A DNA stretch of 64,000 nucleotides from the NCBI RefSeq assembly GCF_900107095.1, contig NZ_FNOR01000003.1, forward strand, positions 248,001 through 312,000, read 5' to 3'. Within the stretch, counting starts at the first letter, position 1. Each line of letters opens with the position of its first letter. Below are positions 1 to 64,000 of this stretch, one piece after another. Position numbers and translations under genes: made by a program. A model generated the notes under the pieces. That model searched no databases and had not been told where the DNA came from. It saw nothing but the letters and a program-made list of their open reading frames with translations. Source of the DNA: Collimonas sp. OK242 (GTDB taxonomy: Bacteria; Pseudomonadota; Gammaproteobacteria; Burkholderiales; Burkholderiaceae_D).

Positions 1-88
1 CAGCCGCCAGCCAGGCAGCGCGCAAGCGCCATTCGGCGGCATCGGGAGCAGCTCCCGGACCGCCTGCTTGAGATAAGGAAGAAGGCAT
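1..88 (-). CDS. ligA: NAD-dependent DNA ligase LigA, N-terminal fragment (runs off the window)
   Basis: An ATG two bases after the zipA stop opens a frame that stays open to the window edge; only the first 29 residues are present (begins MPSSLSQAGG, ends AAWLAA). No catalytic motif is visible in so short a piece. The call rests on the conserved smc-zipA-ligA order of betaproteobacteria and on translation immediately downstream of zipA. LigA seals nicks in DNA during replication and repair using NAD+. The identity is inferred from context; the open frame itself is seen directly. Confidence 0.6.
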   Translation of the reverse strand, partial: MPSSLSQAGGPGAAPDAAEWRLRAAWLAA

Positions 89-90
89 AA

Positions 91-1236
91 TTAACTGAAT
101 AGACGCAAAGCCCGAATCGAACCTGCTGGAATTTCAGCGGCATCCATTTCACGGTAAAAGGCATCGACCTGACCGGCGATCTCGGCCAGCTGCACATCGG
201 CCAGAGGCTGGTTGCTGTCATCGACCAGCACCCCGCCAAGGCGCGCAGCCAGCGAGCGCGCGCAAGCCACCATCGCGCCATAACCGTCGCGCTCGGGAGC
301 GACCCGCGGCACGTCGAGCAGCAAGGTCAGGCGGCTGGTGGTTTCCGCCACCGCGCTGGCATTCGTGGAGAGCGAGAACAGCAAACCGCCCTCGCCATCC
401 GACATCACCATGCGGCCTTCCGGCCGGGCATCGAAACCTTGGCGGGTCAGCGCCGCCAGCAAGGTGCTGATCGCCCAAGGCGCGCCGTTGGACTGGATAT
501 TCACGCCCAGTTGCGCGTCATGCTCGATCACGAACTGATGCAGGCCGCGCGCCGTGTGCATGACTTCCGACATATCCGGCAGATCCGGTTCGGCGCCCAG
601 GTCATCGGCGATCTGGCGCAAACGGGCTACCAGTTCGGAATATTCGATTTCATTCAGCGGGTTGCTGCGATTTGCCAGCTGCACGCCGGCCAGCAAGGTG
701 GTATAGATGCCGCCATGCGCCACCGGCTCCCATTCGCCGTTGGCATCTGCGCCGATAAAGTGGATAGGCTTGTTGCCGACATGACGCAAGGTTTGCAGTG
801 CCGGCAAGGCCTTGTCGCCGCGCACCGACGCTTCCAGCGCCAGCGCAATGGCGCAATCGATCAGCTCGTCGACCGGCAGATCCTTGCGCGCGGCCGGCGC
901 TGCGGCAGATGCGGGCGCAGGATTGCCGAGTTGCGGTTCGATTGCCTGCTGTTCTGCGCTTTGCTCCAGATCGTCATGCGGCAACGCTGACATATCGTCC
1001 GCATCAAGCTCGGCCTCAAACAGCCTGGGCTCATGACGCATCGGCGCTTCGCCGCTGTCTTTGCCAGCTGCCTTGCCGGGAGCCTTACCGGGAGCCATCA
1101 AGACATCGTCATGCGATCCGGAAAACGCCCGCTCAACACTCTTCTTGGCTTTGTATTCCTGCCATTTGTTGTAGGAAATGACGCCGACAAGAAACGCGCC
1201 TCCAATGATAAACAGGCTGGTTTGTAGATCTGTCAT
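91..1236 (-). CDS. zipA: Cell division protein ZipA (FtsZ-binding membrane anchor)
   Basis: 381 residues. One N-terminal membrane segment (about residues 7-25) is followed by a basic patch, a long Pro/Ala/acidic linker (about 45-120) and a globular C-terminal domain (about 125-381) that matches the ZipA FtsZ-binding domain in general character. ZipA tethers FtsZ polymers to the inner membrane at the division septum. The ATG has a purine-rich stretch (AAGGAAAAAA region, minus strand) upstream. It lies 294 bp downstream of smc and is immediately followed by the ligA start, so the three genes probably form one operon, possibly with an extra promoter in the smc-zipA gap. The linker is low-complexity, as is normal for the family. 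Confidence 0.9.
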   Translation of the reverse strand: MTDLQTSLFIIGGAFLVGVISYNKWQEYKAKKSVERAFSGSHDDVLMAPGKAPGKAAGKDSGEAPMRHEPRLFEAELDADDMSALPHDDLEQSAEQQAIEPQLGNPAPASAAAPAARKDLPVDELIDCAIALALEASVRGDKALPALQTLRHVGNKPIHFIGADANGEWEPVAHGGIYTTLLAGVQLANRSNPLNEIEYSELVARLRQIADDLGAEPDLPDMSEVMHTARGLHQFVIEHDAQLGVNIQSNGAPWAISTLLAALTRQGFDARPEGRMVMSDGEGGLLFSLSTNASAVAETTSRLTLLLDVPRVAPERDGYGAMVACARSLAARLGGVLVDDSNQPLADVQLAEIAGQVDAFYREMDAAEIPAGSIRALRLFS

Positions 1237-1530
1237 TCTGCTGATGCCTTAATAAGGAAAAAACACTTCTGAATTTGCGTAGGGTGAGCAGCTGTGCCTC
1301 CCTACAACTGCACTTCCAAGTAATGCAGTTCTTTTTATAAAAACAATACCGATATCAGTATTACTGCACATGCGGCCAACGTAAAATTATTGAGACATTT
1401 TTTTACAATATATTGCATTAAAGCCGGAAATTCAGCTTAGTGTCAGCACAAAAAGTTGTCAAGCTGTCCAAGCTGCAATTGCTGCCGATTCCGCTACCGA
1501 CCCTGCTGCCGCTTTGGCGCGGTGTTCACC
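1237..1530. other. smc-zipA intergenic gap
   Basis: 294 bp without a supported gene between the smc stop and the zipA start. It is AT-richer than its flanks and probably carries the zipA leader and possibly a promoter, but I see no convincing -35/-10 pair, hairpin or repeat. Confidence 0.4.
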
Positions 1531-4500
1531 TTAAGCCGGCACAGCGTCGGCGGCAAAACTTCTGGCCGCTTCCATATCGACCGCAACAATCCGCGATACG
1601 CCCTGCTCCTGCATCGTCACCCCGATCAACTGCTGCGCCATTTCCATCGCAATCTTGTTATGCGAAATGAACAGGAACTGGGTATGGGCCGACATCCGCT
1701 TCACCATATTGCAGAAACGTTCGGTATTGGCATCGTCGAGCGGCGCATCAACCTCGTCCAGCAAACAGAACGGCGCCGGATTCAGCTGGAACATCGAAAA
1801 CACCAGGGCGGTCGCAGTGAGTGCTTTTTCGCCGCCCGACAGCAGGTGAATCGTGGCATTCTTCTTGCCCGGCGGTTGCGCCATGACTTGCACGCCGGAG
1901 TCGAGGATTTCGTCGCCGGTCATGATCAGTTTGGCCTGGCCGCCGCCGAACAGGATAGGGAACAGTTCGGCAAAATGCAGGTTGACCTTGTCGAAAGTGT
2001 CTTGCAACAGGTCGCGGGTTTCCTTGTCGATCTTGTGAATCGCATCCTGCAAGGTATTGATGGCCTCGGTCAGGTCGGCGTTTTGCGCATCCAGGAAATT
2101 CTTGCGTTCGGACGCTTGCGCCAGTTCATCCAGCGCCGCCAGATTGACTGCGCCCAGCGCGCCGATAGCGTTGGTCAGGCGCGTCACTTCGCCTTGCAGA
2201 TAAGATGGCCGCATATCGGCGGTCAGCTTCTCGCTCAAGGCGGCCTCATCGGCCTGCGCTTCAAGCAGCTGCTGCACGTATTGTTCCTGGTTCAGGCGCG
2301 CCGCCTGCTCTTTCAGTTGCAACTCCATGATGCGGTCGCGCTGCGGTTGCAGGCTGCGTTCCGCTTGCAGGCGGGTTTCTTCGTGCTGGCGCAAATTCTG
2401 CGATACCTGGTCCAGTTCGTGACGGGTATCGGCCAGCGCACGCTCCTGCTCGCTGCGCTTGTCCAGCAAGTCCTGCAAACCGGCTTGCGCAGCCTGATCG
2501 TCCAGGCTCTCCAGTTCGAGATGGCCCTGCTGCATATTGGCGAACAGCTGTGCCGCCTGCTCCAGCGCGGTGGCGATGCTGCGCTTGAGTTCTTCTATCT
2601 TGTTGCGATGGGATTTCTCGGCAAATTCTGCTTCTTGCGCAGCGCGCTCCATCTCCCGCAGACGCTGGCGGGCATCGTTGAGCTGCTGTTCCTTGCCCAG
2701 GTAATCGGTTTGTCCGTCTTCGTGCTTCTCTTGCAGTTCGGCCAACTCCATGTCGAGTTGTTCGAACTTGGCTTCCGATTCCATCTTGACTTGCTGCTGC
2801 TCGCTTTCCTGCGCGGCGATTTCAGCCAGGTCGGAAGAAATTTGCGAACTGCGCTGATTGAAACGTTCCTGCAGCTCGGACAATTTCATGACGTCGATCT
2901 GCAAGCCATGCACCGCCTGCGTCAGGCCGGTGTGGCGCTGGCGCATCTCCTGCAGGCGCTGGGTTGCCTGCGACAGCGCCGCTTCGGCACGCACCGAACG
3001 CGAACGCGCTTCATCAGCCAGCATCTGCTGGGCGCGCAACTGCTTGGTGATGTTTTCGATTTCCTGCTGGCGCGCCAGCATGCCGTCCTGCTCCGAATCG
3101 GAAGCATAGAAACGTACGCCGCTCTTGCTGATCACATGGCCCTGGCGCGTGACAAAGCTGGCGCCCAGCGGCAGTTTGCTGCGCTCGGCAAATGCGGTCA
3201 CGGTGTCATCGGCGGCATAGAAATTGTGCAGCCAATCCTGCATCAGCACGCGCAGACCAGGATCGTTCAGTTGCAATAAATTCAGGAACGGTTTGAGGCC
3301 GGCGGGCGTTTCACTGTTATCGACAGCTGCCGTGCCGCTAGGTGAAAACAGGGCCAGCTTGGCCGGCGGCGCATCGTTGAAGAAGGCCTTGGCCCAATCC
3401 AGGTTCGACATTTCCAAGGCCGACGTACGCTCGCGCAGCACTGATTCCAGCGCCGTTTCCCAGCCGCCGTCGATGTGCAGTTTCTGCCACAAGCGCGGCA
3501 ATCCTGCCAGCTCGTGTTTTTGCAGCCAGGGCTGCACCTTGCCCTCGGTCTGTACGCTTTCCTGCAATTGCTTGAGCGCCGTCAGGCGGGCTTCCAGCTG
3601 GGTGTTGCTGGCGCTTTCGGTATTGACTTGCTGCTGCGCGTTACGCCGTTCTTCTTCCAGGCGCGGCTGTTGTTCCTGCGCCTCTTCCAATTGCATGCCG
3701 ATCTCTTCCAGGCTGGCCTGCTTCTCTTCCAGTTGCATGCGCAAATTGGTGAGATGGGCGTTGTCCGGCAGGTTCAAGCCGTTCTTTTCCTGCGCCAGCC
3801 GTTCGCGCCGGCTGCTCAAGCCGTTCAGGATGTTCGAGGCATTGCGCTGGTGAGTCGATTCCAGTTCGATCTGCTGCTGGATCTGCATGATCTTGCCGCG
3901 CGACTCGGTGCTCTTCAACTGCGCTTCGCGCCAGCTCTGCTCGAGCGCCGGCAATTGGTCGTTGTGCTGTTGCGAGGCTACTTGCGATTGCTCGACCCGC
4001 GCCGCCAGTTCTTCCAGATGCATCTCGGCCTCGACCAGATCGTCCTGGAACTGAGTGCCCTGGCGTTGCCATTGATCGCGCTGCGCGGTCAATGAATTGA
4101 GTTGCGATTGCAGCCGGTTGCGCGATTCGATGACAAATTTGATTTGCGCTTCCAGGCTGCCGATTTCGGAATTGGTCTGGTACAGATGCCCTTGCGCCTG
4201 ATGCATGCGGTCGCCGGCGGCATAATGCGCCTGGCGCATATGCTCCAACTCGGTCTCGACATGGCGCAGCTTGGCGGTTTGCTCTTCCAGATCGGTTTGC
4301 GCTTTTTCAATCTCGCGGAAATACTTTTCCTGTTCAGTCTTGGCTTCGTTCTTGCGCAACAGCCACAGCAGCTTCTGCTTTTCTTCCTGGTCGCCTTGCA
4401 ATTCATGGAATTTTTGGGCGACCGCCGCCTGCGACTGCAGTTTTGCCAGGTTGGCGTTAAGTTCTCGCAAGATATCTTCAACCCGCACCAGGTTTTCGCG

Positions 4501-5061
4501 GGTGTCGTTCAGGCGATTCTCGGTTTCGCGGCGGCGCTCCTTGTACTTGGAAACGCCGGCGGCCTCTTCCAGGAAAACCCGCAGCTCCTCGGGACGCGCC
4601 TCGATGATGCGCGAAATCATGCCCTGGCCGATGATCGCGTAAGCGCGTGGACCAAGGCCGGTGCCCATGAAAATATCCTGGATGTCGCGCCGCCGTACTG
4701 CCTGGTTATTGATGTAATAAGTCGAGGTGCCGTCGCGCGTCAAAGTGCGCTTGACGGCGATTTCAGCATACTGGCTCCACTGCCCGGCAGCTTTGCCGAG
4801 ACCGTTGTCGAACACCAGCTCGACCGATGAACGGCCGGCCGGCTTGCGATTGGAGGAGCCGTTGAAAATGACGTCCTGCATCGATTCTCCGCGCAGCTCG
4901 GAGGCCTTGGATTCACCCAAAACCCAGCGCACGGCGTCGATGATGTTGGATTTGCCGCAACCATTAGGCCCGACCACGCCGACCAGCTGGCCCGGGACCT
5001 GGAAATTGGTGGGATCAACGAAAGACTTGAATCCTGATAATTTAATGGAGGTTAAACGCAC
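1531..5061 (-). CDS. smc: Chromosome segregation ATPase SMC
   Basis: 1176 residues with the GTG start at 5061, chosen because the family begins MRLTSIKLSGFKSFVDPT; an upstream in-frame start (5115) would add 18 residues of no family resemblance. The Walker A motif GPNGCGKS is at 31-38. Two long coiled-coil arms (about 170-500 and 650-1020) flank a hinge near 510-640. The C-terminal head carries the signature LLSGGEKALTA (from about 1073) and Walker B with LLDEVDAPLDD (about 1100). SMC dimers condense and segregate the nucleoid together with ScpAB. It is the first gene of the smc-zipA-ligA group and lacks a strong Shine-Dalgarno sequence. Confidence 0.96.
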   Translation of the reverse strand: MRLTSIKLSGFKSFVDPTNFQVPGQLVGVVGPNGCGKSNIIDAVRWVLGESKASELRGESMQDVIFNGSSNRKPAGRSSVELVFDNGLGKAAGQWSQYAEIAVKRTLTRDGTSTYYINNQAVRRRDIQDIFMGTGLGPRAYAIIGQGMISRIIEARPEELRVFLEEAAGVSKYKERRRETENRLNDTRENLVRVEDILRELNANLAKLQSQAAVAQKFHELQGDQEEKQKLLWLLRKNEAKTEQEKYFREIEKAQTDLEEQTAKLRHVETELEHMRQAHYAAGDRMHQAQGHLYQTNSEIGSLEAQIKFVIESRNRLQSQLNSLTAQRDQWQRQGTQFQDDLVEAEMHLEELAARVEQSQVASQQHNDQLPALEQSWREAQLKSTESRGKIMQIQQQIELESTHQRNASNILNGLSSRRERLAQEKNGLNLPDNAHLTNLRMQLEEKQASLEEIGMQLEEAQEQQPRLEEERRNAQQQVNTESASNTQLEARLTALKQLQESVQTEGKVQPWLQKHELAGLPRLWQKLHIDGGWETALESVLRERTSALEMSNLDWAKAFFNDAPPAKLALFSPSGTAAVDNSETPAGLKPFLNLLQLNDPGLRVLMQDWLHNFYAADDTVTAFAERSKLPLGASFVTRQGHVISKSGVRFYASDSEQDGMLARQQEIENITKQLRAQQMLADEARSRSVRAEAALSQATQRLQEMRQRHTGLTQAVHGLQIDVMKLSELQERFNQRSSQISSDLAEIAAQESEQQQVKMESEAKFEQLDMELAELQEKHEDGQTDYLGKEQQLNDARQRLREMERAAQEAEFAEKSHRNKIEELKRSIATALEQAAQLFANMQQGHLELESLDDQAAQAGLQDLLDKRSEQERALADTRHELDQVSQNLRQHEETRLQAERSLQPQRDRIMELQLKEQAARLNQEQYVQQLLEAQADEAALSEKLTADMRPSYLQGEVTRLTNAIGALGAVNLAALDELAQASERKNFLDAQNADLTEAINTLQDAIHKIDKETRDLLQDTFDKVNLHFAELFPILFGGGQAKLIMTGDEILDSGVQVMAQPPGKKNATIHLLSGGEKALTATALVFSMFQLNPAPFCLLDEVDAPLDDANTERFCNMVKRMSAHTQFLFISHNKIAMEMAQQLIGVTMQEQGVSRIVAVDMEAARSFAADAVPA

Positions 5062-5515
5062 GTTATCGACAGTTCTTATCAAAGTCGGCGAAAAAGCGGC
5101 CGTCACACTTAACACTATAAAAACGAGGAAAAACCTCGCAGGAGGTCGACATCATAACATTCCGCCCTGCCATATATACGATCTGATGACCGTTACGAGC
5201 GGGAAATATGATTGTTACTTTCACGACCAAGCAGATGCCGATTAACATGGCACATATCTGTACCCGTACCAGAAAGATTGCCTTCCGGTTTGGGGCCAAA
5301 GCGTCAAGAAAGTTCAAGAAGACAGTGGAAAGCTGCAAAAATCACATCGAATCGGCATTTTTCACTCTCATTCGCCCTCACTCGCTCTCAAAACCGAGCA
5401 TTGCCAGCGATCAAAGCCACGCTTCTGTATATAATGCAAACAGCGCAATCCGGGCTTTTACAGCCGCTTTTTCTTATTTCATCTTGTTATTCATTCGTCA
5501 TCTATTATTAACCAC
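5062..5515. promoter_or_regulatory. Divergent smc / dapC promoter region
   Basis: 454 bp between two diverging genes, without a supported gene. A perfect -10 hexamer TATAAT lies at 5430-5435, facing dapC, but has no good -35 at 17 bp. A small perfect hairpin (CGAGG/CCTCG, 5124-5138) sits in the smc leader. I see no palindromic operator. Confidence 0.4.
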
Positions 5516-6730
5516 GTGAATCCATTACTAGACCGGCTGCAGCCGTATCCGTTTGAAAAACTGCGCGCGTTATTCGCCGACGTCACACCCAACCCGGCAT
5601 ACAAGCCGATCAGCCTGGGAATCGGCGAGCCTAAGCATCCGACCCCGAAGTTTATCCAGCAAGCGCTGAGCGACAATCTGAGCGGCCTGGCCAGCTACCC
5701 CAGCACCATAGGCGCAGAAGCTCTGCGGGCAGCGATTGCCGGCTGGCTGGAGCGCCGCTACGGTTTGCCGCCGCTCGATCCGGCGACCCAGATCCTGCCG
5801 GTCAACGGCTCGCGCGAAGCGTTGTTTGCGCTGGCGCAGACGGTGGTCGATCCGGGCCAGGCGGATGCGCTGGTGATGTGTCCCAATCCGTTTTACCAAA
5901 TTTATGAAGGCGCCGCCTATCTGGCCGGCGCCCAGCCATACTTCGTCAATTCCGACCCTGCCCGCAACTTCGCCCCGGATTACCGCAGCGTGCCGGACGA
6001 TGTCTGGCCGCGCGTCAAGCTGCTATATCTGTGCTCGCCCGGCAATCCGACCGGCGCCGTATTGTCGCTGGAAGACTGGAAAGAATTGTTTGCACTGTCG
6101 GATCGCCACGGTTTCGTGATTGCGGCCGACGAATGCTATTCCGAGATTTACTTCAAGCCGGAAGCGCCTTTGGGCGGACTGCAAGCTGCACATATTCTGG
6201 GCCGTAGCGCGGGTTGTGGTGGTTACCCGCGCCTGATCGCCTTCTCCAGCTTGTCGAAGCGCTCCAATGTGCCGGGCATGCGCTCCGGTTTTGTGGCCGG
6301 CGATGCCGCCATCCTGAAGAAATTCCTGCTGTATCGTACCTATCACGGCGGCGCCATGAGCCCGCCTGTGCAAGCGGCTTCGGTCGCCGCCTGGAACGAC
6401 GAAACCCACGTCGTCGAAAACCGCGCCAAATACATGGCTAAATTTCAACAGGTCACACCGGTGCTGCAAACCGTGCTGGATGTCGCGCTACCGGATGCCG
6501 GTTTTTATCTCTGGGCCAAGGTAGACAAACTGGCAAACATCTCCGATACCGACTTCGCCAAGCGGCTGTATGCCGAATATAATGTAACGGTACTGCCCGG
6601 CAGCTATCTGGCGCGCGACGCCCATGGCAGCAACCCGGGCCGGCAGCGCATACGGATGGCGCTGGTGGCAGAGGTGGGAGAGTGCCTCGAAGCAGCGCAA
6701 CGAATTGCCGCTTTCTGCCGCGCATTGTAA
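5516..6730 (+). CDS. dapC: Succinyldiaminopimelate transaminase DapC
   Basis: 404 residues, fold-type I PLP aminotransferase. DapC converts N-succinyl-2-amino-6-ketopimelate plus glutamate to N-succinyl-LL-diaminopimelate in lysine and peptidoglycan synthesis. The opening MNPLLDRLQPYPFEKLRALF is typical of the proteobacterial DapC group. SPGNPTGA, ADECYSEIYF and the PLP lysine K248 in SSLSKRSNVPGMRSG are all visible. The start is GTG with an AT-rich upstream region. dapD follows 176 bp downstream and dapE lies a few genes on, so the succinylase branch is grouped here. Confidence 0.94.
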   Translation: MNPLLDRLQPYPFEKLRALFADVTPNPAYKPISLGIGEPKHPTPKFIQQALSDNLSGLASYPSTIGAEALRAAIAGWLERRYGLPPLDPATQILPVNGSREALFALAQTVVDPGQADALVMCPNPFYQIYEGAAYLAGAQPYFVNSDPARNFAPDYRSVPDDVWPRVKLLYLCSPGNPTGAVLSLEDWKELFALSDRHGFVIAADECYSEIYFKPEAPLGGLQAAHILGRSAGCGGYPRLIAFSSLSKRSNVPGMRSGFVAGDAAILKKFLLYRTYHGGAMSPPVQAASVAAWNDETHVVENRAKYMAKFQQVTPVLQTVLDVALPDAGFYLWAKVDKLANISDTDFAKRLYAEYNVTVLPGSYLARDAHGSNPGRQRIRMALVAEVGECLEAAQRIAAFCRAL

Positions 6731-6738
6731 CTATTTGC

Positions 6739-6785
6739 GGGACAGAGTTTAAGAGTCGCCGAAGCGCGACGAATTACTCTGTCCC
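6739..6785. repeat. REP-like hairpin in the dapC-dapD gap
   Basis: An outer 10-bp perfect inverted repeat (GGGACAGAGT / ACTCTGTCCC, 6739-6748 and 6776-6785) encloses a smaller stem (GTCGC / GCGAC type). There is no U-tract, so it is not a classical terminator. The 'ctctgtccc' ends resemble REP-type palindromes that accompany RAYT (IS200-like) transposases in betaproteobacteria; that link is from memory. Confidence 0.5.
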
Positions 6786-6906
6786 CAACTGACTAGATAA
6801 AACGGTTGGTTCCAAAGGAAAATATTCCGGGAAATTTTTAAGCCAACGCAGCATGGCGAGTTACTCCGCCCCATTGATTATTTTTAAACTTCAAACAAAG
6901 AAAATC

Positions 6907-7734
6907 ATGACTCAATCTCTGCAAGCATTTATCGACCAGGCCTGGGAACAGCGCGCCGAATTCTCACCTAAGACCGCACCGGCCGATGTCCGCGAAGCGG
7001 TGGCCAAGGTCATCGCCGAACTCAACCAGGGCACCTTGCGCGTCGCCGAAAAAACCGACGGCAACTGGGTAGTCAATCAGTGGATCAAGAAGGCCGTGCT
7101 GCTGTCGTTCCGCCTGGAAGACAACCTGCCTATGCCGGCCGGCGACAACATGCAGTTCTACGACAAAGTTCCGACCAAGTTCGCCAACTACACCGCGGAA
7201 GATTTCGCCAAGGGCGGTTTCCGCGTGGTGCCGCCGGCAGTTGCCCGTCACGGCAGCTTCATCGGCAAGAACGTGGTCTTGATGCCGTCCTACGTCAACA
7301 TCGGCGCCTATGTCGATGAAGGCAGCATGGTCGACACCTGGGCTACCGTCGGTTCCTGCGCGCAGATCGGCAAGAACGTTCACTTGTCCGGCGGCGTCGG
7401 CATCGGCGGCGTACTGGAACCGATGCAAGCCAACCCGACCATCATCGAAGACAATTGCTTCATCGGCGCCCGTTCGGAAATCGTCGAAGGCGTGATCGTT
7501 GAAGAAAACTCGGTGATTTCGATGGGCGTCTACATCGGCCAGTCGACCAAGATTTACGACCGCGCTACCGGCGAAGTAACTTACGGCCGCATCCCTTCGG
7601 GTTCGGTGGTGGTTTCCGGCAGCCTTCCTTCAGCCGATGGCAAATACAGCTTGTATTGCGCGGTCATCGTCAAGCGTGTCGATGCCAAGACCCGCGCCAA
7701 GACCGGCATCAACGAACTGCTGCGCGAAGCCTGA
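6907..7734 (+). CDS. dapD: Tetrahydrodipicolinate N-succinyltransferase DapD
   Basis: 275 residues, the usual family length, from the ATG at 6907 ([19 protein letters not shown]). An upstream in-frame ATG at 6853 would add 18 residues absent from the family. DapD transfers succinyl from succinyl-CoA to tetrahydrodipicolinate. The N-terminal helical domain (1-100) is followed by a left-handed beta-helix of hexapeptide repeats (about 105-235), with [20 protein letters not shown] and [14 protein letters not shown] visible. It works with DapC (upstream) and DapE (downstream). Confidence 0.96.
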
Positions 7735-7853
7735 TTGTTGCCTTGCCTTGCTTTGTGCCCGACACGCAGGGCCGGCAAGTTGTTTGCCCGTCCTGCGCCT
7801 GATCAGATAAAACAGTCAGACTGCAAAGAAAAATAATATTTAAGGAGTTTTTG

Positions 7854-8999
7854 ATGGCAATGGATCGCTTGTTTCATCTGATGCAGGAAAAAAGTGCGTC
7901 GGACATGTTCCTGGCGCCTGGCTCGCCGATTCATCTGAAGATCAAGGGCCAGATGGTCCCGGTCAATCAGCAGAACATGGATGAACATACTATCCAGATG
8001 CTGTTGAATGAAGTGCTGTCTGCCGAGCGCTTGCAGGAACTGGAACGCAACAATGAATTGAATCTCGGTTTGCCGGTAGCCGGCGTCGGCAGCTTCCGGC
8101 TGTCGGCGTTCCGCCAGCGCGGCTGCATTTCCGCCGTGATCCGTTATATTCCCTACCAGATTCCGGCATTTGAAGAACTGCGCCTGCCGCCGGCGCTGGT
8201 CGAACTGATCGGCCGCAAGCGCGGTTTGCTGTTAGTGGTGGGCGCCACCGGCTCCGGCAAATCGACGACGATCGCCTCGATGCTGGACTATCGCAACAAA
8301 ACCCAGGCAGGCCATATCCTGACCCTGGAAGATCCTATCGAATTCCTGTTCCATAATCACCGTTCCATCGTCAACCAGCGCGAAATCGGCAGCGACACCA
8401 CCGATCTCGGCGGCGCCTTGAAGAACGCGTTGCGGCAAGCGCCGGATTGCATCCTGATCGGCGAAATCCGCGACAAGGAAACCATGTCGGCCGCGCTCGC
8501 CTACGCCCAGTCCGGCCATCTGGTGGTATCGACGCTGCACGCCAACAATACCTACCGCGCACTGAACCGCATCATCAGTTTTTATCCCATGGAAAATCGG
8601 CCGGCACTGCTGGAAGACCTGGCCTCGACCCTGGCGGCGATTGTTTCGCAGCGACTGGTCACCACGGTCGCTGGCGAACGCACCCCGGCGGTCGAAATCA
8701 TGCTCAACACCCGCCACGTCTCTGAACTGATTGAAGAAGACAATATCAGCCAGATCAAGGAAGCGATGGAGAAGAGCCTGGCGCCCGGCTCGCAAACCTT
8801 CGAGCAGGCGCTGATGCAATTGATCGACGATGGCGTCATCACCCAGGACGAAGCGCTGGCGCATGCCGATTCCCCAAGCAATCTGTACTGGCTGATCAAC
8901 AACCACACGCCGGGTTCCAAGAAGAATTCGACACCGGTGGCGCCGGAACCGGAACGCGTCGAAGGCGCGACCTTCACCGAATTCACATTGGATTTATAA
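7854..8999 (+). CDS. PilT/PilU-family type IV pilus retraction ATPase, PilU-like
   Basis: 381 residues from the ATG at 7854, with AAGGAG at 7842-7847 as ribosome site. A hexameric secretion-type ATPase: N-terminal PAS-like domain (1-110), Walker A GATGSGKST at 130-138, Asp box LTLEDPIEF, Walker B region CILIGEIRDKET near 199, and His box HLVVSTLHANNTYRAL. The length (PilU about 380, PilT about 345) and the C-terminal tail favour PilU over PilT. It depolymerises type IV pili for twitching at the cytoplasmic base of the pilus. No other pilus gene is in the window; it sits between dapD and the arsC-like gene. Confidence 0.88.
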   Translation: MAMDRLFHLMQEKSASDMFLAPGSPIHLKIKGQMVPVNQQNMDEHTIQMLLNEVLSAERLQELERNNELNLGLPVAGVGSFRLSAFRQRGCISAVIRYIPYQIPAFEELRLPPALVELIGRKRGLLLVVGATGSGKSTTIASMLDYRNKTQAGHILTLEDPIEFLFHNHRSIVNQREIGSDTTDLGGALKNALRQAPDCILIGEIRDKETMSAALAYAQSGHLVVSTLHANNTYRALNRIISFYPMENRPALLEDLASTLAAIVSQRLVTTVAGERTPAVEIMLNTRHVSELIEEDNISQIKEAMEKSLAPGSQTFEQALMQLIDDGVITQDEALAHADSPSNLYWLINNHTPGSKKNSTPVAPEPERVEGATFTEFTLDL

Positions 9000-9043
9000 G
9001 TCTTTACATATAAGCCACATCCACACAAGACCGCATTCAATCT

Positions 9044-9397
9044 ATGGCAATTACTCTTTACGGCATCCCCAATTGCGACACAGTCAAGAAAGCCCGCAGC
9101 TGGCTTGAAGACCAGGAGATCGCATACACCTTCCACAATTTCAAGAAAGACGGCGTCACGGCGCAACTGATCACGACCTGGCTGGCGGATGTGCCCTGGG
9201 ATACGCTGGTGAACCGCAAGGGCACTACCTGGCGCGGCTTGTCGGAACAACGCCGCAACGGCGTCACCGACGGCATCAGCGCTACGCCATTGATGATGGA
9301 GCTGCCATCCATCATCAAGCGCCCGGTGCTATTCACCGGCAAGAATACGTATGTCGGCTTTTCGGACGCACTGTACCAAGAGATATTCAGCCAATAA
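9044..9397 (+). CDS. ArsC/Spx-family thioredoxin-fold protein (YffB type)
   Basis: 117 residues, the usual length of the YffB/ArsC-like family. It opens MAITLYGIPNCDTVKKARSW; the single cysteine C11 occupies the N-terminal active-site position, and the second CxxC cysteine of glutaredoxins is absent, as is normal for this branch. RPVLFTGKNTYVGF near the C-terminus matches the family's substrate loop. Its function is uncertain; relatives are described as glutathione-linked or regulatory, and arsenate reduction should not be assumed. In many betaproteobacteria it is found just upstream of dapE, as here. Confidence 0.85.
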   Translation: MAITLYGIPNCDTVKKARSWLEDQEIAYTFHNFKKDGVTAQLITTWLADVPWDTLVNRKGTTWRGLSEQRRNGVTDGISATPLMMELPSIIKRPVLFTGKNTYVGFSDALYQEIFSQ

Positions 9398-9398
9398 G

Positions 9399-9434
9399 TT
9401 TGGCTAATAAGCTGGCGAATAAGCTGGCGAATAA
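9399..9434 (+). repeat. Three 12-bp direct repeats
   Basis: Two exact copies of GCTGGCGAATAA (9411-9434) are preceded by a degenerate copy (9399-9410), between the arsC-like stop and dapE. Each unit carries TAA. It is likely simple slippage duplication. Confidence 0.7.
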
Positions 9435-9471
9435 GCCGGCCAGCAATTCAACAAACCAATTTAACGAATAA

Positions 9472-10638
<1,167 letters not shown>

Positions 10639-10679
10639 TGGTATGCAAACGGTGTGCAAACCGGTGCACAGCCACAGAT

Positions 10680-10705
10680 GGCCGCACATGGTTGCGGCCT
10701 TATTT
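10680..10705 (+). terminator. Intrinsic terminator after dapE
   Basis: A perfect 7-bp stem GGCCGCA / TGCGGCC with a 6-base loop (10680-10699) is followed by TTATTT. It lies 41 bp after the dapE stop. Confidence 0.6.
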
Positions 10706-10737
10706 GCTCCAATTTGAACAAATAACAACAAAATCAA

Positions 10738-10769
10738 GGTCTTAGCGCGCTTCTTGGCGCGCCAAGACC
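10738..10769. repeat. GC-rich hairpin upstream of prmB
   Basis: An inverted repeat (ggtcttagcgcgc / ggcgcgccaagacc, one mismatch, short loop) has no U-tract on the plus side. It could be a second transcription block between dapE and prmB or a stable DNA/RNA hairpin. Confidence 0.45.
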
Positions 10770-10851
10770 CATTCGGCCTGGCATTTCCGATAAAATCCGC
10801 CTGACACTTTTGCGGCCTCAGCGGCCAAGTGCCGCACACCCGCTCTACCTT

Positions 10852-10857
10852 TATAAT
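10852..10857 (+). promoter_or_regulatory. -10 hexamer of prmB, placed for leaderless transcription
   Basis: A perfect TATAAT ends 7 bases before the prmB ATG, so a normal start of transcription would fall on or next to the A of the ATG. The -35 region (about 10829) is poor, and no Shine-Dalgarno sequence precedes the ATG. Confidence 0.4.
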
Positions 10858-10864
10858 TTGCGCC

Positions 10865-11749
10865 ATGACACCACAATCCTTTACCACCATCCGCGACTTG
10901 CTGCGCTATGCCGTAACCCGCTTCAATACCGCCGGCCTGTTCTTCGGCCACGGCAGCAGCAACGCGCTGGATGAGGCGGCCTACCTGATCTTGCATACGC
11001 TGCGGCTGCCGCTGGACAAGATCGAGCCGTTTTTTGACGCGCGCCTGCTGCCGCATGAAATCGACGCCGTATTGCAGGTGATTGAAAAACGCAGCACCGA
11101 TCGTATCCCTGCCGCTTACATTACCAATGAAGCCTGGCTGGGCGAGTACCGTTTTTACGTCGACCAGCGCGTGATCGTGCCGCGCTCGTTCATCGCCGAA
11201 CTGATTCCCGATCATTTCTCGCCATGGCTGCAAGACCCAGCGGCTGTCAGCAATATCCTGGAACTGTGCACCGGCTCCGGCTGCCTGCCTATCATGCTGG
11301 CCGATGCTTTCCCGCAGGCCCATGTCGATACCGCGGATATTTCGGCCGATGCGCTGGCCGTGGCGCGTCGCAACGTCGATGACTACGAATTGCAGGATCG
11401 CATCACGCTGATCGAGTCCGACCTGTACAGCAAGGTCCCGGCAAAAAAATACGACCTGATCGTCACCAACCCGCCGTATGTCAATTCCGGTTCGATGGAC
11501 AAGTTGCCGCCGGAATATCTGCGTGAGCCGCACATCGCCCTGGCCGGCGGCAGCGACGGCATGGATCTGGTGCGCAAGATTGTTGCCGGCGCCAAGCAGC
11601 GCCTGACCGCCAACGGCGTACTCGTAGTCGAAATCGGCAACGAGCGCGCCTTCGCCGAAGCCGCATTCCCGGACCTGGAAATGACCTGGGTATCGACCAG
11701 CGCCGGCGACGACATGGTATTCCTGCTGACCGCAGACCAATTGCCTTGA
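10865..11749 (+). CDS. prmB: Ribosomal protein L3 N5-glutamine methyltransferase PrmB
   Basis: 294 residues from the ATG at 10865; an upstream in-frame start would add 12 residues with no family match. PrmB uses S-adenosylmethionine to methylate a glutamine of ribosomal protein L3. A helical N-terminal domain (1-90) precedes the Rossmann methyltransferase domain with ILELCTGSGCLPI (SAM site) and the catalytic NPPY at 202-205, followed by VNSGSMDKLPPEY, which is typical of PrmB rather than PrmC. It starts a plus-strand group with the ABC-F and DUF2520 genes. Confidence 0.93.
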   Translation: MTPQSFTTIRDLLRYAVTRFNTAGLFFGHGSSNALDEAAYLILHTLRLPLDKIEPFFDARLLPHEIDAVLQVIEKRSTDRIPAAYITNEAWLGEYRFYVDQRVIVPRSFIAELIPDHFSPWLQDPAAVSNILELCTGSGCLPIMLADAFPQAHVDTADISADALAVARRNVDDYELQDRITLIESDLYSKVPAKKYDLIVTNPPYVNSGSMDKLPPEYLREPHIALAGGSDGMDLVRKIVAGAKQRLTANGVLVVEIGNERAFAEAAFPDLEMTWVSTSAGDDMVFLLTADQLP

Positions 11750-11892
11750 TTCGCAAGCTGCCAGCCATGGGCTCCATGCCCAGGCAACAGTAAAACAGTA
11801 AATAAGCAGCAAGCAAGACCATCACAACCTGCATGTTGCTTTAATCACATGCATGGCCATTCATTCAGCAAGATAGTTAGCAGATAGTAGAC

Positions 11893-13896
11893 ATGATACG
11901 TTTTCAACAAGTTTCCCTGATGCGCGGCGTCAAGCCTTTGCTCGACAATGTCGACGTCACCCTCAACCCGGGCGACAAGATCGGCCTGATCGGCGCCAAC
12001 GGCGCCGGCAAGTCCAGCCTGTTCGGACTGCTGCGTGGGGAACTGCATGCCGACCTCGGCGAGATCGATTTCCCGACGAAATGGCGCATGGCCTACGTTG
12101 CCCAGGAAACCCCGGCGCTGGACCGTCCTGCAATTGAATACGCTATCGATGGCGACGTCACCCTGCGCCGCCTGGAAGAAGAACTGGCGTTCCTCGAAAG
12201 CGAACCGGAAACCACCTCTAACGGCATTTTGATCGGCGAACTGTATAGCGCCCTGGCCGACGCCGATGCCTACACGGTGCGTTCGCGCGCCGAACAATTG
12301 CTGACCGGCCTCGGCTTCTCGCTGGCGCAAATGGATCAGCCGGTAGCCAGCTTCTCCGGCGGCTGGCGCATGCGCCTGAACCTGGCGCAAGCGCTGATGT
12401 GTCCGTCCGACCTGCTGCTGCTGGATGAACCGACCAATCACTTGGACCTGGACGCCATCATCTGGCTGGAAGACTGGCTCAAGCGCTATCCAGGCACCCT
12501 GATCATCATTTCCCATGACCGCGACTTCCTTGACGGCGTGGTGAATGTCATCGTGCATATCGATGAGCGCAAGCTGAAGCGTTACTCTGGTAACTATTCC
12601 TCGTTCGAGCGGCAGCGTTCTGCGCAGCTGGAACTGGCTGCGGGTACTCTGGAAAAGCAGATGCGCCAGCGCGCGCATCTGGAATCGTTCATCAACCGCT
12701 TCAAGGCCCAGGCCAGCAAAGCGCGTCAGGCCCAAAGCCGGATGAAAGCCCTGGCCAAGATGGAAGAGCTGGCGCCGCTGCGCGCAGCGGCGGAATTCTC
12801 TTTTGAATTCCGGGTGCCGCTAAGCGCGCCCAATCCCTTGCTGGTGATGGAAGATGTGAGCGCCGGCTACCGCACCGAAAGCGAAACCAGCCATGACGTC
12901 AGCGAAAAGGTGATCATCTCCGGCATCAATTTCTCTTTGCAGATCGGCCAGCGTATCGGCCTGCTGGGCGTCAACGGCGCCGGTAAATCGACCTTCATCA
13001 AAACCATCGCCGAAGAACTCAAGCCATTGCACGGCGACGCCCAGTTCGGCAAGGGCCTGTCGATCGGCTACTTTGCCCAGCATCAAGTGGAAATGCTGCG
13101 CCATGACGAATCGCCGCTGTGGCATATGGGCAAGATCGCGCCAACCGTGCGCGAGCAAGAGTTGCGCAATTTCCTCGGCAGCTTCAATTTCAACGGCCCC
13201 ATGGTGACCAGCTCGATCGCACCGTTTTCCGGCGGCGAAAAGGCGCGCCTGGCGCTGGCCCTGATTGTCTGGCAGCGCCCCAACCTGCTGCTGCTGGATG
13301 AACCGACCAACCATCTGGACCTGGAAACCCGCGAAGCGCTGACCATGGCGCTGGCGCAGTTCGAAGGCACGCTGGTGCTGGTGTCGCATGATCGCCATCT
13401 GTTGCGCGCCACTACCGATCAGTTCATCATCGTCGCCGACGGCAAGGTAGCGCCGTTCGACGGCGACCTGGACGATTACAAGGACTGGCTGTTCAAAACC
13501 AAGCTGGCGGCTAAAAACAGCGCGGCCGATGCGGCGCTGCCAAAAGCCGGCAGCAAGGCAAAAATCGCTAGCGCGGTCGCTCCGGCGGCTGCCGTGGTCG
13601 ACACTGCCGACCGCCGCGAACAAAAACGCGCGGAAGCCGAAGCGCGGCAAAAGCTGGCGGCGCAGAAGAAACCGATCGAATCGCGTATCAAGCGCCTGGA
13701 TGAACAGATCGCCAAACGCAGCGCGCAGAAGCATACTGTCGATACGCGCCTGGCCGATCCTGAAATCTACGATAAAGACAAGAAAAAGGAATTGGCGACG
13801 CTGCTGAGCGATCAGGCGTTTTACGCCAAGGAACTGACGCAACTGGAGGCGGAATGGCTGGAGCAGCAGGAAGCGCTGGAGTTACTGGGCAACTAA
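11893..13896 (+). CDS. ABC-F family ATPase, YheS-like
   Basis: 667 residues with two ATP-binding cassettes and no membrane segments. First cassette: Walker A GANGAGKS at 34-41, signature SFSGGWRMRL and LLLLDEPTNHLDLD. Second: GVNGAGKS at about 359-366, FSGGEKARLAL and LLLLDEPTNHLDLE. The inter-domain linker (about 240-310) is charged and helical, and the C-terminus carries a coiled coil (about 570-660) rich in Lys/Glu/Ala. ABC-F proteins act on ribosomes; YheS is linked to rescue of stalled translation. The next gene begins 5 bp after its stop, so they are probably co-transcribed. Confidence 0.9.
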   Translation: MIRFQQVSLMRGVKPLLDNVDVTLNPGDKIGLIGANGAGKSSLFGLLRGELHADLGEIDFPTKWRMAYVAQETPALDRPAIEYAIDGDVTLRRLEEELAFLESEPETTSNGILIGELYSALADADAYTVRSRAEQLLTGLGFSLAQMDQPVASFSGGWRMRLNLAQALMCPSDLLLLDEPTNHLDLDAIIWLEDWLKRYPGTLIIISHDRDFLDGVVNVIVHIDERKLKRYSGNYSSFERQRSAQLELAAGTLEKQMRQRAHLESFINRFKAQASKARQAQSRMKALAKMEELAPLRAAAEFSFEFRVPLSAPNPLLVMEDVSAGYRTESETSHDVSEKVIISGINFSLQIGQRIGLLGVNGAGKSTFIKTIAEELKPLHGDAQFGKGLSIGYFAQHQVEMLRHDESPLWHMGKIAPTVREQELRNFLGSFNFNGPMVTSSIAPFSGGEKARLALALIVWQRPNLLLLDEPTNHLDLETREALTMALAQFEGTLVLVSHDRHLLRATTDQFIIVADGKVAPFDGDLDDYKDWLFKTKLAAKNSAADAALPKAGSKAKIASAVAPAAAVVDTADRREQKRAEAEARQKLAAQKKPIESRIKRLDEQIAKRSAQKHTVDTRLADPEIYDKDKKKELATLLSDQAFYAKELTQLEAEWLEQQEALELLGN

Positions 13897-13901
13897 GCGC
13901 A

Positions 13902-14759
13902 ATGCCGGACGGCGGCCAACGCCGTCGTCACACCCTGAGCATCATCGGTTGCGGCAAAGTCGGCCAGACTCTGGGCCGGCTTTGGCACGAGCGCCGGACT
14001 TTCGTCTTGCTCGACATCCTGAACCGTTCCGCCGCCAGCGCACAACAGGCCTGCGCTTTTATCGGCGCCGGCAACGTGGCGGCGTCCTATGCGGATCTGC
14101 GCAGCGCCGACGTCTACCTGATCGGCGCCGGCGACGACCAGATCGCCGCTTGTTGCAAGGCCCTTGCCGCTAGCGGCAAACTACAGCCGGGCAGCATCGT
14201 GTTTCATTGCAGCGGCGCGCTGTCGTCGCTTGAACTGGCTGCCGCCACCGCACAGGGCGCGGCCGTCGCCAGCGTCCACCCCATCCGCAGCTTTGCCGAT
14301 CCACACCAGGTAGCCGCTCATTTCGACGGCACCTGGTGCGGCAGCGAGGGCGACGCCGCCGCCCTGGCGGTTCTCGGCCCCGCATTCAGCGCCATCGGCG
14401 CGCAATCGCTTGCGATCCGGCGCGAGCAAAAGACCCTGTACCACGCTGCCGCGGTATTCGCCTCCAACTATCAGGTGACGCTGATCGATGTCGCGCAACA
14501 GGCTTACGTTGCGGCCGGCATCGCGCCTGAACTTGCCCTGAAGCTGATCGAACCGCTGCTCTCTGAAAGCGCGGCCAACGCTTTTCGTCTCGGTCCGGCA
14601 GCCGCCCTCACCGGCCCGATCGCGCGCGGCGACCTGGCTACCGTCGCCAGGCAATATCAGGCGCTCCAGCAATGGCAGCCGCAGACCGCGGCGCTGTATC
14701 AGCAGTTTGCGGCATTGACTGCCGATCTGGCTCTACGCAAGAAAAACAGCAAGCCGTAA
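13902..14759 (+). CDS. DUF2520 Rossmann-fold dehydrogenase-like protein
   Basis: 285 residues from the ATG at 13902, five bases after the ABC-F stop. An N-terminal NAD(P)-binding fold opens with IIGCGKVGQTLG (GxGxxG near residues 16-21), similar to ketopantoate reductase and F420-dependent oxidoreductases. SVHPIRSFADP and the C-terminal helical DUF2520 domain (about 155-280, HAAAVFASNY) follow. The substrate is unknown. A start further upstream inside the ABC-F gene is open but would overlap it by about 45 bp. Confidence 0.85.
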   Translation: MPDGGQRRRHTLSIIGCGKVGQTLGRLWHERRTFVLLDILNRSAASAQQACAFIGAGNVAASYADLRSADVYLIGAGDDQIAACCKALAASGKLQPGSIVFHCSGALSSLELAAATAQGAAVASVHPIRSFADPHQVAAHFDGTWCGSEGDAAALAVLGPAFSAIGAQSLAIRREQKTLYHAAAVFASNYQVTLIDVAQQAYVAAGIAPELALKLIEPLLSESAANAFRLGPAAALTGPIARGDLATVARQYQALQQWQPQTAALYQQFAALTADLALRKKNSKP

Positions 14760-14916
14760 ATTGCCTAGACCGGCAATAGCTGATATTTTCCTGAAATGCA
14801 AAGACAATAAATGCATATAAAGCCGCAAAACCATCATTTCACATTTGCAGGGAAAAACGCTTAACATAGTCGCTACAAATCGCTATCAAGCCTGCCCACC
14901 AACCAAAGGAAAAAAA

Positions 14917-15720
14917 ATGGCCACCACACTGTCAAAACTGAGCAAGATTGCAGCCGCGATACTGATCACCGGCGTCACGCTCAACGCGTTCGCAGCGGAC
15001 CTGCTGGATACCGTCAAAGCCCGTGGCACCTTGAAAGTGGCGATGGAAGGCAACTATCCTCCATTCAATTTCAAAGATCCGAAAAGCGGCCAGCTGGAGG
15101 GCTTTGAGGTTGACGTCGCTAAACTGCTGGCAGCCAAGCTTGGCGTGAAGCCGGAATTCACGACTACCGAATGGAGCGGCATCCTGGCCGGCCTCGGCGC
15201 CGGCAAATACGATGTCATCCTGAACCAGGTCGGGATTACCGAAGCGCGTCAAAAAGCCTTCGACTTTTCTCAGCCCTACACCCTGTCCACTGCGCAATTG
15301 ATCATCCGGAAAGACGAGAAGCGCAGCTTCCCGACCCTGGAATCGCTGAAGGGCTACAAACTCGGCCTGGGCCAAGGCACCAATTTCGAACAAAAGGCCA
15401 AGGCAGTCCCGGGGATTGATGTCAAAACCTACCCCGGCTCGCCTGAATACCTGGCCGACCTGGCCAGCGGCCGTATCGATGCAGCCTTGAATGACCGGCT
15501 GCTGGTGGGCTATCTGCTGAAAAGCTCGAATCTGCCATTGAAAGCCGGCGCCACTTTCGGCGATATTGATAAAATCGGCATTCCTTTCCAAAAAGGCAAT
15601 CCGAAATTCGAAGCGGCCCTGAACAAAGCGCTGGACGACATCCTGAAAGACGGCAGCTTCAAGCAAGTCTCGTTCAAGTGGTTCGGCTTCGATGTCAGCA
15701 AGGCGCCATCGGCGCAGTAA
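14917..15720 (+). CDS. Amino-acid (probably cystine) ABC transporter, periplasmic binding protein
   Basis: 267 residues from the ATG at 14917, with AAAGGA just upstream. A Sec signal peptide covers residues 1-26, with the cut expected after AFA. The mature part is a family 3 solute-binding protein: LKVAMEGNYPPFNFKDP, GFEVDVAKLLAAKLGV and DVILNQVGITEAR are typical of FliY/TcyJ-type cystine and polar amino-acid binders. It delivers substrate to the permease encoded 105 bp downstream; an intrinsic terminator lies between the two. Substrate identity is inferred from family resemblance only. Confidence 0.88.
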   Translation: MATTLSKLSKIAAAILITGVTLNAFAADLLDTVKARGTLKVAMEGNYPPFNFKDPKSGQLEGFEVDVAKLLAAKLGVKPEFTTTEWSGILAGLGAGKYDVILNQVGITEARQKAFDFSQPYTLSTAQLIIRKDEKRSFPTLESLKGYKLGLGQGTNFEQKAKAVPGIDVKTYPGSPEYLADLASGRIDAALNDRLLVGYLLKSSNLPLKAGATFGDIDKIGIPFQKGNPKFEAALNKALDDILKDGSFKQVSFKWFGFDVSKAPSAQ

Positions 15721-15763
15721 CGGCGCAGTAGCCTGATTCGCGTTACACTTCAGTCAGACCAGA

Positions 15764-15793
15764 CATCCCCGCCCCCCGCGGGGATGTTTTTTT
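15764..15793 (+). terminator. Intrinsic terminator between binding-protein and permease genes
   Basis: A perfect 9-bp stem CATCCCCGC / GCGGGGATG (15764-15772, 15778-15786) with a five-base loop is followed by seven T residues (15787-15793). Its position inside the transporter group suggests partial termination, giving more binding protein than permease. Confidence 0.85.
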
Positions 15794-15825
15794 GAGCAAG
15801 AAAATCTAGGTTTAACAAAGACAAT

Positions 15826-16488
15826 ATGGAATTGCTAGATTTGCTGCAGCAGGCGGGGCCGACCTTGTTTCGCGGCGTGGGCTATACACTGGTGTTTGCA
15901 GTGGCATCAATGCTGGGCGGATTGCTGCTCGGCTTTCCTTTGGCGATCGCCCGCATTTTACCGTCGCGCATGGCGCGCTGGCCGGCCAGCACCTATGTCA
16001 GCCTGATGCGCGGTACCCCGCTACTGGTGCAGATCTTCGTGATTTATTACGGCCTGCCCAGCATAGGCATCAGCTTTTCGCCGTTGACCGCGGGCGTCCT
16101 GGCCCTGAGCCTGAATGCCGGCGCCTATCTGTCGGAAAGCCTGCGCGGCGCCATTCTCGGCGTGCATACAGGGCAATGGTCCGCCAGTTACAGCATCGGC
16201 CTGAATTACTGGCAGACGCTGCGCTACATCGTGATTCCTCAGGCGATCCGGATTGCGGTGCCGTCCATGAGCAATACTCTGATCAGCCTGATCAAGGATA
16301 CCTCGCTGGTGTCGGTCATCACCGTGACGGAGCTGATGTTGGCTACCAAGGAAATCATTGCGGTGACCTTCCGTCCGCTGCCGCTGTACCTGGCAGCAGC
16401 GGCGATTTACTGGTGCCTGAGCTTGTGCTTTGAACGCTTGCAAAGCCGCCTGGAAAGCAAGCTGGGGCAAGCCCACAAATCAAATTAA
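15826..16488 (+). CDS. Amino-acid ABC transporter permease (His/Glu/Gln/cystine type)
   Basis: 220 residues with about five membrane helices. The family signature is visible: SLMRGTPLLVQIFVIYYGLP, LSLNAGAYLSESLRGAI and the EAA-type loop QTLRYIVIPQAIRIAVPSMS that contacts the ATPase. It forms the membrane channel for the upstream binding protein. No ATP-binding subunit gene follows: the next gene, ppk1, converges from the other strand only nine bases away, so the ATPase must be encoded elsewhere. Confidence 0.9.
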   Translation: MELLDLLQQAGPTLFRGVGYTLVFAVASMLGGLLLGFPLAIARILPSRMARWPASTYVSLMRGTPLLVQIFVIYYGLPSIGISFSPLTAGVLALSLNAGAYLSESLRGAILGVHTGQWSASYSIGLNYWQTLRYIVIPQAIRIAVPSMSNTLISLIKDTSLVSVITVTELMLATKEIIAVTFRPLPLYLAAAAIYWCLSLCFERLQSRLESKLGQAHKSN

Positions 16489-16497
16489 AAGCGCAGA

Positions 16498-18552
16498 TTA
16501 AAAACGCGCCAGCAAATCGATCTGGCTGACCAAAGGCGTGGCATTGCCAGGATTGGCCCGTCGATAGCTGCCGTCGCTATCCATATCCCAGGCAGATGCG
16601 TTATCTTGCAGATGCACCAGCAAACTCTCTTCGATCACGCGCCGCTTGAGCTTGCCGTCCAGGATAGGGAACGCCGTTTCGATGCGGCGGAATAAATTGC
16701 GATCCATCCAGTCTGCGCTGGACAGCATCACATGCTCTTCGCCATCGGCAAAAAAATAAAATACCCGGTGATGCTCAAGAAAGCGTCCGATAATGGAACG
16801 CACCTTGATGTTTTCCGACAAGCCCGGCACCCCCGGCTGCAAGGCGCACACGCCGCGTATCAGCAGCTGGATCTTGACGCCCGCCTGGGACGCCAGATAC
16901 AAGGCGTCAATCACTGTAGGCTCCAGCAAAGCGTTCATCTTGGCGATGATATAGCCCTGCTTGCCGGCCTTGGCAGCGTCGACCTCTTTCTGAATTGCGT
17001 TCAGCAGGTTCGCGTGCAAGGTAAACGGCGATTGCCACAGGCGCCTGAGCGGCACTTGCTTGCCAAAGCCGGTCAGCTGCTGGAACACGTTATGCACGTC
17101 TTCGCACATTTTGTCGTCGCTGGTCAGCAAGCCGAAGTCGGTATAAAGGCGCGCGGTTTTCGGATGATAGTTGCCGGTGCCCAGATGCACATAACGCTTC
17201 AATTTGGTATGTTTGGCATGGCGCTTGCGGCGCACGATCAGCAGCATCTTGGCGTGTGTCTTGTAGCCGAACACGCCATACACCACATGGGCGCCAACCG
17301 CCTCCAGCTTGGCCGCCCAGCCGATATTGGTTTCTTCGTCAAAGCGCGCCATCAGTTCCAGCACCACCGTGACTTCCTTGCCGTTTTTGGCCGCCTGCAT
17401 CAGCGCGCTCATCAGCGGCGAATCGTTGCCGGTACGGTAAATGGTTTGCTTGATGGCCAGCACGTCGGGATCGATCGCCGCCTGCTGCAGCAGCTCCAGC
17501 ACCGGCTGGAAACTTTCATAGGGATGATGCAGCAACACATCGTTCTGATCGATAACATCGAATACCGAAGCGCCGGTAACGAAGGCTTTTGGCAGCACCG
17601 GCGTATGCGGCGTGAATTTCAAATCGGGCCGGTCGACCAGATCCGGCAATGGCATCAGGCGCACCAGGTTGACTGCACCATTGACGCGATAACAATCGGC
17701 AGGCGCGAGGCCATTCTGGTTCAGCAGACGCTGCACCAGCGATGCCGGCGTACCGTCCGCCACTTCCAGGCGCACCGCATTGCCCAGCTGGCGGGTCGGC
17801 AGCTCGCCCTGTAACGCCAAGCGCAGATCGGTGACTTCGTCTTCATCGACAAACAGGTCGCTGTTGCGCGTCACCCGGAATTGATAACAGCCGCCGATCG
17901 ACAAACCCGGGAACAGTTCGCCGACAAAGCGCTGCATGAAACTGCTCAACAGCACAAAGCCATACGCGTGAGCCGACAAATGCTCCGGCATCCGGACCAG
18001 ACGCGGCAAGACCCGCGGCGCTTGCACGATGGCCAGTTCGGTCTCGCGGCCGAACGCATCCTTGCCGCTTAATTTGACCGCGAAGTTCAAGCTCTTGTTA
18101 AGCACCCGCGGGAAAGGATGGGCTGGGTCGAGGCCGATAGGCGTCAGTACCGGCAGCAGTTCCGTCTTGAAAAATTCATGCGCCCAGGCGGTTTGCTCGT
18201 CGTTCCACTCGGATTCCTGATAGAAGGCGATGCCCTCCGCATTCAAGGCCGGCAGCAACACGTCGTTGAACAAGGCGTACTGACGCGCCACCAGCTTCTG
18301 CGCACGCTCGCTGATGGTGCTGTAAGCATGCTGCAAAGACATCCCGTCCGGCGTCACGCCATCGACAGCCACCCTGATCTGCTCTTGCAAGCCGGACATC
18401 CGGATCTCGGAAAACTCATCCAGATTGCTGCTGGTGATACAGACAAAACGCAGTCGTTCCAGCAAGGGCACCGCAGGATCTTCGGCCTGGGCCAGGACAC
18501 GCTCGTTAAAGGCAAGCACACCGAGTTCGCGATTGAGCAATGGAAAAGTCAT
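16498..18552 (-). CDS. ppk1: Polyphosphate kinase 1
   Basis: 684 residues from the ATG at 18552 (MTFPLLNRELGVLAFNERVL), the normal PPK1 length; an upstream in-frame start would add 31 unrelated residues. PPK1 reversibly transfers the gamma phosphate of ATP onto polyphosphate. The N-terminal helical domain, head domain and two phospholipase-D-like C-terminal domains are present. The autophosphorylated histidine is H433 in GYKTHAKMLL, and the second conserved histidine is near 594 in FLEHHRVFYF. It stands alone, converging with the ABC permease gene. Confidence 0.95.
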   Translation of the reverse strand: MTFPLLNRELGVLAFNERVLAQAEDPAVPLLERLRFVCITSSNLDEFSEIRMSGLQEQIRVAVDGVTPDGMSLQHAYSTISERAQKLVARQYALFNDVLLPALNAEGIAFYQESEWNDEQTAWAHEFFKTELLPVLTPIGLDPAHPFPRVLNKSLNFAVKLSGKDAFGRETELAIVQAPRVLPRLVRMPEHLSAHAYGFVLLSSFMQRFVGELFPGLSIGGCYQFRVTRNSDLFVDEDEVTDLRLALQGELPTRQLGNAVRLEVADGTPASLVQRLLNQNGLAPADCYRVNGAVNLVRLMPLPDLVDRPDLKFTPHTPVLPKAFVTGASVFDVIDQNDVLLHHPYESFQPVLELLQQAAIDPDVLAIKQTIYRTGNDSPLMSALMQAAKNGKEVTVVLELMARFDEETNIGWAAKLEAVGAHVVYGVFGYKTHAKMLLIVRRKRHAKHTKLKRYVHLGTGNYHPKTARLYTDFGLLTSDDKMCEDVHNVFQQLTGFGKQVPLRRLWQSPFTLHANLLNAIQKEVDAAKAGKQGYIIAKMNALLEPTVIDALYLASQAGVKIQLLIRGVCALQPGVPGLSENIKVRSIIGRFLEHHRVFYFFADGEEHVMLSSADWMDRNLFRRIETAFPILDGKLKRRVIEESLLVHLQDNASAWDMDSDGSYRRANPGNATPLVSQIDLLARF

Positions 18553-18729
18553 GATCCGGTCGGTAGAGTGATAGAGGGAATGGAGCGTTGCGATTTGAAT
18601 ATCTTGATGCTTACCAATATGACATGTTTGATTGTAGGCAAGCAATGTGACGCGAGGATGACAAACAATATACAGACGCCGCCACTCCCGGTTTGTTGGC
18701 GCCTGCGCGCGACGGCGGCACAGGACTGG

Positions 18730-19416
18730 CTATGCTGCGCCACCGAAGAACGCCCCGACCACTCCCGTGACTCCCATCGCAAGCAAGCCCAATATCAGAA
18801 CGCGCGCTGCTCCGCGCAAGACGGGCGCACCGCCGGTACGTGCAGCGAACACGCCTAAGGCACCGAGGAAAATGAGGGAGACGACTGCAATCGTCGGAAT
18901 CAGGCCGGCTGCCGGCGCAAGAACGGCCGCCAGCATCGGAACGACGCCGCCCACCATGAAGCTGAGAGACGACGATATGGCTGCCTGCAATGGTCGCGCC
19001 GTCAACGCTTCAGTGATACCGATGTCGTCCCGCGCATGCGCCCCGATGGCGTCATGCTCCATGAGCTGCTGCGCGACTTGCGAGGCCAGTTCGAGATCCA
19101 GGCCGCGCTGGATATAGATGTCGCGCAGCTCTATATGTTCTGCGTCATAGTCTTGCAACAATGCGCGTCGTTCGATGTCGAGATCGGCCCGTTCCGTATC
19201 TGCCTGCGAACTAACCGAGACAAATTCGCCGGCTCCCATCGACAGCGCACCGGCGGCAAGTCCTGCAAATCCGGTGATAAGGATGCCTTCCGGATTCATG
19301 TGCGCGGCTGCAACTCCGAGCAATAGGCTCGAAATCGACAACACGCCGTCATTTGCGCCAAGTACGCTCGCGCGTAGCCATCCGGATCGGTGGGTGCGAT
19401 GAATATGTGCAGTCAT
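18730..19416 (-). CDS. VIT1/CCC1 family membrane protein (Fe/Mn transport)
   Basis: 228 residues. An N-terminal helix pair with LGANDGVLSISSLLLGV matches the VIT family pore region. A charged metal-binding-domain stretch (about 75-130, rich in Asp/Glu/His) and three C-terminal membrane helices (about 145-225) follow. Plant and yeast members move Fe(II) or Mn(II) out of the cytosol. It lies 126 bp downstream of the Nramp-like gene on the same strand, so import and export or storage of metal may be co-regulated under the FNR-like site at 20991. Confidence 0.88.
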   Translation of the reverse strand: MTAHIHRTHRSGWLRASVLGANDGVLSISSLLLGVAAAHMNPEGILITGFAGLAAGALSMGAGEFVSVSSQADTERADLDIERRALLQDYDAEHIELRDIYIQRGLDLELASQVAQQLMEHDAIGAHARDDIGITEALTARPLQAAISSSLSFMVGGVVPMLAAVLAPAAGLIPTIAVVSLIFLGALGVFAARTGGAPVLRGAARVLILGLLAMGVTGVVGAFFGGAA

Positions 19417-19542
19417 GGCTTATCGAAATGGTGATATCCGGCACTTGCCAAAATCATGGCGGCAGCGGCAGCATCCAGTGCTGGCTTGGCGCCGATTGCA
19501 GGTACATCGTATCATGCAGCCAGGCAATACAGGCACGGCAAC

Positions 19543-20865
19543 CTATCCGGGAATGAACATGCGCACGGCGGCAGCCCCCATCACTGCCGTTGCAATCCAG
19601 CCGAGAGCGGTAATCAGCCGGCTTGCCGTGAACTCCCCCATCACGGATTTCATTGAAGCCAATATGATAATCACCACCATCAAGGGCACGGCAACGACGC
19701 CGTTGATGACTGCACTCCAGAACAAAGCCTTCATCGGGCTAATCGGCGAATACTGGATGACAAGTCCGGCAAGCACGCTGACGGCGATGACGCCATAGAA
19801 CCCGCGTGCATCGCTTGCTTTTCGTTCCAGGCCGGATTTCCAGCCCATTGCCTCCGACAGGGCATAACCCGCAGAGCCGGCCAGCACCGGCACGCCGATC
19901 AGGCCGACACCCAGAATGCCGAGGGCAAAAATGGTATACGCAAAATCGCCGGCCAGCGGCCGCAATGCGCTGGCTGCCTGCGCCGCGCTATCGATATCCC
20001 TGACGCCGGCTACGTTAAGCGTGACTGCAGTCGCCAGGATAATGAAATAGGCGGTGATGTCGGAATAGAACATGCCGCTCCAGGTATCCCACTGGATGCG
20101 CCGCAGTTCGCCGACGGCAGCATGGCCGTCAAGCACCAGCGGCACGGCGCCGGGTCGCGCCTGCATATCCTCGACTTCTTCGGACGCCTGCCAGAAGAAC
20201 AGATAGGGGCTGATAGTGGTGCCGAAGACCCCGACAATCACCGCGGCCGCGGTGCCATTGAACTGGAATCTTGGCCAGACCGTGCGCGCCGCCACCTCTG
20301 CCCAGGGAACATGGACTGTGAACAAGACTGCGGCGTAGGCAAGCAGAGAGAAGGTCAGCCACTTCAAGAAGAAGACATAGCGATGATATGGAATGAACAC
20401 CTGCAGCAGCAGCGTTCCGAATACAAAAAATGCGGTCATCAGATGACGGTTGAAGCCGATCACCAGTTCGGCCACTTCGCCCATGGCAGCCACGTCCGCA
20501 GCGATATTGAGAATATTCGCTACCAGCAGCAGCAACACGACGACCAGCAGTACAGCGGGCGGAAACGTGGTCTTGATATTGGCGGCCAGGCCTTTTCCGG
20601 TGACGCGGCCGATACGCCCGCACATGGATTGAATCGCCGCCATCAATGGATAAGCCAGCGGCATGGTCCACAGCATGTTGAGACCGAACTGGGCGCCGGC
20701 CTGGGAGTAGGTAGCGATGCCGCTAGGATCGTCGTCGGCGACGCCGGTGATCAGCCCCGGTCCGATCCGCGCCAAGGGATGTTCCTTCAAACGCTCCCAC
20801 AAGACGCGGAAACCGTATCCGCGAATCGGAACCTTGAAGTTATCGTTATCGTTTGTCAATTTCAC
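19543..20865 (-). CDS. Nramp-family transporter with non-canonical metal-site motifs
   Basis: 440 residues, about 11 membrane helices, with a GTG start preceded by AAGGTC. The first helix carries DDDPSGIATYSQ (from about residue 44) where classic Nramp/MntH proteins have DPGN, and helix 6 has GTTISPYLFFWQ with no MPHN motif. The overall fold pattern is Nramp-like, but the Mn/Fe-coordinating set is changed, so the cation may differ (Mg, another divalent metal or a proton-coupled function). The VIT gene follows on the same strand. An FNR-like box lies 126 bp upstream. Confidence 0.85.
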   Translation of the reverse strand: MKLTNDNDNFKVPIRGYGFRVLWERLKEHPLARIGPGLITGVADDDPSGIATYSQAGAQFGLNMLWTMPLAYPLMAAIQSMCGRIGRVTGKGLAANIKTTFPPAVLLVVVLLLLVANILNIAADVAAMGEVAELVIGFNRHLMTAFFVFGTLLLQVFIPYHRYVFFLKWLTFSLLAYAAVLFTVHVPWAEVAARTVWPRFQFNGTAAAVIVGVFGTTISPYLFFWQASEEVEDMQARPGAVPLVLDGHAAVGELRRIQWDTWSGMFYSDITAYFIILATAVTLNVAGVRDIDSAAQAASALRPLAGDFAYTIFALGILGVGLIGVPVLAGSAGYALSEAMGWKSGLERKASDARGFYGVIAVSVLAGLVIQYSPISPMKALFWSAVINGVVAVPLMVVIIILASMKSVMGEFTASRLITALGWIATAVMGAAAVRMFIPG

Positions 20866-20990
20866 GCACAGACCTTATTGGCGGCACGGACAGCAGCCGG
20901 AAAAAAAACGGGGTTTCATTGCGCATGCGGGTCATCTGATCACCGTCTCGAATTACGCATCGAATGGTATCGGGCAGCGCCCTGATCGAT

Positions 20991-21004
20991 TTGACCTGCA
21001 TCAA
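20991..21004. promoter_or_regulatory. FNR/Anr-like box (Nramp-like gene)
   Basis: TTGACCTGCATCAA: one mismatch to TTGAT-N4-ATCAA. A -10-like TACCAT on the minus strand near 20966 fits an activator centred about 41 bases upstream. Confidence 0.65.
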
Positions 21005-21118
21005 AATTACCTTAACTTGCAGGTACTCCGGCATGACGCCAGCCGCGACGATCAATCTGCTATCGAAGGCGAAATGATCGTTCCATGGCGTAGAACGTCG
21101 CGAATTCCTTGAACAAAT

Positions 21119-21132
21119 TTGATGTGCATCAA
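21119..21132. promoter_or_regulatory. FNR/Anr box (phasin gene)
   Basis: TTGATGTGCATCAA, a perfect dyad matching the FNR consensus, about 108 bp before the phasin ATG. Confidence 0.8.
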
Positions 21133-21239
21133 TACTGGCAGCCTGGAAAACGTCACACTGAAATCTGGATTGACGCTCGCCAATCAGCCTGCTGTCCCGT
21201 AATTTCCGTTTCCATTTTCATTTCCTGCAAGGACAAACC

Positions 21240-21599
21240 ATGTTTCCGCTCTTGGAATCGATGTCGACAATGATGAAGGCTGGCTACGAAGCGCAACTCG
21301 CAGCGATGGCTCAGATCACCCGAACCGCAGTTGATGGCATGGAAAAGGCGATTAACCTGAACCTGAGTGCGGCTAAAACAACCCTGGAGGCATCGCTAAA
21401 TTCGTCGCAACAAATGATGTCGGCGGCAACCCCGCAAGAATGGCTGTTGCTGAGATCGGCCCAGGTGCGGCCAGCCGTCGATGGCGCCCTCCATTATGGC
21501 CATCATATGGCCGATATCGTCTCTTGTACACAGGCTGAAATCGCCGGCGTCGCCGCCGCGCATGCTGCCAACGCCAGCCGCAAAATCACAGCGGCTTAA
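21240..21599 (+). CDS. Phasin family protein
   Basis: 119 residues, predicted almost fully alpha-helical and amphipathic, with no signal peptide. It opens MFPLLESMSTMMKAGYEAQL and shows the phasin pattern of regularly spaced hydrophobic residues with LNLSAAKTTLEASL and QEWLLLRSAQVRPAVDGALH. Phasins coat polyhydroxybutyrate granules. A perfect FNR-type site upstream suggests induction at low oxygen, in keeping with storage-polymer use in the rest of the island. No PHA synthase is in the window. Confidence 0.8.
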   Translation: MFPLLESMSTMMKAGYEAQLAAMAQITRTAVDGMEKAINLNLSAAKTTLEASLNSSQQMMSAATPQEWLLLRSAQVRPAVDGALHYGHHMADIVSCTQAEIAGVAAAHAANASRKITAA

Positions 21600-21792
21600 G
21601 GCGCAAAGTCCGGCAAGCAATCAAGGGGATTTGAATGACACGCCCGTCCAGCGGACGGATGCTGGGACATCTGAGCGATGGCGCCCAGGCTGAATATGTG
21701 TTGATTCCGCAAGCCGACGCGCCCGGCCGCGCCGGATTATTTTAAATTGCGGCATGCTGCCATTGCGTCTGGCCAGCCGACCTGGCCAGGTA

Positions 21793-22098
21793 TCAGGACT
21801 TCTTGGTCCATGCGCTGCACCAGCCGTTGGCGGCGACTTGTTTGCCAGCGAACAGGGGACATCCGCCAGCGGCATCGCCCGGCTTGCCCAGGTACAGCGA
21901 GCAATTGCTGCAAAGCTGGCCAGCAGCATACTTGGGAAATTTCACCTTATCCGCTTTGCTGGCGTCGGCTTTGTAGCCTAGAGCTGCCGCCTGGGCGTCG
22001 CTCTCGGCGACCATGGCGCCTTGGGCCAGGCTATGGCCCGATGCCAGTGCAGCGCTTCCCAAACCAAGTTGAACAATAAATTCGCGACGGCTGACCAT
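21793..22098 (-). CDS. High-potential iron-sulfur protein (HiPIP)
   Basis: 101 residues. A twin-arginine signal (SRREFIVQLGLGSAALAS, residues 3-20) directs export of the folded protein. The four cluster cysteines have HiPIP spacing: C63, C66, C80 and C94 (QLCSNCSLYLG, GGCPLF, GWCSAW). HiPIPs are periplasmic one-electron carriers with a 4Fe-4S cluster. It is the last gene of a three-gene minus-strand group after a Cyc2-like cytochrome-porin and a c4-type cytochrome, so it probably accepts or donates electrons in that chain. The ribosome site AGAAAT lies upstream of the ATG. Confidence 0.92.
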   Translation of the reverse strand: MVSRREFIVQLGLGSAALASGHSLAQGAMVAESDAQAAALGYKADASKADKVKFPKYAAGQLCSNCSLYLGKPGDAAGGCPLFAGKQVAANGWCSAWTKKS

Positions 22099-22160
22099 GA
22101 TATTTCTCCAAAATTGTTAGAATCGGGACGCAGCCAACCATGGCCGTTCGCCAGAACACG

Positions 22161-22874
22161 CTATTGAGCGGGTGCCATCGCCTCCAGATAGGCCGCGACA
22201 TTTTTCATGTTCTCTGGCGTGAGTTCGTGCGCAATACCTTTCATCATGACGCCCTCCGGTCTTTCATCCGTTCTTTGAAAAACCATCAGTTGCTTGACGA
22301 TATAGTCGGCATGCTGGCCTGCCAAACGTGGAAACTGCTGAATGCCTTCGCCATGTGCGCCGTGGCAGCCGGAGCAGGCAGGCGTGTTGTTCGCGACAAT
22401 GCCTTGTTCGAAAATCTTCTGGCCTTCCTTGAGCAAAGTCTGATTTCCAGATTTACCCGGGGGTGGCGATTGCGAAGAGAAATAGGCAGCCAGTCCGTCG
22501 ATCTGGTCATCGGACAAGCGGGCACTGATGCCCCACATGTACTCGAACCCGGCTGGATCGGAACGGCCATGGCTTTTGAATGATTTGAGCTGTTCCACGA
22601 GATACGGTTGCGACTGCGCCGCCAGATTCGGGAAATTGGGCGACACGGAGACGCCCTGAACGCCATGGCAATTGGAGCAAACCTGCAGTGCGAGCGTCTT
22701 CGCCGCGACATTGGGATCGCCCAGTGAACGGGATCTTTCCGGTAAATTGCAAGCGGCAAGCCCTGCCGCGACGATTAAACTCAAAGAAAAATAAAGTCCC
22801 TTCCGTTTCACATGTTCGAATCGCGCTGCCGTAGTTACGCGGTGTGCGGGCTTACCGTCATCGTAGCTATTCAT
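22161..22874 (-). CDS. Diheme c4-type cytochrome c lipoprotein
   Basis: 237 residues. The hydrophobic segment ends in GLAAC with C42 as probable lipid-anchored cysteine. Two class I cytochrome domains follow, with heme sites CSNCH (66-70) and CSGCH (167-171); methionines of PEGVMMKGIAHEL and EYMWGIS are plausible axial ligands. The layout matches the cytochrome c4 family, which passes electrons to terminal oxidases. The ATG directly follows the stop of the upstream barrel cytochrome gene (TAAATG), implying coupled translation. The lipid anchor is an inference. Confidence 0.88.
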   Translation of the reverse strand: MNSYDDGKPAHRVTTAARFEHVKRKGLYFSLSLIVAAGLAACNLPERSRSLGDPNVAAKTLALQVCSNCHGVQGVSVSPNFPNLAAQSQPYLVEQLKSFKSHGRSDPAGFEYMWGISARLSDDQIDGLAAYFSSQSPPPGKSGNQTLLKEGQKIFEQGIVANNTPACSGCHGAHGEGIQQFPRLAGQHADYIVKQLMVFQRTDERPEGVMMKGIAHELTPENMKNVAAYLEAMAPAQ

Positions 22875-24209
22875 TTAGTACGCTCCCCACACATAGAGAA
22901 ACAAGGTGTTGTTGTCTTTGGCATTGCGCCCTGAACCGTCGTAGTTGCTGGAGGCTCCGTGGAACTGGGTGTAGGCGTAGTATTGAACGCCAATTCGAAG
23001 GTATTGCACCGGCGTCCAGAATATTTCAGGAACCCAGCCGCGTGTGCCGGGATTGGCTGCGACATCCGGATACAAGGTCGGATCCGAGCTTCCTGTGGTG
23101 CTGAAATAGCTCAGGCTGGTACCGTATTTCGCCCGATAGACGTAGCTGGCTTTCAGCCTCAACTGATTAAGCGTATTGGAGGCATTGCTGGCAACGCCGG
23201 TCACGTCGCCATTGGTGATGGTTTCCCTGATATAGCTCACCTGCGCCGTCACGGTATGCGGATCCAGCAGATATTGATATTGCGCGTCTATCCCGCGGTC
23301 ACGATAGCGTGTCGTCGGACCGACAGGATTCGTGTTGTCGGGATAGATTTGCGCATTCATGGCAAGTGCTCCAATCATCGCGCTATGCGGCCCCCAGTCG
23401 TGGCTGAGCGCTAGCCGTATGTAGGGATTGGTGCCCTTCAGGTTCGTCTGGTCCTGCGCTTTCGTGCCCTGGCTTAAGAACGACCATACGCCGTTGCTGG
23501 TCTGATATGCAGCCACCTCTGCGTACAGCGTCTTGTTCCAGAAAGCATAGGCTGTCAGCCCGGCGACCTGAGTGCCCAGTTGGCTAATGATGGGGCTGGC
23601 GTCAGGCGCGGTGACCCCGAATTGAGTCGGGACATATTGGATCCATGCAGGAGCTGTATTCCAGGGATCGGTGAGGGAAGGATTGTTGTTCAGGCTGAAT
23701 CCGAAGATGAAGTCTTGGGTCGGGCCGATAAATCGATCGGCGTAGCGCAGGTCGAAATTATCGGAAGCCCACTTCCCTTGCCATTTGCCGGTGTTCTGAT
23801 TTTGACTGTCGTAGTTATTGTAGGTCCACTGCCCGAACACACCGACATTGTCAGTAACTTTGCCTGCCAGGAAGACGCTGCCGGTTTGAAACAGGGCGAC
23901 CGCATCCTTGGCGAACGCCACGTCGCTATCCGGATTCGCACTCTTGGTGAAACTGGCCACCCCCATCACCGATAGCGGAATGGTGCGCGTACCGATCGTA
24001 TAACCGGTGAGCTTGAATAATCTCCCATAAGCAGTCAGCTCAGGAAATTGGCCGCCGGCGTGACAGGCAACGCAATTTTGCCCGGTTTGCCTTGCGAAAA
24101 CCGGTAATGCATCCGCCACCAGCGGGCTCAGCAAACCTTGTAGTAAAAGAATAATGGCTAACAGCCGGGAATACCTCATTCCCCGATATAGGTATTTGAA
24201 CGAATCCAT
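22875..24209 (-). CDS. Cyc2-like fused monoheme cytochrome / outer-membrane beta-barrel
   Basis: 444 residues. A signal peptide (to about residue 34, after VADA) is followed at once by LPVFARQTGQNCVACH, with the heme-c motif at 46-50, then FPELTAYGRLFKLTGYT. The rest (about 75-444) has alternating aromatic/polar strands and ends VWGAY, with aromatic Y at the C-terminus as in outer-membrane barrels. The order (small heme domain, then porin) and the ARQTG-CxxCH-FP-L-GR-FK-GYT pattern resemble Cyc2, the Fe(II)-oxidising porin cytochrome. It is translated from 24209 (AAGGGG ribosome site); an alternative start at 24179 also gives a good signal peptide. A perfect FNR box lies upstream. Confidence 0.8.
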   Translation of the reverse strand: MDSFKYLYRGMRYSRLLAIILLLQGLLSPLVADALPVFARQTGQNCVACHAGGQFPELTAYGRLFKLTGYTIGTRTIPLSVMGVASFTKSANPDSDVAFAKDAVALFQTGSVFLAGKVTDNVGVFGQWTYNNYDSQNQNTGKWQGKWASDNFDLRYADRFIGPTQDFIFGFSLNNNPSLTDPWNTAPAWIQYVPTQFGVTAPDASPIISQLGTQVAGLTAYAFWNKTLYAEVAAYQTSNGVWSFLSQGTKAQDQTNLKGTNPYIRLALSHDWGPHSAMIGALAMNAQIYPDNTNPVGPTTRYRDRGIDAQYQYLLDPHTVTAQVSYIRETITNGDVTGVASNASNTLNQLRLKASYVYRAKYGTSLSYFSTTGSSDPTLYPDVAANPGTRGWVPEIFWTPVQYLRIGVQYYAYTQFHGASSNYDGSGRNAKDNNTLFLYVWGAY

Positions 24210-24365
24210 TCCAAGCTGCCCCTTTCATAGTTTTTAAAACTACTGTTGCAAAGCCCGAACCACATTCGAATCAGTTGACAATAAGTATTTTTTTGGCTTT
24301 TGTCAATTAATCCGCATCTCTCCAACGGCGTGCCATCAGCGTAACCGTGCCGGCCAGCCAGGTTC

Positions 24366-24379
24366 TTGATGTGCATCAA
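24366..24379. promoter_or_regulatory. FNR/Anr box (cytochrome-porin operon)
   Basis: TTGATGTGCATCAA, identical to the phasin site. A -10-like TACGCT on the minus strand near 24340 lies at the right distance. Confidence 0.8.
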
Positions 24380-24478
24380 ATTTTCCCGCAACATCGGGGT
24401 TCTCGTCATGCCTCGGGCAAAAAACGGAAACACCTGCGATAACCCGGGCACGACTGTTTGCTTCGCTGTCCGGTATAG

Positions 24479-24492
24479 TTGATTTGTATCAA
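24479..24492. promoter_or_regulatory. FNR/Anr box (hydratase/Pta-ackA operon)
   Basis: TTGATTTGTATCAA, a perfect match to TTGAT-N4-ATCAA, 95 bp before the ATG at 24587. Confidence 0.8.
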
Positions 24493-24586
24493 ATTTTTTT
24501 TGTGCATCATTGTTACTCTTGGAATATGCCGCAGCGTCGCTGTCCGGTCTGCAACCGGGCTCCCGTTCACCCTACTCTTGACTAAC

Positions 24587-26029
24587 ATGACTGATACCGT
24601 CCGCTCCGCCTCCCACGAGAATTTACTGCACGATGAATTGCGGGTGATCCGCAACCTGACTTTCGATGAAATTTCCGTAGGCGACAGCGCCAGCATGGAA
24701 CGCACATTGAGCACCGAAGATATCCAGCTGTTTGCCGTCATGTCTGGCGACGTCAATCCCCAGCACCTCGATCCCGAATTCGCCGCGTCTACCCAGTTCC
24801 ATGGCGTGATCGCCCACGGCATGTGGGGAGCGGCGCTGATTTCGGCCGTGCTGGGCACGCGCCTGCCCGGGCCAGGTACGGTATATCTGGCCCAGACCTT
24901 GCGTTTCTTGCATCCGGTGCGGGTGGGCGACACCTTGACCATCAGCGTCACGGTGACTGCGCGCGAGCCTGACAAGAAGCAACTCAGCTTGCGCTGCTCG
25001 TGTATCAACCAGGATGGCAAGATCGCGATCGAAGGCGATGCCGAGGTGATCGCGCCCGGCGAAAAGATCGTGTACCCCAGGACGACCTTGCCGGAAGTCC
25101 GCATCAGTTCCGGCGACAAGGTGCAACGGCTGCTTGAGCACGTGCGCCCGCTCAGCGCCATTCGGGTCGCGGTGGTACACCCCTGCGACGAACTGAGTCT
25201 GTCGGCCGCGCTGGACGCGCGCCAGGCGCGTCTGATCGAACCGTTGCTGATAGCGCCGCGCGCCAGACTCGAAGCGGTGGCCGCTGCTGCCGGCCTGGAC
25301 CTGGCCGGCATCGCCATTGAAGATGTCCCGCACAGCCATGCGGCAGCGGCACGCGCTGCCGAAATGGCAGGCAAAGGCGAAGTCGAAGCTTTGATGAAGG
25401 GCAGCCTGCATACCGATGAATTGATGGAAGCTGTGTTGGCGGTATCCGCCGGACTGCGCACCAAGCGCCGCATCAGTCATTGCTATCTCATGCAAACCGC
25501 TGCCTACCCGCGCCCTTTCATCATCACCGATGCAGCCATCAATATCGAGCCGACGCTGGACGATAAAGTCGACATCGTGCGCAATGCCATCGACCTGGCG
25601 CATGTAATCGGCGTCGCCTGTCCGCGCGTAGCGATCCTGGCGGCGGTGGAAACGGTGAATCCAAGCATGCGGGCGACACTCGATGCCGCCGTACTGTGCA
25701 AGATGGCCGACCGCGGCCAGATATCCGGCGCCATCCTGGATGGTCCTTTGGCTTTCGACAATGCGGTCTCGGTCGCCGCCGCGCGCATCAAAGGCATCGT
25801 GTCGGAAGTCGCCGGCCGCGCCGACATCCTGGTAGTGCCGGATCTGGAAAGCGGCAACATGCTGGCCAAACAACTCGAGTACCTGAGCGGCGCCGCCAGC
25901 GCCGGCATCGTACTCGGCGCCAAAGTGCCGATCATCCTCACCAGCCGGGCCGATTCGCGCGAAACCCGCATCGCCTCTTGCGCCATCGCGCTGATGCTGG
26001 CGCACCATTATCGCGACCATCCCCAATGA
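24587..26029 (+). CDS. Bifunctional enoyl-CoA hydratase / phosphate acetyl(butyryl)transferase
   Basis: 480 residues from the ATG at 24587. The N-terminal half (about 15-150) is a MaoC-type hot-dog hydratase: DVNPQHLDPEFA and FHGVIAHGMWGAALIS carry the catalytic Asp/His. The C-terminal half (about 165-475) is a phosphate acyltransferase of the Pta/Ptb family, with GLRTKRRISHCYLM, GPLAFDNAVS and VVPDLESGNMLAKQL. It would turn acyl-CoA into acyl phosphate for the kinase encoded next; the two genes overlap by four bases (ATGA). The pair gives substrate-level ATP. Whether the acyl group is acetyl or a C4 unit from storage polymer cannot be told from sequence. Confidence 0.9.
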   Translation: MTDTVRSASHENLLHDELRVIRNLTFDEISVGDSASMERTLSTEDIQLFAVMSGDVNPQHLDPEFAASTQFHGVIAHGMWGAALISAVLGTRLPGPGTVYLAQTLRFLHPVRVGDTLTISVTVTAREPDKKQLSLRCSCINQDGKIAIEGDAEVIAPGEKIVYPRTTLPEVRISSGDKVQRLLEHVRPLSAIRVAVVHPCDELSLSAALDARQARLIEPLLIAPRARLEAVAAAAGLDLAGIAIEDVPHSHAAAARAAEMAGKGEVEALMKGSLHTDELMEAVLAVSAGLRTKRRISHCYLMQTAAYPRPFIITDAAINIEPTLDDKVDIVRNAIDLAHVIGVACPRVAILAAVETVNPSMRATLDAAVLCKMADRGQISGAILDGPLAFDNAVSVAAARIKGIVSEVAGRADILVVPDLESGNMLAKQLEYLSGAASAGIVLGAKVPIILTSRADSRETRIASCAIALMLAHHYRDHPQ

Positions 26030-27267
26030 ATATGCCAGCCCAGCCCGTAATGCCGGCCGCCAGCAGCGGGGATTTCATCCTGGTGCTGAATTGCGGTTCG
26101 TCCAGCATCAAGTTTGCGCTGTTCGACCTGACTCATGCTACCCATGCACCGCTGCCGCGGCAGGCTGAATGGAAAGGCAAAGTCGAAGGCATCGGCGGCG
26201 CCAAGCCCGATTGTATCGAGACGGGCGGCGAACCTGAAGCACTGGCGCTGGACGCAAAACAGCCTTATCACTCCGCGCTGATGCATATTCGCGAGCGGGT
26301 TGGCGCGCATCTTGGTACTCGCCGCTTGTGCGCGGTTGCGCATCGCGTGGTGCACGGCGGCAGCAAGTATTCCGCACCGACCCGTATCGATGCGGCAGTG
26401 CTGGCGGATTTGAAGAATTACATTCCACTGGCTCCTTTGCATCAGCCGTTTGCGCTGGAAGCCATCGAAGTGCTGCTGGCCAGCCAGCCCGGCCTGCTGC
26501 AGGTCGCCTGTTTCGATACCGCCTTCCATCACACGCTGCCACATGTCGAACAAATGCTGCCGCTGCCATACGCGCTGTGGGAGCGCGGCTTGCGCCGCTA
26601 TGGATTTCATGGCTTGTCCTACGAGTACCTGTCGGTGGCGCTGGACGAGCGTTTCGGCGTCGCGGCGCACGGCCGCGTCATTGCTGCCCACCTGGGTAGC
26701 GGCGCCAGCCTGTGCGCAATGCACGATCTGCGCAGCGTCGCCACCACGATGGGCTTTTCCGCCTTGGATGGGTTAATGATGGGCACCCGCTGCGGCTCAC
26801 TCGACCCGGGCGCGCTAATTTACCTGATGGAAATCGAAAAATTAAGCCTGGAACAAGTAGCTCACCTGCTGTACCACGAGTCAGGCTTGCTTGGCGTCTC
26901 CGGCGTTTCCGCCGATCCGCCGAAACTATTCGCGCAAGAGCAGCGGGGCGATGCGGTCGGTGACCAGGTGCGCGCCGCGCTAGCCTTGTACGTGCGTCGC
27001 ATCGTCCGCGAGATCGGCGCATTGGCTGCAGTGTTGGGCGGACTCGACTTGCTGGTGTTTACTGCCGGCGTCGGTGAACACAGTGCGGAGATGCGCAGCC
27101 GCATTTGCCGCGACCTGGCATTCCTGGGAGTGCATCTGGAAAGCGCCGCCAATCAGCGCAACGCACCGTTGATATCCGCACGCGATAGCAGGGTCGCGGT
27201 CGCGGTCGAGGCCACCAATGAAGAATGGATCGCAGCCCGGCACGCGCTGGCCATGCTTGGCTCTTAG
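26026..27267 (+). CDS. ackA: Acetate/propionate family kinase
   Basis: 413 residues from the ATG that overlaps the upstream stop. ASKHA fold: LNCGSSSIKFALFD (phosphate 1), RVVHGG, FDTAFHHTLP, LGSGASLCAM, GFSALDGLMMGTRCGSLDP and VFTAGVGEHSAEMR are all present, so the enzyme looks intact. It makes ATP and acetate (or propionate/butyrate) from acyl phosphate and ADP. Co-translation with the hydratase/phosphotransacetylase and an FNR box at the operon head point to energy conservation at low oxygen. Its 3' end overlaps that of the convergent acyl-CoA ligase by four bases. Confidence 0.93.
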   Translation: MNMPAQPVMPAASSGDFILVLNCGSSSIKFALFDLTHATHAPLPRQAEWKGKVEGIGGAKPDCIETGGEPEALALDAKQPYHSALMHIRERVGAHLGTRRLCAVAHRVVHGGSKYSAPTRIDAAVLADLKNYIPLAPLHQPFALEAIEVLLASQPGLLQVACFDTAFHHTLPHVEQMLPLPYALWERGLRRYGFHGLSYEYLSVALDERFGVAAHGRVIAAHLGSGASLCAMHDLRSVATTMGFSALDGLMMGTRCGSLDPGALIYLMEIEKLSLEQVAHLLYHESGLLGVSGVSADPPKLFAQEQRGDAVGDQVRAALALYVRRIVREIGALAAVLGGLDLLVFTAGVGEHSAEMRSRICRDLAFLGVHLESAANQRNAPLISARDSRVAVAVEATNEEWIAARHALAMLGS

Positions 27268-29138
27268 CTGACGACGGCCTCGTCACTTATCCGTGCTGGC
27301 GTACGTTGCGCGTAAACATCCTCAATTTCAGAATGAAAATGCGCAAGCAAGGCATTGCGTTTGAGTTTGAGTGTCGGCGTCATCAGTCCGTTCAGCAAGG
27401 ACCATGGTTCCATCGTAACCCGGACCACGCGCGGCACCGCATAGCCGGGGAAATGTTTGCTTGCCGCTTGAATTCTCTGCAAAACGGCAGTTTGTATTAA
27501 TGCAGAATCCAGATTGGCGCTATCGCTGGCGTCAAGCTTAAGTTGCTGCAACAGCGCGTCCAGACCGCTACGGCTAAGTACCACAAAAGCGGCGATGAAC
27601 GGACGGTTGTCGCCGATCACGAAGGCTTGCTCGAACAGCGGATCGGCCGTGATCGCCAATTCCAGATCCGCCGGCGCAATTTTCTCGCCGGTTGAAGTGA
27701 CGATGATCTCCTTGATCCTGCCGATGATGCGAATGCGCCCACCTTCCAGCGCCGCCTGATCACCGGTACGCAGCCAGCCGTCGTCGGTCATTGCGTTGGC
27801 AGTATCTTCCGGGCGCTTCCAATATCCTGCCATGACCCCGCCGCCGCGCACCTGCAACTCGCTATTCTCGCCGATACGCACCCTGACGCCTTCCAGCGGC
27901 TTGCCAACCGTGGCCGGCCAATTGTCGGAAGGCGTATTGCAGGACACTACCGGCGATGTTTCTGTCATGCCGTATCCTTGCACCAAGGGCAAACCCAGTG
28001 CAAGAAAACATTCCGCCACCGCCTGCGACAGAGGTGCGCCGCCGCATACAGCTACACGCAGGCGCCCGCCGAACTGCGCCAGCACCTTGCGCGCTACCAG
28101 CAAGCGCAAAACAGGATACAGCAACGGATCCAGCCAATCCAGGAAGGCGCCATTGCAAGGCAACTGCTGGCTGCGGCAGAAACGCCGCCAGCCTGTCGCT
28201 TGCGCCAACCTAAAAAGACGTTGCGTCAAATGGCCGGATTCAGCAAGCATTTCCTGCATTTTCATGTGGGATCGCTCATAGATTCTCGGCACCGAGACCA
28301 GTACCGTCGGCCGTATCGTCGCCAGATCTTCCGGAATCTGCGCCACCGACCGCGCGTAGGCGACGCAACTGCCGGCCGCAACCGGCAGGTAATATCCGAC
28401 AGTCCGTTCGAAAGTATGTGAGAGCGGCAGGAATGACAGGAACACATCGGACGAGCGCACCCCGACCCTTGCCATCACCGCCCGGATATTCGACAGTACA
28501 TTGTGGTGGGTCAGCATGACCCCCTTAGGTTTGCCGGTGGTTCCCGACGTATAGACGATCGCCGCCAGGGCGTCGCCCGCCACCGGCGGCCTGCGTGTAT
28601 TGCTTGGCAAGGCGCCGCCGGCCAGCCAGCTGGCTAAAGCAACCACCACGCCATGAACAGGAGCCGACGCGTAGTTATTGGCGAAATTTCCATCGTCCAC
28701 CACCAGTACCAGCTTCAACAACGGCATGGCTTCGCCGACTGCGGCAATCGCCTCCCATTGCGCACGGGTCGACAGTACCAGCATCGAGGCATCGCAGTCC
28801 TTGATGATGTAGGCGATGCTGGCCGGATTGTCGAGCGCGTGCATCGGCACCGGAACCAGGCCCAGCGCCAGGCTCGCCTGGTCGATGCAGACGGCATCCA
28901 GACCATTCGGCAGCAACACGGCTACCCTTGCCCCGGACGGCAGACGCGATGCCGCAAGCGCGCTGCGCCAGATCCTGACGCGCTCGCCGATTTGCGCCCA
29001 GGTATGGGAGTGCCAGCGCCCTGCCTCTGAATTGAAGTGGCGGTATGCCTCGTTCTCCGGCGTCTCCCCGACCCGCCAGTCAAACAAATCCCCAAGCGTC
29101 GCCATTTGTTCCAGGCTAGCTGCAATAGCGGTTTTCAT
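27264..29138 (-). CDS. AMP-dependent acyl-CoA synthetase (long-chain type)
   Basis: 624 residues, ANL superfamily. The P-loop IVYTSGTTGKPKGVMLTHHN, FLPLSHTFERT, QGYGMTETSPVVS, DGWLRTGDQAAL and the C-terminal lysine region TPTLKLKRNAL are all in place. It activates a fatty or other carboxylic acid to its CoA thioester at the cost of ATP to AMP; the length and motifs resemble long-chain (FadD15-like) members. It is transcribed away from the DksA-like operon, and one FNR box (29208-29221) is placed to serve both directions. Confidence 0.88.
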   Translation of the reverse strand: MKTAIAASLEQMATLGDLFDWRVGETPENEAYRHFNSEAGRWHSHTWAQIGERVRIWRSALAASRLPSGARVAVLLPNGLDAVCIDQASLALGLVPVPMHALDNPASIAYIIKDCDASMLVLSTRAQWEAIAAVGEAMPLLKLVLVVDDGNFANNYASAPVHGVVVALASWLAGGALPSNTRRPPVAGDALAAIVYTSGTTGKPKGVMLTHHNVLSNIRAVMARVGVRSSDVFLSFLPLSHTFERTVGYYLPVAAGSCVAYARSVAQIPEDLATIRPTVLVSVPRIYERSHMKMQEMLAESGHLTQRLFRLAQATGWRRFCRSQQLPCNGAFLDWLDPLLYPVLRLLVARKVLAQFGGRLRVAVCGGAPLSQAVAECFLALGLPLVQGYGMTETSPVVSCNTPSDNWPATVGKPLEGVRVRIGENSELQVRGGGVMAGYWKRPEDTANAMTDDGWLRTGDQAALEGGRIRIIGRIKEIIVTSTGEKIAPADLELAITADPLFEQAFVIGDNRPFIAAFVVLSRSGLDALLQQLKLDASDSANLDSALIQTAVLQRIQAASKHFPGYAVPRVVRVTMEPWSLLNGLMTPTLKLKRNALLAHFHSEIEDVYAQRTPARISDEAVVS

Positions 29139-29207
29139 GAGATTTCCCGATCTTTTTTGTTGCTGCGCCCATGCAATAAGTCTAATTGCAACTCTTTCCG
29201 CTTGAGT

Positions 29208-29221
29208 TGATGTGGATCAAA
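29208..29221. promoter_or_regulatory. FNR/Anr box, probably bidirectional
   Basis: TTGATGTGGATCAA, full consensus. On the plus strand TATGCT at about 29243 puts the start near 29255, 41 bases from the box centre. On the minus strand TAGACT near 29183 is a similar -10. Confidence 0.8.
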
Positions 29222-29276
29222 TTTTTCCGGCTAGCCATTGTTATGCTGAAGGCAGTCATTCTTGGAGGATCGCGCC

Positions 29277-29699
29277 ATGCATGGACGTTCGTTATTTCCT
29301 GACGGAGCAAAAATGATCTCTTTCAGTTTGGCAGGACAGCTCGAAACCCAGTTGCAGCGGCGACGGAAATATATAGCTGCCACAATCCGCTCGCAACGGC
29401 GCCAGGCAGACTGTCCGGATCAGCATATACCTATTCGCCGCGCCGAACCCGGCGCCGACGCGATGGCGGGTTTGCTCAGCGATGCCGAAATTGCTTTGCT
29501 CCGCAACAAGCCGGCAGAGCCCAACAAAATCCAGGCCGCGCTGCAACGTATCAAGACGCACACGTACGGCAATTGCCTCGCATGCGGCGCAGCTATCGCA
29601 CCGCAACGGCTACGCATACATCCGACGGCAGAACGTTGCCAGTCATGCCAGGCTGCGCTGGAAAGCAGTCAACGACAGGGCTTGGCGCCCAACTCCTGA
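29277..29699 (+). CDS. TraR/DksA-type C4 zinc-finger protein
   Basis: 140 residues from the ATG at 29277, with GGAGGA seven bases upstream; an ATG at 29313 is also possible. The C-terminal finger CLACGAAIAPQRLRIHP...CQSC has CxxC-x17-CxxC spacing. DksA/TraR proteins enter the RNA polymerase secondary channel and alter promoter choice, often with ppGpp; the coiled-coil tip acidic residues lie in the AGLLSDAEIALL region. It opens a three-gene operon with the next two genes under an FNR box. Confidence 0.82.
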   Translation: MHGRSLFPDGAKMISFSLAGQLETQLQRRRKYIAATIRSQRRQADCPDQHIPIRRAEPGADAMAGLLSDAEIALLRNKPAEPNKIQAALQRIKTHTYGNCLACGAAIAPQRLRIHPTAERCQSCQAALESSQRQGLAPNS

Positions 29700-29731
29700 A
29701 TTCACTTTTCCAATTTCAGAAAGAAACAATA

Positions 29732-30115
29732 ATGTCATTCAATCACGTTGTCGTATGGCTGGATCATGCGGAAGCACACGTCATCCATTTCAGCCGGGAT
29801 GCAGCAGAGCGTGAACTCATCAAGACGCATTCGCAGCATGCGAATCGACATGCCCCGACAGGAAAATCCGGATTGGCTGATCCGGTAGAGCAGCTGCCCT
29901 ATTTCAACGACATTGCGAATGCACTGAAGCATTCTCTTGAAGTTTTGATTGTGGGGCCCGGCCTGGAAAAAATGGCCTTCGTCAAACATTTGCTGAGGCA
30001 CGAACACGAACTGGCAGAAAAGATCGTCAGCGTGGAAACCGTCGACCATCCCAGCGACGCGCAATTGCTGGCGTTTGCCCGTAAATATTTTATCAAGGCA
30101 GACCTTCTGCATTGA
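29732..30115 (+). CDS. Small conserved protein, possibly eRF1-like (baeRF-type) family
   Basis: 127 residues beginning MSFNHVVVWLDHAEAHVIHF. I recognise it only loosely: similar short proteins in Burkholderiales carry the label 'translational machinery protein' and resemble bacterial eRF1-like folds. VLIVGPGLEKMAFVKHLLRH and the closing KYFIKADLLH are compatible with an alpha/beta sandwich. There is no signal peptide or membrane helix. It sits between the DksA-like gene (33 bp) and a universal stress gene (20 bp), all under one FNR box, suggesting a role in low-oxygen or stationary-phase physiology. The function is unknown. Confidence 0.6.
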   Translation: MSFNHVVVWLDHAEAHVIHFSRDAAERELIKTHSQHANRHAPTGKSGLADPVEQLPYFNDIANALKHSLEVLIVGPGLEKMAFVKHLLRHEHELAEKIVSVETVDHPSDAQLLAFARKYFIKADLLH

Positions 30116-30134
30116 TCAACCGGAGGGGTATCAC

Positions 30135-30983
30135 ATGGAATATAGAACCATACTTGTGCACGTGGATGAGTCCAGGCGTGCACATGAACAAATCAGGATC
30201 GCCGCCTTGCTTGCGCAAAAATACGATGCGCATCTGATCGGCGCCGCAGCGACCGGCGTTGCGCCGCAATTCTTCATGCCGGGAGTAATAGGAGAAAGCA
30301 ACCTGGCTCTGCTCGGCCCCGCATTAAGCGAACTGCGCGAGCATGCGGCAAGCCTGCTGACGGAATTTGAATCGGCCGCCTGGAAGATGGACGTCAAGTC
30401 TTTCGAAAAACGCCTGATCGACGACGACGCCGGCACCGGCTTGGTTCTGCAGGCACGCTACAGCGACCTGGTGGTGATCGGCCAGGTCAATCCGGCTGAC
30501 TACTCGCCGCTGCTACGTGCCGACTTCCAAGAGTATGTGCTGATGAATTCAGGCAGGCCGCTGCTGATCGTTCCCTATGCCGGGCATTTCCCTCAGATCG
30601 GCAACAGAGTGCTGCTTGCCTGGGACGGCAGCATGGAGGCGACACGCGCCGTCAGCGCATCGATTCCCTTGCTGCAACGGGCTGAGCTGGTCCAGGTGCT
30701 GGTGCTTGACAGCGGCAGGCAGACTGACGTCCACGGCGAACAGCCGGGTGCCGACATCGCTATTTATCTGGCGCGCCACGGTGTCAAACTCGAGGTATCG
30801 GACCAAAAGATGCCGGCCGATATCGATGTCGGCAACGCGCTCTTGTCGCACGCCGCCGATTTCGGCGCCGATCTGATCGTCATGGGCGGCTATGGCCACA
30901 CCCGCTTCCGCGAAATCCTGCTGGGAGGAGTGACGCGCACTGTCCTGGCTTCGATGACGGTGCCGGTGTTGATCTCCCATTGA
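30135..30983 (+). CDS. Tandem-domain universal stress protein
   Basis: 282 residues from the ATG at 30135, with a strong GGAGGGG site. Two UspA domains: the first (1-150) begins YRTILVHVDESRRAHEQI and lacks a clear ATP-binding glycine motif. The second (about 155-282) has RVLLAWDGSMEATRAV and the nucleotide loop VMGGYGHTRFREILLGGVTR. Universal stress proteins bind ATP and support survival in oxygen limitation and stasis. It is the last gene of the DksA-like operon, followed by a 9-bp hairpin. Confidence 0.9.
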   Translation: MEYRTILVHVDESRRAHEQIRIAALLAQKYDAHLIGAAATGVAPQFFMPGVIGESNLALLGPALSELREHAASLLTEFESAAWKMDVKSFEKRLIDDDAGTGLVLQARYSDLVVIGQVNPADYSPLLRADFQEYVLMNSGRPLLIVPYAGHFPQIGNRVLLAWDGSMEATRAVSASIPLLQRAELVQVLVLDSGRQTDVHGEQPGADIAIYLARHGVKLEVSDQKMPADIDVGNALLSHAADFGADLIVMGGYGHTRFREILLGGVTRTVLASMTVPVLISH

Positions 30984-30989
30984 AGAAAA

Positions 30990-31021
30990 CGCGTTGCCGG
31001 CCGCGGATGACTGGCAACGCG
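30990..31021. terminator. Hairpin after the tandem Usp gene
   Basis: A perfect 9-bp inverted repeat CGCGTTGCC / GGCAACGCG starts 7 bases after the stop. There is no U-tract, so it could be a weak terminator or an mRNA-stabilising stem. Confidence 0.45.
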
Positions 31022-31228
31022 CTGCATGACGACAGCGGATCGACAGGAACCGCCAACGAAAATCTTCCCGCAACGACCGCCATTTCATGGTTGGAACCGC
31101 TCGCATTTGTATATCTCTTGCATAAGGTGTACATTCAGCAACATCATAGCGATATTGCGCGCCCTCTCGCGGGCGTACGTGCGGAATCGATAGCCAGCCA
31201 ACCATCATTGCGGAGTTAGCCCACAACC

Positions 31229-32038
31229 ATGAACACACCGTTTGCCAGAGTGGCATCGCCACTTTTGAACATTCCGGTATTGAAAGCCAGCTGCGCGGGA
31301 TGCAGCTTGCACCAGCTATGCCTGCCGATGGGCCTGGACAATGCCGACATGAATCGTCTCGACCAGATCATCGGACGCGGACAACGAATCTTGCGCGACC
31401 AGCGTTTGTACCGGATGGGAGATCCGTTCAAGAGTCTTTATGCAATCCGCTTCGGGCATTTCAAAACTTGCCATATGAACAATGGCGGCGAGCAGCAGAT
31501 TACCGGTTTCCAGATGGCCGGCGAACTGCTTGGCATGGATGCCATCAGTTCCGATCACCACCACTGCGATGCCGTGGCGCTGGAAGACAGCGAAGTCTGC
31601 GAGATTCCCTTTACCCGGCTGGAAGAACTATTCAGCCATATCCCGAACCTGCTGCATCATTTCCATCGGATCATGAGCCAGGAAATCACGCGCGATCAAA
31701 ATGTCATGCTGTTGCTAGGGAATATGCGCGCAGAGCAGCGATTTGCCGCTTTCCTGGTCAACCTTTCCTCGCGCTACATGGCGCGCGGCTATTCCTCGAC
31801 CAGCTTCCAATTGCGTATGTCGCGCGAGGATATCGGCAACTACCTTGGACTGACCATCGAAAGCATCAGCCGGCTCTTGTCCCACTTCAGGGCTCGCGGC
31901 TGGATCGCGGTCGACAAACGGGATTTGCAGATCCTCGATTTGACGAAATTGAAGGAACTGGCGCTTGGCGGCGAGTCGGGACGGATGGTAAAAAAAGATT
32001 GCAAACCGCCTGCCGGCCCCACTAATACCGAAACCTGA
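31229..32038 (+). CDS. Fnr/Anr-type oxygen-sensing regulator (copy 1)
   Basis: 269 residues. The N-terminal cluster cysteines C22, C25, C31 (SCAGCSLHQLC) and the internal C124 (EDSEVCEIP) have FNR spacing for an oxygen-labile 4Fe-4S cluster. A cNMP-binding-like domain, dimer helix and helix-turn-helix with the E-SxxR contact motif (TIESISRL) follow, so it should recognise TTGAT-N4-ATCAA. The C-terminal tail is about 20 residues longer than in E. coli FNR. It is very similar to the second copy at 43089 yet diverged in the last 40 residues. It converges with the Pat-like gene. Confidence 0.92.
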   Translation: MNTPFARVASPLLNIPVLKASCAGCSLHQLCLPMGLDNADMNRLDQIIGRGQRILRDQRLYRMGDPFKSLYAIRFGHFKTCHMNNGGEQQITGFQMAGELLGMDAISSDHHHCDAVALEDSEVCEIPFTRLEELFSHIPNLLHHFHRIMSQEITRDQNVMLLLGNMRAEQRFAAFLVNLSSRYMARGYSSTSFQLRMSREDIGNYLGLTIESISRLLSHFRARGWIAVDKRDLQILDLTKLKELALGGESGRMVKKDCKPPAGPTNTET

Positions 32039-32048
32039 GCCAAGATCG

Positions 32049-34478
32049 TCAGCGTTGCTGCGATGGCTGCAAATCCAGGTGCAGCCACATGGTGCCATCG
32101 CGCTCCAGCGGCTTTACATCAAAACCGAGCTTTCTTACCAAATGCAGGATGCGCGTATTGTGCGGCAAAGCCTCGCCGACGATTTCAACGGTACCGTGGC
32201 GGCGGCAATACGCAATCAATTTCGCCATCAGCACCTGGCCCAGTCCCAGCCCTTTCAAATCGGAACGCACGATAACCGAAAATTCCGCCTGGATGTTGTC
32301 CGGATCCGCTACCACCCTGGCCACTCCCAGCGTTTCCGCGCTGCCGTCCGGCTGCTTCCTGGTTGCTATGAAAGCCATCTCACGGTCATAGTCGATCTGC
32401 GTAAAACGCGCCAATTGCGATGGCTGCAATGCGCGCATGCCGACAAACATCCGGTAGCGCACGTCTTCGGGATCGAGTGCGTTGAAAAATGCAATGTGCG
32501 CCTGGCCGTCTTCCGGTTTGATCGGTCGCAGCAACAGCGTCTCGCCCTGCCAGGAGATGGTTTCTTCCAATTCTTCCGGATAGGGACAGATTGCCAGACG
32601 CTGCAGACCATCGCCAACGGCGCCCGGCTGCAGTCGCCCATGCGCCTGCAGCGCCACCATGCATTTTCCGTCCGGCAGCGAGAAATGGATTTCAAGTTCG
32701 ACCAGCTCTGGAACATCCGTCAGCAAATGGGATATCTTGACCAGGTTCCGGCAAATCCCGTCGATCTCCGGTTCAAGCCGCCGCGGCGCGCCGTCATTCG
32801 CCTCGGCTGCGCCGGCATGCATTACCGCGTGCATGACCATATCGTGCGCCAGCACCATGTTCAACGGCGGCAAACCTGCCGCTATGGCAGGGAGGTCGAA
32901 TTTCCCGCCCTGTCCGAGCACAATGGCCGGACCGAATATGGGATCGCTGACGATACCGATTTTCAATACCGGCGCCGCCAGTTGCGCGCCGTCTGCGGGA
33001 TGCACATCATTCACCGCAATGCCATATGCTGCCAGCAATGCGCCGGCGTCGGCTGGCGCCAGCACCAGCCGGTCGCCGGCCAAGGCAGCTGCGACAATTC
33101 TACGCGCAGCCGGCCGATCCGCGCCAAGGTCGGGCGATATGGTCGGCGGTACTTGCATCAGCAGATGTTGATTGCGTCGAAAATCCGCCATCTGCATGAA
33201 GCCGCGCACAGCGGCTTCCGGCGTCCCGTAGGTGGCGATGCCCGCATCCGCGAAAATACGCCGTGCCGGCTCCAGCGCGGCGCCGCCCAGCCAGCAAACG
33301 AGAATATTGTGCGCTCCCTGCCTGGCCAGCGGCATGATGGCATTGGCAATGTCGACACATGATGCGCTGGCACTTGGCGCGTGAATGGCAAGCAAGGCGT
33401 CCGCCCCGGAGTCGGCTGCCACCTCCTCCAGCACCTGTCCGTACAGCGACGCAGATGCATTGGCCGGCAATGCGATCGGAGCGCTGCACGCCGCATGCAT
33501 TGGCAGGAGCTGGTTGAGCTTGCCCAAGGTCTGGTCCGACAACGTCGCCGGCTTTCCCCCGCCCCGTAGCAAGGCGTCGCCTGCCATCAGCCCGGGTCCG
33601 CGGCCGTTGCCGATAATTGTCAGCCGGCCATTGCCAAACGGGCGGACTTGCGACAAGGTCTCCACCGCACTGAATAAATCCTCGGTAGAGAAGACCCGCA
33701 ACATGCCTGCCCGCCGGATCGCCGCATCCAACACCGCATCCGGTAGGCCGCCGCCGCACTGGCCAGTCCTGAGTATCAGCGTCGGTTTGTTGCGTGCGGC
33801 TGCACGTGCGGCCGACATGAATTTACGGGCATGCGGAATATCTTCGATACATAACAATATTGCCCGCGTGTCGCTATCGCCGGCCAGGTAATCGAGCATG
33901 TCGCCGGCATCGACATCGGCGCCATCGCCCAGCGCAATCACTTTGGAAAAACCGATACCTTGCGATCTTGCCCAATCGAGCATGCCCGCGGCCAGCGTTC
34001 CGGATTGGGCGAGCAGCGCAATCCGTCCCTGCAGCGCCCCGGCTGCAACCAGGCTGGCATTGAGCCCAAGCCCAGGAAGCAAAATACCGGCCGAGCCGGG
34101 GCCGAGAATACGCAGCAAATGGGGGCGCGCCGTTTCCAGCACGGCTGCCTGCAATTTACCGCCGCCGGCTTCTTCGCTTAACACGATCGCCGCTTTGGTC
34201 CCCAAGCGGCCTAGCTGGGCGACGATCCTGGGTATGGTTGACGACGGCGTGCAAATGACCGCCAGTTCAGGCGCGGCCGGTAATTCAGCGAGATCGTGAT
34301 AAGTCTTGAGCCCCTCCAGCAAGGCGTACTTCGGATTGACCGGAAAGATGCTTCCTTTAAAACCGCCTTGCACCAGGTGCCGAAGCACAAACGTCCCCAT
34401 GCTTTGCGTCTTTTCAGATGCGCCGATGACCGCGATCGATCGCGGCGCGAAAAAAAACTGCAGGTTTCTTGCACTCAT
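32049..34478 (-). CDS. Pat-like protein acetyltransferase (acyl-CoA synthetase domains plus GNAT)
   Basis: 809 residues. NDP-forming acyl-CoA synthetase domains come first: CoA-binding (IAVIGASEKTQSMG, 1-130), ligase-CoA (about 140-420) and ATP-grasp-like (about 450-610). A GNAT domain follows at about 635-790, with RPIKPEDGQAHIAFF and VRSDLKGLGLGQVLM. The histidine loop (usual SHTG) between the first two parts is shortened to TGQCGGGLPDA, so acetate:CoA ligase activity is unlikely; this matches Pat/YfiQ lysine acetyltransferases. It is the last gene of the operon starting with the K+ channel, 33 bp after the PRPP-synthetase-like gene. Confidence 0.87.
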   Translation of the reverse strand: MSARNLQFFFAPRSIAVIGASEKTQSMGTFVLRHLVQGGFKGSIFPVNPKYALLEGLKTYHDLAELPAAPELAVICTPSSTIPRIVAQLGRLGTKAAIVLSEEAGGGKLQAAVLETARPHLLRILGPGSAGILLPGLGLNASLVAAGALQGRIALLAQSGTLAAGMLDWARSQGIGFSKVIALGDGADVDAGDMLDYLAGDSDTRAILLCIEDIPHARKFMSAARAAARNKPTLILRTGQCGGGLPDAVLDAAIRRAGMLRVFSTEDLFSAVETLSQVRPFGNGRLTIIGNGRGPGLMAGDALLRGGGKPATLSDQTLGKLNQLLPMHAACSAPIALPANASASLYGQVLEEVAADSGADALLAIHAPSASASCVDIANAIMPLARQGAHNILVCWLGGAALEPARRIFADAGIATYGTPEAAVRGFMQMADFRRNQHLLMQVPPTISPDLGADRPAARRIVAAALAGDRLVLAPADAGALLAAYGIAVNDVHPADGAQLAAPVLKIGIVSDPIFGPAIVLGQGGKFDLPAIAAGLPPLNMVLAHDMVMHAVMHAGAAEANDGAPRRLEPEIDGICRNLVKISHLLTDVPELVELEIHFSLPDGKCMVALQAHGRLQPGAVGDGLQRLAICPYPEELEETISWQGETLLLRPIKPEDGQAHIAFFNALDPEDVRYRMFVGMRALQPSQLARFTQIDYDREMAFIATRKQPDGSAETLGVARVVADPDNIQAEFSVIVRSDLKGLGLGQVLMAKLIAYCRRHGTVEIVGEALPHNTRILHLVRKLGFDVKPLERDGTMWLHLDLQPSQQR

Positions 34479-34511
34479 CGCTCGTTCTCAAGGTGATTCG
34501 CTGACACAATG

Positions 34512-35408
34512 TTAACTGCGTGCTCTCAGTAAATCGGCGACAGCAACAGCTGTCGGTTTGGCCATATCGATCCGGTTACTCGAATGGAGAATAGTGTTGC
34601 AGCTGACAATACGATCGACACCGGCCACCTGGAGCGCGATATAGCCGTCGCCGGCAAACAGAGGATGCACGGCAATGCATACCGGCGGCGCCATGCCCGC
34701 AGCGTTGATCTGCTTGACCGCGGCGACCATGGTGCGGGCGGTGGAAACAATATCGTCCATCAATACCGGTGTCCTGCCTTCCCAGTCCGCCACCAGCGGA
34801 ACCGAGACTTCCACCTCGCGATCGCCGCGCCGTTTCTTTTGCAACACCGTATACGGACATCCGACCGCGTTGGCCACGGCGGCAACCCATTGTTCGCTTT
34901 CAGCATCGGGGCCGATAATGAAGGGAAGCTGTACATTTCCGGTAATCCATTTTGCCAGCTCAGGGGCCGCATGCACCACCCGGCTCGGGACCGAGTAGAT
35001 TTCGGACAACTCGCGATGCCGGTGCAGATGCGGATCAACCGTCACCAGCCAGTCGCAGCAGCTGGAAATCAAGCGCGCGAAATGCGCTGAAGTTACCCCT
35101 TCCTCCTCCATGAAGCGCGCGTCCTGCCGCATGTAAGGCAAGTAAGGAATGACGAAACCGACGCTACGGGCTCCCAGCTCGCGGGCCACGCAACCGGCAA
35201 GATACAGCGCCATGATTTTTCCATCTGGCCGCTCCAGCGCGCAGGCCAGCACTACGTCGCGCCCCGCGACCGAAGTCATGAAGCGAGGGCAAGACTCGCC
35301 ATCGGGAAAATGATGCATGTCCATGACACCGGTCTCGGCAGGCAAGTAACTGCGCAGCTGCGAGGCGAAGCCGTCGTTGCCCGGCATGGTAAAAAATACG
35401 GGTTTCAT
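34512..35408 (-). CDS. Ribose-phosphate pyrophosphokinase-like protein
   Basis: 298 residues from the ATG at 35408, whose first base is the last base of the upstream stop (TGATG). It has the two phosphoribosyltransferase-type domains of PRPP synthetase: VDPHLHRHRELSEI, the flexible-loop KKRRGD, and the PRPP loop VLMDDIVSTARTM. The usual SPDxGGxxRA segment reads IIGPDAESEQWVA, so it is a divergent paralogue and probably not the housekeeping enzyme. PRPP synthetase makes PRPP from ribose 5-phosphate and ATP. Its coupling to a nucleoside-phosphorylase gene suggests ribose-phosphate recycling. Confidence 0.85.
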   Translation of the reverse strand: MKPVFFTMPGNDGFASQLRSYLPAETGVMDMHHFPDGESCPRFMTSVAGRDVVLACALERPDGKIMALYLAGCVARELGARSVGFVIPYLPYMRQDARFMEEEGVTSAHFARLISSCCDWLVTVDPHLHRHRELSEIYSVPSRVVHAAPELAKWITGNVQLPFIIGPDAESEQWVAAVANAVGCPYTVLQKKRRGDREVEVSVPLVADWEGRTPVLMDDIVSTARTMVAAVKQINAAGMAPPVCIAVHPLFAGDGYIALQVAGVDRIVSCNTILHSSNRIDMAKPTAVAVADLLRARS

Positions 35409-36991
35409 CAAACCTCCAGTAAAGAAACTAAATTTTCCTGCGCCTCGGCGTAGGCCCGTGCATAAGCCAGCTCTCCCGGCGACTCGGCATGAATGGTCAA
35501 CAACGGTTGCCCGACCTCGACCCGCATGCCCAGCGGAGCCTGGAAAACAATTCCTGCGGCAGGCGCCTTCGGTGCGCCCGCAAGTTTGGCAATGCTGGCC
35601 AATCTTCGGTTATCGATCGCCACCACCCTGCCTCGATGCAGGGACAGGACGGGATGGGTGTATGTGGCCTGAGGCGGTATCCGCATGCCGCCCTGGGCTT
35701 CGCAGATCGCCTGGAATTTCCGCCAGGCGGCGCCGCTATCGAGTACATTGGCAGCCAGCGCCATGCCCTGGCCGGCTTCAGCCTTACCTCCCAGTTCAAG
35801 CACGCTGGCGGTCAGCACCAGGGCTCGCTCGCGCAGATCTTGCGGCGCATCGGCTGCGTTCTGCAAGATCGCGAGCACATCGCGCGCCTCCAGAGCCGGG
35901 CCGATGCCACGCCCTATCGGCTGCCTACCGTCGGTCATGACCGGCTTGACCGCAATGCCCAGTGCGGCGCCGACCTTGACCAGCCGTTCAGCCAATGCTT
36001 GCGCGGCTTCCGGCGACCTGACCTTGGCGGTTAGTCCGACTGGCAAGTCGATCACGACATGGGTCGATCCTGCGGCGATTTTCTTGGACAAAACGGAAGC
36101 GACCAGCAGGCCGTCGCTGTCCAGGTCTAGCGGATGTTCCACCCGTATCAGCAGGTCGTCGGCAGGACTCAGGCTGACGGCGCCACCCCAGGCGATGCAA
36201 CCGTTTTCGCGCTCGACCACATGGCGCATGCCGGCAATATCCAGCGCTACCGGCGCCAGGGTTTCCATGGTATCGGCGGTACCGGCTGGCGAAGTGATGG
36301 CGCGCGAGGAGGTTTTAGGAATAGTCAAGCCGCAGGCGGCGACGATGGGCACGATCAATAAGGTGGTGCGGTTGCCAGGCAAGCCGCCGACGCAATGCTT
36401 GTCGACCACGATGTCGGCATCCCATTGCAGCCGCTGCCCTACCTTGACCATCGCATCGGTCAACGCTATCGTTTCGGTCAGGTCCAGGCGGCTGCCGGAA
36501 CAGGCCGTGATCAAGGCCGCCATTTCGATATGCGAATAACGACCGGCAACGATATCGTGCACGATGGCATTGACGCCATCGGAAGTAAAAGGGCGGCCAT
36601 AGATTTTCGCCCGCACCGATGAAAATGACTGCACTGGCGCCGGGTGTGCTATCCGCACCAGGTCGCCATCAGCGCCGCCGAGCGCGCGCCAGGCCGCTTC
36701 CGACAATCCGACCTCCTGCATGGCAATCATCGGGAAATGTACGACATTGAGAGTAGCGATGATATGCCGGTCGCCACGCCACACTTCGACCCGAGAGTGC
36801 GCTTCGAATCCCTCCGATTTGCAGATATCGCAATCGCTGCGCATGTATGCAACCAATTCCTGGTAAGTATCGATGCCGACGCGCCGCATCCGCAAACCGC
36901 CTGCCACAGGTCCGCAGCTTGCCTGCGCCGGCACGGGCTTGTGATAAATCGGCTTGTGATCGATCGACTTGCGATAATTGCGGTCGCTCAT
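35408..36991 (-). CDS. Thymidine/AMP phosphorylase family protein
   Basis: 527 residues, longer than bacterial DeoA (about 440) because of an extra N-terminal domain (1-110), as in archaeal AMP phosphorylase. The phosphate site reads KHCVGGLPGNRTT and the catalytic stretch KTSSRAITSPAGTADTME, both in the archaeal style. The C-terminal barrel-sandwich domain (about 430-527) is present. Members phosphorolyse thymidine or nucleoside 5'-monophosphates; AMP phosphorylase gives ribose 1,5-bisphosphate and base. It overlaps the MBL RNase gene by four bases and touches the PRPP-synthetase-like gene, so all three are made together. Substrate is undetermined. Confidence 0.88.
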   Translation of the reverse strand: MSDRNYRKSIDHKPIYHKPVPAQASCGPVAGGLRMRRVGIDTYQELVAYMRSDCDICKSEGFEAHSRVEVWRGDRHIIATLNVVHFPMIAMQEVGLSEAAWRALGGADGDLVRIAHPAPVQSFSSVRAKIYGRPFTSDGVNAIVHDIVAGRYSHIEMAALITACSGSRLDLTETIALTDAMVKVGQRLQWDADIVVDKHCVGGLPGNRTTLLIVPIVAACGLTIPKTSSRAITSPAGTADTMETLAPVALDIAGMRHVVERENGCIAWGGAVSLSPADDLLIRVEHPLDLDSDGLLVASVLSKKIAAGSTHVVIDLPVGLTAKVRSPEAAQALAERLVKVGAALGIAVKPVMTDGRQPIGRGIGPALEARDVLAILQNAADAPQDLRERALVLTASVLELGGKAEAGQGMALAANVLDSGAAWRKFQAICEAQGGMRIPPQATYTHPVLSLHRGRVVAIDNRRLASIAKLAGAPKAPAAGIVFQAPLGMRVEVGQPLLTIHAESPGELAYARAYAEAQENLVSLLEV

Positions 36992-38349
36992 GGCAACTCC
37001 ACGCTTTCCAGGTAATCAGGCACCCGGCAAGGCCAATGCAATTTTTCTTCGATCCGCCTGCGCAATGCATCCGCCGCCGCCGGCTCGCCATGCGTGATGA
37101 ACGTTTGCTTGGGAGGCTTCGAAAAATGCGACAGCCAGTCGAGTATCTCGTCGGCGTCGGCATGCGCCGACATATTGTCGATCTGGCTTACCTGCGCACG
37201 CAGCCGCACATACTCGCCGTGGATCTTGATCGCATCGGCGCCGGCAATCATGGCGGCGCCGCGTGTGCCGCCTGCCTGGAAACCGACGAACAGGATGGTA
37301 TTGCGCGGATCGGGGGCGAAAGCCTTCAAATGATGCAAAACCCGCCCTCCTGTCGCCATGCCGCTGGCCGCGATAATGACCATCGGCTGCTGCCTTTGAT
37401 TCAAGGCAATCGACTCCTCTACACTGTTGACAATCTTGGCCGTGCTGAACATGGCCTCGCATTGCTGGTAATCGAGCCGGTGGTCTTGCCTGTGCTTGTG
37501 ATAAATCTCGGTGGCATTGACCGCCATCGGACTGTTCAGGTAGATCGGCAGCGCTGCCGCAATATCGCCACTGGCCTTGAGCAGATGAATGGCATAGAGC
37601 AGGGCCTGGGCGCGCCCTACCGCAAAAGACGGAATGACGGTTACTCCGCCGCGAGCGGCGGTATCGCGTATCGTCTTGCCCAGCAAGATGGCGGGGTCGG
37701 CAGTATCGTGGCGGCGATCGCCGTAGGTCGATTCAAGCACCAGATAGTCGGTCTTTTCGATCAGAGACGGTGGCAACATGATCAAATCATTGGGCCGCCC
37801 CAGGTCTCCGGAAAACGTGATGGTCGTCTCTGCGCTTCGCAACGATACGATGGCCGCTCCCAGGATATGGCCGGCACGGTGCAAATGCGCGCTGAGGCCT
37901 GCGCATACCTGAAAATCGGTATCGAACCGGACCGGGGAAAAAAAGGCAAGCGATCGTACCGCGTCGGCTTCCGAATACAATGGCAGGGCGGGACTGTGTT
38001 TGGAGAAGCCGTGACGATTCGCATAGCTGGCCTCCTCTTCCTGCAGATGGCCGCTGTCTGGAAGCAGAATCTTGCACAGTTCGAAAGTCGCCTCGCTACA
38101 GTAGATCTTCCCCTTGAAGCCGTTCTTGACCAGTAGCGGCAGATAGCCGCTATGGTCGAGATGCGCATGGGTCAGGATCACTGCATCCAGCTCCGACGGC
38201 TGCAGCGGCAGGCGTTCCCAGTTACGCAGGCGCAATTGCTTATATCCCTGGAACAGGCCGCAATCTACCAGTACTTTCGCTGAACCGGCGCTGAGCAGGT
38301 ATTTTGAACCTGTCACGGTCCCGGTGGCGCCCAAAAATTGGATGTTCAT
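36988..38349 (-). CDS. Beta-CASP metallo-beta-lactamase RNase
   Basis: 453 residues. The metallo-beta-lactamase motif THAHLDHSGYLP, a further metal histidine in HRAGHILGAA, DLGRPND, and beta-CASP motifs (LESTYGDRRH, IPSFAVGRAQALLY, NSPMAVNATEIY, ASGMATGGRVLHHL, MSAHADADEILDWL) indicate an intact two-zinc nuclease of the CPSF-73/YSH1-like group. These enzymes cut RNA. A K+ channel gene lies 20 bp upstream; downstream the phosphorylase gene overlaps by ATGA. It could supply RNA fragments for the nucleotide recycling implied by its neighbours. Confidence 0.9.
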   Translation of the reverse strand: MNIQFLGATGTVTGSKYLLSAGSAKVLVDCGLFQGYKQLRLRNWERLPLQPSELDAVILTHAHLDHSGYLPLLVKNGFKGKIYCSEATFELCKILLPDSGHLQEEEASYANRHGFSKHSPALPLYSEADAVRSLAFFSPVRFDTDFQVCAGLSAHLHRAGHILGAAIVSLRSAETTITFSGDLGRPNDLIMLPPSLIEKTDYLVLESTYGDRRHDTADPAILLGKTIRDTAARGGVTVIPSFAVGRAQALLYAIHLLKASGDIAAALPIYLNSPMAVNATEIYHKHRQDHRLDYQQCEAMFSTAKIVNSVEESIALNQRQQPMVIIAASGMATGGRVLHHLKAFAPDPRNTILFVGFQAGGTRGAAMIAGADAIKIHGEYVRLRAQVSQIDNMSAHADADEILDWLSHFSKPPKQTFITHGEPAAADALRRRIEEKLHWPCRVPDYLESVELP

Positions 38350-38369
38350 ATTTGATTTCTTCTATGGGT

Positions 38370-39134
38370 TCAGACACGGATCAATTCTTTGCCGGCACTG
38401 TCGGCATCCTCGCTGCCAGATTCAGGATGCGAAGATCGCAATTCTTCATGCAATAGCGAGATTTCCCTGCGCAGCATGCGCATGTCCGCGTGCAGCTCGC
38501 GTTCCAGCCGTTTCTCATCCTCGCCCACCAGCATTGCCGATATGCTCGCGGTGACAACCGAAAACAAGGCATAGCCCAGCAATACGATAAAGGCAGCGAA
38601 AATCCTGGAGGCTGGCGTGGACGGGACCAGGTCGCCATAGCCAACCGTCGCCCCTGTAATGAATGCCAGCCAGACCCCGTCGGCATAGCTATGGACGCGC
38701 GGTTCCAGCCAGAAGAAACCGGCTCCGGCCACAGCCAGTACCGCGATGGCGAGCGCCACCACATGCAGCAGCCGGCGTGGCACCACGTAGGCTCCCAACA
38801 GCATCGACAAACGCAGGAAAACGATAGCGCAATAAGCCATCCGCAAAATCCATTCGGCCACGGACCATGGCGGATTGCTTGGCCAGGCGCTGAGCACCGC
38901 TCCGGAAAAAATCACCAGATTCAATGCCACCACGCCGTCATGCCAGCCATGGGCCCTGGTCCGTATCAGCAGATCGGCGGCAACCATGGCAGCGACGGCT
39001 GCATACAGCCCGCTGCCGACATGGCGATAGAACAGCTCCGGCCCTGCCAGCACCAGGTAGAAAGCGGGAATCGACAGGAGTAATGCCCCTGGCATCAATA
39101 TTTTCAGTGGCCAGGGCAGTATTGAATTTTTCAT
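38370..39134 (-). CDS. Two-pore-type potassium channel (TVGYGD filter)
   Basis: 254 residues from the ATG at 39134. Earlier in-frame starts (39188, 39227) exist, but an FNR box at 39214-39227 implies that transcription begins near 39179, so the shorter form is preferred. About six membrane helices; the pore has ITGATVGYGDLVPSTPASR. The cytoplasmic tail (about 200-254) is a charged coiled coil without an RCK nucleotide-binding domain. It heads a five-gene minus-strand operon ending with the Pat-like gene. K+ release may help cells keep membrane potential in energy stress; this is inference. Confidence 0.85.
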   Translation of the reverse strand: MKNSILPWPLKILMPGALLLSIPAFYLVLAGPELFYRHVGSGLYAAVAAMVAADLLIRTRAHGWHDGVVALNLVIFSGAVLSAWPSNPPWSVAEWILRMAYCAIVFLRLSMLLGAYVVPRRLLHVVALAIAVLAVAGAGFFWLEPRVHSYADGVWLAFITGATVGYGDLVPSTPASRIFAAFIVLLGYALFSVVTASISAMLVGEDEKRLERELHADMRMLRREISLLHEELRSSHPESGSEDADSAGKELIRV

Positions 39135-39213
39135 GCGATTTCCATCAGCAGCTACGCGCAGCGGCACAAGTAACGATGTTTCAGACATATTGACGGAGAT
39201 CGCCGGCGGCAAT

Positions 39214-39227
39214 TTGCGCTGGATCAA
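39214..39227. promoter_or_regulatory. FNR-like half-perfect box (K+ channel operon)
   Basis: On the minus strand TTGATCCAGCGCAA: left half perfect, right half degenerate. TATGTC near 39184 is a suitable -10 for the 7-kb operon 39134-32049. Confidence 0.5.
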
Positions 39228-39284
39228 AAATACGCTGGAATTTCAGAAGCAGCCTAGGGCCTGCCTCGGGTCGCGGCGGCGTGT

Positions 39285-39298
39285 TTGATCTATGTCAA
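39285..39298. promoter_or_regulatory. FNR/Anr box (universal stress operon)
   Basis: TTGATCTATGTCAA, one mismatch. A -10 TACAAT at 39339-39344 places the start about 60 bases downstream of the box centre, a class I-type distance. Confidence 0.7.
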
Positions 39299-39443
39299 CT
39301 ATCCCGGCAATTGCGCTTGCCGGCTTGCGCCCAAGACATACAATGATAGTCAAGGCATGAACGCCTAAGGCGTCATCAGGCCGTTCATATCGACACTTGC
39401 CACGAACCGGCGATCGCCCGCATTTCCTTTGTTGAGAAACATC

Positions 39444-39950
39444 ATGGCCATATACAAGAAGATCCTGCTTGCTGTCGATGGCAGCCCCACGTCCGCCCAA
39501 GCGCTGATGCAGATCGCCAACTTCGCAGCGCCCGACACCACGGTGCGTGTGGTGCATGTGGTGGAAGATCCGCTTACCACCTATCCGATGATCAATGACG
39601 ATTTCACCTATATCGAACTGTTGCGTGAAGTAAGCTTGACTGAAGGTAAAAAAATACTGGCGACGGCAGAAGCTGACTTGCAGTCGCAAGGTTATACAGT
39701 GCAAACCAGCCTGCTCGACCTGCGTGGCATGGACTGCGACATTCCCGGAGCCATCAAGGCGGAAGGTGAAAAATGGGGGGCCGACCTGACAGTGCTGGGC
39801 ACCCACGGGCGGCGCGGGGTACGACGCCTGCTGATGGGCAGCGTTGCCGAGCATTTCGTGCGCATTTCAGAGCGCCCGGTGCTATTGGTGCACGCCAATG
39901 AGCAAGCGTCCAAAAAACCGGAGCAGGCAACTCCTGCGGCGAAGGAGTGA
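39444..39950 (+). CDS. Universal stress protein UspA family (first of pair)
   Basis: 168 residues from the ATG at 39444. Single Usp domain: IYKKILLAVDGSPTSAQALM, long variable middle, and the ATP-binding loop VLGTHGRRGVRRLLMGSVAE followed by RPVLLVHA. The complete GxxG-type nucleotide motif suggests ATP binding. It is paired with a second Usp gene beginning 8 bp after its stop. The short tail rich in Lys/Ala/Glu is probably disordered. Confidence 0.92.
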   Translation: MAIYKKILLAVDGSPTSAQALMQIANFAAPDTTVRVVHVVEDPLTTYPMINDDFTYIELLREVSLTEGKKILATAEADLQSQGYTVQTSLLDLRGMDCDIPGAIKAEGEKWGADLTVLGTHGRRGVRRLLMGSVAEHFVRISERPVLLVHANEQASKKPEQATPAAKE

Positions 39951-39957
39951 AACCATC

Positions 39958-40410
39958 ATGCTGAAGCGTATCCTGGTCGCGATAGATGGCAGCGAACTTG
40001 CGCAGAACGCCTTGCGGCAGGCCTGCTTATTGGCAAAGACGCAAGGTTGCGAGGTTCGCGCGCTGTATGTCAATGTCGACCCGCTACTCTCCTTTCCTCT
40101 GCTTGGCGTCGTATATTTCCAGCGCGAGCAGATGCTGCAGGCGGCAGCCGAGCAAGCCATCAACCTCAGGAAGGCCGCCTTGCACATTTTCGACGATTTC
40201 GGCCTCCGCGGCGAGGTACAGATATTGGATCTGCAAGAGCGCGGCAAACGGGTGGCAGACCTCATCCGGGAAGTGGCGAAACGGTGGGACGCCAGTGTGG
40301 TCGTGATGGGATCGCATGGCTTGCAAGGCATGCAACGGCTCATGCTGGGCAGCGTTGCCGAACACTATCTGCGTATTGCCGACCGTCCGGTAATGATCAT
40401 CAAATCCTGA
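39958..40410 (+). CDS. Universal stress protein UspA family (second of pair)
   Basis: 150 residues from the ATG at 39958, with AAGGAG ten bases upstream inside the end of the preceding gene. It opens MLKRILVAIDGSELAQNALR and has the ATP loop VMGSHGLQGMQRLMLGSVAE and RPVMIIKS. The two adjacent Usp proteins are clearly different in the middle region, suggesting an old duplication. The DUF4010 gene begins 28 bp later and may share the transcript. Confidence 0.92.
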   Translation: MLKRILVAIDGSELAQNALRQACLLAKTQGCEVRALYVNVDPLLSFPLLGVVYFQREQMLQAAAEQAINLRKAALHIFDDFGLRGEVQILDLQERGKRVADLIREVAKRWDASVVVMGSHGLQGMQRLMLGSVAEHYLRIADRPVMIIKS

Positions 40411-40438
40411 CGACGGGAGCGGCGTCGGCCGAACCGCA

Positions 40439-41680
40439 ATGACACTGCCGGCTGACCTTGTCGCACCATTGGCGGTCGCCGCCGGCATTGGCCTGCTGAT
40501 CGGCGCCGAACGCGAGCGCCGCAAAGGTGATGGCCCGACGCGTAGTCCTGCCGGCATTCGTACTTTCACGCTAGTCTCCCTATTGGGCTCTATGAGCATG
40601 CTGCTCGATAGCGCTCTATTGCTGGTGGCCCTGACCCTTGCCGTGGCGGCACTTCTTGCCGTTGCCTATTTCAAGCAATCTCATGACGACCCCGGCTTAA
40701 CCACTGAAACGGCATTGATCCTGACGCTGCTGCTGGGCGCCTTGGCTGTGCGGGAAATCCAGCTGGCGGCAGCGCTGAGCGTGTTGGTGGCCATCGTGCT
40801 GGCGGCCCGGGACAGATTGCATCATTTTGCGCGTTCCATTCTCAGCCAGAGAGAATGGAACAATGCACTAGTCTTGGGCGCCGCTGTTTTCGTATTGTGG
40901 CCGCTCATGCCGGATCGAACCATCGATCCTTACGGGGTGCTCAATCTGCATACGATCTGGCGCTTCGTCATATTGATGCTGCTCATCGGCGCATTGGGCC
41001 ACATTACGCAAAGAGTGCTCGGAGCGAGACTCGGTTTGCCGCTGACCGGCCTGTTTTCCGGCTTCGTGTCGAGCATTGCCACCATAGGCGCAATGGGCGT
41101 TCGCGTCACCCAGGCGCCGGATCAGCTAAATGCCGCAGCCACCGGCGCGGTATTGTCTACGGTATCGACACTATTGCAGTTGGCGATAGTGATCGCGGCA
41201 ACCCACCGGCCTACCCTTCTGGCGCTAGCTTTGCCCTTAGCCTGCGGACTGGTTGCGGCATTGCTTTATGCAGCGCTGATGATAGCCTTGTCGGCGCATT
41301 CCCAGCCTGGCCCCGCGCTGCAACTCGGCAGCCCGTTCGATATGAAAGGCGCCCTGCTGCTGTCACTCATCATTTCCGGCATTCTGCTGATGTCGGGCGC
41401 TTTCTCATCCTGGTTTGGCAGCAACGGTATCCTATTAGCATCTTTTATAGGCGGATTTGCCGACGCGCACTCGGTCGCAGTTTCAGCGGCATCCTTGGCC
41501 GCCCAGGGAAAAATCAGCAGCCACGCTGCCGCCGCACCGATACTCGCCGGATTGACCGCCAATAGCCTTTCCAAGTGCGTGGTAGCCTTGACCAGCGGTA
41601 ATCGGGATTTTGCGAAGCGGGTGATCCCCGGCCTGTTCCTGGTGACCTTTATGGCCTGGGCCGGCCTGGCACTGAGTTGA
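40439..41680 (+). CDS. MgtC/DUF4010 family membrane protein
   Basis: 413 residues with about twelve membrane helices. The N-terminal part (to about 130) resembles the MgtC/SapB region (AAGIGLLIGAERERRKG, with the conserved GxERE). The rest is the DUF4010 domain with LTGLFSGFVSSIATIGAMG and GFADAHSVAVSAASLA. The biochemical role is unknown; MgtC relatives affect Mg2+ and ATP homeostasis. It lies 28 bp after the Usp pair in the same orientation, so it is likely part of the FNR-box operon starting at 39285. Confidence 0.82.
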   Translation: MTLPADLVAPLAVAAGIGLLIGAERERRKGDGPTRSPAGIRTFTLVSLLGSMSMLLDSALLLVALTLAVAALLAVAYFKQSHDDPGLTTETALILTLLLGALAVREIQLAAALSVLVAIVLAARDRLHHFARSILSQREWNNALVLGAAVFVLWPLMPDRTIDPYGVLNLHTIWRFVILMLLIGALGHITQRVLGARLGLPLTGLFSGFVSSIATIGAMGVRVTQAPDQLNAAATGAVLSTVSTLLQLAIVIAATHRPTLLALALPLACGLVAALLYAALMIALSAHSQPGPALQLGSPFDMKGALLLSLIISGILLMSGAFSSWFGSNGILLASFIGGFADAHSVAVSAASLAAQGKISSHAAAAPILAGLTANSLSKCVVALTSGNRDFAKRVIPGLFLVTFMAWAGLALS

Positions 41681-41830
41681 GCAAACTGGCAGGTGGCATG
41701 TGAAACAATCGTCAACATCCAGGAATACGCTTGCCGAATCGCTCAATCTCATGGGCGCATCGCCATTCCTGATCGGAACACAGTGAAATCTTGATCGTTG
41801 GCAACTGCGCTCCCGAAAACCCGCGAATCT

Positions 41831-41844
41831 TTGATCGAAATCAA
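41831..41844. promoter_or_regulatory. FNR/Anr box (desaturase gene)
   Basis: TTGATCGAAATCAA, perfect consensus, 64 bp before the desaturase ATG. TTATAT near 41857 could be the -10. Confidence 0.75.
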
Positions 41845-41907
41845 CGTCAGGCCTGCTTATATCGCCTACGATCGGCTGGCATTTTTATCTTATCAAAGGT
41901 TTGCCAA

Positions 41908-42996
41908 ATGATTCCCATCCGCTTGCCCGATCCGGTATCGCCGTCAGCCGCCATGCCACACCGTAAAGTCATCCGCTCATGGCTGCTGCCTGTCGTACAG
42001 CGCAGCACGAGCCGCGCGCTGGCATTGGTCCTGCTTGACCTGCTTTTGTTTTCGCTGGCGATCGTCGCCACCGTCTGGTTGCAGAACATTGCGGCCAAAT
42101 TATTACTCGGCATGGTCGCCGGCTTCATCATCGGCCGCCTGTTCATTCTCGGCCACGATGCCTGCCATCAAAGCTTTACGCCGCACCGGCGCCTCAATCG
42201 CTGGCTCGGCCGCCTGGTTTTCCTGCCGTCGCTGACGCCATACAGCCTGTGGGATGTCGGCCATAACGTAGTGCATCACGGCTACACCAACCTGAAAGGT
42301 TTCGACTTTGTCTGGCATCCGCTGTCGCTGGAGGAATTCCAGGCCCTGCCGCGCTGGCGCCAATGGCTGGAGCGTTTCTATCGCAGCGGCTGGGGCCCCT
42401 GGCTGTACTACCTGGTTGAAATGTGGTGGCAACGCATGTATTTCCCCAGCAGCAAGACAATGCCGACCCGGCGTCCGGTATTCGTCTGGGATGGCGTGCT
42501 GGTCACGCTTGCAGCGACGTTCTGGATTGCCGCGCTCAGCATTGCCGCGATCTCGACCGGGCAGTCGGTGTGGCTGACCTTGCTGGCCGGCTTTGCGTTG
42601 CCGTTCCTGTTCTGGAATGCGATGATCGGCTTTGTGGTCTATGTTCACCATACCCATGCCGGCGTCGCCTGGTATGACCAGAAAACCGTGTGGGCGGCGG
42701 CGCAGCCATTTGTCTCTACTACGGTGCACCTGACGTTTCGCTATCGCATCGGCGCGCTCTTGCATCACATCATGGAGCACACCGCACACCACGTCGATAT
42801 GAGCATCCCGCTCTATCGCCTGAAAAAAGCACAGCAGATCCTGGAGGTCATGCTGCCGTCGCGCATAGTGATCCAGAAATTCTCCTGGCGCTGGTATTTT
42901 GATACGGCGCGCCGTTGCAAACTCTACGATTTTCAGCGCCGCTGCTGGACCGATTTTTCCGGCTTACCCACCAGCGCGTCGGTAAACGTGACCTGA
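41908..42996 (+). CDS. Membrane fatty acid desaturase
   Basis: 362 residues from the ATG at 41908. The three histidine boxes of di-iron membrane desaturases are present: HDACHQ (from residue 83), HNVVHHG (near 118) and HTAHHV (near 291), with four membrane helices around them. It would insert a double bond into a fatty acyl chain using O2 and electrons from a redox partner. A perfect FNR box upstream is unusual for an oxygen-consuming enzyme. The second Fnr gene starts 92 bp downstream on the same strand. Confidence 0.9.
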   Translation: MIPIRLPDPVSPSAAMPHRKVIRSWLLPVVQRSTSRALALVLLDLLLFSLAIVATVWLQNIAAKLLLGMVAGFIIGRLFILGHDACHQSFTPHRRLNRWLGRLVFLPSLTPYSLWDVGHNVVHHGYTNLKGFDFVWHPLSLEEFQALPRWRQWLERFYRSGWGPWLYYLVEMWWQRMYFPSSKTMPTRRPVFVWDGVLVTLAATFWIAALSIAAISTGQSVWLTLLAGFALPFLFWNAMIGFVVYVHHTHAGVAWYDQKTVWAAAQPFVSTTVHLTFRYRIGALLHHIMEHTAHHVDMSIPLYRLKKAQQILEVMLPSRIVIQKFSWRWYFDTARRCKLYDFQRRCWTDFSGLPTSASVNVT

Positions 42997-43088
42997 TCCA
43001 GCCTGGAATACTGCCATCAGGCGATGTCTGGCGTTAAAATAGCGTGTTGCGGCAAGCTGCAATGCCCTATCTTCTACCGGACTTCGCC

Positions 43089-43841
43089 ATGCACCAGCCT
43101 TCCACCCACACAGCGCCGTTGCTCGACCTCGCCGCCCTGCGCAACAGTTGCTCCTCATGCGGCATGGATCAGCTGTGCTTGCCAATGGGACTGGATGAGT
43201 CCGACATGCTGCGTCTGGACAACATCATCGGCCGCCGCCGTGTGCGCCGGGACGACACCCTGTATCGGATCGGCGACAAGTTCGCCTCGCTGTATGCGGT
43301 GCGGGTAGGACAGTTCAAGACCTATCAAGCCAATCCTGACGGCGCCCGGCAAATCACCGGCTTCCAGATGAGCGGCGAGTTGCTGGGCATGGATGCGATC
43401 AGTACTGACAGCCATCAATGCGATGCGGTGGCCATGGAGGACAGCGAGGTATGCGACATTCCGTTCGCCCGGCTGGAACAGCTGTTCGGCGATATCCCGA
43501 CGCTGCTACGGCATTTCCACCGCATCATGAGTAAGGAAATCACGCGCGAGCAAAGCGTGATTCTGTTGCTCGGCAATATGCGTGCCGAGCAGCGTTTTGC
43601 GGCGTTCCTGGTAAATCTGTCGTCGCGCTACGCCGCGCGCGGCTATTCAGCGACCAACTTCCAGTTACGTATGACGCGCGAGGATATCGGCAATTATCTT
43701 GGCTTGACGATCGAAAGCATCAGCCGCCTGCTGTCCAAGCTCAAGAAGGACGGCATACTGAAGGTCAGCAAACGGGATATCGAACTGGTCGATTTCCCGG
43801 CATTGAAAATATTGGCGATGGGCGCCGACGCCTGCAACTGA
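43089..43841 (+). CDS. fnr: Fnr/Anr-type oxygen-sensing regulator (copy 2)
   Basis: 250 residues from the ATG at 43089, exactly the length of E. coli FNR. The cysteines fall at C21, C24, C30 and C122, almost the E. coli numbering (20, 23, 29, 122), which supports this start over GTG 43044 or ATG 43062. The helix-turn-helix with TIESISRLLS reads the FNR box. This copy is the more canonical of the two in the window, and it lies close to the cbb3 oxidase genes, a usual place for the regulator. A large palindrome begins 4 bp after its stop. Confidence 0.94.
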   Translation: MHQPSTHTAPLLDLAALRNSCSSCGMDQLCLPMGLDESDMLRLDNIIGRRRVRRDDTLYRIGDKFASLYAVRVGQFKTYQANPDGARQITGFQMSGELLGMDAISTDSHQCDAVAMEDSEVCDIPFARLEQLFGDIPTLLRHFHRIMSKEITREQSVILLLGNMRAEQRFAAFLVNLSSRYAARGYSATNFQLRMTREDIGNYLGLTIESISRLLSKLKKDGILKVSKRDIELVDFPALKILAMGADACN

Positions 43842-43845
43842 GACT

Positions 43846-43957
43846 AGGGCGTGTTGCCATATGATTTGGGAGTGCGAACGCGCGGCAGGCGTTGCATGGC
43901 TTGCCAGCACACGTTCTGGTTTGAACGCATCTCCCAAATCATATGGCAATACGCCCT
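43846..43957. mobile_element. MITE-like 112-bp palindromic element or bidirectional terminator
   Basis: Two 31-32-bp arms (43846-43876 and 43926-43957), inverted with one mismatch and one indel, enclose about 49 bp. The ends are GGGCG...CGCCC flanked by TA on both sides (43845-43846, 43957-43958), like the TA duplication made by IS630/mariner-type elements. It fills almost the whole gap between the convergent fnr and ccoH stops. No U-tract is present, so the mobile-element reading is slightly favoured. Confidence 0.6.
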
Positions 43958-43964
43958 AAGCTGC

Positions 43965-44546
43965 TCAATCGTCTGCCGGCTTCATGGCCAGCGGATTCAA
44001 TTCCACGCTGCGTTGCCGCGGCCAGTTCCAGGTAGCATGCAGGCGCCAGTCGTCCTGTGCGTTTTCAATCAGGATCTGCCAGCGTGCCATCTCCAGCAAC
44101 GGCAGGCGCACCGAGAAATTTCCTTGCGCGTCCGGCAATACGAACAAGTCGATATCTTTTTCAGGCAAAGTCGAATGGATCAGGCGCAACCGCAAGCGCT
44201 GATCCGTTGCCGGCGCCGTGCGTTGATCAGATTGGCCAGCTTGGCCAGCGATATTTTGCAGTTTGCCGCTGAGCGTGCCCTGCATGGCGTCGTAGCGCAG
44301 ACTGCCGGCGATGCCGCGCCGTATCGCCTCCTCATCGCGCCGCAGATCCTGATTGATCGCATTGCCCTCTTTGTAATAGTCGTCTTCCACCAGCGCATCT
44401 TGCCGGGAAAATGCCAGCCAGCCGGTATAACTGGCCGCCACGACAACCACCAGCGGGCCCAGTATCAGAAACCATGGCCAGCGCTGGGCGTACCACGGCG
44501 TAGAGACAGGAGATAGCCTGGTCATTGAATGTGTTTGGTTTTTCAT
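43965..44546 (-). CDS. ccoH: FixH/CcoH family cbb3 oxidase assembly protein
   Basis: 193 residues. One N-terminal membrane helix (about 22-46, WPWFLILGPLVVVVAASYTG) is followed by YYKEGNAINQD, the conserved FixH stretch, and a periplasmic beta-rich domain. CcoH is required for stable assembly of the cbb3-type oxidase. AGGA precedes the ATG. It is the last gene of the cco operon, 46 bp after ccoG. Confidence 0.88.
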   Translation of the reverse strand: MKNQTHSMTRLSPVSTPWYAQRWPWFLILGPLVVVVAASYTGWLAFSRQDALVEDDYYKEGNAINQDLRRDEEAIRRGIAGSLRYDAMQGTLSGKLQNIAGQAGQSDQRTAPATDQRLRLRLIHSTLPEKDIDLFVLPDAQGNFSVRLPLLEMARWQILIENAQDDWRLHATWNWPRQRSVELNPLAMKPADD

Positions 44547-44592
44547 GATTATCCTGTTCGTCTCGTGTCATGCATGCGGGTTCCATGCCGTT

Positions 44593-45993
44593 TCATCTTG
44601 GTATATAAAACACGGCCTTTTCATTCACCTGCGACCTGGCGCCGTCGAGCCCCTGCAGCCTGAAAGAAATATGGTTGGACCCCGGCCGGCCCTGCCCGTG
44701 CGGCACTCTTACCCGCACCGGAATCAGCCGCGTCTCGGTGGCGGCGAGCGTTACCTCGCTATCGCCGGACAGCGCGATGCCATCGATGCCGGCCACACTG
44801 ATCTTGTACCGATGCGGCATTTCGTCGGCATTGATTGCCTGCAGCCGATAGACATTCTCAACCATGCCTTCTTCGACTTCCCGGCCCATGGAACCACGAT
44901 CGCGAATTACATCGACTTTGAGAGGCACCCTGAGTATCAGCGAGCCAAGGAACACCGTCACGATCACCAGCAGCGCCGAGCTGTAGATCAACACGCGCGG
45001 GCGAAAAATCCGGCGCAGAATGGCAGCCGCCGGCAAATTCTCCGTCATCGCGTGTTCCGTTGAATAACGGATCAGCCCGCGCCGCGCGCCTATCCTGTCC
45101 ATTACCATATTGCAGGCGTCGACACAGGCGGCACAACCGATGCACATGTATTGCAGGCCAGCCCGGATATCGATTCCGGTCGGGCAAACCTGCACGCACA
45201 TGCTGCAATCGATGCAGGGAGAAGAGGCCGGTTCCGGGGTTTTCCGGTAACGGCTGGAACGCGGTTCGCCGCGTGCCGCATCGTAGGTGATGATCAAGGA
45301 ATCGCGATCGAACATGGCGCTCTGGAAGCGTGCATACGGACACATGTATTTGCACACCTGCTCGCGCATCCAGCCCGCATTGCCATACGTGGCGAAGCCA
45401 TAGAATAGAACCCAGAACCACTCCCACGATCCCAGGCCAAGTACGCTTGCCTCGCGCGCCAGATCGTGGATGGAGGTGAAGTAGCCGACGAAAGTAAAGC
45501 CGGTCCACAAAGCCACGACGCCCCAGGCCAGGTGCTTACCGCTTTTACGCAGCAATTTATCGAGCGACCACGCTTGCCGGTCGAGCCGCATGCGCGAACT
45601 GCGCGGCCCTTCTATCCGGCTTTCTATCCACAGGAATATCTTGGTGTACACCGTTTGCGGGCAAGCGTAGCCGCACCAGACCCGGCCGGCGATTGCCGTA
45701 AACAAGAACAGCGAGAACGCGCAGACAATCAGCAGCACGGCAAGATAGATGAAATCCTGCGGCCACAGCACGATGCCGAACAAATAGAACTTGCGCGCGG
45801 CCAGGTCGAACAGCACTGCCTGGCGGCCATTCCACCTTAACCACGGCATGCCATAAAACACCAGCTGTGTCAGCCATACACAAATCCAGCGCAGCGTGGC
45901 GTAACGCCCGCTGACATCGCGCGGATATATTTGCTGCCGTGCCTGGTACATCCTGACAACCGCAGTCTTTGGAGAAGATTCACTGGTGTTCAT
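44593..45993 (-). CDS. ccoG: Cytochrome c oxidase accessory protein CcoG (FixG/RdxA)
   Basis: 466 residues. Several membrane helices, including an NapH-like region with RVWCGYACPQTVYTKIF, precede a two-cluster ferredoxin section CIDCSMCVQVCPTGID and CIGCAACVDACN, and a C-terminal Ig-like periplasmic domain (about 350-466). CcoG is a Cu(II)-reducing accessory factor that supports copper delivery to the cbb3 oxidase. It lies 21 bp after ccoP in the cco operon. Confidence 0.93.
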   Translation of the reverse strand: MNTSESSPKTAVVRMYQARQQIYPRDVSGRYATLRWICVWLTQLVFYGMPWLRWNGRQAVLFDLAARKFYLFGIVLWPQDFIYLAVLLIVCAFSLFLFTAIAGRVWCGYACPQTVYTKIFLWIESRIEGPRSSRMRLDRQAWSLDKLLRKSGKHLAWGVVALWTGFTFVGYFTSIHDLAREASVLGLGSWEWFWVLFYGFATYGNAGWMREQVCKYMCPYARFQSAMFDRDSLIITYDAARGEPRSSRYRKTPEPASSPCIDCSMCVQVCPTGIDIRAGLQYMCIGCAACVDACNMVMDRIGARRGLIRYSTEHAMTENLPAAAILRRIFRPRVLIYSSALLVIVTVFLGSLILRVPLKVDVIRDRGSMGREVEEGMVENVYRLQAINADEMPHRYKISVAGIDGIALSGDSEVTLAATETRLIPVRVRVPHGQGRPGSNHISFRLQGLDGARSQVNEKAVFYIPR

Positions 45994-46014
45994 GATTGGC
46001 CATCGGGCTTGCGA

Positions 46015-46974
46015 TCATTGTGAGGCCGCCGCCGTGCGATCACGTGCGACCGCGCTGCCGGGATGATTCGACAAACTCCACACATAAGCCGCAAGCACAT
46101 GCACCTTCGGTTCGCCGAGAAAATCCTTGAATGACGGCATGGTGTTGTCGCGCCCCTTGCGAATGGTTTCCATGATGGTGTCGACGCTGCCGCCGTATAG
46201 CCAGATCTTGTCGCTCAGGTTCGGTGCGCCTATGGCCTGGCTGCCGGTGCCGCCGCTACCGTGGCAGCCCATGCAAACAGAAAACTTCGGTTTGCCGAAT
46301 ACCGCCTTGATCGGATCGTGGGTCGAGCCGGACAGGCTCAGCACATAGTTTGCTACGTTCTCGACATCCTTGTCGCCTCCCAGCGCGGCCCCCATCGGCG
46401 GCATTACGCCATGCCGGCCTTCCATGATGGTGGTCTTGATGGTTTCCGGCGCGCCGCCATGCAGCCAGTCGTCGTCGGTCAGGTTCGGAAATCCTTTATT
46501 GCCGCGCGCGTCGGAACCATGGCATTGCGCACAGTAAGTCAGGAACAGGCGTTCACCGATCGCATGCGCCTGCGGATCGGCGGCGACTGCTTTCAAATCC
46601 TGGTGCAGGTATTTGTTGAACATGGGGCCGTAGTCGGCATCGGCTTTCTTCAGCTCGGCCTGATAGGCGCTGCTGGATTTCCAGCCGAGCTGGCCGGCGA
46701 AACTGCCGAGGCCGGGATACAGTACCAGATAGACCAGGGCAAACACGATGGTCACATAGAACAGCCACATCCACCAGCGCGGCAAAGGATTGTTCAATTC
46801 TCCCAGGTCGTCGTCCCAGACATGGCCGGTCGTATTGTCAGCGGGATCCTGCCCCGGTTCCAGCGTGACCTTGCGGCTGCCCTGCATCCACAACAGCACG
46901 CCGCAGCCGAAGATGCTGAGTATCGTCAATATGGTGATATAGGGGCTCCAGAAGCCATCGGTAAAATCAGCCAT
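46015..46974 (-). CDS. ccoP: cbb3-type cytochrome c oxidase subunit III CcoP
   Basis: 319 residues from the ATG at 46974, with GGGAG seven bases upstream; this start lies inside the last codons of ccoQ. Two N-terminal membrane helices (FixP N-domain, with PLPRWWMWLFYVTIVFAL) anchor two c-type cytochrome domains with CAQCH and CMGCH heme sites and axial Met in GVMPPMG and NTMPSF. CcoP shuttles electrons to CcoO and CcoN. The GRDN-MPSF tail region is intact. Confidence 0.95.
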   Translation of the reverse strand: MADFTDGFWSPYITILTILSIFGCGVLLWMQGSRKVTLEPGQDPADNTTGHVWDDDLGELNNPLPRWWMWLFYVTIVFALVYLVLYPGLGSFAGQLGWKSSSAYQAELKKADADYGPMFNKYLHQDLKAVAADPQAHAIGERLFLTYCAQCHGSDARGNKGFPNLTDDDWLHGGAPETIKTTIMEGRHGVMPPMGAALGGDKDVENVANYVLSLSGSTHDPIKAVFGKPKFSVCMGCHGSGGTGSQAIGAPNLSDKIWLYGGSVDTIMETIRKGRDNTMPSFKDFLGEPKVHVLAAYVWSLSNHPGSAVARDRTAAASQ

Positions 46975-47173
46975 GGTGACGCTCCCTGGCATCCAGCTGC
47001 GCCTTCACTTTATCGAGCTGTTCCTGGTCGTCGGCGAACGGCGACAACGCCGCCTCGTCGAAATCCTTAGGTTGTTTTCGAAAATAACTCCACCAGACAA
47101 TGCCGATGAACGTGACAAAGCTGATCAGGGTAATGATGCTGTGCGCCTCAATCAGTATTTTTTGGATAGCCAT
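46967..47173 (-). CDS. ccoQ: cbb3-type oxidase small subunit CcoQ
   Basis: 68 residues, one membrane helix (about 12-30, IITLISFVTFIGIVWWSYF) and the short acidic tail typical of FixQ. CcoQ stabilises CcoP in the complex. It sits between ccoO (stop 2 bp before its ATG) and ccoP, which overlaps its end by 8 bp. Confidence 0.93.
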   Translation of the reverse strand: MAIQKILIEAHSIITLISFVTFIGIVWWSYFRKQPKDFDEAALSPFADDQEQLDKVKAQLDARERHHG

Positions 47174-47175
47174 GA

Positions 47176-47790
47176 TTATCTCTCCACCTTGATCTGTGTT
47201 CCCAATCCTTGCAAATAGGCGATCAACGCATCTTGCTCGGTCTTGTTCTCCAATGCGGCCGGTGCGGCGGCGATCTCGGCATCGGTGTAGGGATCGCCCA
47301 GGCGCTGCAGCGCGCGCAGGTGCGGCACGATATCGTCAGGAATCAGGCGGGTCGATTCCAGCCACGGATAGCCGGGCATGTTCGACTCCGGCACCAGGTC
47401 GCGCGGATTGTGCAGGTGGGCGCGATGCCATTCGTCGCTGTAGCGGCCGCCGACGCGCGCCAGATCCGGCCCGGTGCGCTTCGATCCCCATTGGAACGGC
47501 CGGTCGTAGACCGATTCGCCGGCCACGGAATAATGGCCGTAGCGTTCCGTTTCGGCACGGAATGGCCGGATCATCTGGGAATGACAGTTGTAGCAGCCTT
47601 CGCGTATATAGATGTCGCGCCCTGCCAGCCGCAGCGGTGAATAGGGCCGCAGGCCGGTAACCGGCTGGGTCGTCGACTTCTGGAAAAACAAAGGTACGAT
47701 TTCCGCCAGGCCGCCGACGCTGACCACCAGAATCACCAGTGCGATCAACAGCCAGTGATTTTTTTCTATCGATTCATGTGAGAATTTCAT
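47176..47790 (-). CDS. ccoO: cbb3-type cytochrome c oxidase subunit II CcoO
   Basis: 204 residues from the ATG at 47790 ([20 protein letters not shown]). A membrane anchor at about 13-33 is followed by a monoheme cytochrome domain with [15 protein letters not shown] and axial Met in [11 protein letters not shown]. It passes electrons from CcoP to CcoN. A longer open frame upstream lies inside ccoN and was not used. The spacing to ccoN is 34 bp. Confidence 0.95.
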
Positions 47791-47824
47791 GCCCGTGCTC
47801 CAGGTTCGAATTGAGTCGATTGCG

Positions 47825-49306
47825 TCATAGGGCCTCCGCTCCTTCAGTTGCGATCTTGGCCGCGGGGACCAGCACCGGCGCCACGGGGTGAATACGCGCA
47901 ACCGAAATGCGCGTGTCCACCGGGAAGCTTTTGCGCATGGTCTTGAATGCATTGAAAGCCATCAGCAGCATGCCGCTCAGATACAGCAAGCCGCCGAAGA
48001 AACGAATCACGTAGTAGGGATAAGTCGCCTTGACCACCTCGACAAAGGCATAGGTCAGCGTGCCGTCGGGATTCACCGCACGCCACATCAATCCCTGCAT
48101 CACGCCGGCAATCCACATCGCGGCGATGTACAGGACGATGCCGATGGTGGCCATCCAGAAATGCAGCTCGATCATCTTTACGCTCCACATCTGCTGCTTG
48201 CCCGCCAGGCGCGGAATCAGGTAATACATCGAACCCATCGTGATGAAGCCGACCCAGCCCAGCGCACCGGAGTGAACATGGGCGATGCCCCAGTCGGTGT
48301 AGTGCGACAAGGCGTTGACGGTCTTGATCGCCATCATCGGACCTTCAAAGGTCGCCATGCCGTAGAACGACAGCGACACCACCAGGAATTTGAGGATAGG
48401 ATCCGTGCGCAATTTGTGCCACGCGCCCGACAAGGTCATCATGCCGTTGATCATGCCGCCCCAGGATGGCGCCAGCAGGATAAGCGAAAACACCATGCCC
48501 AGCGACTGGGTCCAGTCCGGCAATGCGGTGTAGTGGAGATGATGCGGGCCGGCCCACATGTAGGTGAAAATCAAAGCCCAGAAATGGACGATCGACAAAC
48601 GATAGGAATATACCGGGCGCTCGGCCTGCTTGGGAATGAAGTAATACATCATGCCGAGAAAGCCTGCGGTCAGGAAAAATCCCACCGCATTATGGCCGTA
48701 CCACCACTGGATCATGGCGTCCTGCACGCCGCTGTACGCGGAGTAGGATTTGGTCAGGGTGGCTGGCATGGCCATGCCGTTAACTACGTGCAGCAGCGCC
48801 ACGGCAATGATGAAAGCGCCGTAAAACCAATTGGCTACATAGATATGCGCGACCTTGCGTTTGGCCAGCGTGCCGAAGAACACCACGGCATAGGCCACCC
48901 ACACCACGGCCAGCAGAATCGTGATCGGCCATTCCAGTTCGGCATATTCCTTGCCGCGGGTGTAGCCCATCGGCAGGGTAATCGCGGCCAGCACGATCAC
49001 CAGCTGCCAGCCCCAAAAGGTGAACGCAGCCAAGCCGTCCGAGAACAGGCGCACCTGGCAAGTCCGTTGCACCACATAGTAGGAGGTTGCCATCAGCGCG
49101 CTGCCGCCGAACGCGAAGATCACCGCGTTGGTATGCAAGGGCCGCAGCCGGCCGAAACTTAGCCAGGGGATATCGAAATTCATTTCCGGCCATGCCAGCT
49201 GGGCTGCAATCAGCAGGCCGACCGTCATGCCGACCACTCCCCACACTATCGTCGCAATCGAAAATTGCTTGACGACCTTGTAGTTATAGTTAAGCGCATT
49301 TTCCAC
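47825..49306 (-). CDS. ccoN: cbb3-type cytochrome c oxidase catalytic subunit I CcoN
   Basis: 493 residues from the GTG at 49306, preceded by GGGGAGAG; a GTG at 49330 is possible but would leave almost no leader given the FNR box. Twelve membrane helices with heme b and Cu-B histidines: [37 protein letters not shown] and HVHSGALGW. It reduces O2 to water with very high affinity and pumps protons. It is the first gene of ccoNOQP-G-H. A perfect FNR box at 49371 makes it a clear low-oxygen gene. Confidence 0.97.
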
Positions 49307-49370
49307 GTTCTTCTCTCCCCAAAATACCACTGCAATGGGGCGAGGTTAACCGGCTATGGCCGTTTACTCT

Positions 49371-49384
49371 TTGATGTGAATCAA
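49371..49384. promoter_or_regulatory. FNR/Anr box (ccoN operon)
   Basis: TTGATGTGAATCAA, perfect dyad, centred about 71 bp before the ccoN start and giving an expected transcript start near 49336. Confidence 0.85.
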
Positions 49385-49405
49385 ACAGCGTGCAATTGAC
49401 AGGAA

Positions 49406-49606
49406 TTAATTCGAAGGGCCGTTGTCCGCTGCGGACTCGCTTGCGATTTTCTCCGGCGGCCTGGCGCTGTCGTCATCCAGCAGGATTCTCATTGCGGGGC
49501 CGACCATATCGTCGAACTGGCCGCTGTCGGAAGCGCGGACGAACACCCATATCGCCAGGAACACCAGCACGGTGCTGATAGGGATGAGCAGATAAAGCGC
49601 TTCCAT
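49406..49606 (-). CDS. ccoS: cbb3-type oxidase assembly protein CcoS
   Basis: 66 residues. One N-terminal membrane helix (about 4-23) is followed by ASDSGQFDDMVGPAMRILLD, the conserved CcoS block, and a short disordered tail. It is needed for cofactor insertion into the oxidase. It starts 9 bp after the ccoI stop, so it is translated with ccoI. Confidence 0.92.
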   Translation of the reverse strand: MEALYLLIPISTVLVFLAIWVFVRASDSGQFDDMVGPAMRILLDDDSARPPEKIASESAADNGPSN

Positions 49607-49615
49607 ATCTATCTC

Positions 49616-52138
49616 CTATAGCTTATTACGCAAGCGCAACGCATTGATCACCACCAGCGCAGAGCTGAACGACATGCCGGCCGCCGACAGCCAGGGATTG
49701 AGCAAACCCAGCGCCGCCGCGGGAATCGCCAGCACATTGTAGATCGATGCCCAAGCCAGGTTTTGCCGGATCACATGCATGGTTTTATTGCCGAGCCGCG
49801 CGGTATCCGCCAACGCTGACAAGCGATCCGACATCAATACCGTATCCGCATGGACCTGAGCCAACGCCGCGCCTGTTCCCATCGCAAAGGAAACATCGGC
49901 GACACCTAATACGGCGGCGTCGTTAAGCCCGTCGCCTACCATGGCGACGGTTTCGCCGCGGCGCTGCAAGGCTTGCACCAACGCCAGTTTCTGCGCCGGC
50001 AGCTGCTCGCCGTAAGCGCCATCCATATGCAATTCACGCGCCACCTGCTGCGCCACATGCCGCTCGTCTCCGCTAAGCAAGATCACTTTCTTGCCTCGGC
50101 TCTGGAAGTACGCCACGGTCTGACGGGCATCTTCCCGCACCGCATCGGCCAGGTCGAAGCGTGCCAGCCAGTTGCCCGCCTTGCCCAGGTACACCGGCGT
50201 CATCGTTATCCCGTCCTGCGCCGCGGCGGGCATCAAGACCTCGGCCAGCTCTGCCACGTACGATGCCGAACCGAGCCGATAGAGAATACCGTCGAACTCT
50301 GCCTCCACGCCTTTTCCTGCTACCTGGCTTATGGTCTCGGCCTGCAATGCCGGCGTCTGAGGCGGTCTGCCGCAAGCTGCATCGGCGATGGCCCGTCCCA
50401 AAGGATGGGCGCTGGATATTTCCATCGCCGCTGCCATCTGCAGATACCGTTCGCTGGTGCCGGCGCCATACGCTGTAATCTGTTGCAGCACAGGCTTGCC
50501 TTGGGTGAGTGTGCCGGTTTTATCGAAAATGACATAAGTCGCCCGATGCAGGGTTTCCAGCACGTGCGGTTGCACGATCAATACTCCGCTGCGCAGCAGC
50601 CGGTCGGTGGCGGCGGCCAGCGCTGACGGTGTCGCCAGCGACAAGGCGCAGGGACAGGAAACCACCAGCACGGCGATCGCGATCGGCCAGGCGCGCGACG
50701 GATCCAGCCATTGCCAGGCGCAAAACGCCAGCAGCGCGCATAACAGCAAGGCTGCCACAAACCAGCCGGCGACCCGGTCTGCCCATTGCGCCATGCGTGG
50801 CTTGTTCTGGGTCGCTTGCTGCGCCAGCTTGAGCAGAGCCGACAAGGTACTGTCACGCACTACCCGGCTTACCCGCAGTACCATGGCCTGCCCGCAGTTG
50901 ACGGCGCCGCCGGGCAAAGCATCGCCAGTCGCGCAAGACACGGCCTTGCTCTCCCCGCTTAGCAAGGAAACGTCAATACTGCCGCCGCCGCTCAGCAAAA
51001 CGCCATCGGCCGCAATCACTTCACCCGGCTTGACCAGGATCAGGTCGCCCTTGACCAATCTTGCTGCAGCAACGAGCTCGCCATCCATCGCCTGCGGATA
51101 AGCGAGCAAGCGAGTAGCGGCGTCAGGCAAGGCATGCTGCAGGCGCTCCAGCGTCGACGCCGCCTTGCGCCGCGCCGTCAGCTCCAGGTAGCGGCTGCAC
51201 AACAGGAGGAAGACGAACATGGTGACGGTATCGAAATAGACTTCGCCAGAGCCGCGCACGGTGGCCACGGCGCTGCCGGCAAACGCCGCCACAACGCCGA
51301 TGGCTACCGGCAGGTCCATGCCGAAGCGGCGCAACTTCATGCCGATCCAGGCGCCATGCAGGAAAGGCAAGGCTGAATAGCACAACACCGGCAAGGTCAG
51401 CAGCAGGCTGGCCCAACGCATCAACTGGAGCTGTTCATGGTCGATGCTGCCGGCCGCAGCGAAATATGCCGGCGCCGCGTACATCATGACCTGCATCATG
51501 CACAGGCCGGCGATGAATGTCTGACGGAACAAGCGCTTGCCGGATTTGCGCAGCTGCTCGCCCTGTCTGACCGCATCGAACGGGTAGGCGCTGTAGCCGA
51601 TTTCGCGCAGCGCCTGCAGGATATCGCTAGGTTTGCATCGGGTCTTGTCCCAACGGACATACAGGCGTTCGCTCGCCACATTCAGGTTGGCCAGCTGCAG
51701 TCCCGGCAGGCGCGCCAGCCGTTGTTCGATCAGCCAGACGCAAGCAGCGCAGCGAATGCCTTCCAGCGCCAAGGTCGCTTCCAGCAGACAAGCAGCCTGC
51801 CCGGCCGGATTGTCAGGCACTGTGGCGAATTGCGAGCAGCCCTCTTCATCGTCGTACAACTGCAGTTCGGGCGGGACCAGTCCGTCACCGTCGACATGAT
51901 TGGAAAAAGCGGTGCGCGCGGTGTAGTAGTCGGCATAACCGCTGTCGACAATGGTTTGCGCCACCGCTGCACAACCCGGGCAGCACATCGCGCGCGGCAC
52001 CTGCCCGATCCTGACTGACCAGCGCTGTCCTGTCGCAGCGGGCGGCAGCGGCAGGCCGCAATGAAAACAGTCGCCGGAGGCGGGTTCGGCGGCCGCATCC
52101 GGTGACAGCGCCGCAGGGTCGATAAGGACGGCGCTCAA
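49616..52138 (-). CDS. ccoI: Copper-translocating P-type ATPase CcoI (FixI/CtpA)
   Basis: 840 residues. The start is a TTG sharing bases with the upstream stop (TTGA). An N-terminal metal-binding region with CFHCGLP and MCCPGCAAV precedes a heavy-metal-associated domain with GIRCAACVWLIEQ. Eight membrane helices carry the ion motif SCPCALSLATP; phosphorylation DKTGTLTQG and hinge VGDGLNDAAVLG are intact. CcoI exports Cu(I) to the periplasm for the Cu-B site of CcoN. It is clustered between the SafE-like gene and ccoS. Confidence 0.95.
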   Translation of the reverse strand: MSAVLIDPAALSPDAAAEPASGDCFHCGLPLPPAATGQRWSVRIGQVPRAMCCPGCAAVAQTIVDSGYADYYTARTAFSNHVDGDGLVPPELQLYDDEEGCSQFATVPDNPAGQAACLLEATLALEGIRCAACVWLIEQRLARLPGLQLANLNVASERLYVRWDKTRCKPSDILQALREIGYSAYPFDAVRQGEQLRKSGKRLFRQTFIAGLCMMQVMMYAAPAYFAAAGSIDHEQLQLMRWASLLLTLPVLCYSALPFLHGAWIGMKLRRFGMDLPVAIGVVAAFAGSAVATVRGSGEVYFDTVTMFVFLLLCSRYLELTARRKAASTLERLQHALPDAATRLLAYPQAMDGELVAAARLVKGDLILVKPGEVIAADGVLLSGGGSIDVSLLSGESKAVSCATGDALPGGAVNCGQAMVLRVSRVVRDSTLSALLKLAQQATQNKPRMAQWADRVAGWFVAALLLCALLAFCAWQWLDPSRAWPIAIAVLVVSCPCALSLATPSALAAATDRLLRSGVLIVQPHVLETLHRATYVIFDKTGTLTQGKPVLQQITAYGAGTSERYLQMAAAMEISSAHPLGRAIADAACGRPPQTPALQAETISQVAGKGVEAEFDGILYRLGSASYVAELAEVLMPAAAQDGITMTPVYLGKAGNWLARFDLADAVREDARQTVAYFQSRGKKVILLSGDERHVAQQVARELHMDGAYGEQLPAQKLALVQALQRRGETVAMVGDGLNDAAVLGVADVSFAMGTGAALAQVHADTVLMSDRLSALADTARLGNKTMHVIRQNLAWASIYNVLAIPAAALGLLNPWLSAAGMSFSSALVVINALRLRNKL

Positions 52139-52926
52139 TGCCCTGCTCCCGCAGGGCTGATGCAGATTGCATCAAGCCAGCCCAGCGGCATTCCCTCAGC
52201 CACTCGCAAGATGCCCATCAACCCGAACAGCAACACGATCAAGCCGCCGGTGATACGTACCCGACGATCTTGCAGCCAGCTTTTCAGGCGCATTCCCAAC
52301 ATGCCGAGCGTCAATAGCATAGGCAAGGTTCCCAGCCCGAACGCCAGCATCACCTTGGCGCCGGATACGGCATCGCCGCTCAGCATTGCTGTCAGCAGTA
52401 CGCTGTAGACCATGCCGCATGGCAGCCAGCCCCATACAGCGCCCAGCATCAATGCCTTGGCCGGACTGTCCATGGGCAGCAAAAATTTGATGGCGGGCTG
52501 CAAACGCCGCCAGACGATCTGTCCCAGAGCTTCCAGCCGCCTTAAGCCGCGCCAGGCGTCCATCAGATGCAAGCCCAGTGCTATCAATATCAGATTGGCC
52601 AGCCAGTAAGCAACTATCTGCAGCGATGACAGCGACGTCAGGGCGCGCACACTCTGCGCCATGCCGCCCGCTATCGTGCCGGCCAAGGCATAGCTGAACA
52701 GCCTGCCGCTGTTGTAGGCAAACACGCGCGACAGATGCATGAAATAGGTTTGATCCGATGGTTCCGGCATTTTGCCGACCGTCACCAGCCGCAACGGGAT
52801 TACGCGAGCCGAAGGCGTTGCCGAGGGCGCTGCCGCCACCGACAAGGCGCTGACGATTCCGCCGCACATGCCGACACAGTGGATGCTGCCAAATAATCCT
52901 ATCAAGAAAATCGGTAACAGGTTCAT
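52135..52926 (-). CDS. Sulfite exporter TauE/SafE (DsbD_2-like) family membrane protein
   Basis: 263 residues from the ATG at 52926, with GAGGT upstream. Six membrane helices; cysteines of GSIHCVGMCGGI and VWGWLPCGMVYS match the CcdA/DsbD_2-like branch found next to ccoI in many proteobacteria. A sulfite-export role is doubtful in this context; a part in copper or redox handling during cbb3 maturation is more likely (inference). It overlaps ccoI by four bases. Confidence 0.85.
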   Translation of the reverse strand: MNLLPIFLIGLFGSIHCVGMCGGIVSALSVAAAPSATPSARVIPLRLVTVGKMPEPSDQTYFMHLSRVFAYNSGRLFSYALAGTIAGGMAQSVRALTSLSSLQIVAYWLANLILIALGLHLMDAWRGLRRLEALGQIVWRRLQPAIKFLLPMDSPAKALMLGAVWGWLPCGMVYSVLLTAMLSGDAVSGAKVMLAFGLGTLPMLLTLGMLGMRLKSWLQDRRVRITGGLIVLLFGLMGILRVAEGMPLGWLDAICISPAGAGH

Positions 52927-52952
52927 GCGTACCTCATGCCCAGGGCGCCTGC

Positions 52953-54371
52953 TTAAATGGTTTTCGAATAACGCAACGGACTTTTCCCCAAAGCCAGATA
53001 ACGATCGAACACCATGCAAATATTACGGATCAGCAAACGCCCTTTCATGGTTACGGTGATCCATTCGTCATCCAGCTTGAGCAAGCCGTCCGCCGCCAGC
53101 AATTCCAGCTGCGTCAGCTCAGCCGCAAAGTATTCGGAGAATTTGATCGGATGGGCGATCTCGATCGATACCAGCGACAATTCAAAATCGCACATCAGGC
53201 GCTGAATGATCAGTCGTCGCAGCAAATCATCCATGCTCAGCTTGACGCCGCGTGCGATGGGCAAGATCCCCTGGTCGAGACGCTGGTAATAGGCATCCAG
53301 CGTTTTCTCGTTCTGGCTGTAGCTGGCGCCGACGGCGCTGATTGCGGACACGCCGCATGACACCAGATCGGCCTCCGCATGGGTTGAATAACCTTGGAAA
53401 TTGCGATGCAAGCGCCCTTGCCGCTGGGCGATCGCCAAGTCGTCGTCGGGCTTGGCGAAATGGTCCATGCCGATGTACACGTAACCGGCGTTGGTCAGCC
53501 GCCTGATACAGAGGAACAGCATGTCGATCTTGGCTTCCGGCGTCGGCAAATCGGCATCTGCGATGCGGCGTTGCGGCTTGAATATGTGCGGCATATGCGC
53601 ATAGCTGTAGATGGCAATCCGATCCGGCGCAGCTGCGATTACCTTGTTCAGCGTTTGCGCCATCGATATCACGTTCTGCTTCGGCAAGCCGTAAATCAAG
53701 TCTATGCTGACTGAGCGATAGCCGGCATAACGTGCGGCATCGATGATCCTGAGCGTATCTTCCTCGGGCTGGATCCGGTTAACGGCTTTCTGCACCGCAG
53801 GATCAAAATCCTGCACCCCGAGGCTAAGGCGATTGAAGCCCTGCTGCCGCAATGCGACGATACGTTTCGGCGTAACTGTGCGCGGATCGACCTCTATCGA
53901 GTATTCGCCCTGCCCGTCTGGCGCGAACTGAAAACTCGCATGCAGATGTTCCAGCAGATCTGTCATCTGCAGATCCGACAGGAAAGTCGGCGTACCGCCG
54001 CCGAAATGCAGTTGTTCGACCTGGTTCATGCCTTGAAACAAGACTGACTGCATCGAAATTTCGCGTTTCAGGTACGTCAGGTAAAGCGCCGCCTTGCCGA
54101 GATTCTTGCTGACTACTTTATTGCAGGCGCAGTAGTAGCAAATCGTGTCGCAAAACGGGATGTGCACATACAACGACAAGGCATGGCGCGCACCCATTTC
54201 GCGCCGGTTGGTAACTGCCCGTAAATAATCTTCGACGCCAAAATCTTCTGAAAACCTGTCTGCGGTGGGATAAGACGTATAACGCGGCCCGAGTTGATTC
54301 AGCTTGCGCAGCAAGGATGCGTCATAACTGACCGCGCCAACCGTGGGCGACGATCCTCTGGAATTTAACAT
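52953..54371 (-). CDS. hemN: Oxygen-independent coproporphyrinogen III oxidase HemN
   Basis: 472 residues from the ATG at 54371, with CCGGAG eight bases upstream; the alternative ATG at 54419 lies very near the expected transcript start. Radical SAM enzyme: HIPFCDTICYYCACNKV carries C-x3-C-x2-C plus the extra C typical of HemN, with HFGGGTPTFL and the C-terminal HemN domain. It makes protoporphyrinogen IX without O2, supplying heme for cbb3 oxidase. It heads the hemN-safE-ccoI-ccoS group under its own FNR-like box. Confidence 0.95.
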   Translation of the reverse strand: MLNSRGSSPTVGAVSYDASLLRKLNQLGPRYTSYPTADRFSEDFGVEDYLRAVTNRREMGARHALSLYVHIPFCDTICYYCACNKVVSKNLGKAALYLTYLKREISMQSVLFQGMNQVEQLHFGGGTPTFLSDLQMTDLLEHLHASFQFAPDGQGEYSIEVDPRTVTPKRIVALRQQGFNRLSLGVQDFDPAVQKAVNRIQPEEDTLRIIDAARYAGYRSVSIDLIYGLPKQNVISMAQTLNKVIAAAPDRIAIYSYAHMPHIFKPQRRIADADLPTPEAKIDMLFLCIRRLTNAGYVYIGMDHFAKPDDDLAIAQRQGRLHRNFQGYSTHAEADLVSCGVSAISAVGASYSQNEKTLDAYYQRLDQGILPIARGVKLSMDDLLRRLIIQRLMCDFELSLVSIEIAHPIKFSEYFAAELTQLELLAADGLLKLDDEWITVTMKGRLLIRNICMVFDRYLALGKSPLRYSKTI

Positions 54372-54458
54372 GTACACACTCCGGCAATTGAATGCATCAA
54401 TACGTGGGATTGATGACATCTACCGGCTGCAGCATATCTTGCGCAGATGGCAATCGCC

Positions 54459-54472
54459 TTGACATAGATCAA
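54459..54472. promoter_or_regulatory. FNR/Anr box (hemN)
   Basis: TTGACATAGATCAA, one mismatch, centred about 95 bp before the hemN ATG. It touches the A/U tract of the gntP terminator. Confidence 0.75.
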
Positions 54473-54505
54473 AAAAAACGGCCACGGACTAATCCGGGGC
54501 CGTTT
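54471..54505 (-). terminator. Intrinsic terminator of the gntP gene
   Basis: Stem ACGGCC / GGCCGT, extended by CGGA / TCCG, with a CTAA loop. Read on the minus strand it is followed by eight T (54471-54478). It lies 79 bp after the gntP stop. Confidence 0.85.
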
Positions 54506-54583
54506 GGTTTCTACTATTTTCTTTCAAGGCTCCGAGAGCCCGGCGCTTGCCTGCCAGCGCAATTTAGCCTGCCCGCTGGCAAC

Positions 54584-55936
54584 TTAAATGACTGTTGCCA
54601 AACCCAAGGTCAGCAACAACGCCACCACCGAAATGATGGTTTCAGCGACAGTCCAGGTCTTGAAAGTCTCGGTCACTGTCATGTTGAAGTACTCCTTGAC
54701 CAGCCAGAAGCCGCCGTCATTGACGTGCGACAGGATCAGCGAACCGGCGCCGGTTGCCAGCACCATCAGTTCCGGCCGGACAGTTACGCCGGCAGCGGTG
54801 ACGATCGGCGCGACGATACCGCAGGCAGTGGTCATTGCGACCGTCGCCGAACCGGTGGCAACCCGAATCAGCGCGGCCACAAACCAGCCCAGCAGCAAAG
54901 GCGACAAATGGGCGTTGTTGGCCAGTTCGACAATTGCCTTGGAAACGCCGCCGTCGATCAGGATCCGGCCGAAACCGGCGCCGGCGCCAACGATCAGCGT
55001 GATGCCGGCGATAGGCGCCAGACATTCCGTAGTGAATTTGAGAATGGCTTCACGATTAAAACCGCGTGCCTTGCCGAAAGTATAAAAACTTACCAATGTC
55101 GCAATCAACAATGCGATGACGGAATTACCCATCAGGCGCAGGAAATCGTTGGCGAAGGTCTTTGGCGTGAAGAACAGGTCGGCCCAGCTGCCGATCAGCA
55201 TCAGCGCTACCGGCAACAAGATGGTGCAAATGGTGATGCCGAAACCAGGCAAATCACGGCCTTTGTCTTCTTCGACAAATTGCGCGATCAAGGGATTGTC
55301 AGGATTAGGCACGACGAAGCGGCTGATCAGCTTGGCAAACAGCGGACCGGCAATAATCGCAGTAGGAATACCGACGATCAGCGCGTACATGATGGTGCGG
55401 CCGATATCTGCGTTGTAGGCCGTCACGGCGAACAGCGCTGCCGGATGCGGCGGAATCAAACCATGCACGACCGACAGGCCGGCAACCATCGGGATCCCGA
55501 CCATGATCATCGAAGTCCCGGTACGCTTGGCGACGTTGAATGCAATCGGAATCAACAGCACGAAACCGACTTCAAAGAACACCGGCAAGCCGACAATCAG
55601 GGCCACCACCATCATCGCCCAGTGCACGCGCTTGGGGCCGAACACACCGATGAGCGTGTTGGCAACGCGTTCTGCGCCGCCGGATTCGGCCATCATCTTG
55701 CCGAACATGGTACCCAGCCCGACCACCAGCGCGATATGTCCCAAAGCGCCGCCGACCCCAGTCTCATAAGATTTGACAATGGCTCCCATCGGCATGCCGA
55801 CCACCAAACCCAGGATCACCGATACCACGATCAGCACGATGAACGGATTCATCTTGAACTTGGCGATCAGCACTATCAGTGCGAGCACTGCAATCACCGC
55901 ATAGAGCAGCAACATATTTCCTTGAACCATCTCCAT
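54584..55936 (-). CDS. GntP-family permease (gluconate or D-serine type)
   Basis: 450 residues from the ATG at 55936, with GGAGGA five bases upstream. About 12-14 membrane helices; GLGTMFGKMMAESGGAERVA, GLPVFFEVGFVLLIPIAF, HGLIPPHPAALFAV and SHVNDGGFWLVKEYF are the GntP signature stretches. Members import gluconate and related acids with H+, while DsdX of the same family imports D-serine. With a D-aminoacylase and D-amino-acid enzyme next door, a D-amino-acid or N-acyl substrate is plausible here; the sequence does not decide this. Confidence 0.9.
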   Translation of the reverse strand: MEMVQGNMLLLYAVIAVLALIVLIAKFKMNPFIVLIVVSVILGLVVGMPMGAIVKSYETGVGGALGHIALVVGLGTMFGKMMAESGGAERVANTLIGVFGPKRVHWAMMVVALIVGLPVFFEVGFVLLIPIAFNVAKRTGTSMIMVGIPMVAGLSVVHGLIPPHPAALFAVTAYNADIGRTIMYALIVGIPTAIIAGPLFAKLISRFVVPNPDNPLIAQFVEEDKGRDLPGFGITICTILLPVALMLIGSWADLFFTPKTFANDFLRLMGNSVIALLIATLVSFYTFGKARGFNREAILKFTTECLAPIAGITLIVGAGAGFGRILIDGGVSKAIVELANNAHLSPLLLGWFVAALIRVATGSATVAMTTACGIVAPIVTAAGVTVRPELMVLATGAGSLILSHVNDGGFWLVKEYFNMTVTETFKTWTVAETIISVVALLLTLGLATVI

Positions 55937-56069
55937 CAAATCCTCCTAAAGTCCGATTTATTTTTTGACACCGCCAGATACCCACTGCCTAAGCGCACGA
56001 ACCCATAACGGCGCCATTTTGCAACTATTAGCTACTAGTTGTCAGTAAACTCCGCCAAGCTGCAGCGGA

Positions 56070-56453
56070 TTATTTTTTATATGCGATGCAATCCACTTCC
56101 ACCTTGCAATCGACTACCATGCTCGATTGCACGCAAGCGCGGGCAGGCGGATTGGCGCCGAAATACTCTTTGAAAACCCGGTTGAACGATTGAAAATCGC
56201 GGGTATCATCAAGCCAGACACCGCAACGTACCACGTGTTCCGGACCGTAGCCGGCTTCTTTCAGGATCGCCAGTACGTTCTGGATGGTCTTGTGCGATTG
56301 TGCGACGATGCCGCCATCGATCACTTCGCCGTCCACCATCGCCACCTGGCCGGAAACGTACAGCCAGCCGTCGGCTTCGACCGCACGCGCGAATGGCAAA
56401 TGCTGGCCGCCGGTTCCGGAACCGCCTTCAACACCATATCGTTTGATAGTCAT
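56070..56453 (-). CDS. RidA/YjgF-family enamine/imine deaminase
   Basis: 127 residues, standard family length. LPFARAVEADGWLYVSGQVA, VWLDDTRDFQSFNRVFKEYF and NPPARACVQSSMV carry the conserved arginine (in ARACV) that binds the carboxylate of the imine. RidA hydrolyses reactive enamines and imines released by PLP enzymes, giving ammonia and ketoacid. It is placed between the permease and D-aminoacylase genes and would protect from products of the D-amino-acid deaminase. Confidence 0.92.
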   Translation of the reverse strand: MTIKRYGVEGGSGTGGQHLPFARAVEADGWLYVSGQVAMVDGEVIDGGIVAQSHKTIQNVLAILKEAGYGPEHVVRCGVWLDDTRDFQSFNRVFKEYFGANPPARACVQSSMVVDCKVEVDCIAYKK

Positions 56454-56511
56454 CGCTACTCCTCAATAAAAAATAAAACTCAACAAAAATTCAACTTGCG
56501 AGGTACCACGC

Positions 56512-58029
56512 TCATCCCGCTTGCCGCGCCAGGAAACGTCCTGCCCGCGACTCGGTCGGGGCTTTTTGCGCGCCGCCCAGGTAAGACAAGACACCATTCA
56601 CCCATACCGCATCGATTCCTTCGGCCGGCTGCATCGGATCAGAGAATGTTGCAGCATCGCGTACGGTTTCCGGGTCGAACAACACCAGGTCGGCCCAATA
56701 ACCTTCGCGCACCAGGCCGCGTTCAGCCAGGCCGAAGCGTTCGGCCGACAAACCTGTCATCTTGCGGATCGCCACGCTCAGCGGAAACAACTTTTGTTCG
56801 CGGCTGTAGTAACCCAGCACCCGCGGAAACGCTCCCCAAAGACGCGGATGCGGCAACGGATCGTTAGGCAAGCCATCCGAGCCGACCACACTGGCCGGGT
56901 GGCTCAGGATGCGGTTGACATCGTCGTCCTGCATGCAGTGATAGACCGCGCCGGCCGGCTGCAAACGATGCGCCGCCGCCATCAGGTCGACCCGCCATTC
57001 GGCGGCGATCTCTGCCAGCAGCTTGCCGCCCATGGCCGGCTCCGGTTCCGACCAGGTCACCATGATGTCGATGGTGTCGGTCACCTGTTTCAAATCCAGG
57101 GTGGATGAGCTGGCGGTGTAGGGATAACAGTCGCAGCCGACCGGTTGGTAACGCTGCGCCTGCTCCAGCGCTTCCAGCACTTCGCCGCTGCGGCCCCAGT
57201 TTTCAACGCCGGCGCATTTAAGATGCGAAATCACCACCGGCACCCGGGCATGTTTGCCGATACGGAAAGCTTCATCCATGGCTTCCAGGATGTCGGCGAA
57301 CTCGCTGCGCAAATGGGTGGCGTAGATGGCGCCGGCCTCGGCCAGCGGTTCTGCCAATGCCAGCACCTCGGCGGTCGGCGCATTGATCGCGTTGCCGTAA
57401 GCCAGGCCGGTGCTGAGTCCGAGTGCGCCGTGCGCCAGTGCTTCGCGCAACTGCACGCACATGGCGGCGATTTCAGTTTCGGTGGCGGCGCGATCGAGCC
57501 GGTCCATCTGGTTGCTGCGCAAGGCTGTATGACCGATCAGCGCCGCCACGTTGATGGACGGTTGAGCCTGGGTCACCGCATCGACATAGGAAGCAAACGT
57601 CGGATAGCTGAAGGCGCTCGCCTCGCCCAGCAGATTCATCGGATCCGGCGGCTCCGCCTTGAGGCTGACCGGCGCCGCGCTGATGCCGCAATTGCCGACA
57701 ATCACAGTGGTGACGCCCTGCGACAGCTTGGGCAACATGTTCGGCGTGCGGATCACGTTGGTGTCGTCGTGCGTATGGACATCGATGAAACCGGGGCTCA
57801 GGACCTTGCCGCTGCCGTCGATCACCTGCGTCGCCTGCCAGCCCGAGGACTTGCCGGGATTGGCGCCATTGCGCGGCTCGATATGGAGGATACGGCCGCC
57901 GGCCAAGGCGACGTCGGCCACGAACGCAGGCTCGCCGCTGCCGTCGATCACCGATACGTTACGAATCAGCGTATCGCAACTTGGCGCGGCCGCTGCATTT
58001 GACAATGGCGTATTTGATCCGGTGCTCAT
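56512..58029 (-). CDS. N-acyl-D-amino-acid deacylase (D-aminoacylase)
   Basis: 505 residues, amidohydrolase fold. The metal site begins with GFIDVHTHDDTNV; the metal-bridging cysteine region VGNCGISAAPV, ATHLRSEF, VISHLKCAG and the catalytic Asp in VVGSDGLPND are in order and intact. It cleaves N-acyl-D-amino acids to free D-amino acids and carboxylate. The rpiR gene ends 2 bp beyond its start on the same strand, so the two are co-transcribed, and the free D-amino acid could go to the PLP enzyme at 59092. Confidence 0.92.
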   Translation of the reverse strand: MSTGSNTPLSNAAAAPSCDTLIRNVSVIDGSGEPAFVADVALAGGRILHIEPRNGANPGKSSGWQATQVIDGSGKVLSPGFIDVHTHDDTNVIRTPNMLPKLSQGVTTVIVGNCGISAAPVSLKAEPPDPMNLLGEASAFSYPTFASYVDAVTQAQPSINVAALIGHTALRSNQMDRLDRAATETEIAAMCVQLREALAHGALGLSTGLAYGNAINAPTAEVLALAEPLAEAGAIYATHLRSEFADILEAMDEAFRIGKHARVPVVISHLKCAGVENWGRSGEVLEALEQAQRYQPVGCDCYPYTASSSTLDLKQVTDTIDIMVTWSEPEPAMGGKLLAEIAAEWRVDLMAAAHRLQPAGAVYHCMQDDDVNRILSHPASVVGSDGLPNDPLPHPRLWGAFPRVLGYYSREQKLFPLSVAIRKMTGLSAERFGLAERGLVREGYWADLVLFDPETVRDAATFSDPMQPAEGIDAVWVNGVLSYLGGAQKAPTESRAGRFLARQAG

Positions 58030-58030
58030 C

Positions 58031-58912
58031 TCAATCTCCCAACGGCTCGCGATTGCCGCCGCCGCGATGTGTATCCAGTGTGAATTTCAGGCGTCGCAGC
58101 AACTCCTGGCTACGATCTTTTTGCAGCAATGCCAACTCGGTCATCAGCACGTCCAGCGCCATCATCATGGCGTAGCGCGACGACGACGGCTTGAAAATAA
58201 AATCGGTTTCCAGCGACTTCAGCGGCAACAGCACGTCGGCCATCGCGGCCAACGGCGAACCCAGGGCGGTGATCGCCACCAGCCGCACGCCGTATTCCTT
58301 GGCGATGGCGCAACTGGCGTTGAGTTCAGGCACATTGCCGGTGGTTGACAGGGCCAGCACGACGTCGTCCTTGTCGAGCGTTGCGGCTACCATTTTTTGC
58401 AGCATGGCGTCGTGATAGGTGGCTACCGGGCGCCCCAGGCGCACCAAGCGATAGCGCGCCTCATCGGATAGCATAGTCGAGCCGCCCCCCATGCCAAAGG
58501 CATAGATCATGCGTGCCTGCAGCAGCGCCCGCGCCGCTTGCAGCAAGGTATCCTGGTTCAGCAGGCTGCGATTGACCTCCAGCGCTTTGTGGATATCGGC
58601 ATACACGATGTCGACGATTTGCGGGAGCTGATTTTCAACAACAGAGCTCTCGACCCGCAAAAACCGCTGTCCGATGGCGGCCGCCTGGGCCAGACGCATC
58701 TTCAATTCGCGCACATCGCGGCAACCGATGGCTTTGGCAAAACGGGTGACGCTGGCTTCGCTGACGCTGGCTTGTTTCGCCAGGGTCTGGATGCTGGCGC
58801 TGGCGGCAAACGGCAAATCGCCCAGGATCGCCTGGGCTACCTTCTGCTCCGCCAGGCGCAACTGAGCGCTACGTTCGGCGATGCGCGACACAATATCGAA
58901 TGGGTGAGGCAT
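58031..58912 (-). CDS. MurR/RpiR family transcriptional regulator
   Basis: 293 residues. N-terminal HTH_6 domain (1-80, LAKQASVSEASVTRFAKAIG as recognition helix) and C-terminal SIS sugar-phosphate-type domain (about 125-265, YAFGMGGGSTMLSDEARYRL, LALSTTGNVPELNASCAIAK). It probably controls its own operon and the divergent PLP-enzyme gene through the palindrome at 59012. The ligand is unknown; SIS domains usually bind phosphosugars, which may fit the sugar kinase in the divergent operon. Confidence 0.9.
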   Translation of the reverse strand: MPHPFDIVSRIAERSAQLRLAEQKVAQAILGDLPFAASASIQTLAKQASVSEASVTRFAKAIGCRDVRELKMRLAQAAAIGQRFLRVESSVVENQLPQIVDIVYADIHKALEVNRSLLNQDTLLQAARALLQARMIYAFGMGGGSTMLSDEARYRLVRLGRPVATYHDAMLQKMVAATLDKDDVVLALSTTGNVPELNASCAIAKEYGVRLVAITALGSPLAAMADVLLPLKSLETDFIFKPSSSRYAMMMALDVLMTELALLQKDRSQELLRRLKFTLDTHRGGGNREPLGD

Positions 58913-59011
58913 GTGTTGTCAGATGCGTCGTAAATTAAGCAGCAAAACGGAATCTAGGACAGGCAGAGCGCCGCAACGGACTCTGCCGCAGGCGCAGCAG
59001 GACAAAATTTC

Positions 59012-59028
59012 ATGTTACTTTGTAACAT
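59012..59028. promoter_or_regulatory. 17-bp perfect palindrome, probable RpiR operator
   Basis: ATGTTAC-TTT-GTAACAT lies between the diverging rpiR and PLP-enzyme genes, next to an AT-rich promoter stretch (TAATATAGTAAAT). Confidence 0.65.
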
Positions 59029-59091
59029 ACTTTTAATATAGTAAATTCAAGGATATGATTACGTCAAATGAATTCTGAAGGAGGAGACCCG

Positions 59092-60402
59092 ATGAGCAAT
59101 GTTATTAACTATCACAGCAATTACGAGAACCCGACTATCGACCCTTTGAACAAGGGTTTAGGGGCATTTCAACAAGCATTGCCTGCTGCCGAGGTCAAGG
59201 CGCGCAACTGGAATCTGCTGCGGGAAGACCTGAGCCTGCCTAGCGCCGTGCTTTCCGAAGAGCGCATGACGCATAATTTGCAATGGATGCAGCAATTCGT
59301 CAGCGAATACGGCGTCAAACTGGCTCCGCATGGTAAAACCACGATGGCGCCGAAGCTGTTTGCGCGCCAGCTGGCCGGCGGCGCATGGGGCATCACCCTG
59401 GCTACCGCACACCAGACCCGGGTCGCCTATCAGCACGGCGTGCGACGTGTGATCATGGCGAATCAGCTGGTCGGCAAGCAGAACATGGCGATCATTTCCG
59501 ATTTGCTGGCCGACCCCTCCTTTGAATTCTGCTGCCTGGTCGATTCGGCCGATGGCGTCGATCAGCTAGGCGCGTTCTTCCAGGCCCGCAAACAAAAGCT
59601 GCATGTATTGCTGGAACTGGGCGCCGACGGCGGCCGCACCGGCATCCGCAATGCGCAGCAGCAAGCCGCCGTGCTGGATGCGATTGCGCGCTGGCCGGAG
59701 CATATCGTGCTGGCCGGAGTTGAAGTCTATGAAGGCGTATTGAAAGAAGAAGCCGATATCCGCAGCTTTTTGCAGCACGCGGTAGCCTGCACCAGGCAGC
59801 TGGCCAGGGATGGCCGCTTTGCGGCATGTACCGAAGGCAGCGCAGCGCGGCCGGTGATACTGACCGGCGCCGGTTCGGCATGGTATGACGTGGTCGCCGA
59901 AGAATTCGCCAAGACCAAGATCGGCCTGCCCTTGGATATAGTGCTACGCCCCGGTTGCTATCTGACGCACGATGTCGGCATCTATCGCGCGGCGCAGGCG
60001 CAGATCCAGACGCGCAATCCTATCGCCCGCAAAATGCGCACCGAGTTGCTGCCGGCCCTTCAGTTGTGGGCTTACGTGCAATCGATCCCGGAAACCGGCA
60101 AAGCCATCGTGGCGCTCGGCAAGCGCGACGCGGCGTTCGACGCCGGCCTGCCTACGCCAGCACTGCACTATCGCCCCGGTACCGGCGCCACCACGCCAAA
60201 AGCCACGCCCGCCCACTGGCAGGTAACCGGCATGATGGACCAGCATGCGTATCTGCAAATCACCGAGGGCGACGACATCAAGGTCGGCGACATGATTGGC
60301 TTCGACATCTCGCATCCCTGCCTGACTTTCGATAAATGGCGTCAGATTGCGGTCGTCGATGCGCAACATCAAGTGGTGGACGTGATCCAGACCTTCTTTT
60401 AA
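59092..60402 (+). CDS. D-amino-acid deaminase / D-threonine aldolase-like PLP enzyme
   Basis: 436 residues from the ATG at 59092, with GGAGGAG upstream. Fold-type III (alanine-racemase-like) PLP enzyme: the PLP lysine is K82 in KLAPHGKTTMAPKLF, and a zinc pair is likely at H408 and C410 (DISHPCLTFDKW), as in D-serine dehydratase DSD1 and D-threonine aldolase. It would convert free D-amino acids to ketoacids plus ammonia or cleave beta-hydroxy-D-amino acids. It is divergent from the deacylase-rpiR operon and followed 20 bp later by a sugar kinase gene. Confidence 0.85.
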   Translation: MSNVINYHSNYENPTIDPLNKGLGAFQQALPAAEVKARNWNLLREDLSLPSAVLSEERMTHNLQWMQQFVSEYGVKLAPHGKTTMAPKLFARQLAGGAWGITLATAHQTRVAYQHGVRRVIMANQLVGKQNMAIISDLLADPSFEFCCLVDSADGVDQLGAFFQARKQKLHVLLELGADGGRTGIRNAQQQAAVLDAIARWPEHIVLAGVEVYEGVLKEEADIRSFLQHAVACTRQLARDGRFAACTEGSAARPVILTGAGSAWYDVVAEEFAKTKIGLPLDIVLRPGCYLTHDVGIYRAAQAQIQTRNPIARKMRTELLPALQLWAYVQSIPETGKAIVALGKRDAAFDAGLPTPALHYRPGTGATTPKATPAHWQVTGMMDQHAYLQITEGDDIKVGDMIGFDISHPCLTFDKWRQIAVVDAQHQVVDVIQTFF

Positions 60403-60422
60403 TTTTTATCTCGGCACAAGCG

Positions 60423-61343
60423 ATGACTATAGATATCCTGGCTTATGGCGAAGCAATGGTGGAGTTCAACCAGCGGCTCCATGATGCACGCATGTATCTG
60501 CAAGGCTTTGGCGGTGACACCTCGAATTTCTGTATCGCCGCAGCCCGCCAGGGTGCGCGTAGCGGTTATGTCAGCGCCCTCGGCAACGACCATTTCGGCC
60601 AGAAGCTGCGTGATCTGTGGCTGGCGGAACAGGTCGATGCGAGCCATGTGGCGAGCGATCCGCAAGCAGCTACCGGCGTGTATTTTGTTTCGCATGACCG
60701 GGACGGCCATCATTTTGACTATCTGCGCGCCGGCTCTGCCGCCAGCCGCTACACCAGCGCGCAGCTGCCGCTGGCAGCGATCGCCGGCGCCAAGATGCTG
60801 CATCTGTCAGGCATCAGCCTGGCGATCAGCGCATCCGCCTGCGATGCCGGCCTGGCAGCGATGGCGCATGCACGCAAGCATGGCGTGCGTACCTCGCTCG
60901 ATACCAACCTGCGGCTGAAACTGTGGCCCTTGGAACGCGCTCGCGAAAAAATGCGTGCGGCGTTTGCGCTGTGCGACATCTGCCTGCCCAGCTGGGACGA
61001 TGTCAGCGCCCTCACCGGCCTCGACGACCGCGACGCGATTGTCGATACGCTGCTGTCCTACGGTATCGGCCTGATCGCCTTCAAGCTTGGCGCCGAAGGC
61101 TGTTATGTCGCCACCGCCAGCGAACGCCGCCTGGTGCCGGCTTACGGCGTCGAAGCGGTCGACGCCACCGGCGCCGGCGATTGCTTTGGCGGCGCCTTCA
61201 TTGCCCGCCTGGTAGCCGGTGACGATCCATTCCGCGCCGCCCGCTACGCCAATGTCTGCGCCGCTTTGTCGACCACCGGCTACGGCGCGGTGGCGCCGAT
61301 TCCGCGCGCGGCGCAAGTGGAAGAGATATTGAGCTCAAGGTAA
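60423..61343 (+). CDS. PfkB-family sugar kinase (KdgK-like)
   Basis: 306 residues from the ATG at 60423. PfkB signatures: GGDTSNFCIAAARQGARSGY near the N-terminus and DATGAGDCFGGAFIARL with the catalytic Asp near the C-terminus. ILAYGEAMVEFNQ resembles 2-dehydro-3-deoxygluconate kinase. It probably phosphorylates a deoxy-keto sugar acid; with the GntP-type permease this suggests gluconate/ketodeoxygluconate use in addition to D-amino acids. Its end overlaps the end of the convergent MocR gene by nine bases. Confidence 0.85.
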   Translation: MTIDILAYGEAMVEFNQRLHDARMYLQGFGGDTSNFCIAAARQGARSGYVSALGNDHFGQKLRDLWLAEQVDASHVASDPQAATGVYFVSHDRDGHHFDYLRAGSAASRYTSAQLPLAAIAGAKMLHLSGISLAISASACDAGLAAMAHARKHGVRTSLDTNLRLKLWPLERAREKMRAAFALCDICLPSWDDVSALTGLDDRDAIVDTLLSYGIGLIAFKLGAEGCYVATASERRLVPAYGVEAVDATGAGDCFGGAFIARLVAGDDPFRAARYANVCAALSTTGYGAVAPIPRAAQVEEILSSR

Positions 61344-62882
61344 TTTTCTCTGCTGCGTTTTGGACTGTGGTTTGGGCTGTGATTCTGGCAGCAACTCTGC
61401 GACGATTTCCCCCAGCCGTTTTATGCCCTGCTCGATCTGCGGCGAAAACGGCTGGCCGCAGCACAGCCGCAGAAAATGATCGAAGCGCCTGGAATTGGAA
61501 AATATCAACCCGGGAGCAAGCCGGATACCTTCCCGTAGCGCCGCCTCGAACACTTTTCTGGATGAGAGTTGCTGCGGCAGTTCCACCCACAGCAAGGCGC
61601 CGCCGTCCGGAAGGTTGAGGCGGGTACCGGCTGGAAAATGCATGGCGATCGCATCGGCGCTGCGCGCGCGCTGTATCCGCAGCGCTTCACGCAAACGCCG
61701 TAAATGGCGATCATAAGCCGTCGAGGCCATAAAATCCGCCGCCGTAATCTGCGCCCATTCTTCATTCGCACGGGTATGGGCAAACTTGAGCATTTCAATC
61801 CTGGCCTGCCAGCGGCCGCCAACCATCCAGCCCAGGCGCATGCCTGGCGCCAGCACTTTGTTGAGCGAGGCGCAGTAAATCACGTTGCCGCTGCGATCCC
61901 AGGCTTTTAATGCGGTCGACGAGGTCCCTTCCGGCACCAGGTCGCCATACGAATCGTCCTCGATCAAGGCCATGCCATGCTGCTCGCATAGCGCCACTAG
62001 CCGCACCTTGTGCGCATCCGGCATGATGCTGCCCAAGGGATTCTGCAGGTTCGGCACCGCCACTACTGCCTTGATATTGTCGTAGGTCTGCAGCGCCAGC
62101 TCCAACGCCTCAAGCGAGATGCCGGTGCGCTGGCTGGTCGGGATTTCGAGCGCGCGCATGCCCAGGCTTTCCAGCACCTGCAGCAAGCCGTAATAAGTCG
62201 GCGACTCGACCGCGATGGTGTCGCCTGCCTGCGCAACGGCGCGCAGAGCCAGGTTGATCGCCTCGATACAGCCATGGGTGACGATCACCTGCTCCGGTGC
62301 GATCTTGATGCCGATCGCGAGACTGCGCTTGGCCAACACCTGTCGAAACGCCGGATTGCCGCTATGCGACATCATGCCGGTCAACACCTCAGGCCGCTGG
62401 CGCAGGGTCCGGATGGCAGCATTCTTCAACGCTTCCACTGCATACAGTTGCGGCGCGCAGCTGGCGCTGCTGAGGTCGAGCGTGACCTTATTGCTGCGTC
62501 CCTGCGCGATGATTTCCGAGACCCGTTCGTGGATCCCGGCGTACTGCGCCGACATCAGGGCCGGCGCGCTCGACAGATTAAGCTCTTCCGGCTGCGCCAG
62601 CCGCCGCGCCTGCCGCACGAAATAGCCCGAACGCGGACGCGCTTCCAGCCAGCCCTCCTGCTCCAGGTGACGCAGTGTTTGCAATGCCGTCGACAGGCTG
62701 ACCTGATGCTGCCGCATCAGATCGCGTACCGATGGCATGCGATCGCCTGGCCGCAAGGTAAGCGCCTGGATGGCGTCCAGATAGTGTTCAGCCAGGCGCC
62801 GGTACAGCAACTGCTGTGTTGGCGGCTTCGGTTGGGATCGGGGCTGGGACAGTGACAAAAGAGGCTTGCTCATAACGGGCAT
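61335..62882 (-). CDS. MocR-type regulator (GntR HTH fused to aminotransferase)
   Basis: 515 residues. A GntR winged helix at about 25-95 (GDRMPSVRDLMRQHQVSLST) is joined to a fold-type I aminotransferase domain (about 130-495) with the PLP lysine in CASLNKVLAPGMRLGWM and VAVPNLQNPLGSIM. Such proteins use PLP or an amino-acid adduct as ligand to control nearby metabolic genes. The start could also be the ATG at 62873. The divergent neighbour is the DUF2917-like gene, but the proper target is not evident. Confidence 0.9.
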   Translation of the reverse strand: MPVMSKPLLSLSQPRSQPKPPTQQLLYRRLAEHYLDAIQALTLRPGDRMPSVRDLMRQHQVSLSTALQTLRHLEQEGWLEARPRSGYFVRQARRLAQPEELNLSSAPALMSAQYAGIHERVSEIIAQGRSNKVTLDLSSASCAPQLYAVEALKNAAIRTLRQRPEVLTGMMSHSGNPAFRQVLAKRSLAIGIKIAPEQVIVTHGCIEAINLALRAVAQAGDTIAVESPTYYGLLQVLESLGMRALEIPTSQRTGISLEALELALQTYDNIKAVVAVPNLQNPLGSIMPDAHKVRLVALCEQHGMALIEDDSYGDLVPEGTSSTALKAWDRSGNVIYCASLNKVLAPGMRLGWMVGGRWQARIEMLKFAHTRANEEWAQITAADFMASTAYDRHLRRLREALRIQRARSADAIAMHFPAGTRLNLPDGGALLWVELPQQLSSRKVFEAALREGIRLAPGLIFSNSRRFDHFLRLCCGQPFSPQIEQGIKRLGEIVAELLPESQPKPQSKTQQRKLP

Positions 62883-63061
62883 TGGATGATCGAAGTGTGC
62901 CGCATTTCAGTGCAACGTAACAGATACAGAGTCGCGGATACAGGACGATAACAGATAAGGCAAACCCCGGCTGTTACGCTACAGATGGGCAACAGCTGTG
63001 CCTGTTTCGGCAAGCGGCGGGCGCTTAGGCTAGAGCCCTCTCTCTCATCACGGAAACCGCC

Positions 63062-63376
63062 ATGCAACTCATTCATGAAAGCACCTCACGGATCCGGCTA
63101 GGCCGTGCTCAAACCAGCATGTTTTATGCGGCACGCGGCACGACTATCTTAGCGCTGCAAGGCCGCCTTCTTGTCTGCGAAGGCGGCGCGCTTGCCGACA
63201 CGCGTTTTGTGATCGGCGACGGCGAGTGCCATGTGGTGCAGCGCAGTGGCTGGGTTCGACTGGAGGCAAGCGCCACCGGCCCCGGCACGGCAGTCGTCAG
63301 CAGCGGCATACCGGCGACTCCTTTATGGCGGCGCTGGTGGCAGCGGGCACATACTCTGGTTGCACTGAAAGAATGA
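63062..63376 (+). CDS. Small DUF2917-like protein
   Basis: 104 residues without signal peptide or membrane helix. MQLIHESTSRIRLGRAQTSM, LQGRLLVCEGGALADTRFVI and ECHVVQRSGWVRLEA suggest a small all-beta (cupin-like) fold, as in DUF2917 proteins often encoded beside MocR-type regulators in Burkholderiales. The assignment is from memory of the pattern. It is divergent from the MocR gene, 179 bp apart, so may be its target. The function is unknown. Confidence 0.65.
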   Translation: MQLIHESTSRIRLGRAQTSMFYAARGTTILALQGRLLVCEGGALADTRFVIGDGECHVVQRSGWVRLEASATGPGTAVVSSGIPATPLWRRWWQRAHTLVALKE

Positions 63377-63468
63377 TGCATTACATGCATTGCCGTTAAA
63401 CCACAGACCACACCTGCAGTTTGGCAAAGCACTTGTTAGCGGCCGCCGATCTGGCTTATTCTGTAGCC

Positions 63469-64000
63469 ATGAGTATCACGCGCGAAGATCTTGAACAGGA
63501 CCGCCTGCGGACGATCCTGGACAACACACCGATTGCTTCCGCCCTGCTATCCGAAGCAGCGCTGGAAGCTTCGTGGCGCGCGGCACTGGCCGCGCTACCG
63601 GACCCGAATGGCGATGTCTGGCTGTTCGGCTACGGTTCGCTGATCTGGAACCCGATGGTAGAACATAGCGAGCGCGCACCTGCCAAACTGTACGGCTACC
63701 ACCGCGGCTTCTACCTGTATTCGCGCATCAATCGCGGCACCTGGGACAACCCCGGCCTGGTGCTGGGGTTAGACCGCGGCGGCTGCTGCCAGGGCATCGC
63801 CTTCCGCATCCCCGCCATCTGCATCGAAACGGAATTGAAAATGTTATGGCGCCGCGAAATGCTGACCGGCGCTTATCTGCCGCGCTGGCTGCCAATGCAG
63901 CTCAAAGGCAAGAACGGCCCGCGGGTCAAAGCGCTGGCGTTTGTCATGAATCGGCAGCATGAGAGCTATACAGGCCGTTTGCCGGACCTGACGGTGGTTT
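63469..64000 (+). CDS. chaC: Glutathione-specific gamma-glutamylcyclotransferase ChaC, 3' end outside window
   Basis: An ATG at 63469 opens a frame that stays open to the window end (177 residues seen). It contains VWLFGYGSLIWNPMVEHSER, the N-terminal substrate loop of the ChaC family, and RGFYLYSRINRGTWDNPGLV and GGCCQGIAFRI. ChaC enzymes cleave glutathione to 5-oxoproline and Cys-Gly. The catalytic glutamate stretch ETELKMLWRREMLTGAY is present; the end of the protein is missing. It stands alone, 92 bp after the DUF2917-like gene. Confidence 0.9.
   Translation, partial: MSITREDLEQDRLRTILDNTPIASALLSEAALEASWRAALAALPDPNGDVWLFGYGSLIWNPMVEHSERAPAKLYGYHRGFYLYSRINRGTWDNPGLVLGLDRGGCCQGIAFRIPAICIETELKMLWRREMLTGAYLPRWLPMQLKGKNGPRVKALAFVMNRQHESYTGRLPDLTVV

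Follow-up and report, generated by a model that had tools for sequence, protein, structure and literature searches.

The question raised by a 64,000-nucleotide stretch of DNA from Collimonas sp. OK242 (the window) is whether this bacterium can take up electrons from outside the cell when oxygen is scarce. Three neighboring genes encode a Cyc2-type cytochrome-porin, a c4-type cytochrome, and a HiPIP, and on balance we lean towards the reading that they form one operon for outer-membrane electron uptake to a cbb3 oxidase, turned on at low oxygen. The computed basis for this route comprises the Cyc2 motif, a predicted barrel, the operon layout, and an FNR box with promoter spacing. It also includes a conserved c4 partner, adjacency to cbb3 genes in two relatives, and the absence of RuBisCO.

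The first gene (22875-24209, minus strand) encodes a protein of 444 aa in which CVACH, at residues 46-50, is the sole CXXCH motif. An N-terminal signal peptide was judged by eye, and residues 2-30 form a helix in the structure model. Cyc2 cytochrome-porins are defined by the motif AXPXFAR[Q/K][T/Y] ahead of the heme site (PMC8406198). This motif is present as ALPVFARQT, three residues before CVACH, and the PXL motif of Cyc2 is present as PEL, five residues after it. The spacing from heme to PXL exceeds that of relatives lacking the AGG stretch by two residues, and A51, G52, and G53 are invariant in the 50 near relatives aligned. Cyc2 proteins have at least 365 aa and a 16-strand porin barrel; the window protein has 16 predicted strands over residues 79-443. 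Neither Pfam, NCBIfam, and PDB sequence searches with the 444-aa protein, nor a PDB search with its profile, nor a Pfam search with 50 relatives gave a credible match. Hydrophobic alternation was tried as a barrel test and discarded as not discriminating (14 peaks versus 16.9 ± 3.0 in shuffled columns), so the barrel claim rests on the structure model instead. An earlier note on this DNA had described a Cyc2 layout with a barrel-like remainder and had proposed structure prediction as a check; CVACH, the Cyc2 motifs, and the predicted barrel were all found. Of the results that the note named as refuting, a missing barrel did not occur, and placement apart from the Cyc2 family in a tree was probed indirectly, through the comparisons given below. 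A Cyc2-type layout with the motif and a 16-strand barrel is thus supported by sequence and model, and we infer that the protein is loaded with heme and located in the outer membrane.

A porin whose heme is vestigial or structural, and which conducts no electrons, is hardly credible. The heme stretch (residues 29-56) is indeed the poorest part of the model, with pLDDT <50, and the gene is patchy among relatives and interrupted in one of them. However, ten motif residues (A34, P36, R40, Q41, T42, C46, C49, H50, P56, and L58) are invariant in 50/50 aligned sequences, and the c4 gene is mostly retained beside cyc2.

The closest named relatives of the cytochrome-porin belong to the Oxalobacteraceae. 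A plasmid copy in Acidithiobacillus ferrooxidans YQ-N3 shows 31% identity across 91% of the window protein, and a profile alignment with four proteins of family f86 and one of f24 has 98.9% probability over 279 columns. Family f86 probably belongs to the Zetaproteobacteria, and the five proteins are a probable Cluster 1 set. In the tree, f86/f24 are split with a support of 100 from the side that holds the window protein. Cluster 2 is the putative placement of the window protein. Rusticyanin (TIGR03095), used as an anchor for characterised Cyc2, occurred in 0/397 genomes and 0 controls and was hence uninformative. The Cluster 2 Cyc2 of A. ferrooxidans is likewise a monoheme N-terminus fused to a porin, with the family motif (PMC7029218, PMC8406198), and the Cluster 1 Cyc2 of Mariprofundus ferrooxydans PV-1 has an architecture equal to that of the window protein. 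Cyc2-like proteins of the Ferrovaceae are of the cluster 2 type in all recovered MAGs (PMC13390463). Ferrovum-type members are reported to be able to fix carbon and oxidise Fe(II), whereas the genome of the window has no RuBisCO.

The ATG of the c4 gene (22161-22874, minus strand) begins straight after the cyc2 stop codon. Its product, a diheme c4-type protein of 237 aa with a lipobox-like LAAC, matches Pfam Cytochrom_C (PF00034) in two stretches (9.7e-21), and the nearest solved sequences, 1h1o (4.8e-37) and 1etp (1.6e-32), span both domains. The HiPIP gene (21793-22098, minus strand) begins 62 bp beyond the c4 gene and encodes 101 aa that match Pfam HIPIP (PF01355) at positions 2-66 of 66 (3.3e-27), with four cysteines in the mature part. 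A Tat-type signal is suggested by SRREF in the sequence, with the TAT model TIGR01409 scoring 15.3 bits, below its cut-off of 16.7. Pfam, solved-sequence matches, and coordinates agree with the earlier reading that a c4-type diheme cytochrome and a HiPIP follow the porin gene. The rus operon of A. ferrooxidans also has a c4-type partner, Cyc1 (PMC10654088). Compared with that system, the window operon contains a HiPIP and lacks copper protein and aa3 genes, and the window has cbb3 genes nearby, an FNR promoter, and no RuBisCO. Genes for a cbb3-type oxidase are part of the proposed Zetaproteobacterial pathway as well (PMC7029218). The PioABC system of Rhodopseudomonas resembles the window in joining an outer-membrane conduit to a periplasmic HiPIP (PMC10654088). 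However, PioAB/MtoAB systems use a decaheme cytochrome in a separate porin, of 26 strands in Pio, whereas the window has a single heme motif within the porin itself, fused to a 16-strand barrel.

A palindromic FNR box, TTGATGTGCATCAA, is located at 24366-24379, 156 bp upstream of the cyc2 ATG (the boxes are given without strand). FNR-box sites with at most one mismatch number 11 in the window versus 1.75 ± 1.25 in shuffles, and 0/100 shuffles reach 11. Genome-wide, 36 perfect boxes were counted versus 1 for a reversed control pattern, and six of these 36 are held by the window. The box that had been noticed over the genes is therefore above chance by both measures. At class II FNR-activated promoters, the box is centered at -41.5 and the -10 hexamer follows about 22 nt downstream. 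This layout is present, with the -10-like hexamer TACGCT (24338-24343, minus strand) 22 nt from the box on the cyc2 side. The same spacing is common to 18/48 boxes in the Cyc2 family; in 5/48, a hexamer lies 21-22 nt from the box in the opposite direction, facing away from cyc2. A sigma-70-type promoter closer to cyc2, TTGACA-17-TATTGT (24278-24306, minus strand, 10/12 match), represents an alternative start and would leave the FNR box further upstream. A second perfect FNR box (24479-24492) has a -10-like hexamer, TACTCT (24514-24519), that faces the divergent MaoC-PTA/AckA genes, away from cyc2; the listed MaoC-PTA open reading frame starts within this box, so a later start was assumed. An Fnr regulator gene is encoded at 43044-43841 on the plus strand (NF008365, 256 bits, cut-off 228). 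The sequence supports a functional-looking FNR promoter for cyc2, on which FNR would act as an activator. Across the family, 113/155 homologues have no recognisable box. In a tree of 97 representatives, of which 31 carry the relaxed box, its distribution requires 21 changes and is thus scattered. The idea of a single origin was accordingly set aside; gain, loss, and missed weak boxes are indistinguishable.

The proposed electron sink is a cbb3 oxidase encoded by ccoG, ccoP, a gene for a FixO-type subunit, and ccoN (44593-49330, minus strand). A perfect FNR box (49371-49384) precedes ccoN, so that a box is found at both ends of the proposed chain. Genes for a CcoI-like P-type ATPase and a DsbD_2 protein, together with hemN, occupy 49616-54419 on the minus strand. 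The distance of 25 kb given previously for the oxidase corresponds to cco genes about 20-25 kb away. In two genomes of the same genus, the cyc2 cluster adjoins the cco genes, directly next to those for the CcoI-like P-type ATPase and DsbD_2, which makes the link between cyc2 and cbb3 stronger than the earlier note knew. Only 46/71 carriers of cyc2 have ccoN above the cut-off, and cbb3 is thus no obligatory partner of the Cyc2 family. By its description, the lxa locus of Burkholderia cenocepacia is a low-oxygen island with universal stress proteins (PMC9104464), and a Usp gene is present in the window too. Burkholderia are described as lacking cbb3 oxidases, in contrast to the window.

In the favored route, falling oxygen would switch on the cyc2-c4-HiPIP operon, and Cyc2, with its heme plug and 16-strand barrel, would accept electrons from an extracellular donor. 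Two carriers, the c4 lipoprotein and the HiPIP, would ferry them across the periplasm to the cbb3 oxidase from the same FNR-box-rich region, which would hand them to oxygen. Since the organism has no RuBisCO, the energy gained may supplement growth on organic carbon and would not sustain autotrophy. The order of the carriers, the donor, and the direction of flow are the putative elements of this scheme. Several results weigh against it: the poorly modeled heme stretch, the many homologues with no box, the rarity of HiPIP genes near cyc2, carriers without ccoN above the cut-off, the patchy occurrence of cyc2 in the genus, the alternative sigma-70-type start, and boxes whose hexamer faces away from cyc2.

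As to direction, it is quite unlikely that electrons flow outward, with a surplus dumped on extracellular acceptors such as humics or Fe(III) at limiting oxygen. Alternative respiration is usually controlled by FNR, which would suit such a role, and the window also holds the fermentation-type genes MaoC-PTA and AckA with their own FNR box. On the other hand, c4 cytochromes and HiPIPs are usually high-potential carriers, no cytochrome in the operon has more than two hemes, and oxidase genes adjoin the cluster in two relatives. Fe(III) or humics were suggested as acceptors for some Cyc2 carriers (PMC6344600), but the measured potential of PV-1 Cyc2, 208 mV, is described as well suited, at neutral pH, to electron uptake from Fe(II) (PMC8406198).

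Iron homeostasis, in which Fe(II) oxidized at the surface would be kept out of the cell when it is soluble at low oxygen, is a touch less probable still. Nramp and VIT1 metal transporter genes adjoin the operon in the window and in two relatives, and FNR-linked timing matches the appearance of Fe(II). However, VIT1 relatives occur near cyc2 in 4/157 and Nramp in 6/157 other loci, compared with 126/157 for the c4 gene, and a dedicated chain to an oxidase exceeds the needs of protection. HiPIP genes occur in only 19/158 loci. The idea that a whole low-oxygen island is kept with cyc2 was rejected, as the tested neighbors except c4 occur in 0-6/157 related loci. The whole neighborhood of the operon, Nramp and VIT1 included, is common to only two other loci. 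Among 15 sampled same-genus genomes, four carry an intact cyc2 orthologue and a fifth an interrupted copy; the trait is thus dispensable.

For electron uptake through Cyc2, the most likely donor would be dissolved Fe(II), which persists in the environment mainly at low oxygen. An inward route fed naturally by something else at low oxygen, such as reduced humic substances, a metal other than iron, or redox mediators outside the cell, is unlikely but deserves some weight. Among the 80 named relatives kept, many are not known iron oxidisers; they are uncultured MAGs or, as with Paraburkholderia and Undibacterium, organisms that we take to be heterotrophs. Homologues of Cyc2 were described in 29 humic-bog MAGs, some from lineages without known extracellular electron transfer (PMC6344600), and the authors of PMC8406198 allow for further roles of Cyc2 and point out that Clusters 2 and 3 are largely untested. 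In favor of Fe(II), the characterised Cyc2 members named in PMC8406198 and PMC7029218 act on it, and Nramp and VIT1 adjoin the operon, although in a neighborhood of limited spread. On the mineral weathering that the earlier note brought in, published work points two ways. Cyc2-bearing MAGs were reported from cultures oxidising mineral Fe(II), and Cyc2 was proposed as a marker of oxidative weathering (PMC7767972). For Collimonas pratensis with biotite, on the other hand, acidification via a GMC oxidoreductase was described, in a text that never mentions 'iron oxidation'.

RuBisCO was not found in the genome of the window, and the idea that an FNR box is typical of carriers lacking RuBisCO was not confirmed in a second genome set. 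It arose from the discovery set itself (63/71 genomes usable), in which a relaxed box occurred in 12/14 genomes without RuBisCO versus 4/49 with it at a RuBisCO cut-off of 1e-100, and in 10/12 versus 6/51 at 1e-40. Two truncated matches, one per set, were scored as RuBisCO at 1e-100. With the prediction fixed beforehand, 68 usable genomes of named relatives gave, at 1e-100, 16/42 without versus 5/26 with RuBisCO for the relaxed box (p = 0.12) and 4/42 versus 3/26 for the strict box (p = 1). The corresponding values at 1e-40 were 12/38 versus 9/30 (p = 1) and 3/38 versus 4/30 (p = 0.69). In a phylogenetic sign test over both sets, the median p was 0.07 for the relaxed box and 0.45 for the strict one. 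Pooling for the relaxed box gave p = 3e-6 (1e-100) and 0.0025 (1e-40), driven by the discovery set. Cyc2 homologues in genomes without RuBisCO were reported previously (PMC7767972). The expectation that the finding would be new therefore holds for regulation and context, whereas Cyc2 homologues in Burkholderiales and without RuBisCO are already in print.

Cyc2 serves as an iron-oxidation marker gene. If oxygen-controlled cyc2 occurs without RuBisCO, its presence in a genome need not signal an iron-oxidising autotroph, and the microbes of soils and freshwaters could have a conditional ability to oxidise Fe(II). The genetics of Cyc2 in iron oxidisers were called challenging (PMC8406198), and an FNR-controlled cyc2 in a genome without RuBisCO would permit a clean deletion test. 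As a tentative extension, FNR-controlled Cyc2-c4 modules may represent widespread conditional lithoheterotrophy in Burkholderiales, in which supposed heterotrophs would turn on electron uptake at the outer membrane as oxygen falls and gain energy from Fe(II) via a high-affinity oxidase without fixing CO2.

Three consecutive minus-strand genes (21793-24209) make up the Cyc2 cluster of the window. The first, cyc2 (22875-24209), encodes the 444-residue protein and had no matches among Pfam models, NCBIfam models or PDB sequences. The start codon of the second gene (22161-22874, minus strand) lies directly 3' of the cyc2 stop, and the earlier note's reading of its product as a c4-type cytochrome was borne out: two stretches of this 237-residue diheme protein match Pfam Cytochrom_C, and the solved sequences closest to it are 1etp, a cytochrome c4, and 1h1o, which carries the label cytochrome c-552 and comes from A. 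ferrooxidans. The third gene (21793-22098, minus strand), 62 bp beyond the cytochrome gene, was likewise proposed correctly as a HiPIP, since its 101-residue product matches Pfam HIPIP; the closest solved sequence is 1hlq. Near the HiPIP end of the operon are VIT1 and Nramp metal transporter genes (18730-20865, minus strand), the Nramp gene being preceded by a one-mismatch FNR box (20991-21004); these genes and their box may help the cell deal with Fe(II) or Mn(II) when oxygen is low.

The genome holds one copy of cyc2. A plasmid copy from A. ferrooxidans is 31% identical across 91% of the length of the window protein, and a set of five more distant proteins, four of them from a family (f86) that is probably Zetaproteobacteria, gave a 98.9% profile match probability over 279 columns. 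In trees, this distant set lies on the opposite side from the window protein, whose neighbours are Oxalobacteraceae: Rugamonas, Undibacterium, and genomes from the same genus and family as the window's. The gene thus appears to have been inherited within the family. These results fit Cluster 2 of the published Cyc2 groups better than Cluster 1, which makes Cluster 2 the putative assignment.

In a sample of 399 genomes spread evenly over the order, the window's genome included, 71 genomes, belonging to 36 of 164 genera, gave a match at 1e-10. Among the matches listed for named genomes, 590 of 597 stretches were confirmed, and the best 80 of the loci listed served as the named relatives. In the excerpts available, the highly sampled genera of a published Cyc2 set include Burkholderia, Ralstonia, and Xanthomonas (PMC8406198), and the neighbours of Acidithiobacillus Cyc2 include Burkholderiales (PMC10654088). 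Because the gene is widespread in the order and its Burkholderiales homologues are in print, cyc2 itself is no discovery. Cyc2-type genes with c-type cytochrome genes close by also occur on plasmids of Paraburkholderia, Caballeronia, Acidithiobacillus, Polymorphobacter, and Methylocystis (L031, L033, L034, L035, and L036; nine matching plasmid records in all), and the module may therefore travel.

Within the genus, 4 of 15 genomes (the window's counted) have an intact orthologue and one, G009, an interrupted one; five carry a different homologue of about 41% identity, among them G002, which also has the orthologue, and neither form was found in the other six genomes sampled. The G009 gene (locus L041) is broken by frame changes and a stop, with a relaxed FNR box, c4, and HiPIP all present; this may be decay or sequencing error, as the adjoining gene is also out of frame. 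At the five loci of the second type (L045, L046, L047, L048, and L051), a HiPIP gene lies downstream, and neither a c4 relative in the stretch examined nor an FNR box was found.

The FNR box claimed upstream of cyc2 is a perfect site, TTGATGTGCATCAA, at 24366-24379; 156 bp separate it from the start codon. Perfect sites number 36 in the genome, against one for the reversed pattern, and six of the 36 are in the 64-kb window, which also contains an Fnr gene and has boxes before ccoN and a MaoC-PTA gene. When the upstream region was aligned with those of eight relatives, the box was the sole common block, imperfect in three (L040, L059, and L060). Among 155 homologues with enough upstream sequence, 22 had a strict and 42 a relaxed box within 400 bp (16 and 31 of 99 after thinning to below 75% identity), and 113 had none; these loci are nearest relatives plus the order-wide sample, not a random draw. 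Shuffled upstream regions gave means of 0.15 strict and 0.29 relaxed boxes, and upstream regions of other ORFs at the same loci gave 10 and 20 of 1168. For 18 of 48 boxes, a TAnnnT hexamer lies 21 or 22 nt past the box on the cyc2 side, compared with 0.65% per other offset; in the thinned set, the figures are 13 of 35 and 0.54%. This test is independent of the box itself, and FNR class II promoters have the same spacing. Alongside such an FNR-type promoter, a sigma-70-like pair nearer the gene offers an alternative start for cyc2. In the opposite direction, the same spacing occurs at 5 of 48 boxes. For a second box in the window (24479-24492), the hexamer lies towards the divergent gene, which leaves one box for each operon.

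Elsewhere in the genome, 13 of the 36 perfect boxes fall within 55 kb (contig C12, 74879-129428), a second low-oxygen region that is denser than the window. At 34512-38349 (minus strand) in the window, genes for a ribose-phosphate pyrophosphokinase-like protein, an archaeal-type AMP/thymidine phosphorylase (TIGR02645, 591 bits; cut-off 434.6), and a beta-CASP metallo-beta-lactamase RNase (top model type VII CRISPR Cas14, 370 bits, far under the model's cut-off of 800) follow one another; they may form a set for salvaging RNA or nucleotides at low oxygen.

A c4 relative is present at 126 of 157 related loci, and an ORF with two CXXCH motifs starts within 900 bp downstream at 105 of 157 (window counted). 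HiPIP genes occur at 19 of 158 loci in varying positions (HiPIP-cyc2-cytochrome on the Caballeronia plasmid), and the remaining window genes tested recur at 0 to 6 of 157. As the earlier note had it, cbb3 oxidase genes lie some distance away, 20 to 25 kb from the cluster in the same orientation. In two same-genus genomes, G008 and G009, the cluster is directly followed, on its own strand, by DsbD_2, CcoI-like, and ccoN genes (no HiPIP was found in the G008 stretch examined); in G002 and G014, the surroundings are those of the window. This adjacency, together with the cbb3 genes of the window, makes cbb3 the most plausible chain end here. The partnership is not a general rule, since ccoN exceeds its cut-off in only 46 of the 71 carriers in the order.

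RuBisCO is absent from the window's genome by a model positive in 5 of 14 control genomes. Across the order, RuBisCO-family matches, a few weak enough to be RuBisCO-like proteins, occur in 58 of 71 carriers versus 114 of 328 other genomes (Fisher 3e-13, kinship ignored), consistent with use of the gene mainly by lithotrophs. FNR control as a mark of RuBisCO-free carriers held in the discovery set and failed in the pre-named test set. The available part of PMC7767972 describes Cyc2 carriers without RuBisCO (a Dyella relative and further MAGs) and mineral Fe(II)-oxidising cultures containing Cyc2-bearing MAGs. On mineral weathering, the text on Collimonas pratensis PMB3(1) attributes acidification to a GMC oxidoreductase; the term 'iron oxidation' is absent from that text. 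In the literature searched, no paper was found that joins Cyc2 and Collimonas, nor any description of a Cyc2 operon being controlled by FNR or lying beside cbb3 genes.

The best candidate for the donor is Fe(II): the characterised members named in the source portions available oxidise it, and it persists mainly at low oxygen. In the most likely course of events, with direction, donor, and carrier order inferred, FNR would become active as oxygen falls and the cyc2-c4-HiPIP and cbb3 genes would be transcribed; Cyc2 would then accept electrons at the cell surface and pass them through c4 and HiPIP to cbb3, and the resulting proton-motive force would add to growth on organic carbon.
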